DNA of 64,000 nucleotides from Amycolatopsis endophytica (GTDB taxonomy: Bacteria > Actinomycetota > Actinomycetes > Mycobacteriales > Pseudonocardiaceae), in NCBI RefSeq assembly GCF_013410405.1, contig NZ_JACCFK010000002.1, positions 434,001 to 498,000 of the forward strand. Direction: 5' to 3'. Each line of letters opens with the position of its first letter. Within the stretch, counting starts at the first letter, position 1. Below are positions 1 to 64,000 of the stretch, piece after piece. The translations under genes and the position numbers were made by a program. A model generated the notes under the pieces. That model did no database searches and was not told the DNA's origin. It worked only from the letters and a program-made list of their open reading frames with translations.

Positions 1-147
1 CGCGCAGGAGAGGCGCTGTCACTGGTCGACGCGCGGCTCACCCGGTTGCTCGCGTCGATGGACATCGACGCCATCCGGTCAGGTACCGAGATCCTGCACG
101 AACTGCTGACACAGCTGGGCGAGGACGGTCCCGTCCACCAGTTCTGA
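1..147 (+). CDS. C-terminal end of a probable MarR-family regulator (partial)
   Basis: The window opens inside a plus-strand frame that runs 48 codons to a TGA at 145-147. The visible peptide is an amphipathic helix pair (VDARLTRLLASMDIDAIRSG, then EILHELLTQLGED) of the kind that closes MarR-type regulators, where the last helices form the dimer interface. The winged-helix domain would lie upstream of the window, so the family call rests on the tail alone. A MarR gene here could control the NIPSNAP-SDR gene that follows 118 bp downstream, but no operator is recognisable. Another all-helical regulator is possible. Confidence 0.45.
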   Translation, partial: RAGEALSLVDARLTRLLASMDIDAIRSGTEILHELLTQLGEDGPVHQF

Positions 148-265
148 CTCCGCAGGCACGCCCCGCTGCTCGATCGCGCCGTCCCTCGCAGTCGGTTCGG
201 GTTGCGCGTTCGTCGTCGCGGCTGCTGCCATCCTTCCCGAAACAACTGTCCGAACAGGATGACAC

Positions 266-1399
266 ATGCCCAGAATCCAGCTCCGCACCTACCACCTGTC
301 GTCGCCCGAGGCGGCCAGCGACTACCTGCCTCGATGGGAGGCACACGTCGCGAGCCTTCGGGAGTTCGGCGTCGAAACCCTCGGATTCGCCAGACTTCCC
401 GGCGACCCCTCCGTCGTTGTCGCCGTTGTCAGTTACCCGGACGGGGCCGATCCGGAGGCGGTCATCCGGGAGTACATGGGCAGCGAAGGGTTCGCCGGAG
501 ATATGGCCGGGTTCGACATGCGCCAGATCGAACAGGTGGAGACGGTGCTGCTGGGAACGACCGAGCCGAGCGACGCCCCGGTGCGGGGCTCCGTCCGTCC
601 GCTCTCCGCGCCGCGTGGCGCTGGAAGGCTGCGGGGCAAAGTGGCTGTCATCACCGGTGGCGCGCGGGGTCAAGGAGAGGCAGAGGCCCGGCTCTTCGCA
701 CGAGAGGGTGCACGCGTCTACCTGTGTGACATCCTCGACGAGCGAGGTGAAGCGGTCGCCGCGGAGATCCGGGAAGCAGGTGGGTGGGCCCGGTTCGCGC
801 ACCTGGACATCACCCGGGCCGAGGAGTGGCGGCGCCTCGTCGGTCAGCTCGAAGCGGAGGCCGGACGCCTCGACATCCTGATCAACAACGCCGGCGTCAA
901 TGTCCGTCATGACCTGACCGGCACGTCGGAAGACGACTGGGACAGGATCCTGAATGTCAACCTGACCGGGCAGTACCTCGGCATGAAGGAGTGCGCGGCG
1001 CTGATGAAGCGCAGCGGCGCAGGCAGCATCGTCAACCTCGGCTCCACCGCGGGGATCATGGGGCATCCGGTCGCCGCGTACTCGTCGTCCAAATGGGGTG
1101 TCCGCGGACTCACGAAGGCGGCGGCAACCGAGTTCTCACCGGCCGGTATCCGAGTGAATGCCCTCCACCCCGGGGTCGTCGCGACACCGATGATGGACGC
1201 GGGCAGCGCTCTCTTCGCGGAGTTGGTGCGGCTCACTCCTCTGGGACGTGCCGCCGATCCGGACGAACTGGCGGCCGCGGCATTGTTCCTCGCCAGCGAC
1301 GATGCCGCCTTCGTGACAGGAATCGACCTTCCCGTCGATGGCGGTTTCAGTGATCTCGCCGCCTACAACCACGTGTGGCACACCATCAACCCGACGTAG
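266..1399 (+). CDS. NIPSNAP-like domain fused to a short-chain dehydrogenase/reductase
   Basis: 377 aa with two parts. Residues 1-95 resemble a NIPSNAP/ABM-type ferredoxin-like domain (starts [10 protein letters not shown], with strand-helix repeats). After a Pro/Arg-rich linker, residues 122-377 form a complete classical SDR: cofactor motif TGGARGQG (130-137), NNAG (207-210), catalytic S260 and YSSSK (Y272, K276), and a C-terminal PVDGG. It should be a cytosolic NAD(P)-dependent alcohol/ketone oxidoreductase. SDRs are normally about 250 aa, so the N-terminal 115 residues are extra. The gene stands alone between the MarR tail and a terminator shared with the convergent IclR gene. The ATG at 266 is preceded by AGGATGA. 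The SDR call is firm; the role of the N-terminal domain is unknown. Confidence 0.85.
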
Positions 1400-1543
1400 G
1401 AATCCGGCTTGCGAGCGGCATCCCGGTCCCGCAGCCATCGCCGGCAGGCCATTCCCGCCCCGGACTCAGGGCGCGGCTGCGGGACACGTCGGCGAGACCA
1501 ACGTGCTCCCCCAGCTCACGCCGAGACCGCCCTCTCCCGGGAA

Positions 1544-1560
1544 CCCCGCTACCAGCGGGG
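1544..1560. terminator. Hairpin between convergent NIPSNAP-SDR and IclR genes
   Basis: CCCCGCT-ACC-AGCGGGG is a perfect 7-bp stem with a 3-nt loop, lying 6 bp outside the IclR stop codon and in the convergent gap. No T-tract follows on either strand, as is usual for GC-rich actinomycete terminators. A second small stem (CTGGG-TCAG-CCCAG, 1561-1574) abuts it. Confidence 0.5.
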
Positions 1561-1565
1561 CTGGG

Positions 1566-2357
1566 TCAGCCCAGTTCCGTCCAGGCCGCGCCGGACAACG
1601 CGGGCATGCGGGCCGCCTGCCTGCCGAGCGCGAGGGCGGCGGTCCGGACCGCGGGTCCGAGCGTCGCGGTGTCGACCTCGCCCCGCCGTGTGCTGATCGA
1701 CAGGCCCGCGATCGGCCTGCCCTCGCGGGCCGTGACGGGTGCCGCCACGCACACCACGTCGGGGCCGGATTCCTCGGTTTCATAGGCGATCCCGGCCTCC
1801 CGGATCGCCGCCAGCTCGTCCCGCAGCCGTGTGCCGTCGGTGATCGTACCCGGCCCCAGGCGCGGCAGCCCCGCCTCGATCACGCGGTCCACCACACCGG
1901 GGCCGGCGAAGGCGAGCAGCGCTTTGCCGACGCCGGTGGCGTGCGCCGGCATCCGGCCGCCGACGCGCGAACCGAGTGGTGGCGCGGTCCGGCTGCGCAG
2001 CTTGATCACGTAGACGACCTCGGTGCCGTCGAGCACGGCCAGGTGCACGGTCTGGCGAGTGGCGCTGCGCAGGTCGGACATGTTCGCCATCGCCATCTGC
2101 CGCAGCTGGTGCGGGCGCGCGGCCTGCTCACCCAGTTCGAAGAACCGCAGCCCGATCCGGAACCCGCGCCCGGCCGGCTCCAGGAACCGGTGCTCGACCA
2201 GCTCGCGAACGATCCTGGACACGGTCGAGGACGCCAGCCCCGTCCGGCGCGCGATCTCGCGCACCCCGAGCGCATCGTCGGGGGGCCGGAAGGACTCGAA
2301 CACCCGCGACACCCGGGCGATCATCGACGCCGGAGTGTCCCGCTCACTGGAGCACAT
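1566..2357 (-). CDS. IclR-family transcriptional regulator
   Basis: Winged-helix regulator of about 263 aa. The N-terminal helix-turn-helix includes [23 protein letters not shown]-like effector domain follows, with the family's [18 protein letters not shown] region and a closing RPIAGLSIS segment. The frame stays open to an ATG at 2393. I prefer the ATG at 2357 because it leaves about 70 bp for two promoters facing the catabolic operon that starts at 2428; a start at 2324 is also possible. IclR proteins commonly control aromatic-degradation operons and respond to pathway intermediates, so this is the likely local regulator of the divergent meta-cleavage genes (inference from position). Confidence 0.85.
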
Positions 2358-2427
2358 GTTAGGAGCGTGCAGGTCAGCGGCGGACGATGTCAACCAACCG
2401 CGTTTCCTCTCACAGGGAGTGTTTTTC
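2358..2427. promoter_or_regulatory. Divergent IclR / meta-cleavage operon control region
   Basis: About 70 bp separate the preferred IclR start from the GTG of the hydratase gene. The plus-strand end holds AGGGAG (2414-2419), a good ribosome binding site 8 nt before the GTG. I see no clean -10/-35 pair and no strong palindrome, so the region is assigned by position only. Confidence 0.35.
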
Positions 2428-3219
2428 GTGAGCCCACAGCCCCGCGTCGCAGAGGCGGCCCGCCTGCTGATGCAGGCCTACGACAGCGGTGTCCCCATCC
2501 CGCCGTTCACCGGCCTGACCGTCGAGGACGCCTACGACGTCCAGCTGCGCCAGGTCGCGGAGTGGACGGCGGCGGGCCGCATCGTCAAGGGGCACAAGGT
2601 CGGCCTGACCTCGGCCGCGATCCAGCGGCAGCTCGGCGTGGACTCCCCGGACTACGGTCACCTCTTCGCCGACATGTTCTTCGTGGACGGTCAGCCCATC
2701 CCGGCGGACGCCTACCTCAGCCCGCGCGTCGAACCGGAGATCGGATTCGTGTTGCGCAAGCCGCTGGCCGGGCCGGGCGTCACCGTCGCCGACGCGCTCG
2801 ACGCGATCGCCCACGCCGTGGCCGCGCTGGAGATCATCGACTCGCGCATCGAGGACTGGAAGATCGACCTGCCCAACACGATCGCCGACAACGCCTCCTC
2901 CGGCGGCCTGGTCCTCGGCTCGACGCCGCTGCCGCTCGACGCCTTCGACCCGCGCACCACCGGAGTCGTGCTGCGCCGCAACGGCCGGACCGTGCAGACC
3001 GGCGCCGGCGCGGCCGTGCTCGGCTCCCCGGTCAACGCGCTGGTATGGCTGGCCAACACGGTCGGCCCGCTCGGAATCACGCTCGATTCCGGCGCGGTCG
3101 TCCTGCCCGGTGCGCTCACCGCGGCAGTGGGCGCCGCGGCCGGAGACACCGTCACCGCCACCTTCGCCCACCTCGGCAGCGTCACCGCGACGTTCGCCGG
3201 CACCCCCGAGGAGAAGTGA
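2428..3219 (+). CDS. mhpD: 2-keto-4-pentenoate (2-hydroxypenta-2,4-dienoate) hydratase
   Basis: 263 aa, fumarylacetoacetase-C fold. It hydrates 2-hydroxypenta-2,4-dienoate to 4-hydroxy-2-oxovalerate in the lower meta-cleavage pathway. Visible family marks are KGHKVGLTS (54-62), the metal-binding PRVEPEIGF (99-107, Glu102 and Glu104) and [10 protein letters not shown] around residue 137. The frame is open far upstream, but the GTG at 2428 has AGGGAG in front and begins where family members begin. It is the first gene of a tightly coupled four-gene operon: its TGA overlaps the next ATG by one base. The paralogue at 5134 shares the fold; order and length favour hydratase here and decarboxylase there, although the two activities are hard to separate by sequence. 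Confidence 0.88.
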
Positions 3220-4124
3220 TGCCCCGCCCCACCGCCGCCATCGTCGGTCCCGGCAACATCGGCACCGACCTGCTGGTCAAGCTGCAGCGCCGGGATGTCT
3301 TCGACGTGCGCTACATGATCGGGGTCGACCCGTCCTCCGACGGCCTGGCCCGCGCCCGCGAGCTCGGCGTCGAGGCCAGCGCGGAAGGCGTGGACTGGCT
3401 GCTGGCCCAGCCGGAGCTCCCCGACTTCGTCTTCGAGGCCACCGCCGCGAAACCACACTTGGCCAACGCCCCTCGCTACGCCGAGGCCGGGATCCGGGCG
3501 ATCGACCTGACGCCGGCCGCCGTCGGCCCGTTCGTGTGCCCCGCGGTCAACCTGGGCGCGCACGCCGAGGCGCCGAACATCAACATGATCACCTGCGGCG
3601 GACAGGCGACGATCCCGATCGTGCACGCGGTCTCGCGCGTCACCGAGGTGCCCTACGCCGAGATCGTCGCGTCGATCTCCTCGCGCTCGGCCGGCCCGGG
3701 CACGCGGGCGAACATCGACGAGTTCACCGAGACCACCTCGCACGCGATCGAATCCGTGGGCGGCGCCGCGCGGGGCAAGGCCATCATCATCCTGAACCCG
3801 GTCGAGCCACCACTGATCATGCGGGACACGGTGTTCTGCGCGATCCCGGGCGACGCCGACACCGGTGCGATCGCCGAGTCGATCCACCGTGTCGTGGCCG
3901 AGGTGCAGACCTACGTGCCCGGCTACCGCCTCAAGTCCGACCCCCAGTTCGACCGCCCGAGCGAGCTGTGGGACGGGCACGCGCGGGTCGCGGTGTTCCT
4001 CGAGGTCGAGGGGAACGGCGACTACCTGCCACCGTGGGCCGGGAACCTGGACATCATGACCGCCGCGGCGGTGCGCGCCGGAGAGCTGCTCGCCGCCGAA
4101 TCGAAGGAGACGACCGCGCGATGA
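3219..4124 (+). CDS. mhpF: Acetaldehyde dehydrogenase (acylating)
   Basis: 301 aa, close to the usual 300-315 of MhpF/BphJ/DmpF. It converts acetaldehyde, CoA and NAD+ to acetyl-CoA in a channelled complex with the aldolase encoded next. The Rossmann motif GPGNIGTD lies at residues 10-17, and the catalytic cysteine is C126 in [15 protein letters not shown]-type and LSDPQFD-like C-terminal dimer segments are present. ATG 3219 overlaps the hydratase stop (TGATG), and its own TGA overlaps the aldolase start (ATGA), consistent with translational coupling of the two complex partners. Confidence 0.95.
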
Positions 4125-5137
4125 CGAACGCCGTGCGCATCACCGACACCACGCTGCGGGACGGCAGCCACGCCGTGCGCCACCAGTTCACCGCGGACCA
4201 GGTTCGCGCGGTGGCCGCGGCACTGGACCGGGCCGGGGTCGAGGTCATCGAGGTCACCCACGGCGATGGGCTGGCCGGCTCGTCGTTCAACTACGGCTTC
4301 TCCAAGGTCCGGGACATCGAACTCGTCGCCGCCGCGGTCGGCGAGGTGCGCCGGGCGAAGATCGCCGTGCTGCTGCTTCCTGGTCTGGGTACGGTCGCGG
4401 ATCTTCGCGAGGCCGCGGACGCCGGTGCCCGCGTCGCCAGGATCGCGACGCACTGCACCGAAGCCGACGTGAGCGTCCAGCACTTCGGCGGGGCCCGCGA
4501 TCTGGGCCTGGAAACCGTCGGGTTCCTGATGCTCTCGCACATGAACTCGCCGGAGGGCCTGGCGAAACAGGCGCGAATCATGGCCGACGCGGGATGCGAG
4601 TGCGTCTACGTCGTCGACTCCGCGGGCGCGTTGCTGCCCGGCGGCGTGACCGACCGCGTCACCGCACTGGTCCAGGAGCTGGGCGAGGACGCCCAGGTCG
4701 GGTTCCACGGCCACCAGAACCTGTCCCTCGGGGTCGCGAACTCGCTCGCCGCGCAGCAAGCGGGCGCCCGCCAGATCGACGGCACGTTGCGCGCTCTCGG
4801 TGCGGGCGCGGGCAACTCCCCCACCGAAATTCTCGTCCCGGCGTTCGACGCACTGGGCGTGGAAACCGGAGTGGACAGTGAACTGATCCTCGCCGCGGCC
4901 GAAGAGGTCCTGGCCCCGATGGTGCCCCGGATGCCGGTCGCCGACCGGGCCGCGATCGTGCAGGGCCGCTACGGTGTCTACAACTCGTTCCTGCTGCACG
5001 CCGAAACCGCCGCCCAGCGGTACGGCGTGCCCGCCTACCGGATCCTGAAGCGAGTCGGCGAACTGCGGTACGTCGGCGGCCAGGAAGACATGATCATCGA
5101 TGTGGCGATCGGCTTGGCCGAGAAGGAGAACGCATGA
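4121..5137 (+). CDS. mhpE: 4-hydroxy-2-oxovalerate aldolase
   Basis: 338 aa, HMGL-like TIM barrel of the DmpG/BphI class. It splits 4-hydroxy-2-oxovalerate into pyruvate and acetaldehyde, passing the aldehyde to the dehydrogenase encoded just upstream. [10 protein letters not shown] near the start supplies the catalytic Arg and metal-binding Asp, and GFHGHQN (194-200) supplies the metal-binding histidines. The C-terminal communication domain is present and complete. It overlaps its neighbours by 4 bp at both ends (ATGA), so all four genes are probably translated from one message. Confidence 0.95.
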
Positions 5138-5916
5138 CGACGTGGAGCGTCGACACCGCGGCGGACGTGCTGCTGGCCGCCGAGGCGAAGCGGCGGGACC
5201 GCGGGCCGATCACCGAGGAGTGGCCGGAGCTCGACCTGCCGACCGCCTACCGGGTGCAGAAGCGGCTGATCGAGCGGAAGGTCGAGGCGGGCGAGACGGT
5301 CGTCGGCGTCAAGCTGGGACTGACCTCGCGGGCCAAGCAGGAGCGGATGGGCATCGACTCGCCACTGACCGCGGTGCTGACCGACGGCTACGTGCTGGCC
5401 GCCGATGAGCCCGTTCCGCTGGACCAGCTGATCCACCCGCGAGTCGAGCCGGAGATCGTGTTCGTCATGGGCAAACGCCTCGCGGGCCCGGGCATCACGG
5501 CGGCGACCGCGCTGGACGCGGTGGAGAGTGTCCACGCCGGACTCGAGATCATCGACTCGCGCTACACCGACTTCAAGTTCACGCTGCCCGACGTGGTGGC
5601 GGACAACGCCTCCTCAGCCCGGTTCGTGGTGGGTGGGAAGGCGGTATCGCCGAAGAGCCTGGACCTGGCACTGGAAGCGTGTGTGCTCACGGTCAACGGC
5701 GCGGTGACCGACACCGCGACCGGTGCCGCCGTGCAGGGCCACCCAGCCGAGGCGCTGGCACTGGCCGCCAACGCACTCGCCGCGCGCGGCGAGGCCCTCG
5801 AGGCCGGGCAGATCGTGCTGACCGGGGGCATGACCGACGCGGTGTTCGTGCGCGCCGGCGACCAGATCGGTGCCGAGTTCACCTCCCTCGGCTCGGTATT
5901 CGTCACCGCGGCCTGA
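5134..5916 (+). CDS. 2-oxo-3-hexenedioate (4-oxalocrotonate) decarboxylase
   Basis: 260 aa, same fold as the hydratase at 2428: VKLGLTS (59-65), PRVEPEIVF (102-110) and an [10 protein letters not shown] segment. In dmp/xyl pathways the decarboxylase DmpH/XylI works in complex with the hydratase, feeding it 2-hydroxypentadienoate; having both paralogues at the two ends of this operon fits that pairing. The dehydrogenase branch partners (2-hydroxymuconate-semialdehyde dehydrogenase, tautomerase) and the extradiol dioxygenase are not in the window. Hydratase activity cannot be excluded. Confidence 0.82.
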
Positions 5917-6281
5917 CCGTGACGAAGAAGTTCCGATGCCCCGCTGAGTCGGCCGAGGCTCCCGCAGGGCTGCCCGGCGACGGAGAGCGAGACCGCCGCC
6001 ACGACCGGGATGGCCACTCTGGAGGACCGTCGCCCGACCACGGTGATCGTCACCCTGCTCTTACTCGGCACTGGGAGGAAGATCGACCTGTGGACGCTTC
6101 CCCGTGAGTCGCGCCTGCCACTGCGGCGCACCCTCGAACGCGTCACGGATCCGGGCGGCTGGTTCGAGGTCGCCCTCACCCACGGCTGATCCCGACCCAG
6201 CAGGCGCGGCGATGCGGTGACGCCTTGCGTCACGCGCACGACCGTTCGCGTGACGCGGTCTCGACTGCCGGCGCGCGTTCG
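5917..6281. other. Gap with no confident gene
   Basis: Between the decarboxylase and the IS scar. A 59-codon plus-strand ORF (6010-6189) encodes a peptide starting MATLEDRRPTTVIVTLL. It has no clear ribosome binding site and I do not recognise it; it could be the tail of a truncated gene. Nothing else is supported. Confidence 0.4.
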
Positions 6282-6401
6282 TCGCGGGTCGAGTTCCGGC
6301 GCGAGAAAACCCGACGCCAGCTTCAAGATCTCGTCAGCCTGCTTGAGCTCCCGGTTCTCCCTGCGCAACCTGTCCGACACGGCCCGCTCGGCCGCCCCCA
6401 G
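6282..6401 (-). mobile_element. Remnant of an IS3-family transposase OrfA
   Basis: A 40-codon stretch reads DRLRRENRELKQADEILKLA and then SGFLAPELDPR, the hallmark leucine-zipper end of IS3-family OrfA proteins, where it precedes the frameshift into OrfB. There is no helix-turn-helix domain upstream in this frame, no OrfB and no terminal repeat, so only a scar is left. It sits beside a decayed ligase gene and suggests that an insertion and later deletion shaped 5.9-8.1 kb. Confidence 0.7.
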
Positions 6402-6549
6402 CGCCCGGCCCGCCGTGGAGGACTCGCGGTACGCATGGCACCGTCGCGCGAGCAGATCGAGTCGGGCCCGCCCCCGCTGGGGCAGGCACGCGCACCCCTG
6501 GAGCGCGTCGCCGCGCGACGTCGTCCTGGGTCGAAGACCGCGGGCGCGG

Positions 6550-7662
6550 TCATGGCACGCGGACCGCCGCCGCGGCACCGGCCCTGGTCGGCTGTGACTC
6601 ACACGAGCCACTCCTTCCTGTCTCCGGCAGTCCCAGGGACGCGAGCAGATCCTCCTGGTGCCGCAGCCGGTCGCCGAACAACACCGCGCTCGTCGTGGCG
6701 CGGCGCAGGTGCAGGTGCGCGGGGTGCTCCCAGGTGAAGCCCATTCCCCCGTGCACCTGGATGTTCTCGGCCGCCACCCACGAATATGCCTCGCCGCAGG
6801 TCAGCGCGGCCACCGCCGCGGCCTGTGCGGCTTCGGTGGCACCGTCGGCCACGGCCGCGGCCGCCCACAGCGACGCCGACCGCGCCGCCTCCACGCGCAC
6901 GGCCATGTCCGCGCAGCGGTGCTTGATCGCCTGGAACGTCGCGATCGGACGTCCGAACTGGACCCGCTGGGCGGCGTGGGCGCAGGCCATCTCCAGCGCC
7001 ACGGTCGCGCCACCGGCCTGTTCGCAGGCGAGCGCGGCGACCGCCCGGTTCCGCACGCTCGCCGTCACCGGTTCCGCCTCGGCCTCGACCAGGGTCGCCG
7101 GCGCGTCGCGGAACCGGATCGTGGCCAGCTCCCGGTTCGGGTCCAGGGCGCGCAGCGGTTCCCGATCGAGCCCCGCCCCGTCGACGGCGAACAGACCCGT
7201 CCCCTCGCCGGTGCGTGCGGTCACGAGCAGCACGTCCGCGCTCGCCCCGTCCACGACGAGGGTCTTGGACCCGCTGACCCGCCAGCCCGCTCCGGCGGCA
7301 ACCGCCACGGTGTCCTCGGAGTCGTCCACGAAGGCCACGGTCGCGGTGCACGAGCCGGAGGCCAGCCGGGCCAGCAGCTCGTCCCGCGCGCTGCCGCGGC
7401 CGGCCAGCAGCGCGCCGACGGCCAGCACGGAGGTGCCGAACCAGGGCAGCCGCGCCAGCGAGCGTCCCAGTTCCTCGGCGACCACGCAGACCTCGCGGAA
7501 CGTCGCGCCGGCGCCGCCCAGCCGCTCCGGTACGTCGAGCGCCACGGCACCCAGCTCGGTGGCGAGCCGCGTCCACGCGGCCGGATCACCGGCCTGACGC
7601 TCCAGGAAGTCCCGGACGACCTCCCGCAGCTCCTCGGCCTCGGGGGTGTGACTGATACGCAC
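6550..7662 (-). CDS. Acyl-CoA dehydrogenase family protein
   Basis: 370 aa, shorter than the 380-410 of catalytic acyl-CoA dehydrogenases and of the type often paired as a second subunit in actinomycete alpha2beta2 enzymes. The N-terminal helical domain, central beta domain and C-terminal bundle with QFGRPIATFQAIKHRCADM and QVHGGMGFTWEHP are all visible. The region after the VHGGMGF helix (RRATTSAVLFGDR) lacks the usual E-G-T motif that carries the catalytic Glu. The start is GTG 7662 with GGAGGAGG in front. The last 25 residues run into low-complexity sequence near the IS scar, so the natural C-terminus may have been altered. Confidence 0.85.
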   Translation of the reverse strand: MRISHTPEAEELREVVRDFLERQAGDPAAWTRLATELGAVALDVPERLGGAGATFREVCVVAEELGRSLARLPWFGTSVLAVGALLAGRGSARDELLARLASGSCTATVAFVDDSEDTVAVAAGAGWRVSGSKTLVVDGASADVLLVTARTGEGTGLFAVDGAGLDREPLRALDPNRELATIRFRDAPATLVEAEAEPVTASVRNRAVAALACEQAGGATVALEMACAHAAQRVQFGRPIATFQAIKHRCADMAVRVEAARSASLWAAAAVADGATEAAQAAAVAALTCGEAYSWVAAENIQVHGGMGFTWEHPAHLHLRRATTSAVLFGDRLRHQEDLLASLGLPETGRSGSCESQPTRAGAAAAVRVP

Positions 7663-7668
7663 TGGTCC

Positions 7669-7890
7669 TCCTCCACGATCGTGCTGAGCTGGGCGCGCGG
7701 TACGCGCCGCAGGGCCTTACCGGTGCCGGTGCGCGGAAGCCGGTCCCGCACGTGCGCGGCGGGACGGGCGAGCAGCGACAGGTACTCCCCCGGCACCGCG
7801 GGTGGGACCGGGTGCCCGCCCGCGCCCCGGATTTCGAGGATGCGGCCCGGCATGACCGTCGCGTCGGAGGTCAGGTCGGCCGGGCGCAGC
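7669..7890 (-). pseudogene. Decayed AMP-binding acyl-CoA ligase (C-terminal pieces)
   Basis: In one minus-strand frame a segment like the mid-domain of adenylate-forming ligases (MPGRILEIRGAGGHPVPP, then VPGE) is followed after only about 20 residues by RLPRTGTGKALRRV, the far C-terminal catalytic-lysine motif. Some 150 residues that should lie between them are absent, and there is no N-terminal domain or A3/A5 motif. This is an internally deleted remnant directly upstream of the acyl-CoA dehydrogenase gene, which was probably its operon partner. Confidence 0.6.
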
Positions 7891-8153
7891 GCTTCGCGGG
7901 AGAGGCGGTTGGGTCAGCTCACCCACGGCCCGCCGGCCGGGCCCCGCACCGGCAACCATCTCCAGCAGCAGAGAACGGTGCACGCTCGCCCGGCTCAGCC
8001 GTCGGCCGGCAGCGCGCGGGCCGCGGCGCTCTGGACCGGGTGGTCGTCCGCGGCGAGCGGGACGCCGTCACCGGTGAGCGTGACCTCCGCGGGCACGCGG
8101 ATCACCACGATCCGGGCTTCATGCTCATGCCGGTCCTTCCTTCCGTGATCAGT
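7891..8153. other. Degenerate spacer
   Basis: No intact gene. GGAAGGA followed by ATGAGCATG (minus strand, around 8130) looks like a translation start for the gene after the kinase, but the frame closes after eight codons. A shifted frame continues EARIVVIRVPAEVTLTGDG to a stop near 8000. This is probably a frameshifted or truncated gene whose identity I cannot tell. Confidence 0.35.
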
Positions 8154-9227
8154 TCAGGCGTCGCCGGCAAGCCGGGTCAAACCGCGCCGGACGAGCACCG
8201 GGATGTGCTCGCCCCGGGCCGCCATCCGCTCGTCGGTGGTCTCCCCGCGCAGGTAGCGCGCGTAGAGCTGCTGCAGGATCACCGCGGTCTTGAAGCACCC
8301 GTATGCCTCGTACCAGTCGATCCGGCCGACGTCGATGCCCGACCGGGCGGCGTAGCGCTCCACCAGTTCCTCCCGCGAGGGCAGGCCGAGTTTCGACAAT
8401 CGCAGCGAGGCCAGGGCGCCGGCGTCGCCGAACTCCGGGTCGGGCCAGTAGTTGAGCAGGGTGCCGAGGTCGACCAGCGGGTCGCCGAGTGTGGCCATGT
8501 CCCAGTCGAACACCGACACGACCTCGTCGGGGTCCCCGGGTGCGAACTGGCAGTTGTCGATCTTGAAATCGTTGTGGACGATCGCGGCCGCGCCGGAGGC
8601 CGGCAGCGTCTGGGCCAGCCGCTCGCCCAGGGTCGCCGCCAGCGGATCGCCGCCCTCGGCCGCCGCCAGTTCCCACCGCTTGCGCCAGCCGCGGACCTGC
8701 CGCTCCAGGAATCCCACGGGCCGGCCCAGGTCCGCGAGCCCGCACTCCACCGGGTCCACGCGGTGCAGGTCCGCCAGCGCGTCGATCACCGCCAGCCCGA
8801 CCCGGCGCCCGGCGGCCGGAAGCGCGGACATCGAGGCCGGGACCGAGTCCCACACCACGACACCGGACCGGTACTCCACGACGAGGAAGTCCGCGCCCGC
8901 GACCGCGTGGTCGGTGCACAGCAGCTGTGCCTTCGGCGCCCGCGGGTAGGCCTTCCACAGCCGGGACAGCACCTTGTACTCGCGGCCCATGTCGTGCGCG
9001 CCCGGCGCGATCCGGCCGAACGGCGGCCGCCGCAGCACCAGCGCGGTGTCGCCGAAGCGGATCTGGTAGGTCAGATTGGCCGACCCGTTCGGGAACTGCA
9101 GCACCGCGAACTCGCCGGACAACTCGGGCAGGCGCTCCCGCAGGTAGGCCTCGACACGGGGCCAGTCCAGGTCCTCCCCCGGCCGCACCGGGGCGGTGTC
9201 GGTCTCCCGGGTGGTGGGTTCACCCAC
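8154..9227 (-). CDS. Aminoglycoside-phosphotransferase-fold kinase (ACAD10/11- or LvaA-like)
   Basis: 357 aa with the eukaryotic-like kinase fold of the APH/choline-kinase clan. The N-lobe nucleotide region is FPNGSANLTYQI, the catalytic loop is HNDFKIDN (218-225) with D220 and N225, and the metal-binding motif is DWDMATLGDP (241-250). GTG 9227 is chosen because GGGGAGGA precedes it; it overlaps the upstream dehydrogenase stop by 8 bp, so the two are translationally coupled. In mammalian ACAD10/11 this kinase domain is fused to the dehydrogenase domain, and in the levulinate pathway LvaA phosphorylates 4-hydroxyvaleryl-CoA. A 4-hydroxyacyl-CoA kinase role here is therefore a reasoned inference, not aminoglycoside resistance. 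Confidence 0.85.
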   Translation of the reverse strand: MGEPTTRETDTAPVRPGEDLDWPRVEAYLRERLPELSGEFAVLQFPNGSANLTYQIRFGDTALVLRRPPFGRIAPGAHDMGREYKVLSRLWKAYPRAPKAQLLCTDHAVAGADFLVVEYRSGVVVWDSVPASMSALPAAGRRVGLAVIDALADLHRVDPVECGLADLGRPVGFLERQVRGWRKRWELAAAEGGDPLAATLGERLAQTLPASGAAAIVHNDFKIDNCQFAPGDPDEVVSVFDWDMATLGDPLVDLGTLLNYWPDPEFGDAGALASLRLSKLGLPSREELVERYAARSGIDVGRIDWYEAYGCFKTAVILQQLYARYLRGETTDERMAARGEHIPVLVRRGLTRLAGDA

Positions 9228-10530
9228 GGTGGTCCTCCCCGTCGTCGCAGGCTTCGGCCAGGATCCGGGCGTAGCGTTGCCGCGCCTCCGCCTTCCGCGT
9301 CGGCAGGAGGTAGGGCGGGAACAACCCGTCGTCCGGTTCCGTGCCACGCAACAGCGCCTGGGCGAGGTTGACCTTGTGCACCTCGGTGGCGCCATCGGCC
9401 AGTCCCATGTGGAACGACTCGAGAACCCACCTGCCGAAGGGGAGCTCCTTCGAAATGCCCAGGGAACCGTGGATCTGGATGGCGCGGCCGGCGATGTCGG
9501 CGAGCACCTTGGGCATCGCGGCCTTCACCGCGGAGATGTCCGCGCGCACCTTGCGGTAGTCCCGGTACTTGTCGATCCGCCACGCCGTGCGCAGCACCAG
9601 CAGGCGGAACTGCTCCAGCTGGATCCAGGAGTCGGCGATCATCTCCTGCACGAGCTGCTTGTCGGCGAGGCGCTCACCCTTGGTGGTGCGGGACACCGCA
9701 CGGCGTTTCATCATGTCGAACGCCGCCTGCACGAGCCCGACCGTCCGCATCGCATGGTGGATGCGCCCGCCGCCGAGCCGGGTCTGCGCGACCGCGAAGG
9801 CCCGGCCGCGCTCGCCGAGCAGGTTCTCCGCGGGCACGCGCACATCGGTGTAGCGCAGGTATTGGTGGGTGCCGACCGGCTCGTCGTGGCCCCACACGCT
9901 CACGTCCCGCACCCGTTCGATGCCGGGCGTGCCCGCGGGCACCACGAACATCGACATGCTCCGGTGCGGCGGCGCGTCCGGCTCGGTCACCGCCATCACG
10001 ATGAGGAACTCGGCGAACAACGCGTGCGAGGAGAACCACTTCTCACCGTTGATGACCCATTCGTCACCGTCGAGCCTGGCCGTGGTGCGGAACCCGGTGG
10101 GGTCGGACCCGCCGTGCGGCTCGGTCATCGAGAAGCACGACACGATCTCACCCGCGATCAGCGGCTCGAGGTAAGTCTTCTTCAGATGCTCGGTGCCGTA
10201 GTGGGCGAGGATCTCGGCGTTGCCGGAATCGGGTGCCTGGCAACCGAACACGACCGGCCCGGAGTGGGTGCGGCCGAGCTTTTCGTTCAGCAGCGCCAGC
10301 CGTAGCTGCCCGTACCCCTTACCGCCGAGTTCCGGACCCAGGTGGCAGGCCCACAGGTTGTGCTCGCGCACCGTGTCCTGCAGCGGTTTGATCAGCGCGT
10401 TGCGCACCGGGTCCCGCGGGTTCCACGCGTGCTCGATCACCTGGTCGACCGGTTCGACCTCCTCGCGCACGAACTCCTCGACCCAGTCCAGCTCCCGCTG
10501 CACCTCGGGGCTCGTCTCGAAGCTCCACAT
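9220..10530 (-). CDS. ACAD10/11-type acyl-CoA dehydrogenase
   Basis: 436 aa. The signature differs from ordinary FadE enzymes and matches the ACAD10/11 branch: FGCQAPDSGN (95-104), SCFSMTEP (131-138), a GGGRIHHAMR helix and ADGATEVHK (378-386), whose Glu383 is in the catalytic-base region. In that branch the flavoenzyme acts with the APH-type kinase on 4-hydroxyacyl-CoA (phosphorylated intermediate, isomerisation towards 3-hydroxyacyl-CoA). ATG 10530 follows AAAGGA; longer in-frame starts run into the preceding gene. It sits between the thiolase-fold gene (14 bp away) and the kinase gene (8-bp overlap). Confidence 0.9.
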   Translation of the reverse strand: MWSFETSPEVQRELDWVEEFVREEVEPVDQVIEHAWNPRDPVRNALIKPLQDTVREHNLWACHLGPELGGKGYGQLRLALLNEKLGRTHSGPVVFGCQAPDSGNAEILAHYGTEHLKKTYLEPLIAGEIVSCFSMTEPHGGSDPTGFRTTARLDGDEWVINGEKWFSSHALFAEFLIVMAVTEPDAPPHRSMSMFVVPAGTPGIERVRDVSVWGHDEPVGTHQYLRYTDVRVPAENLLGERGRAFAVAQTRLGGGRIHHAMRTVGLVQAAFDMMKRRAVSRTTKGERLADKQLVQEMIADSWIQLEQFRLLVLRTAWRIDKYRDYRKVRADISAVKAAMPKVLADIAGRAIQIHGSLGISKELPFGRWVLESFHMGLADGATEVHKVNLAQALLRGTEPDDGLFPPYLLPTRKAEARQRYARILAEACDDGEDHRG

Positions 10531-10544
10531 GTTGAATCGTCCTT

Positions 10545-11690
10545 TCAGCGGGTGAGCACCGTGCAGGCGGAGACGCCGGGCGCACCGTAGACGTGCGTGA
10601 ACCCGACCCGCGGCCGGTCCGGCACCTGGTGGGCGCCCGCGGCCCCACGCAGCTGGAGCACGTTCTCGTAGACCTGCCGCAGCCCGGACGCGCCGATCGG
10701 CTCGCCGTTGGCCAGGCAGCCACCGTCGGTGTTGACCGGCAGCGCTCCGCCGATCGCGGTCGCACCGTCGATGATCAGCTTCTCCTGCTCGCCGTGCGCG
10801 CACAGCCCGGTTTCGGCCAGGTGCATCAGCTCGGCACCGGACTCGGTGTCCTGAATCTGCGCGACGTCCACTTCGGACGGCGCGATCCCGGCCCGCGCGA
10901 ACGCGTCGCGCGCCGCATCCACGGTCGGCGACTCGCCCCGCTCGGCGGCCAGCCACGGCCCGAACACCTCGAACGAGCCGTAACGCCGCGAACGCAGGCT
11001 CGCGCCGCGCAGGAACACCGGTTCGCCGGTGTGGTCACGGGCCCGGTCCGCGCGGCACAGCACCAGCGCCACCGCGCCCTCGCCCGGCGAGCAGTACATG
11101 TACTGGGTCAGCGGGTGGGAGATCATCGGCGCCGCCGCGATTTCGGCCGCGCTGAGCTCCCTGCGCCGCCACGCCATCGGGTTGAGCGCGCCGTTGCGGA
11201 ACGCCTTCTCCGCGATCAGGGACAGCACGTCCGGGGCGATGCCGTGGTCGTGCAGGTACCGCTGGATCTTCATGCCGAAGAACTGCGTGGTGACCATCAG
11301 CCCGGTCTCGCCGTACCAGGAGCCGATGCCGTGCTCGGCCGGGTCGGTGTTGAACGCCCCGCGCTCGTGCTTGTCGAAACCGATGACGATCCCGACGTCG
11401 GCCCGGCCCGAACGGATCGCGGCCTCGGCGGCGATCAGCGCGGACCCGCCTGTGGCGCAGCCGTTGTAGACGTTGATGAACGGCAGCCCGGTCAGACCGA
11501 GTTCGGACACCAGCGTGTCCGCGTCACCGGCCGAGTGCGACCCGCCGAACGCGAACTGCATGTCGGAAAACCACAACCCGGCGTCACGCAGCGCCTCCCG
11601 GGCCGCGTGCGCGGCCTGCGCGCGCCCGGACACACCGTCCGTGCGGCCGAACCGGTGCATGCCGATCCCGACGATCGCGACCTCAGTCAT
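10545..11690 (-). CDS. Thiolase-fold protein (Ltp/SCP2-thiolase-like) lacking both catalytic histidines
   Basis: 381 aa, both thiolase halves present. The nucleophilic-cysteine loop is kept (YNGCATGG, C78), but the His of the usual VxVHD motif is Gln280 (AQIQDTES) and the GHPxGATG His is Glu330 (GEPIGASG). The C-terminal CxG loop is replaced by THVYGAPG. It therefore probably does not do standard thiolysis. Thiolase-fold proteins encoded beside a DUF35 partner include the steroid side-chain retro-aldolase Ltp2, so carbon-carbon cleavage by aldol chemistry is a plausible alternative. It starts 8 bp inside the DUF35 gene. Confidence 0.85.
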   Translation of the reverse strand: MTEVAIVGIGMHRFGRTDGVSGRAQAAHAAREALRDAGLWFSDMQFAFGGSHSAGDADTLVSELGLTGLPFINVYNGCATGGSALIAAEAAIRSGRADVGIVIGFDKHERGAFNTDPAEHGIGSWYGETGLMVTTQFFGMKIQRYLHDHGIAPDVLSLIAEKAFRNGALNPMAWRRRELSAAEIAAAPMISHPLTQYMYCSPGEGAVALVLCRADRARDHTGEPVFLRGASLRSRRYGSFEVFGPWLAAERGESPTVDAARDAFARAGIAPSEVDVAQIQDTESGAELMHLAETGLCAHGEQEKLIIDGATAIGGALPVNTDGGCLANGEPIGASGLRQVYENVLQLRGAAGAHQVPDRPRVGFTHVYGAPGVSACTVLTR

Positions 11691-12108
11691 GGGTGTCCTC
11701 CACGAACGCGAACGTGTGCACCGGCTCGCCCTGCTCGTCGTCGGCGAACGGCACGAGCTCCAGTCGCAACGGCATGCCGATCCGCAGCCGCGCCGGATCG
11801 GTCTCGGTCAGCCTGGTCTCCACCAGCAGTTCACCGGGAAGCTCGGCGTACCCGACGCCGTAGGGCTCGTAGGCCGCGGTGCCGGTGTAGGGGGGCTTGG
11901 GGCGGAACCCCTGCACGGTCCAGGTCCACAGCGTCCCGGTGCGCGACAGCGGCACGTCCACCATCGCCGAACCGGTGCAGCGCGGGCAACCGCCCTGGCG
12001 AGGGAACGTGTACGCGCCGCAGTCGTCGCAGCGGCTGCCCACCAGCGCCACCCCGTCCGCGGTCTCGGTGAACAACGAGTCGTCCACGGTGCGCTTCCCG
12101 GCGATCAC
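11683..12108 (-). CDS. DUF35 Zn-ribbon/OB-fold protein
   Basis: 141 aa. A rubredoxin-like zinc ribbon has C27-x2-C30 and C41-x2-C44, followed by an OB-fold (TGTLWTWTVQ to the GMPLRLELVPF strand). Proteins of this family bind acyl-CoA and form obligate complexes with thiolase-fold partners (acetoacetyl/propionyl synthases, Ltp2-ChsH2). GTG 12108 overlaps the SDR stop (GTGA), and its stop lies inside the thiolase-fold gene, so a 1:1 partner relationship is likely. The frame extends upstream without a plausible ribosome binding site. Confidence 0.9.
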   Translation of the reverse strand: MIAGKRTVDDSLFTETADGVALVGSRCDDCGAYTFPRQGGCPRCTGSAMVDVPLSRTGTLWTWTVQGFRPKPPYTGTAAYEPYGVGYAELPGELLVETRLTETDPARLRIGMPLRLELVPFADDEQGEPVHTFAFVEDTHD

Positions 12109-12923
12109 GGCGCGGCCAGCCGTCCGCCGTCGACCGCGAGCAGCGACCCCGTGGTGAAGGTCGACGCCGGGCCGCAAAGGTACAGCGCGGCACCCACGAT
12201 CTCGCTGGGATCGGCGCCGCGTCCCAGCGGCCAGTCCCCGGCCATCTCGTCGAAGACCGCCATGTCCCAGTCCCTGCTGATGTCGGTGAAGAACGGCCCG
12301 GCGAGGATCGTGTTGACCCGCACTCGCGGCCCGTAGGCCTGGGCGAACCCGGCGGTGAGGGTGTTCAGCGCCGCCTTGGCCGCCGCGTAGGGCAGGTCGG
12401 CGGCGGTGGGACGCTGCGAGGCCATCGACGAGATGTTGAGGATCACCCCGCCGTCCCGGCCGGCCATCCGCTTGCCCGCGGCGGCCATGAGCCGGAACGG
12501 GCCCTTGACGTTGACCGCGACCACCTTGTCGAACAGCGTCTCGGTCACCTCGTCGAGACTCGGGTAGACCGGGGCGATGCCGGCGTTGTTGACCAGCACG
12601 TCCACTGGCCCCAGCGCGTCCTCCACCTCGTCGAGCAGCGGGCCGAGCCGGTCCCAGTCGCCGACGTGCGCGGCGTGCGCGCTGGTGCGCCTGCCGGTCT
12701 CGGCGGCGATCTGCTCGGCGAGCGCCTCGCAGCTGTCCTTCTTCCGCGACACCACGGCCACGTCCGCGCCGGCGGCGGCGAACGCGATCGCGATCTCCCG
12801 GCCCAGCCCGCGGGACCCGCCCGTGACCAGAGCCGTGCGGCCCGCGAGCGGCAGGTCCGTCAGCGCGGTCGCGCGTGCCGCGCTGACCGACCGCGCGACC
12901 GGCCTCTCCCCCGATGTGCTCAT
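12105..12923 (-). CDS. Short-chain dehydrogenase/reductase
   Basis: 272 aa classical SDR with TGGSRGLG (34-41), NNAG (112-115), a catalytic Ser in ILNISSMAS, Tyr/Lys in YAAAK and a C-terminal VDGG. It is probably a 3-hydroxyacyl-CoA or alcohol dehydrogenase in this beta-oxidation operon. The ATG at 12923 overlaps the preceding dehydrogenase stop (ATGA) and has GGAAGGA 12 nt upstream; the in-frame ATG at 12941 would give a 22-bp overlap and is less likely. A short unstructured N-terminus of about 25 residues precedes the Rossmann core. Confidence 0.88.
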   Translation of the reverse strand: MSTSGERPVARSVSAARATALTDLPLAGRTALVTGGSRGLGREIAIAFAAAGADVAVVSRKKDSCEALAEQIAAETGRRTSAHAAHVGDWDRLGPLLDEVEDALGPVDVLVNNAGIAPVYPSLDEVTETLFDKVVAVNVKGPFRLMAAAGKRMAGRDGGVILNISSMASQRPTAADLPYAAAKAALNTLTAGFAQAYGPRVRVNTILAGPFFTDISRDWDMAVFDEMAGDWPLGRGADPSEIVGAALYLCGPASTFTTGSLLAVDGGRLAAP

Positions 12924-14152
12924 CTCGGTATGTCCTTCCATGTCACGTTGCGGTCGGCGCGTGGTTCGGGCGGCAGGCCCAGCAGCCGTTCGGCGATCAC
13001 CGTGCGCTGCACCTCGTCGGTGCCGCCGGCGATCCGGTACCCGGGCGCACCCAGGAAGTGCTCGGTCCAGCGGTAGGTGCCGTCACCGGCGTCGGCCACC
13101 AGACGCGGGCCGAGCACCACGGCGGCGGCATCGGAGACCAGCTTGAGCCGGTGCGCCCAGGCCAGCTTGCGCACTGAGCTGAGCGCCCCGGGCTCGCCGC
13201 CGGACAGGCGGGTCTCGCGGTCCCGCTGGGCGGAGACCGCGGCGACCTTCTCCGCCGCCCAGACTTCGGCGAGCATCCGCCGCACGTCCGGGTCGCCGGT
13301 GCGCCCCAGCCGGCGGGCGTCCTCGGCCAGCTGCGCATAGCCGCCGCCGAGGTCGGCGTTGGCGCCGGAGTGACCCCGTTCGAACCCGAGGGTCGCGAGC
13401 GTGACACCCCAGCCGCCGCCGACCTCGCCCAGCCGCAGCGAATCGGGAATGCGGACGTCGTCGAGGAACACCTCGCAGAACGACGAGCCGCCCGACATCT
13501 GCCGCAACGGGCGCACCTGCACACCGGGGGTGTCCATCGGCAACAGGAAAGCGGTGAGCCCCTTGTGCTTGGGCACGTCCGGGTCGGTCCGGGTGATCAG
13601 TTCGCCCCAGCCGGCGAACTGCGCGCCCGAGCTCCACACCTTCTGGCCGTTGACGACCCAGTCGTCGCCGTCACGCACCGCGCGGGTGGCCAGCCCCGCC
13701 AGATCGGAGCCGGCCGAGGGCTCCGAGAACAACTGGCAGGCCAGTTCGTCGCCGCGCAGCAGCGGCCGGACCAGGCGCCGCTTCTGCCCGGGCGTGCCGA
13801 ACATCTGGACGGTGGGCGCGATCAACGCGGTGCTGACCGAGGTCAGCTCGTGCTGGCCCGGGGTCTCGAACTCCCGCTCGGCCTCGGCGAACGCCTCCTC
13901 GTGCAGGGGCGTCAGCCCGGCGCCACCGTGCTCGGCCGGCCAGGACAGCGCCCCGTACCCGGCGTCGAACCTGATCCGCGTCCACTCCTGGATGCGCGCG
14001 ATGAGAGCGCGTTCCTCGTCGAAGGGCAGATCGTGGAACACGGCGACGGAACGGCGCGCACCGTCCTGCCGGAGCGCCAGGTGCCGCGAGAGCCAGGCCC
14101 GCGCCGTCTCGGTGAACTCGGCCAGCCCGGCCCCGGTGACGTCAGCGGACAT
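12920..14152 (-). CDS. Acyl-CoA dehydrogenase
   Basis: 410 aa, full-length FadE-type flavoenzyme: N-terminal helices, [14 protein letters not shown] (FAD/substrate loop), [12 protein letters not shown], and the C-terminal [19 protein letters not shown], in which the usual E/G-G-T-S-E-I is GGTDEV. It introduces the alpha,beta double bond into an acyl-CoA. It is the first intact gene of the 14.1-8.2 kb operon. The ATG at 14152 overlaps the end of a broken SDR fragment; the in-frame ATG at 14164 is an alternative start. Its first residues (MRGSMSADV) have a decayed counterpart at 41.6 kb. Confidence 0.9.
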
Positions 14153-14306
14153 GGAACCCCGCATCCACCGGGAGCGCCACGCCGGTCACGTACCGCGCGG
14201 CGTCGGAGGCGGGCCACAGCACCGCGTCACTGATGTCGGACGGCTGCACCAGCTCGACCGGCAGCGCGTCGAACGCGGCGAGCTTGTCCTGTTCGGTCTC
14301 CGGCAT
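14142..14306 (-). pseudogene. C-terminal fragment of a mycofactocin-type SDR
   Basis: 54 codons behind a perfect GAGGAGGA ribosome binding site, starting [19 protein letters not shown] and ending with the SDR tail [17 protein letters not shown]. In full-length relatives about 200 residues (Rossmann motif, NNAG, Ser-Tyr-Lys) precede this tail; here they are missing. The stop overlaps the start of the downstream dehydrogenase gene, keeping the original operon spacing. It may still be translated but cannot be an enzyme. Confidence 0.7.
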
Positions 14307-14328
14307 GGCGTTCCTCCTCGAACGTCGG

Positions 14329-14495
14329 TCAGGCGGGGATCCACGGCGGGACGGTGGTGGCGTCCCGCTCCTCGGAGTGCATGCGCATCGGCTGGCCGGT
14401 TCCGGGCAGGTGCCCGGAACCGGACCGGCGTGGGGGCGCGGCGGCGGTGCCCTGCGTGGGTCCACGACCTGCAGATCCGAGTAGACGCCCGGCAA
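14329..14495 (-). pseudogene. Decayed first gene of cassette A (CoA-transferase-like start)
   Basis: After GGAGGAGGTCGG a TTG codon at 14495 opens a frame [14 protein letters not shown], which resembles the start of type III (CaiB/BaiF) CoA-transferases. It soon turns into Pro/Arg-rich nonsense. Another frame ends with [11 protein letters not shown] at 14329, 22 bp before the SDR fragment, as if the interior had been deleted. The family call is tentative. The same start with the same ribosome binding site recurs at 42026. Confidence 0.4.
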
Positions 14496-14610
14496 CCCGA
14501 CCTCCTCCGGTCACGCTCGCGGCCCCTTCGACGCCGATGGACCGAACCCTACGACGACTCGACGTCGACTTCAAGTTCGAATTGAAGTCGCCGTCAACTT
14601 CGTGTCTGAT
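14496..14610 (-). promoter_or_regulatory. Cassette A promoter with palindromic operator
   Basis: A perfect inverted repeat, GACTTCAA-7nt-TTGAAGTC, lies at 14567-14589, 72 bp before the TTG start. On the minus strand a TTGACG box (around 14595) sits next to it. The whole stretch down to the conserved CGACCTCCTCCGGTCACG (ribosome binding site) aligns with 42026-42132. This is probably the promoter and operator for the 14.1-8.2 kb operon. Confidence 0.6.
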
Positions 14611-14929
14611 CCACGTGAACGACAACGACAACACCGACTCCGCGGAGCAGTGCATCGACGAGAAGGCCGACGCGGTGTGGACGCGCATGATCGGAGAAGA
14701 GGAGCCGGGACGAGGACCAGGCGACCTACCAGCGCCTGCGCCGGGAGCCGGGAAAAGGTCCCAACTACCAATCGAGGGCCTGCCGCGGGTCGCGCTGGGC
14801 ATCTTCCGCCGGGACGGACAAGCTGCACCGCATGATCGATGACAGGTGTTCCGGCGTGACCGAGGGCCTCCACCAAGGGGATGGAGGGGATGGTGTCCTC
14901 AGCCCGCGTGGCCGGCGAACCGGTCGAGC
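14611..14929. other. Gap, no recognisable gene
   Basis: Several frames are open on both strands, but none has codon use or motifs of a protein family. It lies between cassette A's promoter and the hydrolase remnant. Confidence 0.4.
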
Positions 14930-15110
14930 ACCGGTCCCGGCCGACGCCGGAACTCCAAGTAACCGTCCCAGCGGGGACGTCGAGTCCTCGATCCAGCTCA
15001 GACCCTCGTCGGTGGCCGGGATGTCGTCGTAGATCGCCTGCGCATCCTCGGGCACGGTGAGGACCTCATCGCCGGTGGCCGGCCGGACGCGCCGCTCGAG
15101 CTCGTCGGAA
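14930..15110 (-). pseudogene. Alpha/beta-hydrolase fragment
   Basis: The minus-strand frame contains DEVLTVPEDAQAIYDDIPAT followed by DEGLSWIED, the segment around the acid residue and last strand of dienelactone-hydrolase-like alpha/beta hydrolases (a P-E-x-A-x-x-x-Y-x-x-I-P-x-x-x-K-x-L-x-W pattern). No nucleophile elbow or N-terminal half precedes it and the catalytic His region is missing. It is a remnant. Confidence 0.45.
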
Positions 15111-15266
15111 CCTTCGCGTACGCCCGCCACGCCGAGCACCCGCCTCAGGACGACCTTCTCGGTGACCGGTTGCCGTCCGGCCCAGCAACGGACGTTCGCG
15201 AAGGCCCCGTACAGCGTCACGATGAAGCACAGGCATCAGCTGAACAATGCCTCCTGCGGGACCCCG

Positions 15267-15374
15267 TCCGCGGACGGGAACGACGACGTCCTCGAGCCGG
15301 CCGGCCGGGCGCTGGCGCCGGTGCGCGAGCAAGTGGTGATCGCCACCAAGTTCCGGCACTCACTGCCTCGAGAC
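15267..15374 (+). pseudogene. Aldo/keto-reductase fragment
   Basis: A plus-strand frame reads GRALAPVREQVVIATKFRHS, the strand carrying the catalytic-lysine region of aldo/keto reductases, usually preceded by E-x-x-x-G-x-A-L. Nothing before or after belongs to the family. It is a short orphan piece and marks a former gene on the opposite strand to the hydrolase remnant. Confidence 0.5.
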
Positions 15375-15428
15375 CCTCAAGCTCGGCTTCCGATGGTCGC
15401 TGTCGGCGGCCATTGTGGTGGATCTCGT

Positions 15429-16013
15429 TTACTCGCGCGTAATGAGTCCGCCGAGATACTTGCCGACCTCCGCGACGATCTGATCGGAATTGACCCGGTC
15501 TCCGGGGCGGTACCAGCGAGCGATCGACGTGAGCGTGCTGTTGAGCAGGTTGACGACGACCGGGACGTCGATGTCGTCGCGGACCACTCCCTCGCGTTGC
15601 CCCTGTTCGAGCAGTCCGGCGGCCGAGCGGTTCACGCTCCGCGCCCAGGACTGGTAGCGGCGCAACGCCTGGGGTGACAGCTGGTGCTGGTCGGACGTGA
15701 GGACCGCGTAGTAAGGCTTGTACCGGATGGCGGAGAGAACATGCAGCTCGATGTAGGCGTCGAGTTTGTCCGCCGCCGACCACTCGCTCGCCGCGATCTT
15801 GTCGATGCCGTCCCGCAAGGGGTAGACGGCCTGTTCGACGATGGTCTCCAGTAGTTCCTGTTTGGACTTCACGTACTGGTAAACCGTGGGCTTGCTGATC
15901 CCCGCTTCGGCGGCGATGTCGGCCAGCGTGGCGTCCGTGTAGCCCTTGCGTTCGAACACCCGGGCGGCCGCATCGACCAGCTCCTGAACGTCGAGCGCGC
16001 GCCGACGCCCCAT
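15429..16013 (-). CDS. TetR-family transcriptional regulator
   Basis: 194 aa. The N-terminal helix-turn-helix is TLADIAAEAGISKPTVYQYV, followed by an all-helical ligand domain with the family's ARWYRPGDR motif near the C-terminus, typical of fatty-acid or aromatic responsive members. It is divergent from the thiolase-to-ligase operon with a 140-bp gap, so it probably represses that operon and itself. On its other side lies the gene graveyard. Confidence 0.9.
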   Translation of the reverse strand: MGRRRALDVQELVDAAARVFERKGYTDATLADIAAEAGISKPTVYQYVKSKQELLETIVEQAVYPLRDGIDKIAASEWSAADKLDAYIELHVLSAIRYKPYYAVLTSDQHQLSPQALRRYQSWARSVNRSAAGLLEQGQREGVVRDDIDVPVVVNLLNSTLTSIARWYRPGDRVNSDQIVAEVGKYLGGLITRE

Positions 16014-16153
16014 CCGGCGCCTCCTCTCTCGTCCTGACCATGTTACTGAACTGCTGGGTAGCCCTACAGGACATTAGCAGAACTTGACAACGGTAGTTGC
16101 GTCCTGAATATTTCTTGTCTACCCGGTTAAGTTATGAGTCGAGAGGAGCCAGG
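16014..16153 (+). promoter_or_regulatory. Promoter of the thiolase/ECH/SDR/LLM/ligase operon
   Basis: TTGACA at 16084-16089, a 17-bp spacer and AATATT at 16107-16112 make a good sigma-70-type promoter for the rightward operon. AT-rich sequence and a GAGGAG ribosome binding site (16143-16148) follow. Between the -35 box and the TetR start, CTGCT and AGCAG half-sites 15-20 bp apart may form part of the TetR operator, but the symmetry is weak. Confidence 0.55.
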
Positions 16154-17356
16154 ATGCCGCGGGAAGTCGACATCGTGGGAGCGGGGATCACCCCCTTCGG
16201 CAAGCGGCGGGACATGTCGCTGCGGTCGCTGGCAGCCGATGCCATGACCTCGGCGATCGATGACGCCGGCCTCACACCCGCCGACATCGGCCTGTTGGTG
16301 TTCGGGAACGCGATGGCAGGCGTGCTCACCGGGCAGGAGATGATCCGAGGCCAGGTTGCCGCGACGGAGGCCGGGCTCGCCGCGATCCCCGTGCTCAACG
16401 TGGAAAACGCATGCACGTCGTCGTCGAGCGCGGTCCATGTCGCGCTGGCCGCGATCCGGTCCGGGATGTACGACACGGTGCTCGTGTGCGGCGCCGAGAA
16501 GATGACCGGGCTGCCGACGCGGACCGTGCTGGACGCGATGACCAGCGGCGCGGACATCGAACGCATCCCGGAGGTCACGCGCGAACTGACCGGTGGCGCG
16601 GACAAGGTCGAGTCGTTCTTCATGGCGGTCTACTCGCAGATGACCCGCGCCTACCAGGCCCGATCCGGGGCGACCGCGGACGACCTGGCGGACGTGGCGG
16701 TGAAGAACTCCGCCCATGGCGCGCTGAACCCCAACGCCCAGTACCGGCGCGCGCTCAGCCGGGAGGAGGTGCTGGGCAGCAGGCCGGTAGCGCCCCCGCT
16801 GACGACACTGATGTGCTCGCCGATCGCTGACGGCGCTGCCGCGCTGGTGTTGCGCGCTGCCGATCTCGACAACTCCGAGCGCGCTCCGGTTCGCGTCCGT
16901 GCCTGCGTGCTCGGGTCGGGTGTGCCTGGGGCCGATTCGCCCGCGATTCCGCTGGAACGCCGCACAGCGCAGGCCGCCTACGCGCAGGCCGGTGTCGGTC
17001 CGGAGGATCTCGACGTCGTGGAGGTGCACGACGCGGCCTCGCCCAACGAACTGATCATGTACGAAGAACTCGGGCTGTGCGGAGTTGGCGAGGGCCCGAA
17101 GCTGCTCGCTTCGGGCGCGACAGCGCTGGGCGGCCGGGTGCCGGTGAATCCTGACGGTGGCCTTGTCTCGCGTGGGCATCCGGTCGGCGCCACCGGCTGT
17201 GCCCAGCTCGTCGAACTGGTCACGCAGCTGCGCGGCCGGGCAGGTGGGCGTCAGGTGCCCGGTGCCCGGATCGGCCTGGCCGAGAATGCCGGCGGCTACC
17301 TGCATCCCGACCCGGCCGCGTGCACGGTGACGATCCTGGAGAGGTCAGGCGCATGA
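16154..17356 (+). CDS. Thiolase of the SCP2/lipid-transfer type
   Basis: 400 aa. The catalytic set is intact: Cys87 in VENACTSSSS, His in VEVHDAAS and His in GHPVGATG, with AENAGGYLH replacing the CxG loop, as in SCP2-type thiolases. It should carry out the thiolytic step of a beta-oxidation sequence on a branched or cyclic acyl-CoA. ATG 16154 follows GAGGAG; an in-frame ATG at 16097 lies within the promoter and is rejected. Its stop overlaps the ECH start (ATGA). Compare the non-canonical thiolase-fold protein at 10545. Confidence 0.9.
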   Translation: MPREVDIVGAGITPFGKRRDMSLRSLAADAMTSAIDDAGLTPADIGLLVFGNAMAGVLTGQEMIRGQVAATEAGLAAIPVLNVENACTSSSSAVHVALAAIRSGMYDTVLVCGAEKMTGLPTRTVLDAMTSGADIERIPEVTRELTGGADKVESFFMAVYSQMTRAYQARSGATADDLADVAVKNSAHGALNPNAQYRRALSREEVLGSRPVAPPLTTLMCSPIADGAAALVLRAADLDNSERAPVRVRACVLGSGVPGADSPAIPLERRTAQAAYAQAGVGPEDLDVVEVHDAASPNELIMYEELGLCGVGEGPKLLASGATALGGRVPVNPDGGLVSRGHPVGATGCAQLVELVTQLRGRAGGRQVPGARIGLAENAGGYLHPDPAACTVTILERSGA

Positions 17357-18153
17357 CCGACGAGGTGCTGACCGAACGGCGGGGCGCCACGCTCTGGCTT
17401 CGACTGAACCGCCCGCACGCGCTCAACAGCCTGACCGACGGCCTTCTCGACGCGCTCAGTCGCGGGCTCGACATCGCGGCGTCCGACAAGGACATCCGTG
17501 TGGTCGTAGTCGCCGGTGAGGGCAGGGCATTCTGCGCCGGCGCGGATCTTCTGGCGTTTCCCGAACCCGATGCGGTGCGAGACTTCCTGCATCGAGTCGG
17601 CATGGTCTTCGACCGGATCGAGAGCTTCCCCAAGCCGGTCATCGCGGCTGTGCACGGTATCGCGGCCGGTGGAGGACTGGAGCTGCTGCTGTGCGCCGAT
17701 CTGGTGGTGGCCTCGCGTTCGGCGCGGTTCGCCGACGCGCACGCGAACTACGGGCTCCTCCCGGGCGCGGGCGGCTCTGTGCGGTTGCCACGCCGTATCG
17801 GGCCCGCGCGGGCGAAGCACCTGATGTTCACCGGTGCCGCGCTGCCCGCGGAGGAATTCGCGAACACCGACCTCGTCACGATTTTCACCGAAAACGAGCG
17901 ACTCGTCGAAGAGACCGACGCGCTGGCCGAGTCGATGGCCGGAAAGAGCCCGCTGGGGCTGGCCGCGATGAAGCAGCTCGTTGCCGAAGGACTCGAGATC
18001 GATGCGGCCGAAGCCCTTCGCCGCGAACGCGACCGCCTGATCGCGCATGCCCGCTCATCCGACTTCGCCGAAGGTATCCGCGCGTTCAGTGAAAAACGCA
18101 CCCCCGTCTTCACCGGCCACACGCCGCAAACACCGAGGAGTGACCACCCGTGA
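17353..18153 (+). CDS. Enoyl-CoA hydratase/isomerase
   Basis: 266 aa crotonase-fold protein. The first oxyanion-hole segment is GEGRAFCAGAD (55-65) and the second is HGIAAGGGLELLLCAD. LLPGAGGSVRLPR covers the second catalytic acid position, where Gly-Ala replaces the Pro-Glu common in hydratases, so the exact reaction (hydration, isomerisation or ring hydrolysis) is open. ATG 17353 overlaps the thiolase stop. It is second of five co-directional genes. Confidence 0.88.
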   Translation: MTDEVLTERRGATLWLRLNRPHALNSLTDGLLDALSRGLDIAASDKDIRVVVVAGEGRAFCAGADLLAFPEPDAVRDFLHRVGMVFDRIESFPKPVIAAVHGIAAGGGLELLLCADLVVASRSARFADAHANYGLLPGAGGSVRLPRRIGPARAKHLMFTGAALPAEEFANTDLVTIFTENERLVEETDALAESMAGKSPLGLAAMKQLVAEGLEIDAAEALRRERDRLIAHARSSDFAEGIRAFSEKRTPVFTGHTPQTPRSDHP

Positions 18154-18938
18154 CCGACCTACTTCGACTCGATGGCCGGACCGTCCTGGTGACCGGTGCC
18201 GGGCAGGGCGTCGGCCGCCAGGTCGCCCTGCAGTGCGCCGCACAAGGCGCTGCCGTCGCTGTCAACGACTACTACCCGGATCGGGCCGAGTCGGTCGCCG
18301 GCGAGGTCCAGGCGGCCGGCGGGCGCGCCGTCGGACTGGGTGGCGACGTGACGGACTTCGACGACGTCATGCGTCTGGTCGGGACCGTCGAGCAGCAGCT
18401 CGGGCCAGTCGACGTCCTGGTCAACAATGCCGGAAACGCGGGCCCGGCGCAGGATCCGATGCGCCCCGCGCCGCCGTTCTGGGAGACCGGGCCGAAGGAA
18501 TGGGAGCCGTGGCTCGGCACCAACCTCTACGGCGTGCTGAACTGCGCCCGGGCCACCGTGCCCGGCATGGTGGAGCGCGGGTACGGCCGCATCGTGACGG
18601 TCATCTCCGACGCCGGGCGTGTCGGCGAGCCGCATCTCGTCGTCTACAGCGGGGCGAAGGCGGGCGCGGCAGGTTTCACCCGCGGGCTGGCGAAGTCCGT
18701 CGGGCGTCACGGCATCACGGCCAACTGCGTCTCGCTCGGTCCGATCCGGACTCCCGGAGTCGCGTCGGCCATCGAGGATTCCGCTCAGGTCAAGGCGATG
18801 CTCCGCAGCTACGTGGTGCGGCGACTCGGTGAGCCAGCGGACGCGGCGAACCTCATCCTGTTCCTGGCCTCGGAAGAGGCGTCCTGGATCACCGGGCAGA
18901 CGTACCCGGTCAACGGTGGCTACTCCTTCGCGGTCTGA
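18150..18938 (+). CDS. Short-chain dehydrogenase/reductase
   Basis: 262 aa classical SDR: TGAGQGVG cofactor motif, NNAG, catalytic YSGAK and a C-terminal YPVNGGYSF. The start is GTG 18150, overlapping the ECH stop by 4 bp (GTGA). It has an insertion after NNAG (NAGPAQDPMRPAPPFWETG) which is longer than usual and may shape the substrate pocket. It is likely the 3-hydroxyacyl-CoA dehydrogenase step of this operon, by context. Confidence 0.88.
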   Translation: MTDLLRLDGRTVLVTGAGQGVGRQVALQCAAQGAAVAVNDYYPDRAESVAGEVQAAGGRAVGLGGDVTDFDDVMRLVGTVEQQLGPVDVLVNNAGNAGPAQDPMRPAPPFWETGPKEWEPWLGTNLYGVLNCARATVPGMVERGYGRIVTVISDAGRVGEPHLVVYSGAKAGAAGFTRGLAKSVGRHGITANCVSLGPIRTPGVASAIEDSAQVKAMLRSYVVRRLGEPADAANLILFLASEEASWITGQTYPVNGGYSFAV

Positions 18939-18947
18939 GAGGGTGTC

Positions 18948-19919
18948 ATGAAGGTCGATCTCTACCTCTACCGTGCCCGTCTCGACGAGATGGCGGCGCG
19001 GGCACGCCAGGCCGATGCCGGCTTCGACGGGCTGTTCGTGGCCGAATCGGTCGGCGATCCTTTCCAGGCGCTCGCGATCGCTTCACAGCATCTGCACCGT
19101 GGTGTACTCGGCACCTCGATCGCGCTGGCGTTTCCGCGCAGTCCGATGCTGACCGCGGTGTCGGCCTGGGACCTGCAGCGCGCCAGCAGGGGCCGGTTCG
19201 TGCTCGGACTCGGGTCGCAGGTTCGCAAGCACATCGAACGGCGATTTTCCAGCGCCTTCACCCCTCCCATGCCGCGTCTGCGCGAGTACGTCCGTACGGT
19301 TCGGCACATCTGGGGCGCGTTCGCCGGTGAGCACCCGCTCGACTTCCACGGCGAGTACTACACGCTCGACTACCTGCCTCCCGGGATGAACCCCGGTCCG
19401 CTGGAGTTCCCGAAACCGCAGGTGTATCTGGCCGCGCTCGGGCCGGCGATGTTCGAGGCCGCCGGTGACGTCGCCGACGGCGCGTTCATCCACCCGATCC
19501 ACACGCACACCTACCTTCGGGAGGTCGCCGAACCCGCGATCGCGCGCGGGCTCGCGAAAACGGGCCGGGACCGCGCCGATTTCGCCCTTTCCGTCACCAC
19601 ACTGTGCATTGTGGACGAAGACACCGGGGATGCCGAACGCGAAGCGGTCCGCCGCCAGTTCGCTTTCTACGCGTCGACTCCCGCCTACCGGCCTGTCCTC
19701 GACCTGCACGGCTGGGGCGCACTCGGCGAAAGCCTGCGGCAGAAGGTCCGCCAGGGCGAGCACGACACGATGGCACAGCTGGTTCCCGACGAGATCCTCG
19801 ACGCCTTCTGCGTTGTCGCGCCCACCTGGCAAGGCGCGATCAAAGTCGCACGGGAGAAGTACGCCGGGGTGGCAGACCGAGTCATGTTCCAGAGCACGCC
19901 CCCACTTGCCACCGCCTGA
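18948..19919 (+). CDS. Luciferase-like (LLM) F420- or flavin-dependent oxidoreductase
   Basis: 323 aa bacterial-luciferase TIM barrel. N-terminal KVDLYLYRARLDEMA is typical of the actinomycete F420-dependent subfamily; GRFVLGLGSQV, EYVRTVRHIW and the C-terminal VADRVMFQS loop are also family features. F420 use is inferred from subfamily resemblance, and FMN cannot be excluded. It would reduce or oxidise an intermediate in the same pathway as the flanking SDR and ligase. It starts 10 bp after the SDR stop, with GAGAGGGTGTC just before the ATG. Confidence 0.85.
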   Translation: MKVDLYLYRARLDEMAARARQADAGFDGLFVAESVGDPFQALAIASQHLHRGVLGTSIALAFPRSPMLTAVSAWDLQRASRGRFVLGLGSQVRKHIERRFSSAFTPPMPRLREYVRTVRHIWGAFAGEHPLDFHGEYYTLDYLPPGMNPGPLEFPKPQVYLAALGPAMFEAAGDVADGAFIHPIHTHTYLREVAEPAIARGLAKTGRDRADFALSVTTLCIVDEDTGDAEREAVRRQFAFYASTPAYRPVLDLHGWGALGESLRQKVRQGEHDTMAQLVPDEILDAFCVVAPTWQGAIKVAREKYAGVADRVMFQSTPPLATA

Positions 19920-19942
19920 CCAGCGAACTCGAGGAGAACACC

Positions 19943-21493
19943 GTGGTTCACCCCTCTTCCCCCGAATTGACCTTCCCCGATCTGATCATCGAGGCGCTGG
20001 ACCGGTTCCCCGAGCGCGACGCGTTCGTCCTCGGCGAGCGGCGAGTCAGCTATGCCGAGTCCGCCTCCCTGATCAGCCGGATCGGACAGGTGCTGGCCGC
20101 ACGGGGTATCGGGCACGGCAGTGCGGTCGGCGCGCTCAGCCCGAACATTCCCGAGGTCTGGCTCGCCCAGGCGGCCACCTACCTGCTTGGCGGCACCTAC
20201 ACCGGCCTGCACCCACTCGGTTCCGTCGACGACCACAGCATCGCCTGCCTCGACGCCGGCATCGAGGTCCTCCTCGTCCACCCGAAGTTCGCGGACACGG
20301 CGGCCGCGATCGCGCAGCGCTGTCCCGGCATCAAGCACCTGCTCACCTTCGGTCCCACGGAGCTCGCGCCGGATCTGCTCGCACTCGGCGCCGAACTCTC
20401 CCCGCGACCACTCCCCCGCGGGCCCGCGAGGGAAGAGGACACCGCCTGGCTGCAGTACACCGGGGGAACCACGGGACGCCCCAAGGGAGTCCTCGTTCCG
20501 CACCGCGCTCTGGTGGCGATGTCCCGGATTCTGACCGCTTCGTGGGGACTGCCGGAACGCCCGCGGTTCCTGCTCTCGGCACCGATCACGCATGCGGGAT
20601 CGTTGCCGATCCTGCCGACGTTGTGTCGTGGCGGTACGGTGGTACTTCACCAGTCGTTCGACCCTGAAGCCTGGCTCGCAACCGTTGCCGAGGAACGGAT
20701 CAACTACGCGTTCACGGTGCCTACCATGGTCTACTCGCTGCTGGACCACGGCGGGATCGACCGGCACGACACCTCGTCGCTGGAAACCGTGCTCTACGGC
20801 TCGGCACCGATGACCCCGGAACGCATCGCCGAAGCCTGGCACGCGTTCGGACCGGTGATGCAGCAGGGATACGGCCAGACCGAATGTCTCGGCATGTGCA
20901 CCAGCCTGCGCAAGGACGAGCACGACCCGGCGCACCGGCCGGAACTGCTGGCGACCTGCGGACGTCCCGCCACGGAAACACGGCTCGCGATCCTCGGCGA
21001 GGACGGGGAACCGGTGCCGCGCGGCGAGATCGGCGAGCTGTGCCTGCGCTCGCCCGCGGTCATGACCGGTTACCACAACCAGCCCGAGCAGACCGAAATC
21101 GCACTGCAGGACGGCTGGTTGCACACCGGCGATCTCGCGGTGCGCGACGAAGAAGGCTACTACTCCATTGTGGACCGGAAGAAGGACATGATCATATCCG
21201 GCGGGTTCAACGTCTACCCGCGGGAGATCGAGGACGTCATCGCCACTGTTCCCGGCGTCTCCTCCAGCGCGGTGATCGGCCTGCCCGACGACAAGTGGGG
21301 CGAGGCGGTGACGGCCTTCGTGGTCCCGCGCCGCGGGCAGCCGGTGGACCCGGAAGGGCTGCTGGCGACGGTCCGGGAGAGGAAGGGCCCCCACCAGGTC
21401 CCCAAGGCGGTGCACATCGTGGACGAACTCCCGCTGACCGCCGCCGGGAAGATCGACAAGAAGGTGTTGCAGGCGCGTTACCAGGCGAGCTGA
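19943..21493 (+). CDS. AMP-dependent acyl-CoA synthetase (FadD-like)
   Basis: 516 aa adenylate-forming enzyme: YTGGTTGRPKG (172-182) phosphate loop, QQGYGQTE, GWLHTGDLA, DRKKDMIISGGFNVYPREIE hinge and AGKIDKK with the catalytic lysine near the end. It activates a carboxylic acid with ATP and CoA, so it probably supplies the substrate of this five-gene operon. GTG 19943 follows GAGGAGAA; the open frame upstream overlaps the LLM gene and is not used. Size and motifs match FadD3/FadD17-like ligases, which act on steroid-ring or long-chain acids; the substrate is not deducible. Confidence 0.92.
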   Translation: MVHPSSPELTFPDLIIEALDRFPERDAFVLGERRVSYAESASLISRIGQVLAARGIGHGSAVGALSPNIPEVWLAQAATYLLGGTYTGLHPLGSVDDHSIACLDAGIEVLLVHPKFADTAAAIAQRCPGIKHLLTFGPTELAPDLLALGAELSPRPLPRGPAREEDTAWLQYTGGTTGRPKGVLVPHRALVAMSRILTASWGLPERPRFLLSAPITHAGSLPILPTLCRGGTVVLHQSFDPEAWLATVAEERINYAFTVPTMVYSLLDHGGIDRHDTSSLETVLYGSAPMTPERIAEAWHAFGPVMQQGYGQTECLGMCTSLRKDEHDPAHRPELLATCGRPATETRLAILGEDGEPVPRGEIGELCLRSPAVMTGYHNQPEQTEIALQDGWLHTGDLAVRDEEGYYSIVDRKKDMIISGGFNVYPREIEDVIATVPGVSSSAVIGLPDDKWGEAVTAFVVPRRGQPVDPEGLLATVRERKGPHQVPKAVHIVDELPLTAAGKIDKKVLQARYQAS

Positions 21494-21533
21494 CACCGTC
21501 ACGACACTCAATGACGAGTAAGGGAAAACTTTC

Positions 21534-23006
21534 ATGTGGCAAAAGACCCTCCGGCGGCTCGCTGTGCTCGCAGCCGCCATCGCGATGGTGTTCGGTTCGG
21601 TGCCGGCGTCCGCGGCGCCCGCGCCGTTTTCCGGGTGGAACGTGCGGGTCTCTCCTGTCGACGGCAACGACCAGGTGCTGCACTTGACCTTCGACAGTCC
21701 GCTCCTGCAGCGACGCATCACCAACACGGTCTATCTTCCGGACAGTTATCGTGACACCGGCACGAAGCTGCCGGTGATGTACGTCCTCCATGGCACCGTC
21801 TTGTCTCCTTTGGACAACTGCGCGCTCAATGCGGTCACCTCGCAGGAGACGTTGGTGCGGATGATCGGATGCGGTGGCGGGTACCTGCAGAACAACCTGT
21901 ACGACATCCCGTCACAGCTGAGCCGGATGAGTTTCGTCGCCGTCGCACCGGATACCGACCCCGCCGGGTCGGTCTGCCAGACCTGCATGTGGGTCGACGG
22001 CCGCTCCGACCTGCTTCCGAACATCCAGCCGCTGACGGCGCGCGACCTGCCCGCGGACTCGTTCCTGCACCAGGAGCTGTACCCTCTGGTGGAGAGCATC
22101 TTCAACGTGCGGGGCGACCGCGGTGGCCGCGGTGTCATGGGCTTCTCCATGGGCGGCTGGGCCGCCGCGCTGCAGGGCATGATCCACCCCGACGCGTACT
22201 CCTACATCGGCTACGTCAGCGGCGGCTACGACATCAAGGAACCGGAACTGCAGACCACGATCATCGAGCCTGTCGGCTACTTCCGGGATCAGGGTTACAC
22301 CACGAGTCTCACGGATCCGGTCTGGTGGGCCCAGTTCAATCCGCGTGACATCGCCACCAACATCAAAGGAACCGATATCGCGTTCCTCCTCAGTAGCGGC
22401 GATGCCTGCCTGAATCCGCTGGAATTACTGAACGCCCCGGAATGCCAAGGCGATTTCTCGCCGGTACGCTCGCCATCGGGAACCCTGCTGGAACAGGAGC
22501 TCAGCCTCAATCGCACCATCGCCGTCGATGACCTCACAGCAAAGGGAATCCCGTTCCGGACCGTCCAGACCCCGGGTACGCACGGAGCGAACAACGCCAG
22601 GATCTTTGCCAGCGAGGTAGTTCCCGGCGCCAACGCGAAGTTCGCGACGCCCACTGCCACACCCCAGACGTTCTCCTACCGGACCGCGATCCCGCGATTT
22701 TCGATCTGGGACTACCAAGTCCGGGTGGCTCGCGGCACTGACGGTTTCCTCGATCTCACCGGCGCCCGCACAGACGGCCGTGCGCTGACGATCACCGGTG
22801 CGGGCAACGTCGACATCGCCACGCCCGCCGCGTTCACGCCCGGCCAGACCTACACGATCCATGCCACGCACCAGGCGGTCACGACCACCCGGGAGGCCAC
22901 CGCCGACCCGGGGGGCCGGCTGCACTTCGCACTCGATGCCGGCACGGGCGAATTCGGGACCACCAGGGCAGCGGCACCCGGCACGACGACACTCACCATC
23001 ACCTGA
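21534..23006 (+). CDS. Secreted alpha/beta-hydrolase (esterase family) with C-terminal extension
   Basis: 490 aa. A Sec signal peptide (KTLRRLAVLAAAIAMVF then VPASA, cleavage near residue 27) leads into an esterase-D/mycolyltransferase-like fold: MYVLHGT, nucleophile elbow GFSMGGW (Ser205) and a late His in TPGTHGANN (about 347). Residues 375-490 form an extra beta-rich domain not found in the minimal family. The first gene of the CoA pathway lies upstream, so this enzyme could release its acid substrate outside the cell from an ester or lactone (inference). The gap to the ligase is 40 bp, with AAGGGAAA as ribosome binding site. Confidence 0.85.
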   Translation: MWQKTLRRLAVLAAAIAMVFGSVPASAAPAPFSGWNVRVSPVDGNDQVLHLTFDSPLLQRRITNTVYLPDSYRDTGTKLPVMYVLHGTVLSPLDNCALNAVTSQETLVRMIGCGGGYLQNNLYDIPSQLSRMSFVAVAPDTDPAGSVCQTCMWVDGRSDLLPNIQPLTARDLPADSFLHQELYPLVESIFNVRGDRGGRGVMGFSMGGWAAALQGMIHPDAYSYIGYVSGGYDIKEPELQTTIIEPVGYFRDQGYTTSLTDPVWWAQFNPRDIATNIKGTDIAFLLSSGDACLNPLELLNAPECQGDFSPVRSPSGTLLEQELSLNRTIAVDDLTAKGIPFRTVQTPGTHGANNARIFASEVVPGANAKFATPTATPQTFSYRTAIPRFSIWDYQVRVARGTDGFLDLTGARTDGRALTITGAGNVDIATPAAFTPGQTYTIHATHQAVTTTREATADPGGRLHFALDAGTGEFGTTRAAAPGTTTLTIT

Positions 23007-23150
23007 CGAACGCGCCGCCCCGCCACGGGCTCCGCACCGTGATGTCCGGCGGACGACGTTCCACACACCGGCGCGAGACCCACGGGGCGCCCAGCGGGCG
23101 TCGAGGACGAGCTGACCGACCGCTCCTCGGCGATCGAGAGCTTGACACGT

Positions 23151-23184
23151 GATCGGGGCCAGGCACGGGAGCCTGGCCCCGATC
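23151..23184. terminator. Strong bidirectional hairpin terminator
   Basis: GATCGGGGCCAGGC-6nt-GCCTGGCCCCGATC: a perfect 14-bp stem with an ACGGGA loop between the convergent esterase and TetR genes, 7 bp from the TetR stop. It lacks a long T-tract, as is common in actinomycetes. Confidence 0.8.
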
Positions 23185-23191
23185 CGTCCTG

Positions 23192-23848
23192 TCAGACGCG
23201 GTGTTCCGGCACCCGCACGCCCAGCGCGTTCGCCCACAACAGGGACAGCTGCCGCGCCGAGGACTCCAGGTCGAACTTCCCTCGACGGGCGGACAGGCGG
23301 TACACGAAGTTGCTGACCATGCCGGTGAGGGCGACCGCCGCGCAGGCCGCGTCCAGAGCCGGGTCCGCGACCCCCGTCCCCTGCCAGTGCCGCACCGCCG
23401 CCTCGATCCTGGCCGCGAAGCGATCGCTCGCCGCGCGGCGCAGATCCTCGACCTCCGCGTTGAGGGTGGCGACCTGCTCCCACACGATCATGATCTCGCG
23501 GTTGCGGTGGTAGGCGTCGAGGTAGACCGTGTTCGCGCGCAGGATCGACTCGTACGGCTCGTGCTGCTTGCCGTGCTCGTCAGCGGTGCCGGCGGCGCCG
23601 GGACTGCGCAGCTCGTCCTCCAGCTCACGCAGCAACGCCACGAAAACCTCCTCCTTGGAGGAGAAGTAGGTGTAGAACGAACCGTGCGCGACCTTGGCGG
23701 TGTCGGCGATGTCGGTGATGCGCGCTTCGGCGAAGCCATCCCGCGCGAAGACGACCTTTGCGGCGTCCAGCAGCGCCTGCCGGCTGCGCCGCCCCCGAGC
23801 GGTCACCGGCAGCTGCTTCGGCGTGACCTCGTCGATGGCCCCAGTCAT
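23192..23848 (-). CDS. TetR-family transcriptional regulator
   Basis: 218 aa. The helix-turn-helix is ITDIADTAKVAHGSFYTYF. The ligand domain ends with the family motif FVYRLSARRGKFD, and the SFYTYFSSKEEVF recognition helix is that of the fatty-acid type (FasR/KstR-like) regulators. ATG 23848 is preceded by GAGGGAG; the frame is open upstream to 23950 without a ribosome binding site. It is the last gene of the minus-strand block and faces the terminator. The 264 bp upstream (23849-24112) hold no gene. Confidence 0.88.
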   Translation of the reverse strand: MTGAIDEVTPKQLPVTARGRRSRQALLDAAKVVFARDGFAEARITDIADTAKVAHGSFYTYFSSKEEVFVALLRELEDELRSPGAAGTADEHGKQHEPYESILRANTVYLDAYHRNREIMIVWEQVATLNAEVEDLRRAASDRFAARIEAAVRHWQGTGVADPALDAACAAVALTGMVSNFVYRLSARRGKFDLESSARQLSLLWANALGVRVPEHRV

Positions 23849-24112
23849 GGCAACTCCCTCGGCCCCAGCAGAATCCGCAGTTGACGTCGGATTCAGCCTA
23901 CCGGGGATCGTTCTCCCACGCGAACAGTCGTGCTCATCGGGCGCGTTCACCTGACCGCACGATGCGCGAGCGCGCCGGTGCCCCGGACCGTGCCGGTGGC
24001 GCCACGCAGGTCGGTGACCAGTACACCGGTGTCCGACCCGGAACGCTGCCGCGTCTCGCTCGGACCCACGGGTACGGCAAGGCCCGGCCGGACGTCCAGC
24101 GGAATCAGCTGA

Positions 24113-24862
24113 TCATCGCGCCGTGAACCGCTGGATCAGCCGCTGGGCCTCGCCGGTGGTGACGGCCGCGGCGATGGTGGCGGCCTCATCGGCCGCGCTG
24201 CGTTCGCGGGAGACATCGAAGGACGAGCGGATCAGGCGTTTGGTCTGTCCGAGCGCGGCGGCCGGACCACCGGCCAGTGTCTCCGCCAGCTCGCTCACCC
24301 GGTCCGCCAGCGCCTCGTCGTCGGCCACCTCGGTCACCAGGCTCCAGTCCCGCGCCTGCTCGGCGGTCAGCGTGCGCCCGGTCAGGGCCAGTTCGAGCGC
24401 GCGCTGGGTACCGACCGCACGGGGAAGTAGGTAGGACACCCCGCAGTCCGGGGTGAGCCCGATACCGGAATAGGCCATCCGGAACTTGGTCGACCGCGCG
24501 GCGACCACGACGTCGGCGTTGAGCACGAACGCCAGTCCCGCCCCGGCGACCGCGCCCTGCACCCCGGCCACCACCGGTTTCGGCAGCGCGGAGAGGCGCC
24601 GCAGCGCGGCTTCCGCCTCCGATGCCAGTCCGTGCAAGTACTCCGACGGTTCCGGCGCGGCCAGGAACGAACGCACGTCCCCGCCGGCGCAGAAGCGGGC
24701 GCCCGCGCCGGTCAGCACCACGACACGGACATCATCGGCCTCGGCGGCGGTGACGGCAGCGGCCAGCTCCCGGACCGTGGGCAGGTCGATCGCGTTCGAC
24801 ACCTCGGGCCGGTCCAGCGTGATCCGGCCGACTCCCCCGGTGACCTCCCAGCGCACGCTCAC
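24113..24862 (-). CDS. Enoyl-CoA hydratase/isomerase
   Basis: 249 aa crotonase fold: GARFCAGGDVRSF (first oxyanion loop), QGAVAGAGLAFVLNADVV (second) and TPDCGVSYLLPR, where Asp-Cys replaces the Glu-Gly of authentic hydratases. That pattern is found in isomerases and paaG-type enzymes. GTG 24862 overlaps the thiolase stop (GTGA) and has GGAGGG upstream. It forms a two-gene unit with the thiolase. Confidence 0.87.
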   Translation of the reverse strand: MSVRWEVTGGVGRITLDRPEVSNAIDLPTVRELAAAVTAAEADDVRVVVLTGAGARFCAGGDVRSFLAAPEPSEYLHGLASEAEAALRRLSALPKPVVAGVQGAVAGAGLAFVLNADVVVAARSTKFRMAYSGIGLTPDCGVSYLLPRAVGTQRALELALTGRTLTAEQARDWSLVTEVADDEALADRVSELAETLAGGPAAALGQTKRLIRSSFDVSRERSAADEAATIAAAVTTGEAQRLIQRFTAR

Positions 24863-26040
24863 GCGACCCTCCGCAACAGCGCCGCCAACGCCTGTCCGCC
24901 GCCGATGCACATCGTCACCACAGCGAGCTCCTGGTCGTGCCGCACGAGGTGCTTGGCCGCCCGCACCGTGAGGATGGCCCCGGTCGCGCCGACCGGGTGC
25001 CCCAGCGCGATGGCGCCACCATAGGGGTTGGTCTTGTCCGGGTCGAGCCCGGCGTCGCGGATCACTGCCACGGCCTGGGACGCGAACGCCTCGTTCAGTT
25101 CGACCACGTCGATGTCGGCCGGCGTGATTCCGGTCTGCTCGAACAGCCGCCGCAGCGCTGGAACCGGCGCGTAGCCCATCAGCTCCGGTTCCATCGCCGC
25201 GGTCGCCACCGCCTCCAGGGTCACCAAGCCGGTCAGCCCACGCTCGGCCACGACGGACTCGCGCGCCAGCACCACGGCCGCCGCACCGTCGTTGATGCCC
25301 GAGGCGTTGCCCGCGGTGACCGTGCCGTCCTTCTCGAACGCCGGACGCAGCTTTCCCAGCGCCTCCAGCGTGGTCCCGGGCTTCGGGTGCTCGTCCTCGG
25401 TCACGGTCACCGGCCGCCGCCCGCCGACCTCGACCGGCACGATCTCCCCGGCGAACGCCTCCTTGGCCGCGACCGAGGCGGCCCGCCGCTGCGACTCCAG
25501 CGCGAACTCGTCCTGCTCCCGTCGGGACACGCCGAACTTGCGCGCGACGTTCTCCGCGGTTACTCCCATGTGGATGTCGTGGAACGGGTCGGTCAGCATC
25601 ATCACCGTGCCGTCCACCAGCGTGCGGTCCCCCAGCCGGTATCCGGAGCGGGCGCCGAAGTCGTAGAACGGCATCCGGCTCATCGACTCGTCTCCACCGG
25701 CGAGCGCGAAGTCCACGCCGCCCCAGCGCATCTGCATCGCCGCGGACCAGATCGCCTGCAGACCCGACCCGCACAGCCGGTTCACCGTGTAGGCGGGCGT
25801 CGTCACGGGCAACCCGGCGGCCAGCGCCACCCGGCGCGCGTTGTAGGCGTCCGGGCCTGCCTGCCCGATGCAGCCCATCACGACCTCGCCGAGATCCGCC
25901 GGCTCCACCCCGGCCCGCTCGATCGCGGCCCTCGCCGCGGTCGCGCCCAGCTCGAACCCCGGCACATCCTTGAACGCGCCGCCGAAGCTGCCCACCGGCG
26001 TCCGCGCCCCCTCCAGCAGCACGATCCTGTCCTGGCTCAT
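24859..26040 (-). CDS. Acetyl-CoA acyltransferase (thiolase)
   Basis: 393 aa classical biosynthetic/degradative thiolase: nucleophile loop [24 protein letters not shown] and CIGGGQ with the second Cys, all intact. It releases acetyl-CoA at the end of a beta-oxidation round. ATG 26040 with GAGGTGCGG upstream is preferred; the frame continues upstream through the promoter region without coding character. It is co-transcribed with the ECH downstream. Confidence 0.95.
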
Positions 26041-26178
26041 CCGCACCTCATTCACGCCCGACGATCTCGGGCAAAGAGTAGGTCGTCCGACTATTTCGTG
26101 GGTGATATATGCATCACAGGCGGGCAGATCACCACACTTCACCGACCGGACGGGCCCTACGGTCACCGCCGCTCACCG
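26041..26178 (-). promoter_or_regulatory. Probable promoter/operator of the thiolase-ECH pair
   Basis: The 138-bp gap after the alcohol dehydrogenase gene is AT-richer than its surroundings. It holds GTCG-TC-CGAC (26082-26091) inside TAGGTCGTCCGACTA, resembling the short palindromes bound by TetR fatty-acid regulators. The regulator at 23192 is the nearest candidate. Positional inference. Confidence 0.4.
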
Positions 26179-27162
26179 TTAGTTTTCGGGCACCTCGGGC
26201 ATCATGACGACCAGCCGTCCGGTGACACGACCTTCCCGAAGCCGCTCGATGCCCTCCGGCACTTGCTCGAATCCCAGGTGTTCCACCGCCGGGGTCACCG
26301 CGCCGGAGGCGAGGTGTTCGAGCACCGCCCGGATGTCCTCCCGGGTCCCGCCGGAAGACCCCACGATCCGCGCCTTTCGGTGGATCACGTCGGCGGTGAC
26401 CAGGCTGGTGCGTTCGGCCCCGAGCCCCAGCATGACGACGGTGCCACCCGTGCGGATCGCGCGGACAGCCGAGTCGGTGGTCGCCCCGAAGCCGGCGAAG
26501 TCGATCACCGTGTCGAGGTCACGCCCCTCCAGGGCGGCCGCCGAGTGGACGACGTCCGCCACGTCCAGACCACGCCCCAGCTCGACAGCCTCCGGGCGCA
26601 CATCCGCTGCGTGCACCTCGGCGCCGTGCAGCACTGCGAGGCGTGCCCCGATCTGGCCGAGTCCACCGAGTCCGATGATGCCGACCCGGCTGCCTGGACC
26701 GACGCCGGCCACCTTCACCACCGCGTGGTGCGACGTCATACCCGCGTCGGTGGCAAGGGCCGCGAGGGCGTAGGACAGCCCGGACGGCAGCCGGAGCAGG
26801 TCCAGGGCAGGGGCCACGACGTACGCGGCGTAACCCCCGTCCCGCCCGTATCCGGGCACCGTGGCGCCCATCGGGAAAACAGCGACTCGGTCTCCCGGCG
26901 CGAATGCGGTCACCAGGGCGCCGGTCTCGGCCACCTCGCCGGCGATCTCGTGCCCCAGGGTGATCGGATTCTTGTGGATGTTCTCGGCCCACGACGGCTC
27001 GTCCAGTTCACCGACGTCGGAGTGACACATGCCGGCCGCACGAACCGCGACGAGGACCTCGCCCCGCCCCGGCCGGGGAACCGGAACCACGCACCTGCTC
27101 AGCGGCCGGCCGGTTCCGGTCCACTGCCACGCTTCCATCATCGCCGGGGACGGTGTGGACAT
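26179..27162 (-). CDS. Zinc-type alcohol dehydrogenase (MDR family)
   Basis: 327 aa. The catalytic zinc ligands are in GMCHSD and LGHEIAGEV, and GLGGLGQIG is the nucleotide-binding motif. The four-cysteine structural zinc loop is replaced by a shorter FPMGATVPGYGRDGG loop, so only the catalytic zinc is expected. It oxidises an alcohol or reduces an aldehyde of the pathway with NAD(P). ATG 27162 follows GGAGGAG; the in-frame ATG at 27186 would overlap the MBL gene. Confidence 0.88.
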   Translation of the reverse strand: MSTPSPAMMEAWQWTGTGRPLSRCVVPVPRPGRGEVLVAVRAAGMCHSDVGELDEPSWAENIHKNPITLGHEIAGEVAETGALVTAFAPGDRVAVFPMGATVPGYGRDGGYAAYVVAPALDLLRLPSGLSYALAALATDAGMTSHHAVVKVAGVGPGSRVGIIGLGGLGQIGARLAVLHGAEVHAADVRPEAVELGRGLDVADVVHSAAALEGRDLDTVIDFAGFGATTDSAVRAIRTGGTVVMLGLGAERTSLVTADVIHRKARIVGSSGGTREDIRAVLEHLASGAVTPAVEHLGFEQVPEGIERLREGRVTGRLVVMMPEVPEN

Positions 27163-27193
27163 CAGCTCCTCCGCAAACCGTCGCACGGATCGT

Positions 27194-28258
27194 TCACGCG
27201 GCCGAAAAGAGGTCGACGCCGCCGCGAGCGGTCACCTGCAGGGCCTCGCGGGCGACGAGCACGTCGAGGTGCGCCATCGTCTCGCAGACCGCGATCATCT
27301 GGTTGAAGGGATCGAGAACGTCGAACGGCCGCTCCCGCCGTGTCCAGGTCAGCCGCGACGCCACGGTGATCCCGTCCACGGCGTCGCCGGCGCCCGCGGC
27401 GACCGGATCTCCGGCAACCGCCGCGCGGGTGGCGGCGAAGCGCCGCTCGTGGTGGGCCAACAGCTCGCGCACGCGAGCATGCACGCTGCCGCCCGGCATA
27501 CCGTGGGCCGGCAGCAGGGTGGCGTCGGGCCGGCGATCCAGCACCTCCAGGGAGGCGAGGTACTGCCCGAGCGGCAACTCCCAGTCCCCCAGCTCGAAAC
27601 CGATCGACGGAGTGATCGTGGGCAGGACGTGGTCACCGGCGAACAGCAGGCCCGCGGCCCGGTCGTGGAAGACCAGGTGCCCCTTCGTGTGGCCGGGGAC
27701 GGCCACGGCCTCCATCGGTCGGCCGGCCACGGTCACCGGGCCGGCATCGAGCCAGACGTCGGGGTCCTCCCAGTCCCGCGCGGTCCAGGATTCCTCCGCC
27801 GTCAGGCCGGCCACGCGCGCCGCAAGGTCCTCCGCGCCTGCCCGGGCCAGCTCACGCAGCGACGAGACCGGTTGGTTGTTGCCCAGTTCCCGGATCAGCC
27901 GGACGCCCGTGCGCTCGCCGGCGCCGAGGTGAATCCGGGCGCCGACCTTGCGGCGCAGCTCGGGTGCGAGCGTGTAGTGGTCGCGATGCACATGCGTGAC
28001 GAACACGTCACGGATGTCGCCGACAGCGTGGCCGATCCGGTTCAGACCGTCGTCGAGCAGTTCCAAATTGCCCGGCACCCGCCAGCCCGCGTCGATGAGT
28101 GTGAGCCCGTCCACGCCGGCGAGGACATAGACGTTGACCGCTTTGAGCCCGTCCTGCGGCATCGGCAGCACGATCCGGTGGACCCCGTCGGCCACCGGGT
28201 GGGCTCCGGGCGCGGTCCACTCGCCGGTGCTTGCGGCGGCGCCGCCCGGGCCGGTCAC
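27194..28258 (-). CDS. Metallo-beta-lactamase-fold hydrolase
   Basis: 354 aa with the MBL metal site HVHRDH (89-94), later PGHTKGH and AGDHVLP, and a C-terminal helical cap (RERPFDVLDPFNQM). Such proteins near CoA pathways hydrolyse thioesters or lactones; the reaction here is not deducible. GTG 28258 overlaps the stop of a 28-codon ORF by 4 bp. The alcohol dehydrogenase gene follows after about 30 bp. Confidence 0.88.
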   Translation of the reverse strand: MTGPGGAAASTGEWTAPGAHPVADGVHRIVLPMPQDGLKAVNVYVLAGVDGLTLIDAGWRVPGNLELLDDGLNRIGHAVGDIRDVFVTHVHRDHYTLAPELRRKVGARIHLGAGERTGVRLIRELGNNQPVSSLRELARAGAEDLAARVAGLTAEESWTARDWEDPDVWLDAGPVTVAGRPMEAVAVPGHTKGHLVFHDRAAGLLFAGDHVLPTITPSIGFELGDWELPLGQYLASLEVLDRRPDATLLPAHGMPGGSVHARVRELLAHHERRFAATRAAVAGDPVAAGAGDAVDGITVASRLTWTRRERPFDVLDPFNQMIAVCETMAHLDVLVAREALQVTARGGVDLFSAA

Positions 28259-28341
28259 CGGTGCCCGGCCAGCGTCGCCCCGTCAGGCGCCAGTGCGATG
28301 CGCCCGCCGCGCATCGCGGCGAGAACGACGATTTCGTCCAT
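28255..28341 (-). CDS. 28-aa small ORF, translationally coupled to the MBL gene
   Basis: ATG 28341 has an excellent ribosome binding site (AAGGAGAA, 6 nt away). The peptide MDEIVVLAAMRGGRIALAPD continues to GATLAGHR, and its TGA overlaps the MBL GTG (GTGA). No family is recognised. It may be a genuine small protein, a coupling leader for the MBL gene, or the cut-down remnant of a longer protein. The spacing to the upstream reductase stop (41 bp) is that of a normal operon gene. Confidence 0.6.
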   Translation of the reverse strand: MDEIVVLAAMRGGRIALAPDGATLAGHR

Positions 28342-28382
28342 GAGGTTCTCCTTCAGCTCGGGTCACCACCGGGTGACCGGCG

Positions 28383-30323
28383 TCAGATCCGCGCGCCCGC
28401 CTGGTACCCCTCGGCGATCGCGTGACTGATCCGCCGAGGCGTGCGGCAGTCCCCGATCACGGTCACCGGCGCACCCTCGGGCACCTCCCGCACCAGGGCG
28501 TCCACCGGGACCCGCGGGCTGTGCCACACCGTGAGCACGTCCTCCAGGCGCCGCTGGGTGCCGCCGCCGAACGCCGGGCGCAGCAGCACCGGCTCCGACG
28601 CGTCGCCGGGCACGACTGCTTCGTGCCCCACCAGGAGTTCGACTCCGCCCGCGCCGAGCCGCCGCAACAGCGGGCCCGCGCTTTCCGCCGGGACACGCGT
28701 CGCCAGTCCGGTGAGCGGTGTCGCGAAGGTGACCTGCCAACCGTCGCGCAGCAAGGATTCCGCGGCGCTGTAGGCCGGCCAGAACCCGTCGCCCTCGTCG
28801 TAGACCAGCGCGCGCCGCCCCGGTACCTCCGGCACCTTGCCCAGCAGCACGTCGTCGATCGTCGCGGAGGCACGTGCGGCGAGGCCGGGCCGGATGCCCG
28901 CCGACTTCGAACCGGTCGCCAGCACCACGTGGTCGGCCAGCGAGAGGATTTCGGCGAAGTCGTCCGCCTCGATCCCCGCCGCCAGGTTCACCTCCACCCT
29001 GAGCCGCTTCATCTCGTTCCCGAGGTAGTCGACGATGTCGATGATCGTGGCCCGGTGCGGGGACTCGGCCGCCACCCGCACGGTCCCGCCCAGCCGGGTC
29101 GACCGCTCGAAGACCGTCACCCGGTGGCCACGCCCGGCCGCCACCCGCGCCGCCTCCAGCCCGGCCGGTCCGCCGCCGATGACGTACACCTCCTTGGAGC
29201 GCGGCGCAGGCACTCCCAGGTTCGGATGGCGGCCACGCCCGACCTCCGCGTTGACCGCGCAGTGCAGGTGCGGATCGAAGGCCCGGCAATCCTGGTTGAT
29301 GCCCAGGCAGCCGCGCACCTCGGCAAGGCGCCCGGTCCGCGACTTCTCCGGCAGGTCGGGGTCGGCGATCAGCGCGCGGGCCATGCCGACCAGGTCCGCG
29401 TGACCCGATTTCACGATGTGCTCGGCCGTCGCGGCGTCGCGAATCCGCTGGCCCACCAGAGTCGGCAGTCCGGTCGCCGCGCGCACCCGCGCCGCCGACG
29501 GCACCGCGACCGCGTCCGGGTTGCCGGCGTCCTTGACGTAGTTGCCCCGGGTACCGTGTGTGATCGAGAAGTAGTCGGCGCCGAGGCAGGCCAGATCCTC
29601 GGCGATCCGCACGCAGTCGTCGATCCCCATGCCCCCGGGGATCTCCTCCTCACCACTGAGCCGCACGCCGATCACGAACCCCTCGGGCACCACCGAACGC
29701 ATCGCCGCGAGCACCATCCGGGTGAAACGCATCCGGTTGCCGAAACTGCCACCGAACGAGTCGGTGCGCCGGTTGGTCAGCGGCGAGAGGAACTGCGCGG
29801 GCAGGTAACCGTGCGCGGCATGGATTTCGGCACCGTCCGCGCCCGCTTGCACCAGGTTCTCCGTGGAGATCCGCCAGCCCTCGACGATGTCCTCGATCTC
29901 GCGCACGGTCAGCTCGTGCGGCGGGTACGCGTCCCGCGCCGTCTTGATCGGCGAGGGCGCCACCGGCGGGGAATCCGACTCGCCACCGATGAATTCACGG
30001 CCGAGGTGGCACAGCTGCCCGATGAACTTCGCGCCGTGCCGGTGCACCACCCGGGCCTTCGCGGCCGCCGCCGGCACGAACTCGTCGACATAGGCTTCGA
30101 CGAGCTTGCGCGAGCGCAAGGTCGAGCTGCGGTGCACGACGGTGGCCCCGCCGATGATCATCCCCACGCCACCGGCGGCGAGCCGCCCGAAGTGCTCGGT
30201 GTCGCCGTGGGTCGGCACGCCCTGCTCGGCCATGCTCGTACCGGCCGGTAACGCCACCAGCCTGTTGCGCAACGTCAACGGGCCCAGCCGGAACGGCGAG
30301 AACGCGTGCTCGAAAGTCTCCAC
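28383..30323 (-). CDS. Old-Yellow-Enzyme-type NADH:flavin oxidoreductase / 2,4-dienoyl-CoA reductase-like, one Fe-S cysteine missing
   Basis: 646 aa, the full two-domain FadH layout. An N-terminal OYE TIM barrel (EIHAAHGYLPAQFLSPLTN, SFGGSFGNR) is followed by a 4Fe-4S linker and a C-terminal FAD/NADH domain (VIGGGPAGLEAA, 382-393). The normal linker is C-x2-C-x3-C-x(about 11)-C; here residues are C339, Ile342, C346 and C355, so the second ligand is Ile (codon ATC). The cluster may be absent, incomplete or use another ligand. It reduces a conjugated enone or dienoyl substrate. It is the largest protein of the 23-41 kb cluster. Confidence 0.9.
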   Translation of the reverse strand: METFEHAFSPFRLGPLTLRNRLVALPAGTSMAEQGVPTHGDTEHFGRLAAGGVGMIIGGATVVHRSSTLRSRKLVEAYVDEFVPAAAAKARVVHRHGAKFIGQLCHLGREFIGGESDSPPVAPSPIKTARDAYPPHELTVREIEDIVEGWRISTENLVQAGADGAEIHAAHGYLPAQFLSPLTNRRTDSFGGSFGNRMRFTRMVLAAMRSVVPEGFVIGVRLSGEEEIPGGMGIDDCVRIAEDLACLGADYFSITHGTRGNYVKDAGNPDAVAVPSAARVRAATGLPTLVGQRIRDAATAEHIVKSGHADLVGMARALIADPDLPEKSRTGRLAEVRGCLGINQDCRAFDPHLHCAVNAEVGRGRHPNLGVPAPRSKEVYVIGGGPAGLEAARVAAGRGHRVTVFERSTRLGGTVRVAAESPHRATIIDIVDYLGNEMKRLRVEVNLAAGIEADDFAEILSLADHVVLATGSKSAGIRPGLAARASATIDDVLLGKVPEVPGRRALVYDEGDGFWPAYSAAESLLRDGWQVTFATPLTGLATRVPAESAGPLLRRLGAGGVELLVGHEAVVPGDASEPVLLRPAFGGGTQRRLEDVLTVWHSPRVPVDALVREVPEGAPVTVIGDCRTPRRISHAIAEGYQAGARI

Positions 30324-30395
30324 CCATGCATCCCTTCCGTCGGCGAACCGGGAACATCCCCAGCGGAGCCCGGCGCGGTCGGTGCGTCCCGTCGC

Positions 30396-31895
30396 TCAAC
30401 CGGAGCCGGCTGTGGCCTCACGCAGCCGCACGGCGAGGTCCGTGGCGTCCCGGCGGGACAGCTTGCCGACCCGGTTCTGGGGAAGGGCCTCGACCTGGAA
30501 CACGTACTCCGGCCACTTGCCCTTCATGAGGCCCTCACGGCCGAGGTGATCCTGAATCGCGGGAAGATCGAGGTTTCCGGACGAACTGACGACCAGCGCG
30601 GCCACGCGTTCACCGAGCACCTCGTCCGGCACGGCGACCACGCACACCTGATCGACCTGCTGGTGGCGGGCGACCGCGCCCTCCACCTCCGCGATGTCGA
30701 TGTTGCGGCCGCCGCGGATGATGATGTCCTTTTCCCTGCCCCTGACCGAAACCCGCCCATCGGGGCGGACCTCGATGAGATCACCGGTCGGCAGGAAGCC
30801 GTCCCCGGTCAGCTCCGGTGCGGTGACGGCACCACCGCGCGCGTAGCCGGTGAACAGGGACGGCCCGTTCACCTGCGCCCTGCCGGTTTCACCGGGCGGC
30901 AGCACGTTCCCGGTCTCGTCGACGGCGCGCAAGACGGTGCCGGGAAACGGGGTCCCGTCGGTGCCGAGGCGGATTTCCTCCGGGTCGTCCGGCGAGGATG
31001 TCGTGTGACCCAGGCATTCCGACATGCCGAACACGCGCAGGAAACTCGTGCCGAGGCGGCGTTCGGCGCGGCTCAGCGCACCGGCGTCCATCGGCCCGCC
31101 GCCGACGGTCATCGCCACCATCGACGCGAGCAGTCCCTCGCCCGTAGCGGCGGCGCCCATTTGCAGCGCCATCGTCGGCACGCACATCGTCCAGCGTGCC
31201 TCGTGCTCGGCCAGCATCCGCACCGCTTCGGCGGGATCCCACTTGTCCAGCACCACCATCCGGCCCCCAAGCAGCAGCGGGAGGTAGGCGCCGAAGCAGA
31301 TCGCCGCCGCGGACGACAACGGCACCATGGCGCCGATGGCGTCACCGGGCCGGAGCCCGACTGCCTCGATCGTCGACCGGCAGGCGTACCGCAACGCCCG
31401 TTCCGACTGGACGACGCCCTTCGCCCGCCCGGTCGATCCCGAGGTCAGGCCGATCACGGCACCGTCTCGCCAGCGGCCGGAAGGCAGCCCCCTCTCGCCC
31501 GCGAGCCGCCACCCGTCGAGCACGTCGGTATCGCTCGGCGGCCGGAAGCCGTCCGCGCCCCACGCGTCGAACAACTCGGGTGCCGCGACGACCGCGTCCG
31601 GCGCGATGTCCTCGCACGCGGCCGCGAACTCCTGGCGCGTGCTGTGCCGGCTGATCAACGCCAGCGTGCCGCCCGTGCAGCCGGCCGCGACCACGCCGAC
31701 CACCGTCCGCCACGTGTTGTCGGCCTGCAGCAGGAGCGTCGAGCCGGAGCCGGCGACGCTTTCCAGTTGCGCGGCAAGAGCTTCGCCGGCCGAGAGAATG
31801 CCGGCCAGGGTGTGCACGCCGTCCTTGTCGACCACGATCTCCGCGTCCGGGGTATCCGAGACGCGCTTGCGCAGGTCGGCGACGAGTTCCCGCAT
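30396..31895 (-). CDS. AMP-dependent acid-CoA ligase
   Basis: 499 aa adenylate-forming enzyme: TSGSTGRAKG (151-160), FGMSECLG in the A5 position, GDGFLPTGDL, VRGREKDIIIRGGRNIDIAE hinge and QNRVGKLSRRD with the catalytic lysine. It should activate the carboxylate substrate of the cluster. Its N-terminal domain is about 30-50 residues shorter than usual FadD enzymes. Its start is 9 bp after the EthD stop, so the two are co-transcribed. Confidence 0.92.
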   Translation of the reverse strand: MRELVADLRKRVSDTPDAEIVVDKDGVHTLAGILSAGEALAAQLESVAGSGSTLLLQADNTWRTVVGVVAAGCTGGTLALISRHSTRQEFAAACEDIAPDAVVAAPELFDAWGADGFRPPSDTDVLDGWRLAGERGLPSGRWRDGAVIGLTSGSTGRAKGVVQSERALRYACRSTIEAVGLRPGDAIGAMVPLSSAAAICFGAYLPLLLGGRMVVLDKWDPAEAVRMLAEHEARWTMCVPTMALQMGAAATGEGLLASMVAMTVGGGPMDAGALSRAERRLGTSFLRVFGMSECLGHTTSSPDDPEEIRLGTDGTPFPGTVLRAVDETGNVLPPGETGRAQVNGPSLFTGYARGGAVTAPELTGDGFLPTGDLIEVRPDGRVSVRGREKDIIIRGGRNIDIAEVEGAVARHQQVDQVCVVAVPDEVLGERVAALVVSSSGNLDLPAIQDHLGREGLMKGKWPEYVFQVEALPQNRVGKLSRRDATDLAVRLREATAGSG

Positions 31896-31904
31896 CGCTC
31901 CCCC

Positions 31905-32225
31905 TCAGGCCCGGAACATCTCGCGCTCGTCGCCGAGCAACGCGATCCGCTTGCCGCGCATCGTGCCGACGTGGGCGATCGCGTCCGCCCATTCCTTGCT
32001 GGCGAGCGCGGCACGGAGGGCTTCCTCGCTGTCGAAGCTCAGCACGGACAGCCCGTCCCAGCCCTCGGAGCGGGGTTCGAGCGCGCTCGACACCGCCGTG
32101 TGGCGCCAGGCCCGCAGGCCCGGCAGCGGATAGGTGACCTCGGCGTGCTCACCACGCCACCAGTCGATGAACTGCTCATGCGTCCACTCCGGCGGGCGTG
32201 CGGCGAGCAGTGCGAGGTTGAACAT
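31905..32225 (-). CDS. EthD-domain protein
   Basis: 106 aa dimeric alpha-beta-barrel fold: begins FNLALLAARPPEWTHEQFID, then WWRGEHAEV, with the WDGLSVLSFDSEEALRAAL core typical of EthD. EthD proteins accompany ether- and aromatic-degrading systems; their chemistry is mostly unknown, and some act as lactonases or decarboxylases. It lies between the SnoaL-like pair and the ligase in one operon. Confidence 0.85.
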   Translation of the reverse strand: MFNLALLAARPPEWTHEQFIDWWRGEHAEVTYPLPGLRAWRHTAVSSALEPRSEGWDGLSVLSFDSEEALRAALASKEWADAIAHVGTMRGKRIALLGDEREMFRA

Positions 32226-32245
32226 CGATGTCTCCTCTCGGGGAT

Positions 32246-32614
32246 TCAGCGGGCTTCGACGTCGAGTTCCGGCGACCGTCCGATGATGAGCCGGGACACC
32301 TTCCCGTCACCGTCCAGCCGCGCGCACGCGACGAACGAGGACTCGAACGCGCCGCCGCGGCGAGCCTGACCCAGGACCAGCTCGTCGGAGCCGACGGTGG
32401 ACGCGGTCAGCACGTGATGCGTCAGCACGCCCTTTTCACGCTGCGCGAGGTAACCCTCCATGGCCGGACGGCCGCCGTTGAAGTCGGTGGCCGCGGCGCT
32501 GCCGGTGCCGAACACGATCGAAAAAGTGAAGTCCGGGGCGATCATGCCGAGGATGTCCTCGGGCCGATCGGAATCGATCGTGGCGAACCACCTGGTCAGT
32601 ACGGGCGCGCTCAT
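32246..32614 (-). CDS. SnoaL/NTF2-like protein 1
   Basis: 122 aa cone-shaped NTF2-fold protein (LTRWFATIDSDRPEDIL start, PDFTFSIVFG, and a strand-rich C-terminus). Relatives are ketosteroid isomerase, SnoaL cyclases, limonene-epoxide hydrolase and dehydratases. ATG overlaps the stop of the second NTF2-like gene (ATGA), so the two may form a heteromer. No catalytic Asp/His pair can be assigned with confidence. Confidence 0.75.
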   Translation of the reverse strand: MSAPVLTRWFATIDSDRPEDILGMIAPDFTFSIVFGTGSAAATDFNGGRPAMEGYLAQREKGVLTHHVLTASTVGSDELVLGQARRGGAFESSFVACARLDGDGKVSRLIIGRSPELDVEAR

Positions 32615-32979
32615 GCGTTGTTTCCCTCGGGGAGCGCGAACATGTGGAACGTCGTGTGGAAGAACGCCTGGTACCGCGCGATCTTCTGGTCCGGCGACAG
32701 CAGCGCCACCGCGGAGAAGGAACCGGTGCCCTTACCGTTGCCCTCGGTGACGTAACCGTAGACCATTTCCAGGTCGCCGTCCGAGCAGGCGCTGATCACG
32801 TTGTGCTTGCGGCCGACCGGCGGCCGCCCTTCGAGGTAGTCACGAAGCGCGTCCTGGCCGTTACCGGTGGTGTCATCACCGCGCACGGCGATGAGGAACT
32901 CGACACCGGGCTCCACGAGGTTCAGCCCGGTCAGCGGCTCCGGGCCGTCGATCCGCGCGTAGTAATCGGTAATGACCAT
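32611..32979 (-). CDS. SnoaL/NTF2-like protein 2
   Basis: 122 aa from ATG 32979 (GGAAAGGAAG upstream; the in-frame ATG at 33009 has no ribosome binding site). The NTF2-like pattern YYARIDGPEPLTGLNLVEPG and the KIARYQAFFHTTFHMF C-terminal strands match its neighbour in size and fold but not closely in sequence. It is coupled to that neighbour by a 4-bp overlap. Tandem NTF2-like genes between a TetR and an EthD gene are a distinctive feature of this cluster. Confidence 0.72.
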   Translation of the reverse strand: MVITDYYARIDGPEPLTGLNLVEPGVEFLIAVRGDDTTGNGQDALRDYLEGRPPVGRKHNVISACSDGDLEMVYGYVTEGNGKGTGSFSAVALLSPDQKIARYQAFFHTTFHMFALPEGNNA

Positions 32980-33019
32980 CGGCACTTCCTTTCCATTGTG
33001 ACCGCTCATCAGCGGCGGT

Positions 33020-33658
33020 TCACCGGGGATCTCCCCCGGTCGCGATCAGCACGCACGACGTTTCGACGGAATCGGCGATGGCCTCCAGCGTGAGCCGGCC
33101 GCCCGGCCGGTACCACCGCCACACTCCGACGATGAGCCCCAGCAGGATGCGTGCCACCAGCGCCGGATCCTGCCGGACGAAATCACCGCCGCGCATTCCT
33201 TCCTCGAGCAGCTGTGACCAGTTCCGCTCGATCTGCGCCACCAGTTCCCGGCATCGCTGACGCTCGTGTTCCTCGCGCGCCGAGCTGCGCGGGTTGGCGA
33301 TGACGGACATGTTCGCCTGCAGAATCCGGTTCTGCAGCACTTCGCCCGGCGTCAGGGAATACGCGGCCCGCACGGCTGCCCGCAACGCCGGTACCGTTCC
33401 CTCGGCATCTGCCACGGCCCGCGCGAAGGCCGCTTCGGAATTGCGCAACGCCAGCCGCATGATGGTCAGCAGGCAGTGCGCCTTCGACTCGAAGTAGTGA
33501 TACAGGGCGGTCTGGCCGATGCCGACCCGATCGGCCACTTCCGACCATTTGATGGCCTCGTATCCGACCTCCCCGAACCCTTCCATCGCCGCGGCGAGAA
33601 TGGCGGGCCGCTTCGAACGCGGGCCGTCCGCGGCTTCGGTCAGTGCTTCGATGCTCAT
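33020..33658 (-). CDS. TetR-family regulator of the 24-41 kb cluster
   Basis: 212 aa. The helix-turn-helix is WSEVADRVGIGQTALYHYFE, and the C-terminal ligand domain ends with GVWRWYRPGG, the signature of the fatty-acid/aromatic TetR subgroup. It lies inside the operon, with an operator-like 18-mer (33699-33716) 41 bp before its start. The same 18-mer occurs before the nitroreductase/SDR and MFS promoters, so it is the best candidate for the local repressor (inference). Confidence 0.9.
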   Translation of the reverse strand: MSIEALTEAADGPRSKRPAILAAAMEGFGEVGYEAIKWSEVADRVGIGQTALYHYFESKAHCLLTIMRLALRNSEAAFARAVADAEGTVPALRAAVRAAYSLTPGEVLQNRILQANMSVIANPRSSAREEHERQRCRELVAQIERNWSQLLEEGMRGGDFVRQDPALVARILLGLIVGVWRWYRPGGRLTLEAIADSVETSCVLIATGGDPR

Positions 33659-33698
33659 GTCGTTCCTCCTCGGTCACGCTGTGAGCACAACCATAGCC

Positions 33699-33716
33699 GA
33701 ACTGACTTCAGCTCAG
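33699..33716. promoter_or_regulatory. Operator-like site 1 (TetR promoter)
   Basis: GAACTGActTCAgcTCAG, overlapping the 3' end of the flavoprotein gene and 41 bp upstream of the TetR start. It matches sites at 37331-37348 and 41378-41395 at 12 or more of 18 positions. Confidence 0.6.
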
Positions 33717-35024
33717 CGTCGAAACGACATCGTCGGTCCCGGCAAGTGCGAGCACCACCGCCGGGGCCAGGCCGCCGGCGTAGGCACCGACGTACAGCCC
33801 GCCGATGTCGGAACCGGCGGCGTAGAGCCCGGGCACGACGTCCCCGGCCTTCGACAACACGTGCGCCTTCTCGTCGACGCGCACGCCCGCGAACGGGAAA
33901 GTGATGGCCGGGACGGTTTCCACGACGTAATACGGAAGTTCGGCCAGCGGCCGCGGATCGAACTCACGGGCGGGGCTCGGCGCCTCTCCCGCGGCGAGCC
34001 GTGCCACCTCTTCGGCGATCTTGACTCCGTGGTAACCCCACTCCGGCGGCATCGCGGCGAAGTCCTCCGCGTCGTCGGCGATCACGCATCGACCGCCGCG
34101 GCGCCTGGCCAGCGCGAACTTGTCGGTGAAGGGCGCGCCCTCCACGTAAGCGGCGTTGACGAACTCGCGGTACCCGCGCGCGTCGGTGATCAACAGCGCG
34201 CGTGCTTCCCGCTGCGCGAGCAGCGCATTGGCGTTGTGATGGTCACCGACCGTCTCGTCGACGAAGCGCTCGCCGTCGAGGTTGAACATCAGCGCGTGCT
34301 CGCTGTAATACAGCGCCAGGTCCACGAACAACTCGGGCTCGAGGGTGATCTGCGAGGGCACGAGATGGCCGTAGAAGCCGCCGTGCCGGTTGGCCGCCAC
34401 ACCCCCGGCGCCCTGGGCGAGCCGCAGGCCGTCGCCACGACTGTACGGGTTGGAACGCAACGGGATTTCGCCTGCCGCGGCGTGCACGTATTCGGCCCTT
34501 AGCTCGGCGTCGGCCTGGAACCCCCCGGTGGCGAGCATCGTCGCACGCGCTGTCACGGCGCGGGTCTGGCCGCCGGGCAGCGTCAGTTCCGCGCCGACCA
34601 CGGTCCCGGCGTCGTCGACGCGGAGTCTCCCGGTGGTCGTCGAGGTGAGGATCTCACCCGCGCCGGCGACGATCTTGCGGCAGGTCTCGACATACAGCGC
34701 GGTGTCGAACTGGTGGCCTCGGCCGAAACGCAGGATCGGCACCGCGGGGCCGACCGGAACGCCGAGCCCGCGCAGGAAGTCCACCGCGCCGGGAAAACCG
34801 TTCACGACGGCCGCCTTGAGCGCCGGATCGCCGTCCGGGTTGGCCTCGTCCATCGCCTCGATCGTCGGCGCCGTCCACAGGTAGCCGGCGTAGAGCGCCG
34901 AGCCGCCCAGGTTCGGTGCCCGCTCCACCAGCAGGACCCGCAGCCCACGCTGAACCGCGCGGGTCGCCGCGGTCAGCCCGGCCATACCGCCGCCGACTAC
35001 GAGCAGGTCGACGTTGTCCGTCAC
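33708..35024 (-). CDS. FAD-dependent oxidoreductase (fumarate-reductase/3-ketosteroid-dehydrogenase type)
   Basis: 438 aa. The N-terminal FAD-binding motif is VVGGGMAGLTAA, the GGSALYAGYLW loop is typical of the fumarate reductase/KstD superfamily, and the C-terminal FAD-closing segment is GLYAAGSDIGGLYVGAYAGG. It is shorter than true KstD enzymes (510-570 aa). It would desaturate or reduce next to a carbonyl in a cyclic substrate. GTG 35024 starts about 20 bp after the SDR stop; the third operator-like site covers its last codons. Confidence 0.85.
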   Translation of the reverse strand: MTDNVDLLVVGGGMAGLTAATRAVQRGLRVLLVERAPNLGGSALYAGYLWTAPTIEAMDEANPDGDPALKAAVVNGFPGAVDFLRGLGVPVGPAVPILRFGRGHQFDTALYVETCRKIVAGAGEILTSTTTGRLRVDDAGTVVGAELTLPGGQTRAVTARATMLATGGFQADAELRAEYVHAAAGEIPLRSNPYSRGDGLRLAQGAGGVAANRHGGFYGHLVPSQITLEPELFVDLALYYSEHALMFNLDGERFVDETVGDHHNANALLAQREARALLITDARGYREFVNAAYVEGAPFTDKFALARRRGGRCVIADDAEDFAAMPPEWGYHGVKIAEEVARLAAGEAPSPAREFDPRPLAELPYYVVETVPAITFPFAGVRVDEKAHVLSKAGDVVPGLYAAGSDIGGLYVGAYAGGLAPAVVLALAGTDDVVSTLS

Positions 35025-35043
35025 GCGTTGCCTCCGTTGATGG

Positions 35044-35817
35044 TCACCGGGCAGTCCAGCCGCCGTCGACGGTGAGCACCTGACCGGTCAGGTAACTCGA
35101 CGCCGGCGAGGCGAGGAACAGCAGGGCGGTGTCCAGTTCGGACGCCTGCCCTGGCCGGCCCAGCATCGTGTTCCGGTTCACCCACTTCGCCGAGCGTTCG
35201 TCGGCGAACAGTTCCTCGTTCATCTCGGTCCGGAACCAGCCCGGGGCGAGCGCGTTGACGCGCACCCCGCGCCGGCCCCAGTGCCCGGCCAGCTCGCGGG
35301 TCAGTCCCAGCAGCCCGGCTTTGCTCGCGGCGTAGCCGGCACTGCCCAGCGGAGCGGCCGAGACCAGGCCCAGGATGGAGCTGACGTTGATCACGGACAG
35401 CTCTCCCCCCAGCTCCGTCGCGAGCTGGGCGAGGTGGAACGGTCCGACCAGGTTGGTGCCGAGGACCCCGGCGAACTGCTCCGGGGTTTCCGCATCCGGC
35501 TTCGCACCGTTGTCCGCGCCCGCGTTGTTGACCAGGACGTCCAATGTGGCGCCCGCCGCACGAATCGCCTCGATCAGCGCGGCCCGGTCGTCCGCGTCGG
35601 AGACGTCGGCGCGGAACGGCCGGAAGGCCGGATTCCGCTCCGCCAGCCGTTCCAGCCGTTCCGCGCGCCGTGCGGTGATCCACACGGTGGCCCCGGCCGC
35701 GGCGAGCACTTCGGCAAAGCGCACGCCGAGTCCGGACGAGGCACCGGTGACCAGAGCTGTCCGGCCGGTCAGGCCGAACAGCTCCGCGGGCGTGCGGACG
35801 CTCAGCGTCCCGTCCAC
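35044..35817 (-). CDS. Short-chain dehydrogenase/reductase
   Basis: 257 aa classical SDR: TGASSGLG, NNAG, a catalytic NVSSILG serine and YAASK, VDGGW at the end. GTG 35817 overlaps the ECH gene by 16 bp; a slightly later start is possible because the first 15 residues precede the Rossmann core. It belongs to the minus-strand operon nitroreductase-ECH-SDR-flavoprotein. Confidence 0.88.
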   Translation of the reverse strand: MDGTLSVRTPAELFGLTGRTALVTGASSGLGVRFAEVLAAAGATVWITARRAERLERLAERNPAFRPFRADVSDADDRAALIEAIRAAGATLDVLVNNAGADNGAKPDAETPEQFAGVLGTNLVGPFHLAQLATELGGELSVINVSSILGLVSAAPLGSAGYAASKAGLLGLTRELAGHWGRRGVRVNALAPGWFRTEMNEELFADERSAKWVNRNTMLGRPGQASELDTALLFLASPASSYLTGQVLTVDGGWTAR

Positions 35818-36590
35818 TTCGGCTCACGCTTCTCGAGGAACGCCGACACACCCTCGGCCGCGTCGTCGGAGTTCAGCGTGACACCCACCGCGAGGTGCTC
35901 GAGCACCATGAGCGAGGCGATGTCGGCGTCCAGACCACGGTCGATCGCCATCTTGGTGAGCTTCATCTGGAACGGGCTCTTGTTGAGCAGCTGGGCGATG
36001 AACTCGTCCACCGTCGCGTCGAGCTCGTCCGCCGGGGCGCTCGCGTTGATCAGGTCGAATTCGTCGGCTTCCTTCCCCGACAACAGCTTCCCGGTGAGCA
36101 TCAGTTCCTTGGTCTTGCGGATGCCCAGCATGCGCGGGAGGCGGTAGATCGGGCCGGCGCCGCCGAAGAGCGCGCGACGGATGTGGAAGTCGCCGATCTT
36201 GGCGTTCTCGTCCGCGATCGCGAAGTCACAGGAGATCGAGACCTCGAAGCCACCGGCGGTCACGTAGCCCTCGAGCACCGCGACGGAGGGCTTGGACATG
36301 TTGTAGAGCCGGTCGCAGACCTTGGCCGAAACCACGGCGACGTCCATCGCGGTACTGGTGCCGATGAAGTCTTCCTTCAGGCTGTCCAGGTCGAAGCCCG
36401 ACGAGAAGGTGTTCTCACGACCGCGGATCACCACGACGCGCAGCTCCGGGTCCGCCTCGATCTCGGTGATGAGCTGATCGAGCCGGTGCAGCATCGGCAC
36501 CGTGATGCAGTTCTTCTTGTGCGGGCGGTTCAGCCAGATCCGCGCGATGTGGCCATCGCGCTCGAACTGCAGGTCGTCCTCGACTGCCAT
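35802..36590 (-). CDS. Enoyl-CoA hydratase/isomerase
   Basis: 262 aa crotonase-fold protein: ENTFSSGFDLD (first oxyanion loop, Ser-Ser for Cys-Ala), EGYVTAGGFEVSISCDF (second) and FGGAGPIYRLPR at the second acid position, with Gly-Ala replacing Glu. The unusual loops suggest isomerase, retro-Claisen or ring-hydrolase activity instead of simple hydration (inference). ATG 36590 has GGAGGAATC before it; the in-frame ATG at 36623 lies in a basic leader without a ribosome binding site. Confidence 0.85.
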   Translation of the reverse strand: MAVEDDLQFERDGHIARIWLNRPHKKNCITVPMLHRLDQLITEIEADPELRVVVIRGRENTFSSGFDLDSLKEDFIGTSTAMDVAVVSAKVCDRLYNMSKPSVAVLEGYVTAGGFEVSISCDFAIADENAKIGDFHIRRALFGGAGPIYRLPRMLGIRKTKELMLTGKLLSGKEADEFDLINASAPADELDATVDEFIAQLLNKSPFQMKLTKMAIDRGLDADIASLMVLEHLAVGVTLNSDDAAEGVSAFLEKREPKWTGR

Positions 36591-36632
36591 GATTCCTCCG
36601 ATTTGTTTCTTCTTACGGGGCAAGGCTTTTGC

Positions 36633-37325
36633 TCAGGATGATGACGGAAGCGCGATTCCGGTCACCGGTGGCGCGGCGAGTTTGCCGGTGTCCCAGCGGT
36701 CCCAGTGGATGACCTCGTCGGGCGCGGGCCGTTTGGCCGGACTGAACTTCTCGCCCACGGTGTAGGCCAGCGGTGTCAGGCATACCTGCTGCACCGTGTC
36801 GAACGGGATGCCCAGGATCTCCGCGACCTCACGTTCGCGGGCCAGGTGCATCGTCGTCCAAGCCGTGCCCAGACCGCGGGCGCGGGCCGCGAGCATGAAG
36901 CTCCACGTCGCCGGAAGCACGCCACCGAGCATCGACGCGCTCGCGAGCGCCGGGGTGCCGTCCAGCCGCAGGCCGTCCAGGCAGGCGATCACGATCGTGC
37001 CGACCTCGTGCAGCGCACGCTCCAGCGCGTCCGCCGAGCGTGCGGTCTTCTGCTGGGTGTCCGGGTCCTTCGCCTCCACCCGGCCGAGGTAACCGGCCGA
37101 TTCACGGTAGGAGCCGAGATAGACCTCGGAATAGATCCCCGCCACCGCGGCGCGAAGTTCGGGGTCGCGTACGACCACGAACCTCGTCCGCGGCACGTTG
37201 GAGCCGGCCGGCGCCTGCAGAGCCAGGCGAACGCACTCCCGGATGAGGCTCTCCGGGACCTCACGGGTGGGGTCCAATCGCCTCCGAACCGCACGCGTCG
37301 TTGTCAGCATCTCGTCAGCGTCCAC
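36633..37325 (-). CDS. Nitroreductase-family FMN oxidoreductase
   Basis: 230 aa. N-terminal TTTRAVRRRLD FMN-phosphate contact, APAGSNVPRTRF, GVLPATWSFMLAARARGLGTAW helix pair and PLAYTVGEKF near the end. Family members with this TTRAVR start reduce enones or act as dehalogenases and dehydrogenases in catabolic clusters. GTG 37325 aligns with the M-D-x-x-x-L-T-T-T-R start of relatives; ATG 37310 is the alternative. It is the first gene of the long minus-strand operon and is controlled from the operator region shared with the SDR at 37386. Confidence 0.85.
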   Translation of the reverse strand: MDADEMLTTTRAVRRRLDPTREVPESLIRECVRLALQAPAGSNVPRTRFVVVRDPELRAAVAGIYSEVYLGSYRESAGYLGRVEAKDPDTQQKTARSADALERALHEVGTIVIACLDGLRLDGTPALASASMLGGVLPATWSFMLAARARGLGTAWTTMHLAREREVAEILGIPFDTVQQVCLTPLAYTVGEKFSPAKRPAPDEVIHWDRWDTGKLAAPPVTGIALPSSS

Positions 37326-37330
37326 AAATT

Positions 37331-37348
37331 GAACTAAGCTCAGTTTGG
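37331..37348. promoter_or_regulatory. Operator-like site 2 (nitroreductase/SDR divergent promoter)
   Basis: GAACTAAgcTCAgtTTGG in the 60-bp gap between divergent genes, directly before the nitroreductase GTG. ACTAAG-CTCAGT inside it is nearly palindromic. Confidence 0.55.
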
Positions 37349-37385
37349 TTTGAATGTCAAGCGTCCGCGTACCGGGAGGATGAGC

Positions 37386-38135
37386 ATGCGAGGTCGGCTG
37401 GCAGGGAAGAAGGTCCTTCTGACCGGCGCAACCGGCGGTCTCGGCACCGCCGTCGCCACGCGTCTGATCGAGGAGGGCGCATCCGTGGCGCTGACCGACG
37501 TCGACGCCGGGGCCTGCGCCGCCCTCGCCGGGCAGCTCGACGGTCCCACGGTGGTGTACGAGTTGGACGTCCGCGACGAAGACGCGTGGCAGCGCACGGT
37601 CGAGGGCGTCGTGCGGGAGTGGGGTGATCTGCACGTCCTGGTCAACAACGCGGGCATCGGCAGCAGCGCCACCGTCGAGGATGAGACACAGCGGCGCTGG
37701 GATGACGTCATCGCGATCGACCAGGCCGGCACCTGGCTCGGGATGAAGCACGGCGGCCCGGCCATCGAGCGTGCCGGCGGCGGCGCGATCGTGAATCTCG
37801 CGTCGATCCTGGGTGCCACCGGCGGGCTGGCCAACAGCTTTTCCTACGCCGCCGCGAAGGGTGCCGTGCGCTCGATGACGATGAACGCGGCCCTGCACTG
37901 GGCCACCCGGGGCGTGCGCGTCAACGCGGTGGTCCCGGCCTTCATCGGCACCGAACAGCTCTACAGCCGGTTCCGCGGCACCGAACGCCACCGGGCAATG
38001 CTCGCGAACACGCCGATGGGCAGGCTCGGACGACCGGAGGAGGTCGCCGCGGCCGTAGCCTTCCTCGCCAGCGAGGATTCGGGCTACACCACCGGTTCCG
38101 AGCTGTACGTGGACGGCGGCTGGAGCGCCCGATGA
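37386..38135 (+). CDS. Short-chain dehydrogenase/reductase
   Basis: 249 aa classical SDR: TGATGGLG, NNAG, NLASILG serine, YAAAK, VDGGW. ATG 37386 has GGGAGG 6 nt upstream; ATG 37380 is too close to that site. An AIDQAGTWLG segment replaces the common NVNLTG after the NNAG motif. It forms a rightward pair with the alcohol dehydrogenase 48 bp downstream. Confidence 0.88.
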   Translation: MRGRLAGKKVLLTGATGGLGTAVATRLIEEGASVALTDVDAGACAALAGQLDGPTVVYELDVRDEDAWQRTVEGVVREWGDLHVLVNNAGIGSSATVEDETQRRWDDVIAIDQAGTWLGMKHGGPAIERAGGGAIVNLASILGATGGLANSFSYAAAKGAVRSMTMNAALHWATRGVRVNAVVPAFIGTEQLYSRFRGTERHRAMLANTPMGRLGRPEEVAAAVAFLASEDSGYTTGSELYVDGGWSAR

Positions 38136-38183
38136 GGCCGGAAGATCCGGTCCGCGGGGACACAACGACTGGAAAGGTGGCCG

Positions 38184-39209
38184 ATGCGCGCATTTCGTCT
38201 GAGCAGCCCAGGCAAAGCCGAGGTTGACGACATTCCGGTCCCCGAGCCGGGCCCGGGCCAGGTACGCCTCGCGGTCGCCGCGGCGGGGGTGTGCCATTCG
38301 GATCTGCACGTGATCCACGACGGTGCGGGCGACCAGTGGGCGATGCCGTTCACCCTGGGGCACGAGATCTGCGGTGTCGTCGACGAAACCGGCGACGGCG
38401 TCAGCGGACTGGAGCCGGGCAGCCAGGTCGTGGTGCACGCCCCGGTGGGTTGCGGCCGGTGTGCGCGATGCCACGCGGGCAGGACGAACTACTGCGATCG
38501 CCGCCGGACGCTTCCCGCGGCGGGCATCGGTCTCGGCGTGGACGGCGGGATGGCCGAGTACGTCGTGATCGACGCACGGGCCGCGGTAGGAGCCCCCGGT
38601 CTCGATCCGCGCCTGGCCGCGACGCTCACCGACGCCGGGCTGACGTCGTACCACGCTCTGACTTCCGTGCAGGGACTGGAACAAGGCGCGTTGATCGTCG
38701 TGATCGGCATCGGCGGTCTGGGTCACCTCGCGCTGCAGATGGCGCGGGCGCTCTACGACGCACGGGTCGTGGCCGTCGACACCCGGCCGGAACCACTCGC
38801 CCTCGCCGAAAAGCTCGGCGCCGCCGCGGTGGCCCGCGACGGGACGGAAGCATCCGCCGCGGTGCGACAGCTGTCCAGTGGCTGGGGCGCGGATGCCGTG
38901 CTCGATTTCGCCGGCGTAGCCGCGACCACGGCGTTCAGCCCCGATCTGCTGCGCACCGCGGGCACGCTCGTCCTCGTCGGCACCGGCGGCGGCTCCTACC
39001 AGATCACCAAGACCGGCAACCTGCCGCAGGGCCTGCGGGTCTCGGTTCCCTTCTGGGGCTCGCGGACCGAGCTGGAAGAGGTCGTCGCGCTGGCCGGTCG
39101 TGGTGTCCTGCACACGGAGACGACCGCCTCGCCACTGGACGAGGCAGCCGACGTGATGGAGCGAGTGCACCACGGCGAAGTACTCGGCCGTGCCGTGCTG
39201 CTCCCCTGA
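38184..39209 (+). CDS. Zinc-dependent alcohol dehydrogenase
   Basis: 341 aa MDR enzyme with both zinc sites: catalytic GVCHSD and LGHEICG, structural four-Cys loop CGRCARCHAGRTNYC, and Rossmann GIGGLGHL. NAD(H) is suggested by VAVDTRPE (Asp after the second strand). Its sister enzyme at 26179 lacks the structural zinc loop. GGAAAGG precedes the ATG. It would interconvert an alcohol and a carbonyl in the same pathway. Confidence 0.92.
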   Translation: MRAFRLSSPGKAEVDDIPVPEPGPGQVRLAVAAAGVCHSDLHVIHDGAGDQWAMPFTLGHEICGVVDETGDGVSGLEPGSQVVVHAPVGCGRCARCHAGRTNYCDRRRTLPAAGIGLGVDGGMAEYVVIDARAAVGAPGLDPRLAATLTDAGLTSYHALTSVQGLEQGALIVVIGIGGLGHLALQMARALYDARVVAVDTRPEPLALAEKLGAAAVARDGTEASAAVRQLSSGWGADAVLDFAGVAATTAFSPDLLRTAGTLVLVGTGGGSYQITKTGNLPQGLRVSVPFWGSRTELEEVVALAGRGVLHTETTASPLDEAADVMERVHHGEVLGRAVLLP

Positions 39210-39219
39210 CCCGGGGATG

Positions 39220-39257
39220 CCCGCGTGGCGCCAGCGTCTCGAGCTGGGTCACGCGGG
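39220..39257. terminator. Hairpin between convergent alcohol dehydrogenase and SDR genes
   Basis: CCCGCGTGGCGCCAGC pairs with GCTGGGTCACGCGGG across a 7-nt loop with one mismatch and one bulge. It sits in the 59-bp convergent gap. Confidence 0.6.
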
Positions 39258-39268
39258 TCACTTCCGGC

Positions 39269-39991
39269 TCACACCGCGGTGTAGCCACCATCGACCGGAA
39301 CGCTCGCACCGGTCATGAAGGATGCCCGGCCGGACAGCAGGAACCCGACGACGGAGGCGATCTCCCCTGGGGCGGCCGCGCGCGACAGCGGTGCCCTGAC
39401 CCGGCCGGCGATGGCCGTGCGCGGCACCGAGTTCAGCCCGTCACCCGCGCTGTTGTCGGCCAGGTTCGTCGCCACATGACCGGGGCAGACACAGTTCACG
39501 CGCAAGCCCCGGTCCGCGTACTCCGCGGCGAGACTGCGGGTCAGCGCGAGCACCCCGCCCTTCGTCGCGTCGTAAGCGGCCGAACGGCCCGCGGCCGCCA
39601 CCGCTCCTACCGAACCGATCGTGACGATCGACCCCGACCGCGAACGCAGCAGCTCGGGCAATGCGGCCTGGATGCACAGGAAAGTGCCGGTGAGGTTCAC
39701 ACCGATCAGGCGCTGCCACGTCCCCAGCGGCATCTCGTCGGATGGCGTCCCGTCGGTCACGCCCGCACAGGTCACCAGCCCGTCGACGCCGCCCAGCGAC
39801 GACGCGGCCGCGCCGAACGCGGCCTCGACGGAGCCGGCGTCGGCCACATCGCACTGCAGCGACAACACCCCGGAACCGAAATCCGGCGTGCGCAGGTCCA
39901 GCGCAGCGACCCGCTCCCCCGCGGCGACGAGCTGTTCGGTGACGGCTCGGCCGATGCCGCTTCCCGCGCCGGTGACGACAACCCTGCTCAC
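39269..39991 (-). CDS. Short-chain dehydrogenase/reductase
   Basis: 240 aa. TGAGSGIG cofactor motif, TIGSVGA serine, YDATK and PVDGGYT are kept. The structural NNAG motif is TCAG (VTCAGVTDG), a change tolerated in some active SDRs. GTG 39991 overlaps the permease stop by 4 bp (GTGA), so transport and first oxidation or reduction may be linked. Confidence 0.87.
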   Translation of the reverse strand: MSRVVVTGAGSGIGRAVTEQLVAAGERVAALDLRTPDFGSGVLSLQCDVADAGSVEAAFGAAASSLGGVDGLVTCAGVTDGTPSDEMPLGTWQRLIGVNLTGTFLCIQAALPELLRSRSGSIVTIGSVGAVAAAGRSAAYDATKGGVLALTRSLAAEYADRGLRVNCVCPGHVATNLADNSAGDGLNSVPRTAIAGRVRAPLSRAAAPGEIASVVGFLLSGRASFMTGASVPVDGGYTAV

Positions 39992-41310
39992 GCGACTTCC
40001 ACCTCCACGGGGCGCGCCGTCCGATCCAAGTCCTCACCCGATGTCTCGCGCATGGTGGCCACCACGATGAGTCCCACGACCGCACCGAAAATCACGTAGA
40101 ACGCGGGGGAAATGGTGACCCCGGTCGCCGAGACCAGCCAGGTCGCCACCATCGAGACGGTGCCCGAGCCGATCACGCCGCCGATGTTGAACCCGATCGA
40201 CAGGCCGGTGTACCGGATTCGCGTCGGGAACAGCTCCGAGTACATCGAGTAGACCACGCCCTGCTGCATGGCGAACGGGATGTTCAGGATCAGCGCGGCC
40301 ACGATCGCCAGCGTCAGCGAACCCTGCTGCATCAGCAGGAAGCACGGCACCGCCAGCACCACGAACGCCACCATCGAGATGGAGATCATCCGGCGACGGC
40401 CGAAGCGGTCGGACAGCGATCCGGTCCACGGGATCACCGCCAGCGGCAGCAGCACGATCAGCACGACCAGCCACAGCGACCAGGTCAGCGAGTACTTCAG
40501 CACCGCGGACAGGTGCACCAGAATGTAGACCGAGGCGATGCCGCCGGTGGTCATCGTCGAGTAGGCCAGGCCCACCACGCGGAAGACCGAAGCCTTGTGC
40601 GTGCGGAACACCTGGGTGACCGGCGCCTTGATCGGCTCATTCTCCCTGACCATCTGCAGGAACAGCGGCGAGTCCTCGACCCGCATCCGGAACAGCGTCG
40701 CCACGACCAGCAGCGGTGCCGCGATCAGGAACGGAATCCGCCACCCCCAGCTGTGCATCTGCTCCGAGGTGGTGAACGCGCTGACCGTGCCCACCGACGC
40801 AGCGGCCAGCGCCATCCCCACGGAGATACCGATCGAGGTCGCGGAGCCGAACAGTCCGCGGCGGCGGGAAGGCGCCGACTCCGTCGACAACGAAGTCGCA
40901 CCGCCGATCTCGCCACCGGCCGAGATTCCCTGCACGATCCGCAGCACCGTCAACAGCATCGGCGCGGCCACGCCGATCGAGCCGTGGGTCGGCAGCAGAC
41001 CCGTCAGTGTGGTCGCGAGACCCATGCAGGTGACGGTGGCCATCAGCACCACCTTGCGGCCGCGCCGGTCACCGATCCGGCCGAAGATCAGCCCGCCGAT
41101 CGGCCGGGCGAGGAAGCCTGCCGCCACCACGCCGAGGGTGCCGAGCAGCCCGACCAGGCCCTCCTTCGCGGGAAAGAACAGCGGCGCGAGCACTGTGGCG
41201 AGATAGCCGTAGATGGCGAAGTCGTAGTACTCGATGGCCGTGCCCACCGCGGCGGCGATTCCGGCCCTGCGAGCCACACGGTCACGGTCCGGCAGCGATT
41301 GTGTCGTCAT
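39988..41310 (-). CDS. MFS permease, metabolite:H+ symporter type
   Basis: 440 aa with about 12 transmembrane helices. It has the sugar-porter-like signatures of the ProP/ShiA/MHS group: AIEYYDFAIYGY in helix 1, the GRIGDRRGRK loop and a matching DRFGRRRM loop in the second half. It probably imports the carboxylate substrate. ATG 41310 is used because AAGGAG sits 5 nt upstream; GTG 41316 overlaps that site. An operator-like 18-mer lies 68 bp upstream. Members of this group carry aromatic acids, shikimate, citrate or betaine. Confidence 0.92.
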   Translation of the reverse strand: MTTQSLPDRDRVARRAGIAAAVGTAIEYYDFAIYGYLATVLAPLFFPAKEGLVGLLGTLGVVAAGFLARPIGGLIFGRIGDRRGRKVVLMATVTCMGLATTLTGLLPTHGSIGVAAPMLLTVLRIVQGISAGGEIGGATSLSTESAPSRRRGLFGSATSIGISVGMALAAASVGTVSAFTTSEQMHSWGWRIPFLIAAPLLVVATLFRMRVEDSPLFLQMVRENEPIKAPVTQVFRTHKASVFRVVGLAYSTMTTGGIASVYILVHLSAVLKYSLTWSLWLVVLIVLLPLAVIPWTGSLSDRFGRRRMISISMVAFVVLAVPCFLLMQQGSLTLAIVAALILNIPFAMQQGVVYSMYSELFPTRIRYTGLSIGFNIGGVIGSGTVSMVATWLVSATGVTISPAFYVIFGAVVGLIVVATMRETSGEDLDRTARPVEVEVA

Positions 41311-41377
41311 TGGCACTCCTTCGCGTCAGGCAGCACGACTCCGTCAGCCGTACTTCCCGGGTCACCTGAACCCGATA

Positions 41378-41395
41378 CTGAAGTGATCTCAGTTC
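41378..41395. promoter_or_regulatory. Operator-like site 3 (MFS promoter)
   Basis: On the minus strand GAACTGAgaTCActTCAG, 68 bp before the permease start. It matches site 1 at 14 of 18 positions, the differences lying in the two spacers. Confidence 0.6.
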
Positions 41396-41530
41396 AAATT
41401 TTCGGCCAAGCGCTTCTCGTCGTTGTGCACGAGACCGGCACCGACCACGAGGCTCGTGACTTCAGCGAGCAGGTGCGCCGTGACCACCCGTCTGGTGAGC
41501 TGTCGGGATCCGGTGCGACCTCGCGCCACG

Positions 41531-41680
41531 TCACGGTGGGTCGTGCGCGAGCAACTGCCGCACTTCGGCGCGACGGGAGCTTGATGCGAGCCATTTCCGG
41601 GCCACGTCGGTGCACTCGGTCACCTCGGCTTCGGTGACCGCACGGGACTCGGACGACAGGGAACCCCGCATCCTCCCCCG
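41531..41680 (-). pseudogene. N-terminal scrap of an acyl-CoA dehydrogenase (cassette B)
   Basis: A minus-strand frame starts MRGSLSSESRAVTEAEVTE and continues CTDVARKWLA. It aligns with the first 30 residues of the intact dehydrogenase at 14152 (MRGSMSADV, then [10 protein letters not shown]) and has the same GGATGCGGGGTTCC upstream DNA. The frame ends after about 46 codons; the rest of the gene is missing. Confidence 0.55.
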
Positions 41681-41689
41681 TCGCCGGTG

Positions 41690-41815
41690 TCGGCCGGACC
41701 GATCACCCCGGTACCCGCGTCGGCAAGCCGGACCGAGTGCGCGCGGCCTCGCCCGCGAGCCGCGCCGGTCATGAGCGCGACCTTGCCGGCCAATGTTGCC
41801 ACGGCAGGTCCTTCC
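41690..41815 (-). pseudogene. Internally deleted mycofactocin-type SDR (cassette B)
   Basis: A GTG after AGGAAGGA opens VATLAGKVALMTGAARGRGR, then AHSVRLADAG: the canonical SDR N-terminus with TGAARGRG. After about 35 residues it jumps to GDGGGCGVPC, which in a shifted frame is the PVDAGF tail seen at 14150. Some 200 central residues are lost. This fragment keeps the N-terminus, whereas the cassette A copy keeps the C-terminus. Confidence 0.6.
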
Positions 41816-41829
41816 TGGATCCAGGCTCG

Positions 41830-42026
41830 GCCGGGGTAGCCGATCCGTGGATCCGCCCGCCACGGATCCCCGAGAGCGTCATCGCGGGAAACGTCCGCCA
41901 TCCCGGTACCGGTTCCCGCAACACGACGTCATCGACGCCCGCGCCGCGTTCGGTTATGGCGATCGCGCGACCACCTTGCCTGAGATCCACGACGCGAAGC
42001 TTCGAACACACGCCCCGTCCCGGCAC
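41830..42026 (-). pseudogene. Decayed CoA-transferase-like gene start (cassette B)
   Basis: GGAGGAGGTCGGT and a GTG at 42026 open MPGRGVCSKLRVVDLRQGGR, then GAGVDDVVLREPVPGW, similar to the first 50 residues of CaiB/BaiF CoA-transferases (L-R-V-V-D-L ... G-A-D-V-V-x-V-E-P-P-G). Frameshifts or deletion end it within 60 codons. Its first residues and ribosome binding site match those at 14495. The family assignment is tentative. Confidence 0.4.
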
Positions 42027-42140
42027 ACCGACCTCCTCCGGTCACGTCCCGCGACCATCCTGCACGGTGAACCGAGGCTACTTCGATTTGACATCGGGTT
42101 CAAGTCTTGTCGAAGTCGCAGTCAAGTTCGTATTCGTCCC
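42027..42140 (-). promoter_or_regulatory. Cassette B promoter, diverged copy of cassette A's
   Basis: GACCTCCTCCGGTCACG near the start codon, and the TTCAAGT...GAAGTCGC-GTCAA-TTCGT block at 42098-42132, align with 14496-14604 at the same distance (71-72 bp) from the start codon. The palindrome is imperfect here. A TTGACT box lies on the minus strand as in cassette A. Confidence 0.55.
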
Positions 42141-42194
42141 GCGGTGCGCAGGATGCCGGGGTGGCACGTGTGCGCCCGGCAGTGGAACCACGGG

Positions 42195-42395
42195 ATGGTC
42201 ACCGCCCGGAGCCACGCCGTCCCGGCTGCCGAGATCCCCTCGATGGGTTCGCGCGAGGTGTATGTGCACGCCGTGGATCTGGGCGCCGGTGTCACTGTCG
42301 CAGACCTGCCCGGTGACTTCCTCGCCTCTCCAGTCGACGACATCGTCGCCAAGCGCGGCCTGGCCATTGGCCGGCTCCCCGTCGTCGACTCGCCC
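42195..42395 (+). pseudogene. Mycothiol-dependent maleylpyruvate isomerase fragment
   Basis: The plus-strand frame contains PAAEIPSMGSREVYVHAVDL then GAGVTVADLPGDFLASPVDD, the second half of the DinB-like domain of mycothiol maleylpyruvate isomerases (A-x-x-I-P-x-M-R-x-R-E-V-x-x-H-A-V-D-L). The metal-site His of VHAVDL is there, but the N-terminal half with the other ligands is missing and the C-terminus dissolves into out-of-frame sequence. It is a remnant of a gentisate-type pathway gene. Confidence 0.6.
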
Positions 42396-42399
42396 TCGT

Positions 42400-42769
42400 T
42401 GTCATCATGCCGTGAAGCCGCAGGCCGCCCACGTCCTCGACCGCGCACTGGTACAAGCCGCGCTGGGGGGAACGCTCACCAGTGCTCGGCTTTGCGAGGT
42501 CGCCGGGCTGCTCGATCGGCTCGCGGTGCGGCTGCATGTCCGTGCAGGGCGAGCTCGACGGCACCCTCGCCGGACAACCGGTGACTCGCCCGCACCCCGA
42601 CCGGGCTCGACGCGCCCGTAGCGGTGACGACCGCCGTGGACTGCTCAGCGTAAGTCGAGTGGCGTAGCGACGGCGGCACTGTCGAACAGCCTTGCCAGGT
42701 TCTCTGGCTTTCGGATGCCAGATCGACGGCATCGGGCCGCGTGTTCCGGGTCCCCGGCCCGCGAGGAGC
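42400..42769. other. Gap, no recognisable gene
   Basis: It follows the isomerase remnant. Several frames are open, none with family features. The region may contain further out-of-frame debris of the same gene. Confidence 0.4.
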
Positions 42770-42797
42770 GCCTGCCCGGCGAGTGCGCCGGGCAGGC
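42770..42797. terminator. Hairpin terminator of the membrane-protein cluster
   Basis: GCCTGCCCGGC-GAGTGC-GCCGGGCAGGC, an 11-bp perfect stem, 63 bp past the stop of the last minus-strand membrane-protein gene. Confidence 0.65.
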
Positions 42798-42860
42798 TCG
42801 TTGCCGGTCGTCCCGAGGAACCCGAGCGAGGCGATCCCGTGCCCGGTTCCCCGAAGTTCA

Positions 42861-43436
42861 TCAGTGCGCGGCCCCGCCCTCGCTGCTCAGCGGTTTCCCG
42901 GCAGCATCGGTAGGCGCTCGATCGTCGGAGGCTGCATTCGTCCACCACACGAACAGGCAGAGTGCGGCGATGCCAGCGAGGATGACCGGCACCCACACGC
43001 CCCCGAAGCCGACGAACGTCCCGAAGGCACCAGCCTCGCCGTCGTTCACAGCCGGCCAGCCGGTGGCGAGCCACGCGAAGCCCGCCGCGGCACCGGTGAG
43101 ACCGCATCCCAGCGCGTATGCGACCGCCTCCGGATCGCGGATCCTGCGCCGGGAGACAGTGGTCGCCGCGAAGGCGACGATCACGCCGATGAAACCCACG
43201 ACGTAGAGCACGACCAGCACACCGCGGGAGAGGCCGTGCGGAAGGGGGTCGTCCGTGCTGCTGGTGATCTCCCCGGTGTAGCCGAGGCGGTTCGCGAGCG
43301 CGTTGTCGAGAACGCCGACCCGGAAGACGTCGTAGATGGACGCCAGCCAGAACCCCACGAACGCACCGCAGACCAGCACCAGCACGGTGGCGGTCACCGT
43401 GCCGCCCGTGTGGATCTTCCGGACAGGGTTGGCCAT
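42861..43436 (-). CDS. Unrecognised four-helix membrane protein
   Basis: 191 aa. About four hydrophobic spans: TVTATVLVLVCGAFVGFWLA, GVLVVLYVVGFIGVIVAFAA, LGCGLTGAAAGFAWLA, and VWVPVILAGIAALCLFVWW. A 40-residue polar loop (RLGYTGEITSSTDDPLPHG) follows helix 1, and a Gly/Ala-rich cytoplasmic tail ends the protein. I do not recognise a family. It lies 19 bp after its upstream neighbour, so it is the last gene of a four-gene operon. Confidence 0.7.
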   Translation of the reverse strand: MANPVRKIHTGGTVTATVLVLVCGAFVGFWLASIYDVFRVGVLDNALANRLGYTGEITSSTDDPLPHGLSRGVLVVLYVVGFIGVIVAFAATTVSRRRIRDPEAVAYALGCGLTGAAAGFAWLATGWPAVNDGEAGAFGTFVGFGGVWVPVILAGIAALCLFVWWTNAASDDRAPTDAAGKPLSSEGGAAH

Positions 43437-43455
43437 CCCGTCGAGTCTCCGTCCG

Positions 43456-43971
43456 TCAACGAAGGGAGTCGTGAATGGTGATCGTCACCCACCCGGCTGC
43501 GGCGAGTGTGAGCGCAAGTGACGTCCACAGCAGTGACAGGAAGGCCCGGGTTCCGTGCCGTGAGCGCGGGACCGACCAGAGCAAGCTAATGCCTACCCCG
43601 AGACTGGTCGCGGCGATCCCGAGCGCGACCGCCGGGTTGATGAGCAGGCCCGTGCCCACGAACGCGGCGACCACGGGCGCGATGAGCGCCCATCCCGTGC
43701 GGATCCAATGCCGTAAGGGGTCGGCGCTGCGCTCCAGGACCGACTCGAAGATGGTGAATCCGATGCAGGAGGCGACCAGTCCCACCATCACGGTCACGCC
43801 ATAGAACGCCGGGGCGAAGGCCACCGCCTGTTCGTCATTCGGTACGGCATCGGTGGCTATGGCCAGGGCGAAGAGGCCGAGGAACAGGAGGGCGAGCAGG
43901 ATGAGCAGGGCTGCGCCGGAGACGGACGCGCGTTCCCGCACGATCGCGGTGGGCTTGTTCCGCGCCGTCAT
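43456..43971 (-). CDS. Unrecognised membrane protein
   Basis: 171 aa with about five transmembrane helices (ALLILLALLFLGLFALAIA, then AFYGVTVMVGLVASCIGF, ALIAPVVAAFVGTGLL, ALGIAATSLGVGISLL, LLWTSLALTLAAAGWVTI). A basic N-terminus suggests the N-in orientation. No family recognised. Short spacing to both neighbours (12 and 19 bp) supports a shared message and perhaps a membrane complex. Confidence 0.7.
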   Translation of the reverse strand: MTARNKPTAIVRERASVSGAALLILLALLFLGLFALAIATDAVPNDEQAVAFAPAFYGVTVMVGLVASCIGFTIFESVLERSADPLRHWIRTGWALIAPVVAAFVGTGLLINPAVALGIAATSLGVGISLLWSVPRSRHGTRAFLSLLWTSLALTLAAAGWVTITIHDSLR

Positions 43972-43983
43972 GACCGCCCCCTC

Positions 43984-44868
43984 TCACGACCCGCCTCCGC
44001 TCGTGTCCGACTCGTACGGGCGGTTGTCGGGATGATATTCGACCGGATGGTCCGAGTCGAGCTCGACGAGCAGATCGTCGCCGTCGGTGAACACGATCAC
44101 GGGCGTGCCGGGCACGGGGATCTCGTGTGCGTAGGTGTTGAGCCGCACCCGGATGGTGCGCTCCCCGCCGCTGTCGTCCTGATAGCGGATCGGCACGTCC
44201 CCGCCATGGTTCCAGGTGGCTGGGTCCGGGAGCGCAATGATGATGCCCGGGCGGGGCCCGCCGGTGGCGCGCAGGCGCAGGATGCGGGCCACGTCCCGCC
44301 TCGCACGTCGCGCTCCCCGCACCGCAATGAGCGCGAGGACCAGGCATCCGATCGCCGCGGCCGCCGATCCGGCACCGCAGATCAGCCCCTGCTGGATCAG
44401 TTCCCGGTTCCACCCCGGATAGTCGATCAGTTCCGGATGCAGCACGATGTCGCTGCCGCGCCAGAACCACCAGATCGACAGGGCGCCGAGCCCCGGGACT
44501 GTCCCGCCAAGCAGTGCGGCGGCGATGATCAGGTTGCGCGGGTTCTCGCGCATGATCAGCTCGGTGCCGGTGACGTACACGCCTGCGAGCAGGAAGATCG
44601 TGAGAGCGGTAGCCGGGACCCCCAGGGCGAGCCACCACCACGACGCAGGGCCGAAGCCCTCCGCGAGGCTCACGAACACGAGCCCGATACCCGCGATCAC
44701 GGCACCGGCGGCGAGGGCGAGGCCGGCGACGAGGAGCACGAAGCCGCCGCGCATCGGCTGCAGGGCGACACCTGGCGGCACGCGGGTGACGTTCCCGCCC
44801 TTCTCGCCGCGCGTCGTGAACACCGGCCCCTCGTCGAGCCACGCCCATTTCTCCGTCGGCCCGGTCAC
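43984..44868 (-). CDS. Unrecognised membrane protein with soluble C-terminal domain
   Basis: 294 aa from GTG 44868. Four to five hydrophobic helices between residues 40 and 190, then a soluble beta-rich C-terminal domain (PGIIIALPDPATWNHGGDVP, IRVRLNTYAHEIPVPGTPV, FTDGDDLLVEL). The long open frame before 44868 belongs to the overlapping small ORF. The start overlaps that ORF's stop (GTGA). The soluble domain may sit outside and sense or bind something; no function is claimed. Confidence 0.7.
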   Translation of the reverse strand: MTGPTEKWAWLDEGPVFTTRGEKGGNVTRVPPGVALQPMRGGFVLLVAGLALAAGAVIAGIGLVFVSLAEGFGPASWWWLALGVPATALTIFLLAGVYVTGTELIMRENPRNLIIAAALLGGTVPGLGALSIWWFWRGSDIVLHPELIDYPGWNRELIQQGLICGAGSAAAAIGCLVLALIAVRGARRARRDVARILRLRATGGPRPGIIIALPDPATWNHGGDVPIRYQDDSGGERTIRVRLNTYAHEIPVPGTPVIVFTDGDDLLVELDSDHPVEYHPDNRPYESDTSGGGS

Positions 44869-45095
44869 CGCGTCCGGCCCTGCCCGGCAGCGACGACTTC
44901 CCCGTCGGGCTCGAAGGCACTCCCATCGAGACCGCTGATCTTCTTCCGCGTGATGCCGCACGAACGACCGGCCGGGGCGTCCGGTATCCCGAGATACCGG
45001 TGGCGCGCGTCCTTGGCCTCTCCGAACGCCGGAAACCCGGTGAAGAACATCCGCAGCGGCCACTTACCTTCAAGCTTGCGTCGTCGGTTCCGCAC
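44865..45095 (-). CDS. Small basic protein, first gene of the membrane cluster
   Basis: 76 aa from GTG 45095: VRNRRRKLEGKWPLRMFFTG, then FPAFGEAKDARHRYLGIPD, ending FEPDGEVVAAGQGRTR. It is not hydrophobic and matches no family I know. Its stop overlaps the next gene's GTG (GTGA). The ribosome binding site is weak (GAGA). Supported mainly by the overlap and by protein-like composition. Confidence 0.5.
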   Translation of the reverse strand: MRNRRRKLEGKWPLRMFFTGFPAFGEAKDARHRYLGIPDAPAGRSCGITRKKISGLDGSAFEPDGEVVAAGQGRTR

Positions 45096-45299
45096 GTCTC
45101 ATCGTCTCAACAGTCGATCGCTCCGCGCCGTCGCCACGCCAGCAGCCCGCTTCGTGACGACGGCGGCGGAACTCGGGGCCTTCACCATCACCTTGATGGT
45201 CTTCACGTCGTCCCAGCGGGTCCGGGGTTTCGAGTCCCTGATGGCGCACGGCTACCCGGTCCCACAGGGTCTGGGAGGTTCATCGATGTCATGGCGCTC
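45096..45299. other. Gap upstream of the membrane cluster
   Basis: It should hold the promoter of the 45095-to-42861 operon on the minus strand. I see no clear -35/-10 pair and no gene. Confidence 0.35.
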
Positions 45300-45347
45300 C
45301 GGCGGGCCCGGCCGGTGCCGCTCCCCCGTGTCCGGCCGGGCCCGCCG
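45300..45347. terminator. Long perfect hairpin after the beta-glucosidase gene
   Basis: CGGCGGGCCCGGCCGG and its exact reverse complement, 16 bp each, flank a 16-nt loop, starting 2 bp after the beta-glucosidase stop on the minus strand. Very stable; it should end the six-gene sugar operon. Confidence 0.85.
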
Positions 45348-45349
45348 CC

Positions 45350-46735
45350 TCACGGAAGCGAGTTGGTGCGCGCCACCTCGGCGAAGTAGCGTGCACTGTC
45401 TTTCGGGATGCGCTGCTGCGTCTCGTAGTCGACGTAGATCAGGCCGAACCGCCTGCTGAAGCCCCACGCCCACTCGAAGTTGTCGGTCAGTGTCCACACG
45501 AAGTAGCCACGCAGGTCGACGCCCTGTTCGATCAGGCTGTGCGCGGCCCGGAAGTGGCTGTCCAGATAGGCCACCCGCTCCGGGTCGGCCACCGCACCGT
45601 CCGCTCCGGGCGCGTCGGCACAGGCGATGCCGTTCTCGGTCACGAACAGCGGGATCGGGTCGTACTCCTGGTGCAGGCGCACCAGTACGTCCCGCAGGCC
45701 ACGCGGGTCGATCTCCCACCCCATCTCCGTGGTGGGCAGGCCCCGCGACACCTTCTCCACGTCGGCACTGGCCACGAACGCCGAGGGTTTGCCGTCCGGG
45801 CCGGGGACGCGCGGCCCGCTGCCCGCCCGCACCACGTGCCGCGTGTAGTAGTTCACCCCCAGCACATCCAACGGCGCGGCGATGGTCGCCTCGTCACCGT
45901 CACGCACGTAGGACGCGTCGGTGACCACGGAGACGTCGTCCAGCAGGTCCGTCGGGTAGTGACCCCGCAGGATCGGGTCCAGGAAGATCCGGTTCTGCAA
46001 CGCGTCGACCCGCCGGGCGGCGTCCAGATCGGCCGGGTCGTCGGTCGCGGCGTCCACCGGGTACAGGTTGAGCGTCACGCCGAACTGCCCGTCGGGCCCC
46101 TGCTCACGCATCGCCCGCACGGCCTTGCCGTGACCCAGCATCAGATGGTGGGCGGCCCGCAACGCGGCCTCGGGCTCGGTGCGGCCCGGCGCGTGCCTGC
46201 CCTCGGCGTATCCGATGAACGCCGAGCAGTACGGCTCGTTCAGGGTGGTCCAGAACCGCACTCGGTCGCGGAAGCGCTCATGCACCCGCACCGCGTAGTC
46301 GGCGAACCGGTCGGCGGTGTCCCGCTCCGGCCAGCCCCCACGATCCTCCAGCACCTGCGGCAGGTCCCAGTGGTATAGCGTCACCCACGGCTGCACACCC
46401 GCGTCGAGAAGGCTGTCGATCAACCGGTCGTAGAAGGCCACGCCCGCGGGGTGCAGCTGTCCCTCACCCCGCGGCTGCAGGCGCGGCCACGCGAACGAGA
46501 ACCGGTAATGCGTGGAGCCCAGATCGGCGATGAGCTTCACATCTTCGGCGTAGCGGTGGTAATGGTCGCAGGCCACGTCACCGTTGCTGCCGTCGGCGAT
46601 CCGGCCCGGCGTGTGGCTGAAGGTGTCCCAGATCGACGGTCCACGACCGTCCTCGGTGGCCGCACCCTCGATCTGGTAACTGGCGGTCGCGGTGCCCCAG
46701 AAAAAGCCTTCCGGGAAACGGGCGGGCTGACTCAT
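45350..46735 (-). CDS. GH1 beta-glucosidase
   Basis: 461 aa glycoside hydrolase family 1, full length. N-terminal FPEGFFWGTATASYQIEG, acid/base TLNEP (Glu167), nucleophile VTENG (Glu367), ENFEWAWGFSRRFGLIYVD aglycone/sugar region near the end. No signal peptide, so it cleaves imported beta-glycosides in the cytoplasm by the retaining mechanism. ATG 46735 follows AAAGGACC; the frame open upstream covers the aldo/keto reductase gene. Last gene of the operon. Confidence 0.96.
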   Translation of the reverse strand: MSQPARFPEGFFWGTATASYQIEGAATEDGRGPSIWDTFSHTPGRIADGSNGDVACDHYHRYAEDVKLIADLGSTHYRFSFAWPRLQPRGEGQLHPAGVAFYDRLIDSLLDAGVQPWVTLYHWDLPQVLEDRGGWPERDTADRFADYAVRVHERFRDRVRFWTTLNEPYCSAFIGYAEGRHAPGRTEPEAALRAAHHLMLGHGKAVRAMREQGPDGQFGVTLNLYPVDAATDDPADLDAARRVDALQNRIFLDPILRGHYPTDLLDDVSVVTDASYVRDGDEATIAAPLDVLGVNYYTRHVVRAGSGPRVPGPDGKPSAFVASADVEKVSRGLPTTEMGWEIDPRGLRDVLVRLHQEYDPIPLFVTENGIACADAPGADGAVADPERVAYLDSHFRAAHSLIEQGVDLRGYFVWTLTDNFEWAWGFSRRFGLIYVDYETQQRIPKDSARYFAEVARTNSLP

Positions 46736-46749
46736 GCTTCGAGGTCCTT

Positions 46750-47697
46750 TCACCACTGCCACAGCGACGAGGGCGCCGCGGCGTTGTCGAGTGTTTCCCA
46801 CAACTGCTCGGGGATGTCCCAGGTCGCGTACTCCGCGGTTTCGGCGACCCGCTCGGGCCGTGAGATCCCCACGACGGTCGAGGAGACGCGCGGATCCCGC
46901 ATCGAGAACTGCAACGCGGCCGCGGCCAGCGGGACACCGTGCTCCGCACACGCCGTCTCGATGTGCCGCACCAGCGCCAGGATCTTCTCGTCGGCCGACC
47001 GGTAGGCGTACTTCGGCTGCGCCGCCGCGCCTTTGGCGAGGATCCCGCCCCCGAACGGCGCGCCGTTGACCACCCCGATGCCCCGCCCGTGCGCGTACCC
47101 GATCAGGTCGTCCGCGGACCGGTCGATCAGCGTCCACCGGTTGTGCGTGAGCAGCACCTCGAACGCGCCGGTGTCGAGGTACCGGCGCAGCAGTCCGACC
47201 GGACCACCGGCGACCCCGAGGTGCTCGGCGACGCCCTCACCCCGTAGCCGCACCAGCGCTTCGACCGGCCCGCCCGGCGCGACCCCGTCCTCGAACGGGA
47301 TGTGCTCGGGATCGTGCAGGAACAACAGCGGGACCCGGTCCAGCCCCAGCCGGTCCAGGCTTTCCGAGATCGACCGGCGCACCTGGTCGCCGTCGAACGT
47401 GCCGTCCGCCGCGCGATCGACCTTGGTGGACAGCACGAACCCGTCGGGCAGGCCGCCGTTGCGCCGGATCGCCTCCCCGATCCGGCGTTCGCTCTCCCCG
47501 CCCGAATAGTTGTTGGAGGTGTCCAGGAAGGTGAACGGGCCCTCGAACGCCCGCAGCACCGTGCGCACGCCCTGCTCGGCGGGAACGTCGTAGCCGAAGT
47601 TGCGCGGCATGCTGCCCAGCGGTCCGCCACCCACGCACACCGGAGTCACCTCCAGCCCGGTCCGGCCCAGGGGCCGCTTCGCCAGCCGTGTGCTCAT
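46750..47697 (-). CDS. Aldo/keto reductase (aldose/L-fucose dehydrogenase-like)
   Basis: 315 aa (beta/alpha)8 oxidoreductase. FLDTSNNYSGGESERRIG carries the catalytic Asp and Tyr, VLSTKVDR the Lys and FLHDPEH the His. The D-threo-aldose 1-dehydrogenase branch is suggested by the DTSNNYSGG motif. It would oxidise a free aldose to its lactone, matching the sugar-acid dehydratases encoded divergently. ATG 47697 overlaps the VOC stop (TGATG); GTG 47700 is equally possible. Confidence 0.88.
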   Translation of the reverse strand: MSTRLAKRPLGRTGLEVTPVCVGGGPLGSMPRNFGYDVPAEQGVRTVLRAFEGPFTFLDTSNNYSGGESERRIGEAIRRNGGLPDGFVLSTKVDRAADGTFDGDQVRRSISESLDRLGLDRVPLLFLHDPEHIPFEDGVAPGGPVEALVRLRGEGVAEHLGVAGGPVGLLRRYLDTGAFEVLLTHNRWTLIDRSADDLIGYAHGRGIGVVNGAPFGGGILAKGAAAQPKYAYRSADEKILALVRHIETACAEHGVPLAAAALQFSMRDPRVSSTVVGISRPERVAETAEYATWDIPEQLWETLDNAAAPSSLWQW

Positions 47698-48503
47698 CAC
47701 GGCACCAGCTCCAGCGCGACCCGGTCGCGGTCGGTCACCAGGTCACCGGACAGGACGTGTCCGCCGGCGGCGGCGACCCGTTCGGCCGGCGCGCCCCCGA
47801 CGGCCACCCGGTTGATGCCGCGCACCCGGCGGCCGGGCCGCCACGGGCTCGGCTCGGTGTCCGCCCCGGTGAAGGCGAACACCTCCAGCACCGCGGGGCC
47901 CGCCTGCAGGTAGGTGATCTCGAACCCGCGCCGGTCCCGCGGGTTGCGCAGCTGCCCGATCACCGGGTAGCCGAACGCCTCCCGGTAGAACGCGATCGTG
48001 GTCTCGGTGTCCTCAACCGTGACGGCGACGTGGTCGAAGCTCGGGCCGGCTTCCGGCGGGCGGGCGGCGTGCGCGGCGCGCTCCCGTTCGGCCAGCTCCG
48101 GTGACCACGTCTGGTCGTAGTCCAGGTGCCCCTCGACGAACTCCAGCACCGTCCCGTCCGGGTCCTGGAAGAAGCACAGCCGCACACCACCGTAGGCCTG
48201 CTTGGGTTCCACGGTGAACGTGACACCGGCGCGGGCGATCCGCTCGGCCTGCCGGTCGACGCTGCCGACCTTGAGCCCGATGTGGCGGAACCCGCGTTGC
48301 AGGTCGTCATAGCGCCAGCCGCCCTCGTCACCGTCGGTGCGCACCAGGCGCAGCAGCGCGGGGCCGGCGTCCAGCCAGCGCTCGTCCGGTCCGCCCGCCC
48401 GCTGCAGTGGCCGCAACCCGAGCAGGTCCCGGTAGAACTCGACGGAAGCCGCCAGGTCACGGCAGCCGATCTCGACGTGCCGGAGTCCGGAGTGGTCGGT
48501 CAC
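47697..48503 (-). CDS. Two-domain VOC (glyoxalase/dioxygenase-fold) protein
   Basis: 268 aa with two vicinal-oxygen-chelate units (1-125 and 145-268). Domain 1 has RHVEIGCRDLAASVEFYRD, FRHIGLKV and a metal-type Glu in DGTVLEFVEG. Domain 2 has DHVAVTVEDTETTIAFYRE with VLEVFAF. It could be an isomerase, epimerase, lyase or dioxygenase; the metal ligands HIS-GLU look usable, but the reaction is not deducible. Its place between transporter and aldose dehydrogenase suggests a role in an early step on the imported compound. Confidence 0.82.
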   Translation of the reverse strand: MTDHSGLRHVEIGCRDLAASVEFYRDLLGLRPLQRAGGPDERWLDAGPALLRLVRTDGDEGGWRYDDLQRGFRHIGLKVGSVDRQAERIARAGVTFTVEPKQAYGGVRLCFFQDPDGTVLEFVEGHLDYDQTWSPELAERERAAHAARPPEAGPSFDHVAVTVEDTETTIAFYREAFGYPVIGQLRNPRDRRGFEITYLQAGPAVLEVFAFTGADTEPSPWRPGRRVRGINRVAVGGAPAERVAAAGGHVLSGDLVTDRDRVALELVP

Positions 48504-48524
48504 AGTGGTCCTTTCCCTGAGGTG

Positions 48525-49397
48525 TCAGTCCTTCACGGCACCGAGCGTCAGCCCGGCGACGAACTGTCGTTGCATGCGCACGTACACCACGACGATCGGA
48601 ACGATCGTCATCACCAGTGACGCGGCGAGGATGGTCCAGTCGGTCGAGTACTCGCCGACCAGGCTGTAGAGCACCGGCTGCAGCGGGTGCCGGGAGGGCG
48701 TCTGCAGCAGGGTCTGCGCGAAGAGGAACTCGTTCCAGGTGTGCATGAACTGGAAGATCACCACCGTGGCGATCCCCGGTCGTGCCAGCGGCAGCATGAT
48801 GCGCCAGAAGATGGCGAACTCGCCGCAACCGTCCACCCGTGCCGCCTGGATGAGTTCGTCGGGCAGCGTTTCGAAGAACGCCCGCATGAGGAACATGGCG
48901 AACGGCAGCGAGGTGCCGATGTAGACCAGGATGAGGCCCTGCCGTGTGTTGAGCAGCTCCAGCGAGCGCAGCTCCAGGAACAGCGGGACGACGATCGCGG
49001 TGGCCGGCAGCATCAGCGTGACCAGCAGGACCACGTAGATCGGCTCCTTGAACGGGAACTCCAGCTTCGCGAAGCTGTAGCCACCCAGCGCCGCCAGCGC
49101 CACCACACCCAGCACGGTCAGCAGGGTGATCCCCAGGCTGTTCAGGAAGTGACCGGGATAGTCCAGCTGGGTCCACGCCCGCACGTAGGCGTCGAACGAG
49201 ATCTCGCGCGGGAGCAGGCCCGCACCGAAGACGTCGTCGGCGGGCCGCAGCGAGGTCAGGACCAGCCACAGCAGCGGGAAGACCATCGCCGCGGTCAGGG
49301 CGATCAGGAACAGGTACCCCAAAACCCGGCCAGGCCGGAGCAGCCGCCGCGGAGCGGACACCGCGAGGCGGGGCGCGAGGCTCGTGTCGGCGGTCAT
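48525..49397 (-). CDS. ABC sugar transporter permease (MalG-like)
   Basis: 290 aa, six transmembrane helices, with the EAA loop ELIQAARVDGCGEFAIFWRI that docks the ATPase. N-terminal GYLFLIALTAAMVFPLLWLV. ATG 49397 with AGAGAGG 6 nt ahead is chosen; GTG 49403 overlapping the previous stop is possible. It works with the permease and binding protein encoded upstream. Confidence 0.95.
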   Translation of the reverse strand: MTADTSLAPRLAVSAPRRLLRPGRVLGYLFLIALTAAMVFPLLWLVLTSLRPADDVFGAGLLPREISFDAYVRAWTQLDYPGHFLNSLGITLLTVLGVVALAALGGYSFAKLEFPFKEPIYVVLLVTLMLPATAIVVPLFLELRSLELLNTRQGLILVYIGTSLPFAMFLMRAFFETLPDELIQAARVDGCGEFAIFWRIMLPLARPGIATVVIFQFMHTWNEFLFAQTLLQTPSRHPLQPVLYSLVGEYSTDWTILAASLVMTIVPIVVVYVRMQRQFVAGLTLGAVKD

Positions 49398-49399
49398 CG

Positions 49400-50335
49400 T
49401 CACCCTCTCTTGGACAGTCGCAATTGGACGACGGTGCCGACCATGCAGAGCACGAGCACCACCATGCTGATCGCCGTGGCGTACCCCAGCGCGGGGGTTG
49501 CTCCGGCGCCGGAGCCGAAGGCCAGGCCGTACAGGTAGGTGCCCAGCACCTCGGACCCGTGGTTGGGCCCGCCCCCGGTCATCACGAAGATCAGGTCGAA
49601 CGTCTTGAGCCCGTTCATCATGTTCAGCACGAGCACGACCGAGGTCACCCTGCGCAGCATCGGCACGGTGATGTGGAAGAACTGCTGCCGTCCCCCGGCA
49701 CCGTCGATCCGGGCCGCCTCGTAGAGCGTCGGGTCGATGCCCTGCAGCCCGGCCAGGAAAATCACCAGATACAGACCGAGGGTCTGCCACACCGACACCA
49801 GGATCAGTGCTGGTATCACGGTCACCGGGTCGGCGAGCCAGTCGTGCGCCAGCCCGCCGAGGCCGAACGCGCGCAGGACTCCGTTGAGCGCGCCGAACTT
49901 GGAGTCGTACATCAGCTGCCACAGCACGCCGGTCACCACCAGCGAGATGACCGCGGGGACGAACAGCAGCGTGCGGAACACCACGCTGCCCTTCCAGCCG
50001 CGGTGCAGGAACACCGCGAGCAGCATCGGCAACGCAGTCTGCAGGATCATCGTCGACGCCGTGAAGATCAGCGTCGTGCGCAGGGCCTGCCAGAACACCG
50101 GATCGCCGAGGAGCTGGCTGAAGTTGAGCAGCCCGACGAACTTCGGCCTGCCGTAGCCCGACCACTGCGTCAGGCTCAGGTAGAGCGAGCGCACCAGCGG
50201 GTAGCCCACGAAGAATGCGAAGAACACCACGATCGGCAGGATGAACAGGTATCCCGCGGTGCGTCGTCGCGCGGCGGGCCCGCGGCGGGCGGGCGGGGCC
50301 TGCTCACGCTGGGCCGGTGCGGTCAGAACCGCCAT
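49400..50335 (-). CDS. ABC sugar transporter permease (MalF/UgpA-like)
   Basis: 311 aa, six helices. The EAA loop is TLYEAARIDGAGGRQQFFHI. N-terminal GYLFILPIVVFFAFFVGYPL. ATG 50335 is preceded by GGAAGGAGCC. It is the first permease after the binding protein. No ATPase gene is in the window; in actinomycetes a shared MsiK-type ATPase often serves such importers. Confidence 0.95.
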   Translation of the reverse strand: MAVLTAPAQREQAPPARRGPAARRRTAGYLFILPIVVFFAFFVGYPLVRSLYLSLTQWSGYGRPKFVGLLNFSQLLGDPVFWQALRTTLIFTASTMILQTALPMLLAVFLHRGWKGSVVFRTLLFVPAVISLVVTGVLWQLMYDSKFGALNGVLRAFGLGGLAHDWLADPVTVIPALILVSVWQTLGLYLVIFLAGLQGIDPTLYEAARIDGAGGRQQFFHITVPMLRRVTSVVLVLNMMNGLKTFDLIFVMTGGGPNHGSEVLGTYLYGLAFGSGAGATPALGYATAISMVVLVLCMVGTVVQLRLSKRG

Positions 50336-50366
50336 CACCTGGCTCCTTCCGGTTGTCGGGGCCGCC

Positions 50367-51701
50367 TCACCGGCGGGCCGCCGCTTCGACACGGGACTGG
50401 ATGGTCTCCGCGGCGGACTCCGGTGACAGCTGGCCGCCGACGACGCCCGCGAACGCGTTCGACGCGGCGGCCGAGGACCCCTTGCCGAACAGGATGTGCG
50501 GCGCACCGTCCCCGTCGAGCAGCCACTGCGTCATCTCCCGCATGACCGGGTCCTGCACGAGCTGTCCCGCGCTCTTGGTGGAGGGCATGCTGCGCGAGTC
50601 GTTCATGGTGCGGGCGTAGCGGTCGCGCTGGTAGATGAACCGGAGGAACTCCAGCGCCGCTTCCTTGTTGCGGCTGACATCGCTGACCGCCAGCCCGGCA
50701 CCGGCCTGGTTGGCCGTCCAGTGCCGTTGCCCCGCCGCCCAGGCAGGGGTTTTCATGACCCGGTAGCGCCGCACGAATTCCGGCGGTGCGGACTGGGCGA
50801 AGTCCTGCGGGATCCAGGATCCGGAGTACAGCATCGCGGCCTCCCCGGCGTAGAGCAGCCGCTCGTCCTGGGGCTGGGCGATACCGTTGGGGCCGGGGCT
50901 GATCGTGCCCCCCTCGATCATCCCGCGCACGTGCCGCATCGCCTCCACCACCGCCGGGTGGGTCCATTTCGCCCCGCCCCGCTGGTGGTCGATGTCGATC
51001 ATCAGCTTCGGGTCACCGGTGATCTGGGTGACCAGCGGGAGCAGGAAGTCCAGCCCCGCCGTGCCCGGGATGTTGCGCACCACGCAGCCTTCGAGCCGCG
51101 TCGCCGTCCGGATGCGCCGCACCGCCTCGATCAGATCGTCCCAGGTCTCCGGGACGTCGACCGACGCGCGGCGGAACACCTCGGGGTCGTAGAAGATCCC
51201 GAACATCTGCGCCATCCAGCCGACCGCGTACTGCTTGTCGCCGTCGGAGTAGGCGTCGTTGGTGGACTGCACGAAGTCGGCGAGGAAGTCCGCCCCCAGT
51301 TCCTTGCGCAGATCGGCGGAGATGCCGGCCTGCCCGTAGGTGACCGCCAGCACGTGCGGCCCGAAGACGTCCGGCGGGTCGCCGGCCGAGACCGCGGCCT
51401 GCAGGGCGGGCAGGTAGGCGTTGGTGTTGCCGAAGAGCCGGTTCTCCACCTCGATGGTCGGGTGGGCCTGCTGGAACTCGTCGACGAGCCGCGGCCATTC
51501 GTCACGCTGCTGCGTGTACCACGTCCACACGCGGATCTTGGCCCGGCCGTTCGAGCCGGAGGTGTACATGCTGTCGCACGCGCCCGCCATCGACAGGGCG
51601 CCGAGGGCCGCCGCGCCGGTCAGCCCTTTCTTCATCAGTTCGCGGCGGCCGAACGCGCGTGGCCGGCGCGACGGGGTGGTCTCCGTTGACCTGGAAGACA
51701 T
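50367..51701 (-). CDS. Extracellular solute-binding lipoprotein (sugar ABC importer)
   Basis: 444 aa. The N-terminus has FGRRELMKKGLTGAAALGAL and a lipobox SMAGAC (lipidated Cys42), with the twin arginines hinting at Tat export. The mature part is a family-1 binding protein (IRVWTWYTQQRDEWPRLVDE, YAVGWMAQMFGIFYDPEVF, ALEFLRFIYQ). It captures an oligosaccharide or glycoside outside the membrane. First gene of the six-gene minus-strand operon. Confidence 0.95.
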   Translation of the reverse strand: MSSRSTETTPSRRPRAFGRRELMKKGLTGAAALGALSMAGACDSMYTSGSNGRAKIRVWTWYTQQRDEWPRLVDEFQQAHPTIEVENRLFGNTNAYLPALQAAVSAGDPPDVFGPHVLAVTYGQAGISADLRKELGADFLADFVQSTNDAYSDGDKQYAVGWMAQMFGIFYDPEVFRRASVDVPETWDDLIEAVRRIRTATRLEGCVVRNIPGTAGLDFLLPLVTQITGDPKLMIDIDHQRGGAKWTHPAVVEAMRHVRGMIEGGTISPGPNGIAQPQDERLLYAGEAAMLYSGSWIPQDFAQSAPPEFVRRYRVMKTPAWAAGQRHWTANQAGAGLAVSDVSRNKEAALEFLRFIYQRDRYARTMNDSRSMPSTKSAGQLVQDPVMREMTQWLLDGDGAPHILFGKGSSAAASNAFAGVVGGQLSPESAAETIQSRVEAAARR

Positions 51702-51886
51702 CTGGATCTCCTGTGATCGCGAACCCGGCGGTTCGGGGATGGCGGTCAGCGTGAACGCGATCGGGGGATGTGGTCAACGGCGCATTTCCGGAACGGATCG
51801 GGGCTATCCGGGTTGTCCGCGGGGTCTGGGCCGGCCGCCTTCGCCGTGGTTAGCGTGAGGCGTCCCCGGGGCGAGGAGGTCTTGCG
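51702..51886. promoter_or_regulatory. Divergent control region of the glycoside unit
   Basis: 185 bp between the binding-protein and dehydrogenase genes. It contains the short palindrome TTCCGGAA and a GTGAAC...GTCAAC pair about 20 bp apart (51751-51777). GAGGAGG (51873-51879) is the ribosome binding site of the rightward gene. No binding motif of a known regulator is certain; LysR at 57225 is the only regulator encoded in the unit. Confidence 0.4.
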
Positions 51887-52936
51887 GTGAACCAGACGAC
51901 GATGTCCGCGGTGCGCTGGCACGGACGCGGTGATGTGCGGTACGAAACCGTACCGCGGGCCTCGTCGCCAGGGCCGGGCGAGATCCGCGTCCACGTCGCC
52001 TGGTGCGGTCTGTGCGGTTCGGACGTGCACGAGTACCTGCACGGCCCGTTCCAGGTTCCGGTGCAGCCACACCCGACCACGAAGCAGAGCGCGCCGATCA
52101 CTCTGGGACACGAAATTTCCGGCTGGGTCGACGCCATCGGCCCGCGGGTATCCGGGTTGCGCCACGGTGACCTGGTCGTGCTCAACGCGTTGCTGCCGTG
52201 TGAGCGGTGTGCGCCATGCGGTCGCGGGGAGGTGCACCTGTGCACCGCGCTCGGCCACCTGGGTATGTCCGCCGACGGCGGGCTCGCCGGGTTCGTCACC
52301 GTGCCCGCCGCGATGGCCGTGCCGGTGCCATCGCACGTGCCCTCCGAGGTCGCGGCACTGGCTGAGCCGTTCGCCGTGGCCGTGCACATGGTGCGGCAGG
52401 CAGCTGCGGCGCGCGGGCCACGTGCGGTGGTGGTGGGCGCCGGTGCCATCGGGCTGGCGACCGCGCTGCTGCTGCGGGCCGAGGGCACCGAGGTGCGCCT
52501 GGTCGACGTAGCCGGACTGCGTCTGGCGCACGCCCGCGAACTCGGGTTCGCCGCTGGGAAACCCGAGGACGACCACGGCAGCTGGCCCCTGGTGTTCGAG
52601 TGCTCGGGTGCGGAGGGGGGCCTCAGCCTCGCGGTCGGGCTGGGCGAACCGGGCGGCTTGCTCGTGCTCGCCGGGCTACCTGCCGCTCCTGCCCGGGTCG
52701 ACGCGGCCGCGATCGTGTTGCGCGAACTGCGGCTGGTGGGCAGCATGTCGCATCTCGTCGAGCCCGATCTGCGGCCCGCCGTGGACTTCCTCGCCGCGCA
52801 TCCCGGCGAGGCCGCGCGGCTGATCACCGGCCGCGTCCCGCTCGCCGACGCCGTGTCCGGCGGGCTGGACGTTCTCGCCGGCCCGGACCGGGGCCGCCAC
52901 GCCAAGGTTCTCGTCCGCGTCGGCGCACGGGACTGA
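51887..52936 (+). CDS. Zinc-dependent polyol/sugar alcohol dehydrogenase
   Basis: 349 aa MDR enzyme: catalytic-zinc CGLCGSD (40-46) and GHEISG, structural-zinc CERCAPCGRGEVHLC, AEPFAVAVH and Rossmann VVGAGAIGLATA. Resembles sorbitol/threonine/galactitol dehydrogenases. It probably oxidises a sugar or sugar-acid alcohol, with NAD. GTG 51887 with GAGGAGG upstream. First gene of the rightward operon. Confidence 0.9.
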   Translation: MNQTTMSAVRWHGRGDVRYETVPRASSPGPGEIRVHVAWCGLCGSDVHEYLHGPFQVPVQPHPTTKQSAPITLGHEISGWVDAIGPRVSGLRHGDLVVLNALLPCERCAPCGRGEVHLCTALGHLGMSADGGLAGFVTVPAAMAVPVPSHVPSEVAALAEPFAVAVHMVRQAAAARGPRAVVVGAGAIGLATALLLRAEGTEVRLVDVAGLRLAHARELGFAAGKPEDDHGSWPLVFECSGAEGGLSLAVGLGEPGGLLVLAGLPAAPARVDAAAIVLRELRLVGSMSHLVEPDLRPAVDFLAAHPGEAARLITGRVPLADAVSGGLDVLAGPDRGRHAKVLVRVGARD

Positions 52937-52959
52937 CCACTCCCCGAAAGGAACACTGA

Positions 52960-54681
52960 ATGTCCACATCAGACCGGCGCAGCGCGGACTGGTTCGGCGC
53001 CGAAGGCCGCAACGGCTTCATCCACCGGTCCTGGATGCGCAACCAGGGCTTCGGCCCGGAGGTCTTCGACGGGCGGCCGGTGATCGGGATCGCGAACAGC
53101 TGGTCCGAGCTGACCCCGTGCAACGCCCATCTGCGCGATGTCGCCGAAGCGGTCAAACGCGGCGTGTGGGAGGCGGGTGGCCTGCCGCTGGAGTTCCCGA
53201 CCATGTCGCTCGGCGAACCGCTGATGCGGCCGACGACCATGCTGTTCCGCAATCTGATGGCGATGGAGGTCGAAGAGACCATCCGCGCCAACCCGCTGGA
53301 CGGGGTGGTTCTGCTGTCGGGCTGCGACAAAACGACGCCGGCGCAGCTGATGGGCGCCGCGAGCGTGGACCTCCCGGCGATCATGGTCACCGGCGGGCCG
53401 ATGCTCAACGGCAAGTTCCGTGGCCGTGACATCGGTTCCGGCACCGACGTGTGGCGCTTGCACGAGGAACATCGGGCGGGCAAGCTCAGCGCGGCCGACC
53501 TCACCGAGGCCGAAGGCTGCATGTCCCGCAGTCGCGGGCACTGCATGACAATGGGCACGGCCTCGACCATGGCCTGCCTCGCCGAGGCGTTGGGCATGCA
53601 GCTGCCGGGATCGGCGGCGATCCCGGCGGTCGACTCGCGCCGGTACGCACTCGCCCAGGCGGCCGGCCGCCGTGCCGTCGAGCTGGTCGAGGAGGACCTG
53701 CGGCCATCGCGGATGCTGACCCGCGCGGCGTTCGAGAACGCGGTCATGGTCAACGCCGCGCTCGGCGGATCCACCAACGCCGTCGTGCACCTGCTCGCAC
53801 TGGCCGGCCGCGTCGGCGTGGCACTCACCCTGGACGACTTCGAACGGCTCACCCGCGACATCCCGGTGCTGGTGGACCTCATGCCCTCGGGCCGGTTCCT
53901 GATGGAGGACTTCTACTACGCCGGCGGACTGCCCGTGGTGCTCGGCGAGCTGGCGGACCACCTCGACCTCGGCCAGATGACGGTCACCGGCGCGACCTGG
54001 AAGGACGTCCTCGACGGCGTTCAGTGCTGGAACCGGGAGGTGATCCGGACGGTCGACGAGCCGGTCCAGGAGGCCGGCGCCGGCACCGCGGTGCTGCGGG
54101 GCAGCCTGTGCCCGGACGGCGCGGTGCTCAAGGTGTCGGCCGCCTCACCCGGGCTGCTCGAACACCGCGGGCGGGCACTGGTCTTCGACCGCGTCGAGGA
54201 CTACACGGCGGTGTGCGACGACCCGGACCTGCCGGTGGACCCGTCGACCGTGCTGGTGATCCGCAATGCCGGCCCGCGCGGTTACCCCGGCTTCCCGGAG
54301 GTCGGCAACGTGCCGATGCCGAGGGTTCTGCTGGAAGCGGGCGTCGAGGACATGGTGCGCGTTTCCGATGCCCGCATGAGCGGCACCGGCTATGGCACGT
54401 GCGTGCTGCACGTGGCACCCGAGTCCGCCGCCGGCGGTCCGCTGGCCCTGGTGCGCACCGGGGACGAGATCGAACTCAGCGTGGCCGGGCGCAAACTCGA
54501 CCTGCTCGTGGCCCCCGAGGAGCTGGAACGCAGGCGTGCCGCGTGGCAGCCGCCCGAACGTCCCGGTGAGCGCGGCTGGCAACGGCTCTACGTCGAGCAC
54601 GTCCTGCAGGCCGACCGCGGCGCGGACCTGGACTTCCTGACCGGCAGCAGCGGGCACGGCACCCCGCGGCACTCGCACTGA
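52960..54681 (+). CDS. IlvD/EDD-family dehydratase (sugar-acid type)
   Basis: 573 aa, Fe-S-dependent dehydratase. The three cysteines for the cluster are C54 (TPCNAH), C122 (GCDKTTPA) and C195 (GHCMTMGT), and the C-terminal RVSDARMSGTGYGT swivelling domain is complete. The GCDKTTPAQLMGAAS form and the 573-aa length fit the pentonate/hexonate dehydratases (L-arabinonate, D-xylonate, galactonate) better than branched-chain amino-acid IlvD. It turns an aldonic acid into a 2-keto-3-deoxy acid. An ATG follows CGAAAGGAAC. Confidence 0.93.
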   Translation: MSTSDRRSADWFGAEGRNGFIHRSWMRNQGFGPEVFDGRPVIGIANSWSELTPCNAHLRDVAEAVKRGVWEAGGLPLEFPTMSLGEPLMRPTTMLFRNLMAMEVEETIRANPLDGVVLLSGCDKTTPAQLMGAASVDLPAIMVTGGPMLNGKFRGRDIGSGTDVWRLHEEHRAGKLSAADLTEAEGCMSRSRGHCMTMGTASTMACLAEALGMQLPGSAAIPAVDSRRYALAQAAGRRAVELVEEDLRPSRMLTRAAFENAVMVNAALGGSTNAVVHLLALAGRVGVALTLDDFERLTRDIPVLVDLMPSGRFLMEDFYYAGGLPVVLGELADHLDLGQMTVTGATWKDVLDGVQCWNREVIRTVDEPVQEAGAGTAVLRGSLCPDGAVLKVSAASPGLLEHRGRALVFDRVEDYTAVCDDPDLPVDPSTVLVIRNAGPRGYPGFPEVGNVPMPRVLLEAGVEDMVRVSDARMSGTGYGTCVLHVAPESAAGGPLALVRTGDEIELSVAGRKLDLLVAPEELERRRAAWQPPERPGERGWQRLYVEHVLQADRGADLDFLTGSSGHGTPRHSH

Positions 54682-54690
54682 GGACATCCC

Positions 54691-55899
54691 GTGCAGATCA
54701 CCAATCTCAAGTGCGCGGTGCTGGGCGACAGCCCGATCGTGCGCGTCGTGACCGACGAGGGCGTCGACGGCTTCGGCGAGATCGAGTCCGCCAAGCCCTA
54801 CCTCGGCCCGGTCGTGGAGATGTACCGGCCGTTCCTGCTCGGTGAGGACCCCACGGACATCGAACGGTGCATGCTCAAGATCCGCCGGTTCGCCGGGTTC
54901 AAGCCGTGGGGCAGCGCGGTGAGCGCGATCGAGATCGCGCTGTGGGACCTGCTCGGCAAGGTCAGCGGCTTGCCGGTGCACAAGCTGCTCGGCGGCAAGG
55001 TCCGTGACCGGGTGCGGGTCTACAACGGCGGCGTGCGCCCCGAACTGCGCGGGCACACACCGGAGGACTACGCCGCGGCGATGCGGGAGATGAAGGCCGC
55101 ACCGGAAGGCTTCACCATCATCAAGGAAGGCGTGGGCTTCCACGGCTTCATGGCGCCCAACGTGCCGGACTTCTTCTACGGCGACCTGCGCACCGGGCCA
55201 CGGCACCCCAACCGCGGCACCCTCACCGAACGCGGGCTCAACCACGTCGTGGACACCGTCGCGGCCATGAAGGAGGTGCTCGGCGACGAGGTCGGGCTGG
55301 CGCTGGACATGGGCCCGGGGTGGACGGTCGCGGACGCGATCCGGGTCGGGCGGGCGCTCGAGCCCCATCAGGTGATGTGGATGGAGGACCTGCTCACCGG
55401 GGACTACGTGCCGTGGGTGCACGCGGACCAGTTCCGTGAGGTCACCAGGTCGACCAGCACCCCCACGCACACCGGCGAGCAGATCTACCTGCGCCACAAC
55501 TTTCGCGAGCTGATCGAGACGAACGCCGTGCGGGTGATCGGCCCCGACCCCTGCGATGTGGGCGGCCTGGCGGAGCTGAAGTGGGTGGCCGAGTACGCGG
55601 ACCTGCACGGCATCGGCATCGCCCCGCACGGAGTGCTCGACGGCGTGCTGGGCCTGGCCGCGCTGGTGCAGGTGTGCGCCACGCTGCCGGACAACTTCAT
55701 CGCGTTCGAATATCCGGTCGCGCGCCCGGACTGGTGGTACGAGATCGTCCACGGGCTGCCCGATCCGATCGTTCGCGACGGGTTCGTCGAGGTCGGCGAC
55801 GCGCCGGGACTCGGCGTGACGATCGACCCGCAGGCGGCCCGGCCCCACCTGCGCCCCGCGGAGGAGGACTTCTTCTCCTGGGACCAGGCCGACCAGTGA
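54691..55899 (+). CDS. Enolase-superfamily sugar-acid dehydratase (MR/MLE-like)
   Basis: 402 aa. N-terminal capping domain, then the TIM barrel with metal ligands D206 (LALDMGPG), E232 (MWMEDLL) and E263 (HTGEQIY), a KEGVGFHG segment, and a late APHGVLDG. The layout matches galactonate/mannonate/gluconate dehydratases of the mandelate-racemase family. Two dehydratases of different folds side by side suggest either two substrates or two consecutive steps. GTG 54691 starts 9 bp after the IlvD-type stop. Confidence 0.9.
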   Translation: MQITNLKCAVLGDSPIVRVVTDEGVDGFGEIESAKPYLGPVVEMYRPFLLGEDPTDIERCMLKIRRFAGFKPWGSAVSAIEIALWDLLGKVSGLPVHKLLGGKVRDRVRVYNGGVRPELRGHTPEDYAAAMREMKAAPEGFTIIKEGVGFHGFMAPNVPDFFYGDLRTGPRHPNRGTLTERGLNHVVDTVAAMKEVLGDEVGLALDMGPGWTVADAIRVGRALEPHQVMWMEDLLTGDYVPWVHADQFREVTRSTSTPTHTGEQIYLRHNFRELIETNAVRVIGPDPCDVGGLAELKWVAEYADLHGIGIAPHGVLDGVLGLAALVQVCATLPDNFIAFEYPVARPDWWYEIVHGLPDPIVRDGFVEVGDAPGLGVTIDPQAARPHLRPAEEDFFSWDQADQ

Positions 55900-55925
55900 C
55901 CATTCCGTCCTCCTTGGGGGAAACC

Positions 55926-56663
55926 ATGATGGCAGCCGCACCGGAGTCGCGGCACGGGCTCAGTGGACGCCGTGTCGCCGTGATCGGTGGCACCAGCGGG
56001 ATCGGCGCCGCTGTCGGCGCCCGCTTCGCCGAACTCGGCGCGCGGGTGACGCTCGGCGGGCTCGACACCGCGGCCGTGCCGGCCGGCCTCGCCGACACGG
56101 CCGAGGTCGTCGAACTCGACGTCACCTCGCCGGAGGACGTGACCCGGTTCTTCGAGCGGTTCGACCAGCTGGCCGTGCTCGTCAACGCAGCCGGGGTGAT
56201 CCGCCGGGGCGAGGAGTACGACCTGCCGGTCTTCGGGGCCGTTCTGGACGTCAACCTCGTGGGCAGCATGCGCAGCTGCGTCGCCGCGCACGGCGCGCTG
56301 ACGCGCGCGGGCGGGTGCGTCGTGAACGTCGCGTCGATGCTGAGCTTCACCGGCGGACCGCTCGTGCCCGCCTACAGCGCCAGCAAGGGCGGCGTCGTCT
56401 CGCTCACGCGGTCGCTCGCGGTGGCCTGGGCACCCGACGGCGTCCGGGTCAACGCGGTCGCCCCCGGCTGGATCACCACCGGCCTCACCGCCGACCTGCG
56501 CGCCGACCCCGACCGCGACCGGAGGATCCTCGACCGCACCCCGATGGGCCGCTGGGGCACACCGTCCGAAGTGGCCGGAGCGGTGACGTTCCTCGCCGGC
56601 CCGGACGCCACGTTCATCACCGGCGCCGTGCTGCCGGTGGATGGCGGATACCTCGCCGCCTGA
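55926..56663 (+). CDS. Short-chain dehydrogenase/reductase
   Basis: 245 aa SDR: IGGTSGIG, NAAG (for NNAG), NVASMLS serine, YSASK and PVDGGY. ATG 55926 or 55929; the GGGGGAAA upstream serves either. It is shorter around helix C than the other SDRs of the window. It likely reduces or oxidises a keto-deoxy sugar acid intermediate. Confidence 0.87.
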   Translation: MMAAAPESRHGLSGRRVAVIGGTSGIGAAVGARFAELGARVTLGGLDTAAVPAGLADTAEVVELDVTSPEDVTRFFERFDQLAVLVNAAGVIRRGEEYDLPVFGAVLDVNLVGSMRSCVAAHGALTRAGGCVVNVASMLSFTGGPLVPAYSASKGGVVSLTRSLAVAWAPDGVRVNAVAPGWITTGLTADLRADPDRDRRILDRTPMGRWGTPSEVAGAVTFLAGPDATFITGAVLPVDGGYLAA

Positions 56664-56678
56664 GCAGAAAGGACAGTC

Positions 56679-57176
56679 ATGACCGAAGCACCTTCCATTA
56701 CCGCGACCCTGGACCTGCCGCCGGAGATCGCCATCGCCGCGATGCCGGAGGACGACCGGGTGTGGGTGCCACAGGCACCGAACGTGTGGTTCCGCCCATT
56801 GCTGTTCAACACCGTCACCGGCCAGTGGTGCAACCTGCTGCGCGTCACCGCATCGGGCATCGTGTCCCGGCACCGTCACCCTGGCGCGGTGTTCGGCTAC
56901 GTCGTGAAGGGACGGTGGCATTACCACGAGCACCCGTGGATCGCCGAGCAGGGCCACTTCGTGTACGAGCCGCCGGGCGAGATCCACACTCTCGCCGTGC
57001 CGGAGGACTGCACGGAAATGATCACGTTCTTCAACATCACCGGCGCGATGGTCTACGTGGACGCGGACAACCGCCAGACCGGGTACGAGGACGTGTTCAC
57101 CAAGATCCAGATGTGCCGCGACCACTACGAGGGCAACGGGCTGGGCGCCGACTTCGTGCGCGAGTTCATCCGCTGA
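56679..57176 (+). CDS. Cupin of the 2,4'-dihydroxyacetophenone dioxygenase (DAD) family
   Basis: 165 aa single-domain cupin. Metal ligands H65 and H67 (SRHRHPG), with YVVKGRWHYHEH, and EPPGEIHTLAVP (H103) match the DAD family, in which a mononuclear iron cleaves the C-C bond of a hydroxyacetophenone. The E in the usual E-x6-G position is less clear. It is either a dioxygenase acting on the aglycone or a sugar-isomerase-type cupin. Starts 16 bp after the SDR. Confidence 0.8.
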   Translation: MTEAPSITATLDLPPEIAIAAMPEDDRVWVPQAPNVWFRPLLFNTVTGQWCNLLRVTASGIVSRHRHPGAVFGYVVKGRWHYHEHPWIAEQGHFVYEPPGEIHTLAVPEDCTEMITFFNITGAMVYVDADNRQTGYEDVFTKIQMCRDHYEGNGLGADFVREFIR

Positions 57177-57224
57177 GCCGGAGGTACACTTTCCCGGCCA
57201 CGGACCGAGGACGGGAGGGACGCG

Positions 57225-58190
57225 ATGCCGCCGCGATTCGTCTCCGGATACCGTCTGGAGTGGCTGGCCAGCTTCGTCGCGGTGGCCGAGTACGGCGGGT
57301 TCTCGGCCGCTGCCAAGCACCTCTACCGGTCGCAGAGCCGGATCAGCACCCACGTGGCCGAGCTGGAACAGCTCATCGGAACGAAACTGTTCGACCGCAC
57401 CACGCAGCCGCCCCGGCTCTCCCCCGAGGGCCGGGCGCTGCTGCCGCACGCCACCGCGCTCCTGGAACACCTGGACCTGCTCGCCGAGGTCGCCACCGGT
57501 ACGGGCGAGCGGGTGCACGGCGTGGTGCGACTCGGCATGTACCCGAGTGTCGCGGCCTACCTGCTGCCGCTGGCGATGCTGGCTCTGCGCAAGCAGTACC
57601 CGGGGGTGCAGCTGGTGCTGTGGGAGGGCGAGACGCTCGCGCTGAGCGAGCGGCTGAGCCGTGGCGAGATCGACCTCGCGGTGCGGCCCGTGCTGCCGCC
57701 CGTGAGTGACGACCGGCTGGTGCACACCCAACTGTGGCGCGAGCCGCTGGTGGCGGTGCTCAACCGCGCGCACCCGCTGGCCGGTCGTGGCGCCGTCCGG
57801 CTGGAACAGCTCGGCGATCAGCAGCTCGTCACGATCGGCGACAGCAGCGACGGGGCGGGCCGCCAGTTCGAGACCAACCTGGCCTTCGCCAACGCCGGCC
57901 TCAATCCCAGGATCGCGTTCCAGACCAATCAGCCGCAGACGCTGATCTCGCTGGTGCGGCACGGCTTGGGCGTCGGCGTCACCAACTCGCTCGCCATGAC
58001 GACCGCCAACACCGACGGCGTCGTGCTGTCGCCCATCGCCGGTGCCACCCAGTCCGAGCGGCTGGTCGCGCTGTGGTGCCGCGGCGATCAGCCCGCCTCC
58101 CGCGCGTTGCACGCGGTTGAGTCGGTGGTCACCGCGCTTCCACCGCCCCGGTTCACGCTCACCAACCGGCGCGGCCCCAGCACCGGCTGA
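57225..58190 (+). CDS. LysR-family transcriptional regulator
   Basis: 321 aa. N-terminal helix-turn-helix with FVAVAEYGGFSAAAKHLYRS and the linker helix; then two periplasmic-binding-like subdomains (LYPGVQLVLWEGET in KQYPGVQLVLWEG form). It follows the cupin gene by 48 bp on the same strand instead of divergently, so it may be autoregulated as the last gene of the operon. Start ATG 57225 after GGGAGGGACGCG. Confidence 0.9.
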   Translation: MPPRFVSGYRLEWLASFVAVAEYGGFSAAAKHLYRSQSRISTHVAELEQLIGTKLFDRTTQPPRLSPEGRALLPHATALLEHLDLLAEVATGTGERVHGVVRLGMYPSVAAYLLPLAMLALRKQYPGVQLVLWEGETLALSERLSRGEIDLAVRPVLPPVSDDRLVHTQLWREPLVAVLNRAHPLAGRGAVRLEQLGDQQLVTIGDSSDGAGRQFETNLAFANAGLNPRIAFQTNQPQTLISLVRHGLGVGVTNSLAMTTANTDGVVLSPIAGATQSERLVALWCRGDQPASRALHAVESVVTALPPPRFTLTNRRGPSTG

Positions 58191-58227
58191 GCCCCTGCGC
58201 GGCCCGCGGCCCGATCACCTCCGTAGC

Positions 58228-58254
58228 CCCGGTCACCGGAATGGTGGCTCCGGG
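58228..58254. terminator. Possible hairpin between LysR and decayed hydrolase genes
   Basis: CCCGGtCACC-GGAAT-GGTGgctCCGGG: a stem with a bulge in the convergent gap. Moderately convincing only. Confidence 0.35.
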
Positions 58255-58437
58255 AGGGAGTGGATCTGGGTGCGTCTCCGGCGCTTTCCGGCCCAGCGGA
58301 CCGGCGAAGGGCTCCCCCGGAGTCTCCCGCGCCGCCGCGCGATCGACGTCCGTGCCTCGGCGATCGTCCGCCACACGTGCCGCGGCAAGGGGTGAACACA
58401 ACCTGGCCCCTCTCGCCACGCCGGACAGTCCACGCGG

Positions 58438-58800
58438 TCAGTGGTTCATGGTGAGTCGTCGTGCCGCGCAGTGGAGGGCGAAGGCGAGTTGCCCGGTCTG
58501 GAACGCGGCACCGACGCGGTGGTAGTCGATCGCATGCCCGGCCGCGGGGAAGAACGCGGCGTCGACCGTCGGGGACGAGGTGAGGGCGGCGGCGAACTCG
58601 GCGAACTGCTCGTCGTCGGCGATCCAGAGTTCGTCGAGCTCGCCCACGCGCAGGTGGACCGGTACGGAGATGTTCGGCGCCAGGTCCCGGAAAAGGCTGT
58701 GCCAGCTCGAGGAACTCTCCACCAGTTCGGCCTTGAGCAAAGACGTGGAAAAGCGCTTCCCCGGTCTCCTCGATGCCGTACTCGGCCACGAGCACGACCT
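58438..58800 (-). pseudogene. Frameshifted alpha/beta-hydrolase C-terminal part
   Basis: From a TTG at 58740, SSSSWHSLFRDLAPNISVPV, then HLRVGELDELW and PAAGHAIDYHRVG give the acid (Asp) and catalytic-His region of an alpha/beta hydrolase (about 100 residues). An upstream frame (LVAEYGIEETGEALFHVF) continues the same protein but is out of phase at about 58740. The nucleophile half is absent. It is a remnant. Confidence 0.55.
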
Positions 58801-58868
58801 GGACGTGACAGGGACGATCGTCTAGAGACCGTGGCGGAAGTGGCGTGCCTGACGCCGCGACGCGATCG

Positions 58869-59988
58869 TCACCGCGACTGCCGTGCAGACGGGCGAAGGC
58901 TTGCCCGGCATCCCGGAATCCGGTGCGGGACAGGGGACGTCCGGCCGGTCATTGGTGAACCGGGAACGGAAACGTGGTGCATCCAACGGAATGCACGCTG
59001 TCCGCCGCCTCCTGATCCGGCGGTGAGCGCGGTGGCGGTGTCGAGGATGGTCTGTTCGACGGGGCGGGGACGCCAGCCCAGCTGGGTACGTGCCTTGCTG
59101 CTGTCGACCAGCCTGGTGCGGCCGAGTTCGGGACGCAGCATCGCCATCTGTGGGTTACGCCGGGCGAGCAGCTTGACGACGACGTCCGGCATGGTGCGCA
59201 CGGGCACCTTCGCGGCTTCGTCCGGCAGCTGTTCCCGCAGGAGACGAGCGATCTGCCGGTACCACAGGAAGCTGCCCGAACCGAGGAAGCGCTGGCCCGC
59301 GGCGGCCGGACTGGTCATGGCGAGGATGTGCAGTTCGGCGATGTCGCGCACGTCGACGACGTTCCACCCGATGTTCGGCAGCGCGGGGATCCCGCCCTCG
59401 ATCACGCGGCGGATGACCTCGAACGTTCCCGACCTGTCCGGGGTGCCCAGCATCGGGCCCTGCATGAACGTGGGGAGGACGGCGGTCAGGTCGAGCCCGG
59501 TCGCGTCGGCGAGCTCCCACGCGTCGCGCTCGGCGAGGATCTTGGAATCGGGATAGGCGCGGACCGGGGTGCCGGACGGCTCGGTCCAGGTCGCCTCGGT
59601 CCAGGTCGCCTCGGTCGCGGGCGTGTCCGAGTCGAGGGTGTCGGCCGCGACACCGGACGCGGTGAGCACGACACGTCTGACGCGCGCGGGCTGCGGCACC
59701 CAGGACGCGGCGGGTGCCCTCCCGCGCGGTGCCGATGTGCTCCGCGCCCGAGCTGAAAGGCGTCGGCGAGGCGGTGTGCAGCACGTAGTCGACGCCCGCG
59801 ACCGCCTCCTCCCAGCCATCGTCGCCGAGAAGATCAGCGGCCACGAACTCGATGGCCCCATCCGCCGCGTCGCGCACCTGCCGCGCTTTGTCGAGGCTGC
59901 GCACGGTCGTGCGCACCCGATAGCCGCGGTGGAACAGGCCCGCGATCACCCAGCCGGCCAGGTAGCCGGTTCCGCCTGTGACGAGCAC
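58869..59988 (-). pseudogene. NAD-dependent epimerase/dihydroflavonol-reductase-like gene, frameshifted and 5'-truncated
   Basis: The N-terminal frame begins VLVTGGTGYLAGWVIAGLFH and runs through VDYVLHTASPTPF and AREGTRRVLGAA. The gene then continues in another frame, VRRVVLTASGVAADTLD, with YPDSKILAERDAWELA (Y/K pair) and FLGSGSFLWYRQIARLL. The shift lies in the CGCGCGCG run at 59681-59690. The first Rossmann strand begins at codon 1-2 (GTG 59988), so a few N-terminal residues and the promoter are missing. The tail after the RPRPVEQTILDTA region is likely spurious. Confidence 0.75.
59581..59616. repeat. 15-bp tandem repeat in the epimerase pseudogene
   Basis: Two exact copies of TCGGTCCAGGTCGCC followed by TCGGTC; encodes a duplicated TEATW in the reverse frame. 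Relatives are expected to have one copy or none. Confidence 0.7.
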
Positions 59989-60065
59989 TGTCCCGCCCGC
60001 GCGTCGAGCGGAAGGCCGAGATCGTCCGTGTTCTCGTCGAGGTCGGCAACGCCGCGGACGCGGTC

Positions 60066-60419
60066 GTGGCCCAGGTGCTCGGCGAGTTCGGGGTCCCGGC
60101 CTCCGTCGCGGGCACGCTGTGGGCACTGGCCCCGGGCACCGAGCCGCCGACGATGCGGGACATGGCGGCCCGCCTGCGCTGCGACCCGTCCACAGTGAGC
60201 CTCGCCGCCGACAAACTCCAGGCCATGGGGATCGTCGCCCGTCAGCCCCATCCCGCCGACGGCCGTAAGCGCACCCTGGTCCTCACCGAACACGGGCACG
60301 AACTGTGGGAGGCGCTCCGGAAGCGGCTGCACGCCTCCGGGCTGTTCGCCGGTCTCGACGTGCGAGAACAGGACACCCTGCTCACGCTGCTGACGAAGAT
60401 GCGCAACCCGCCGAGCTGA
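60066..60419 (+). CDS. MarR-family regulator lacking its normal 5' end
   Basis: 117 aa from GTG 60066. A winged helix with TMRDMAARLRCDPSTVSLAA and the wing ADGRKRTLVLTEHG gives the family. Coding similarity clearly goes further upstream in frame (RVERKAEIVRVLVEVGNAAD, from 60003), but the only upstream start-like codons are CTG or none, before a stop at 59979. The first dimer helix would be lost from the GTG start. The promoter and start were probably deleted together with the 5' end of the divergent epimerase. Functional status is uncertain. Confidence 0.65.
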   Translation: MAQVLGEFGVPASVAGTLWALAPGTEPPTMRDMAARLRCDPSTVSLAADKLQAMGIVARQPHPADGRKRTLVLTEHGHELWEALRKRLHASGLFAGLDVREQDTLLTLLTKMRNPPS

Positions 60420-60434
60420 CCGGGCCGAGCCCGG
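60420..60434 (+). terminator. Short hairpin after the MarR gene
   Basis: CCGGGC-CGA-GCCCGG directly after the stop codon; six perfect base pairs. Confidence 0.45.
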
Positions 60435-60766
60435 GCACTCCGGCGCCCGACGACGAGTGCAGTCACGCGCGGAGTTGAACGAACCGAAGGTGGGTGCACC
60501 CGCGGCCGACCCCCATCAAGGGGTCTCGCCAAGAGAGGGCGGCTCGAACGCGGGCCCGGCCAGAAGACCGAGCAGGCCAAGGGGCTGAACACACTCCCCT
60601 GACGTTGTCGCCTCGTGCGGACGGCCTCCGACGCTCCACCGGCACCCGCGCTTCCAGGGCGAGCCGCTCCCCCAGCGCCGCGGACCGCGATCCGGCGGTG
60701 CCGCGCGGGGCAGCAGCCCCGAAACCGGTGCGCATCCGGGTGTTCGCCCCCATCCACCCACCCGAT
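60435..60766. other. Gap, no recognisable gene
   Basis: 332 bp between the MarR terminator and the oxidoreductase stop. Frames are open on both strands but without any family feature, ribosome binding site or repeat. Confidence 0.4.
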
Positions 60767-61732
60767 TCACATCGTCACGACGACCTTCCCCAGGTTGTGC
60801 TCGCGGACGTAGGCCACAGTGGCTTGCACGACGTCCTCGAACCGGAAGCGGCGGGCGATCCGGACCGACAGCGCGCCGCGATCCGCCGCCTCGGCGACCT
60901 CGCGCATCCCGCCGAGTTCGCCGTCCGCGTCCAGGAAGTAACGCAAGTCGACGTCGTCCCGGCCGAGGAGTTCCTTCGCCGGTTCGGGGTAGATGATCGT
61001 CACCAGCCGTCCGCCGGGGCGCAGCGCGGCCGCCGCCGCGAACAGGCGGTCGTGCGGCAGCACCAGGTCGAAGACGGCGTCGACCCCAGCGGGGTAGTTC
61101 GCCGCGTCGTACCCGACGACCTCGTCGGCTCCGAGTTCCCGCAGGACCGGGTGATCGGTGGCGGCGCCGGTCGCGACGACCCGGGCCCCGGCGGCGGCCA
61201 GGAGCGGAAGCAGTGCGGTGCCCACCCCGCCGCTGGCACCGATGACGAGGGCGGTTTCCCCTGGCCGGATCGCGGCGAGGGTCATCACTCCCAGCGCGGT
61301 CATGCCCGCGATCGGCAGCGCGGCGGCCTGCTCGACGGGGACGGTGGCCGGGCGGTGCGCCAGCAGTGGGGTGTCGGCTTCGAACACCGCGTACTCGGCC
61401 AGCGCGCCCGTGCTCGCCGACGGACGGCGGGCGGGCAGGAGGCGCAGCTGCCGGGGCAGTGCCTGCCCGAAGATCTCATCGCCCACCCGGTAGGCCGTCA
61501 CCCCGGCCCCGACTTCGGTGACAGTCCCGGCGAACTCGTTGCCGGGCACGTAGGGGAACTCCAGCTCGACGGCCTCGCGGTAGTCGCCCGCGACCACTCT
61601 GATGTCGGTGGGGTTGATCGCGGACGCGGCGATCTTCACCTGGATCTGCCCCCGGCCGGGGCGGGGTACCTCGAGGTCGGCGATCGAAAGCTGCTCGGGC
61701 TCGCCGTACGCGGTCGCGACAAGGGCTTTCAC
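60767..61732 (-). CDS. NADPH:quinone-oxidoreductase-type MDR enzyme
   Basis: 321 aa zinc-free medium-chain reductase: INPTDIRVVAGDY, PGNEFAGTVTEVG, AALPIAGMTALG, and nucleotide motif IGASGGVGTALLPL (AxxGxxG form). It reduces quinones, enones or aldehydes with NADPH. GTG 61732 has GGAGGAAC before it; the frame upstream runs through the operator region. Divergent from a TetR gene with two operator-like repeats between them. Confidence 0.9.
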   Translation of the reverse strand: MKALVATAYGEPEQLSIADLEVPRPGRGQIQVKIAASAINPTDIRVVAGDYREAVELEFPYVPGNEFAGTVTEVGAGVTAYRVGDEIFGQALPRQLRLLPARRPSASTGALAEYAVFEADTPLLAHRPATVPVEQAAALPIAGMTALGVMTLAAIRPGETALVIGASGGVGTALLPLLAAAGARVVATGAATDHPVLRELGADEVVGYDAANYPAGVDAVFDLVLPHDRLFAAAAALRPGGRLVTIIYPEPAKELLGRDDVDLRYFLDADGELGGMREVAEAADRGALSVRIARRFRFEDVVQATVAYVREHNLGKVVVTM

Positions 61733-61746
61733 GGGGTTCCTCCAAT

Positions 61747-61768
61747 AAGCGGACCGATTGGTCAGGTT
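61747..61768. promoter_or_regulatory. TetR operator copy 1
   Basis: AGCGGACCGATTGGTCA: GACC-GATT-GGTC palindrome just upstream of the reductase start. It repeats, with three changed bases in the centre and two at the edge, at 61790-61811. Confidence 0.65.
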
Positions 61769-61789
61769 AACTGCCGCCACGGTACACAG

Positions 61790-61811
61790 AAGCGGACCGT
61801 GCGGTCAACTT
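61790..61811. promoter_or_regulatory. TetR operator copy 2
   Basis: AGCGGACCGTGCGGTCA: GACCG-TG-CGGTC palindrome, 15 bp before the TetR GTG. The distance to copy 1 is 43 bp centre to centre, about four helical turns, which would allow cooperative binding on one face. Confidence 0.7.
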
Positions 61812-61825
61812 GCTAGCATCGGCCC

Positions 61826-62425
61826 GTGACCCCACCCGCCCGGACCTTGCGTGCCGACGCCGCCCGCAACCGCGAACTGCTTCTGGCCGCGGCGGAGGCC
61901 GAGTTCGCCGAGCGGGGCCTCGATGCCTCGGTCGCCGACATCGCCCGCCGGGCCGGAGTCGGCAAGGGCACCGTGTTCCGCCACTTCGCCACCAAGGACG
62001 ACCTGATCGCCGCGATCGTGCGTACCCACGTCGGCGCCCTCGACGAGGCCGGGCAACGACTGCTCACGGCCGAGGATCCCGGCGCGGCGTTGCTGGAGTT
62101 CCTCACCGTGGCCGGCGGACAGCGGGAGCAGCGTGACGTGTCGTTCCTGTTGAACGCCAACGACGCGGGCCCGGAGGTGGTCGCGCTCCGCGAGCGGCTG
62201 TACCGCACGGTGTGCCTGCTGGTCGACCGCGCGCGTGAGGCCGGCGCGGTCCGGGGCGACGTCACCGGCAACGACGTCGTGCTCCTGATGTGCGCGCCGA
62301 ACCACGTCGTCAGCTTCGTGAAGGACCCGTCACCCGACCTGTGGCGGCGTTACCTGGCGATCATCTTCGACGGGCTGCGTCCCGAGGGAGCGCACCCCCT
62401 GGCACCGGCGGCACCGGCGCTCTAG
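61826..62425 (+). CDS. TetR-family transcriptional regulator
   Basis: 199 aa. Helix-turn-helix SVADIARRAGVGKGTVFRHF; the ligand domain ends with the LMCAPNHVVSF region. Very likely represses the divergent reductase gene and itself through the two GACC/GGTC palindromes, as in QorR/YcnC-type systems (established pattern). GTG 61826. The 363 bp after it hold no gene apart from an AGCGGACCG half-site at 62437. Confidence 0.9.
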   Translation: MTPPARTLRADAARNRELLLAAAEAEFAERGLDASVADIARRAGVGKGTVFRHFATKDDLIAAIVRTHVGALDEAGQRLLTAEDPGAALLEFLTVAGGQREQRDVSFLLNANDAGPEVVALRERLYRTVCLLVDRAREAGAVRGDVTGNDVVLLMCAPNHVVSFVKDPSPDLWRRYLAIIFDGLRPEGAHPLAPAAPAL

Positions 62426-62788
62426 ACGTTCAGTACAGCGGACCGCCCCGACCTCGATCAGGCCACCACACGCGTTCGGGTACCGCGGCGCCGACGGCGG
62501 TCGACGACACCGCCCGCACTCCCCTGCGCACCGCCTCCAGTACCCGTGCCGCCTGTCAACCAGCACCGTGTAGCGATATCAGCAAGCCGGTCTCGTACCG
62601 CGTTCGTACAAACTGCCGCGCGGCTACGAGTTCACGAGTGAGCCCGTGCGGGACGAGGCAGGAAAGCCGCGCCGTGCACTACACACGCAGCGCCTCACTC
62701 GCGACCGGGGCGGGAACCCGGCCGAGCGCAGGCCAGCGAACTACGTCGCCCTCGCAGGGTGTGCCAGGGCGCGGTGCGGCTGTCTACC
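62426..62788. other. Gap with an operator half-site
   Basis: No gene. AGCGGACCG at 62437-62445 repeats the left half of the TetR operators at 61.75-61.81 kb, without its right half. The right end should contain the promoter of the XRE regulator gene. Confidence 0.4.
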
Positions 62789-63628
62789 GTGGACGAGGTG
62801 ATCGACGCCGGAAATTCCCTGGGTGAGTTCCTGCGGGCCAGGAGGGCACTGCTGGACCCGGCCGAGTTCGGCCTGCCCGGCCAAGGGCAACGACGCGTGG
62901 CCGGGTTGCGGCGCGAAGAGCTGGCGTTCCTGGCCGGGGTCAGCCCGCACTACTACGCACGGCTGGAGCAGGGCCGCGACCGCAACCCGTCGCCGGCCGT
63001 GCTGGACGCGATCGCGCAGGCGCTCCAGCTGGACGAAGCGGGAGCCGCTCACCTGCACCAGCTCGCCTCGGCACCGCCGCCGCGCCGGCGGGCGTACCGG
63101 CCGGAGGAGGTGCGGCCAGGGCTCGCGCGGCTGGTCGAGAGCTGGACGGCCAATCCGGCCGTCGTGATCGGCCGGTACCGGGATGTGCTGGCCGCCAACG
63201 AACTCGCCGTCCTGCTCAACGAGGGCTTCACGCCCGGACGCAACCTGCTGCGTGACGTGTTCCTCGAACCGGTCGCGCGCGAGATCTACCCGGACTGGAA
63301 CGCGATCGCGCACAGCGTGGTGGCCAGCGTCCGCTCCACCGCCGGCACCGACCTCGACCACCCGCGCCTGACCGAGCTGATCGGCGAACTGTCCTTGAAG
63401 AGCGCGGAGTTCCGCGCGATCTGGGCTCGGCACGACGTGCACGAACGGACCGACGGCACGAAGCGGTACCGCAACCCCTTCGTCGGCGAGATCGTCGTCC
63501 ACTACGAATCCTTCGCCGTGATCGGCGAGACCGGGCAGACACTGTACCTGTACTACGGCGAACCCGGCTCGGCCGCCGCGCCATCGCTGGCCCTGCTCGC
63601 CGGCATGACCCGACAGGAGAACCGATGA
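62789..63628 (+). CDS. XRE-family regulator with MmyB-like ligand domain
   Basis: About 279 aa from GTG 62789; the frame is open to GTG 62759. N-terminal helix-turn-helix with GLRREELAFLAGVSPHYYAR and LEQGRDRNPSPAVLDAIAQA. The C-terminal half is an MmyB/PAS-like domain (RYRDVLAANELAVLL, NPFVGEIVVHYESF). This architecture, common in actinomycetes, controls neighbouring oxidoreductase genes. The stop overlaps the next gene (ATGA), so the regulator and reductase are co-translated. Confidence 0.88.
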   Translation: MDEVIDAGNSLGEFLRARRALLDPAEFGLPGQGQRRVAGLRREELAFLAGVSPHYYARLEQGRDRNPSPAVLDAIAQALQLDEAGAAHLHQLASAPPPRRRAYRPEEVRPGLARLVESWTANPAVVIGRYRDVLAANELAVLLNEGFTPGRNLLRDVFLEPVAREIYPDWNAIAHSVVASVRSTAGTDLDHPRLTELIGELSLKSAEFRAIWARHDVHERTDGTKRYRNPFVGEIVVHYESFAVIGETGQTLYLYYGEPGSAAAPSLALLAGMTRQENR

Positions 63629-64000
63629 CCGGCACCATGCGCCGCTGGGAGATGGACGCCATCGGCCGCGACCACCTGGAGCTGCGCGAGGTTCCGGTCC
63701 CGGTACCGCAACCCGGTGAGGTGCTGGTCCGGGTGGCGGCGGTCGCGCTCAACCACCGCGACAAAATGGTCACCGAGAGCGGCCGGGGCCTGCCGCTCGT
63801 CTTCCCGTTCACCCCGGGGTCCGACCTCGCGGGCACGGTCGAGGCGCTCGGCGCCGACGTCACCCGCTTCGACGTCGGCGACCGGGTGATCTCCACGTTC
63901 ACCCCGGACTGGATCGACGGCCTGCGCCCCGGCGACGCCCGCACTCCGGCCTACCGCACCCTCGGCGGCTACTACCCGGGCGTCCTCGCCGACTACGTCA
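63625..64000 (+). CDS. MDR-family NAD(P)-dependent alcohol dehydrogenase (partial, cut by window end)
   Basis: The first 125 codons: RRWEMDAIGRDHLELREVPV start, VALNHRDKMVTE, FTPGSDLAGTVEALGADVTR, then GDRVISTFTPDWIDG. The missing catalytic-zinc GHE points to the zinc-free or loosely bound subgroup of quinone-oxidoreductase-like enzymes. The C-terminal Rossmann half lies outside the window. Coupled to the XRE gene by a 4-bp overlap. Confidence 0.85.
   Translation, partial: MTGTMRRWEMDAIGRDHLELREVPVPVPQPGEVLVRVAAVALNHRDKMVTESGRGLPLVFPFTPGSDLAGTVEALGADVTRFDVGDRVISTFTPDWIDGLRPGDARTPAYRTLGGYYPGVLADYV

Follow-up and report, generated by a model that had tools for sequence, protein, structure and literature searches.

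An ACAD11-Like Dehydrogenase and an APH-Fold Kinase Encoded by Overlapping Genes: A Predicted Phosphorylate-and-Eliminate Module for Gamma-Hydroxylated Acyl-CoAs

Introduction

Can two overlapping bacterial genes, one for an acyl-CoA dehydrogenase (ACAD) and one for an APH-fold kinase, perform the chemistry of mammalian ACAD10 and ACAD11, and are they orthologs of these proteins? The question is raised by the window analyzed here, a stretch of 64,000 nucleotides (G000:C2:434001-498000) in a host genome of 7.2 Mb and two contigs, in which a first-pass annotation described such a pair as a "split ACAD10/11". The ACAD10/11 chemistry was explained in two papers, published in 2024 and 2025; beyond these, the papers listed in a literature search whose scope left out most subscription journals include none on the clade of the window ACAD. 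We propose, with a probability of about 0.75, that the products of the two genes act together as a phosphorylate-and-eliminate module on gamma-hydroxylated acyl-CoAs. The chemistry of the pair is very probably ACAD10/11-like. The pair itself is outside the ACAD10/11 orthologous clade.

Results and Discussion

The Gene Pair and Its Neighborhood

The features of the window are listed in Table 1. The Pfam analysis assigned Acyl-CoA_dh N, M, and C domains to the window ACAD, whose nearest named relatives are from Prauserella and Pseudonocardia, and an APH domain (1e-38) to the kinase. The motifs quoted in the first-pass annotation were all found, namely FGCQAPDSGN, SCFSMTEP, and ADGATEVHK in the dehydrogenase and HNDFKIDN and DWDMATLGDP in the kinase, and so were the SDR, the DUF35 protein (zf-ChsH2 and OB_ChsH2_C in Pfam), and the thiolase-like protein that it had placed beside them.

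Table 1. Coordinates of the gene pair, its neighbors, and other features of the window.
Feature	Position	Strand	Remarks
ACAD11-like acyl-CoA-dehydrogenase-fold protein (window ACAD)	9220-10530	-	436 aa, ATG start; predicted 4-phosphoacyl-CoA phosphate-eliminating enzyme
APH-fold kinase	8154-9227	-	357 aa, GTG start; predicted 4-hydroxyacyl-CoA kinase
8-base overlap GTGGGTGA	9220-9227	-	ACAD stop (TGA) and kinase start (GTG)
TetR-family regulator	15429-16013	-	upstream of the run
SDR remnant, C-terminal 49 aa	14154-14300	-	75.5% identical to the SDR upstream of ACAD2 in locus L008
ACAD2, ordinary acyl-CoA dehydrogenase	12920-14152	-	best named match PimC large subunit, below cut-off
Short-chain dehydrogenase (SDR)	12105-12923	-	candidate 4-oxo/4-hydroxyacyl-CoA oxidoreductase
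DUF35 (zinc ribbon and OB fold)	11683-12108	-	presumed partner of the thiolase-fold protein
Thiolase-fold protein, lipid-transfer-protein type	10545-11690	-	altered active site
ACAD3, divergent acyl-CoA dehydrogenase	6550-7662	-	possibly second subunit with ACAD2
Meta-cleavage lower pathway	2059-5916		aldolase above its cut-off
CoA ligase	30396-31895		second-best match cyclohexanecarboxylate ligase; below curated cut-off
Flavoprotein	33708-35024		best match tricarballylate dehydrogenase TcuA; below curated cut-off
Mycofactocin-type OYE	28383-30323		below curated cut-off

The 8 bp overlap of stop and start, as first reported, holds with the kinase start at 9227. It hinges on this GTG, since an alternative GTG 39 bp further in (9188) is possible; the gene caller favored the latter, with which the ACAD-kinase gap is 31 bp. 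The kinase queries spanned 8154-9230 and thus contained one surplus N-terminal residue. According to the gene calls of relatives, the two genes overlap by 8 bp in L016 and by 4 bp in L019 and L042, and are separated by 4 bp in L015, 31 bp in L008, and 66 bp in L031. Larger distances or a different gene order were found in L017, L030, and L033, and the gaps of the relatives range from 4 to 336 bp.

The order of transcription is TetR, SDR remnant, ACAD2, SDR, DUF35, thiolase-fold protein, window ACAD, kinase, and ACAD3, with the genes from ACAD2 through the kinase lying end to end or overlapping. We searched for the window genes near the ACAD at 80 loci (the best 80 of 587 relatives) at an identity of at least 50%. 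The SDR was the commonest (36/80); the thiolase-fold protein was found at 14 loci, and the close kinase type was rare (9). One SDR of L008 (4564-5391) matches two pieces of the window on the minus strand, the C-terminal remnant of Table 1 and an N-terminal piece of 34 aa at 41701-41802 (67.6%). A distance of 27 kb separates these pieces, as though a block had been inserted between them and the middle lost.

Phosphate-Handling Residues of the Window ACAD

Among PDB sequences, the window ACAD matched mouse ACAD11 (8V3U, 256.7 bits; 8V3V, 254.4 bits), 4HR3 of M. abscessus (241.5 bits), and human ACAD11 (2WBI, 238 bits), whereas no ordinary ACAD scored above 154.8 bits. In the alignment, R251, R256, H259, R262, D379, and H222 of the window ACAD correspond to R626, R631, H634, R637, D753, and H597 of mouse ACAD11. 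In PMC12440821, R626, H634, and R637 are modeled as holding the 4-phosphate; replacing any of these residues or the base D753 blocks the elimination, R637K only partly, and a redox-active FAD is required. PMC11342911 proposes that a hydride passes to FAD and then back.

Of the best 80 of 587 relatives, 79 have the full quartet at the positions of R626, H634, R637, and D753; the exception (L060) has a masked letter at the Asp. The quartet is also present in 4HR3. It was complete in none of 22 other ACADs, which comprised 4U83 and 21 proteins drawn from the 38 other matches in the host genome; some of them have Arg at the R637 position alone. ACAD2 and ACAD3 of the window likewise do not have the complete set. 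The four residues offer a simple diagnostic for such ACADs.

Phylogenetic Position

We built a maximum-likelihood tree (IQ-TREE, LG+G4+F, 1000 ultrafast bootstraps) of 59 sequences, including the 22 ordinary ACADs, as a subset of a larger set analyzed with FastTree. The quartet-bearing sequences formed a single clade (UFBoot 100), which splits into an ACAD11 clade of four sequences (UFBoot 100) and a window clade with 33 sampled members (UFBoot 94). FastTree on the full set agreed, with supports of 1.0, 0.993, and 0.898, respectively. A phylogeny of the dehydrogenase against ordinary FadE enzymes had been suggested as a check, and the window ACAD fell outside the 22 ordinary ACADs sampled.

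The ACAD11 clade contains mouse and human ACAD11, 4HR3, and a second ACAD of the host genome (L002). For the window ACAD, the identity is 39% with mouse ACAD11 and 41% with L002; L002 itself shares 56% with ACAD11. The window kinase shares 34% identity with the kinase domain of mouse ACAD11. Several positions are invariant and different between the window and ACAD11 clades (81 versus 4 sequences): G254/P629, G141/S512, P144/A515, T382/D756, and W302/R677. Because of these differences, such as G254/P629 and T382/D756, and the identity of about 40%, the substrate may differ from that of ACAD11.

The reading as a split ACAD10/11 is therefore apt for the chemistry, since the phosphate residues of the ACAD and the catalytic and CoA-contact residues of the kinase are kept, and inapt for orthology, since the window ACAD is in a sister clade. 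The window also encodes the kinase and the ACAD as two overlapping genes and not as one polypeptide. The role of a split ortholog is better fitted by the second pair of the host genome (C1:4615436-4617636), in which L002 (C1:4615436) is accompanied by a kinase at C1:4616644. The record titles of the window clade, for the best 80 of 587 relatives, name Actinobacteria, Proteobacteria, and Binatota.

Gene Context and Substrate

The SDR of the levulinate pathway is LvaD, and the lva operon gene set also includes LvaB and the ligase LvaE. LvaA and LvaC are described as the Pseudomonas levulinate kinase and ACAD in PMC12440821. The SDR, kinase, and ACAD of the window resemble LvaD, LvaA, and LvaC, so the same phosphorylate-and-eliminate chemistry could simply belong to a plain levulinate or 4-hydroxyvalerate pathway. 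We consider this improbable. The run is without a CoA ligase, and ACAD2, ACAD3, and the DUF35-thiolase pair seem superfluous for a C5 acid. Moreover, PMC11342911 gives LvaC as 62% identical to ACAD10 and 56% to ACAD11; by these reported identities, LvaC should group with them in the ACAD11 clade and not in the window clade. Judged from the gene context, plain levulinate is an unlikely substrate, and the earlier suggestion of a pathway "not obviously the levulinate one" is plausible.

The thiolase-fold protein keeps the Cys (NGCATGG), with HDxF changed to QDTE and GHP to GEP. The alignment of the window protein and 14 orthologs showed conserved NGC(A/G)TGG, QDTE, and NGEP. An Ltp2/Sal aldolase function was considered for this protein and rejected on the QDTE found in all of them. 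A second thiolase-fold family occurs in relatives (L008:2545-3747, L015 from 5803, L016 from 217, and others), with YDCF in 9/9 aligned sequences.

Elsewhere in the window, the flavoprotein has weaker matches to 3-ketosteroid and 4-oxocyclohexene-carboxylate dehydrogenases. Because the matches of the ligase, the flavoprotein, and the OYE are below curated cut-offs, an alicyclic or aromatic acid substrate is a guess, and we would likewise offer a branched or alicyclic acid as a guess for the substrate of the pair. The region 30396-36590, apart from the ACAD-kinase run, carries an L005/L113-like ligase, EthD-like, SnoaL-like, TetR, flavoprotein, SDR, and enoyl-CoA hydratase genes; in L005, L006, L007, L009, L013, and L113, most genes of this type are clustered with the ACAD. 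No counterpart of the APH gene preceding the SDR in L005/L113-type clusters was found in the window.

The Kinase and Its Linkage to the Clade

Six PDB matches were found for the window kinase: 9O56 (266.5 bits), the ACAD11 kinase domain (161 and 157 bits), 3DXP (156 bits), 3ATS (37 bits), and 9FSG (25 bits). In the PDB, 9O56 is named only aminoglycoside phosphotransferase, 9FSG the same or "-like", 3DXP putative acyl-CoA dehydrogenase, and 3ATS uncharacterized. No paper on 9O56 was found in the literature searched, with most subscription journals outside its scope. D220, N225, and R176 of the window kinase have identical numbers in mouse ACAD11. R82 is the Arg preceding the alphaC Glu and is kept as in ACAD11, for which PMC12440821 states that R86 "neighbors the canonical glutamate"; since we count this Arg as residue 84 of mouse ACAD11, the match relies on the wording of the paper and not on its numbering.

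Among the kinases aligned, all of them from near the ACADs, both CoA-contact arginines were found in 28 of 35, the exceptions being five L005-type kinases, L039, and L028. The window ACAD is accompanied by an APH-fold partner with the catalytic Asp and Asn and these arginines. The kinase tree of the ACAD neighbors has several groups: one of the window type (HND), others that are ACAD11-like, and others with HGDYH.

Of the best 80 of 587 relatives, 35 have an APH kinase nearby, one of these kinases (L022) being a weak partial match. At the 43 loci with full flanks of 9 kb on both sides, a kinase lay within 9 kb in 26, or in 20 if only kinases with both arginines are counted, compared with 2.3 expected from the 20 APH matches in the host genome; the APH profile was partly built from the same kinases later counted. 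A window-type ACAD (E ≤ 1e-140) was present in 44 of 249 same-order genomes, host included. We picked 14 genomes from the 43 non-host carriers and searched them at E ≤ 1e-15. A kinase was within 5 kb of 15 of 29 ACAD places (0.27 expected), and 13 of the 14 genomes had at least one such place, the exception being G102 with a kinase at 17 kb. These expected figures are rough because the loci are related. A nearby kinase was absent from 17 of the 43 full-flank loci (9 kb) and 14 of the 29 places (5 kb); some members may thus rely on a kinase encoded farther away or have another function.

In the 249 genomes, the close kinase (E ≤ 1e-100) was found only in the host and in G158, where it is 20 bp from the ACAD. 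It was missing in G203 (ACAD 89% identical) and in L005, L006, L007, L009, and L013, the identities of these ACADs being 84-90%. The operon APH gene of the latter five loci encodes neither CoA-contact arginine, and that of G203 is of the same type. We considered that one kinase had replaced the other, given that these loci have another APH gene in the operon and no close kinase, the reverse of the window; this idea was dropped because that APH gene encodes neither arginine. A kinase of 62-64% identity lies on the same contig, outside the locus examined, in P. dioxanivorans (L010, G005) and in G007 (L014).

Two further observations concern the genomes searched. Five of them (G049, G131, G145, G169, and G181) have two window-clade ACADs at a distance of about 40 kb, and a kinase adjoins one of the two; in G145 and G049 the second adjoins an SDR. 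The loci concerned include L111, L112, L115, and L116. The APH match at G000:C2:1683144-1683827 is within an open reading frame 13,230 codons long, which may be the gene of a giant synthase.

The absence of a nearby kinase from many clade members could mean that the window ACAD is an ordinary acyl-CoA dehydrogenase, for example (R)-benzylsuccinyl-CoA dehydrogenase, beside which the kinase lies by chance. One relative from Pseudonocardia dioxanivorans bears this name, and in comparison with the gene order of the bbs operon, the DUF35-thiolase and SDR genes, plus CoA-transferase genes in some relatives, look similar. However, the window ACAD has the Asp base at the ACAD11 position together with the R/H/R set, a combination complete in none of the 22 other ACADs, the tree puts the window ACAD with ACAD11, and the kinase linkage is far above expectation; we give this explanation little chance. 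It is very improbable that the kinase acts on an aminoglycoside or another small alcohol unconnected to acyl-CoA: its Pfam family, the names of its best and weakest PDB matches, and one neighboring APH group without the CoA-contact residues would fit, but its second and third PDB matches are the ACAD11 kinase domain, D220, N225, R82, and R176 are kept, and its gene overlaps that of the ACAD, with the homolog in G158 similarly close.

Proposed Mechanism

In the module that we propose, a 4-hydroxyacyl-CoA and ATP would give a 4-phosphoacyl-CoA and then a 2-enoyl-CoA. The APH-fold kinase would transfer the gamma-phosphate of ATP to the 4-hydroxyl of the acyl-CoA through D220 and N225, while R82 and R176 may contact CoA. 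In the ACAD, D379 would remove the alpha proton and FAD would briefly take the beta hydride, with R251, H259, and R262 gripping the 4-phosphate. The phosphate would then depart and the hydride return, giving the 2-enoyl-CoA with no net redox change. The SDR may set the 4-oxo/4-hydroxy state, and the chain may be processed further by the remaining ACADs together with the DUF35 and thiolase-like proteins.

More tentatively, and with less than even confidence, the window clade could represent a general bacterial dehydroxylation module, in which a redox-neutral flavoenzyme, having joined with several APH kinase subfamilies, clears gamma-hydroxyls, in the form of phosphates, from alicyclic or branched CoA acids. 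In the window it would feed a DUF35-thiolase-fold enzyme whose Cys/Gln/Glu active site would be new. If the proposed chemistry is true, its occurrence in a second clade with these active-site residues would carry it beyond levulinate and 4-hydroxy acids of lipid origin to further acids found in the environment. Proteins named only "acyl-CoA dehydrogenase" could then be re-annotated, at the 80 loci (best 80 of 587) and for most of the 120 proteins listed.

Comparison with Known Systems

The window pair matches mammalian ACAD10/ACAD11 in both folds, in D220, N225, and R176 of the kinase, and in six ACAD residues. However, the mammalian protein is a single chain, whereas the window has two proteins, and its ACAD belongs to a sister clade marked by invariant residues not shared with ACAD11. 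Pseudomonas LvaA and LvaC are a separate kinase and ACAD, as in the window; LvaC, with a reported identity of 62% to ACAD10 and 56% to ACAD11 (PMC11342911), differs from the window ACAD, which is about 40% identical to ACAD11. 4HR3 shares the phosphate-handling set with the window ACAD but sits in the ACAD11 clade.

The Ltp2-ChsH2 and Sal-Shy aldolases and the BbsAB thiolase likewise combine a thiolase-fold protein with a DUF35 partner. Their active sites are different: the window protein has Cys, QDTE, and GEP, BbsB has HDAF and GHP, and the steroid aldolases (Ltp2/Sal) have YDHF or YDCY according to PMC12329534. By the same source, the YDCF of the second thiolase-fold family is as in TbSLP and near the YDCY of Sal.
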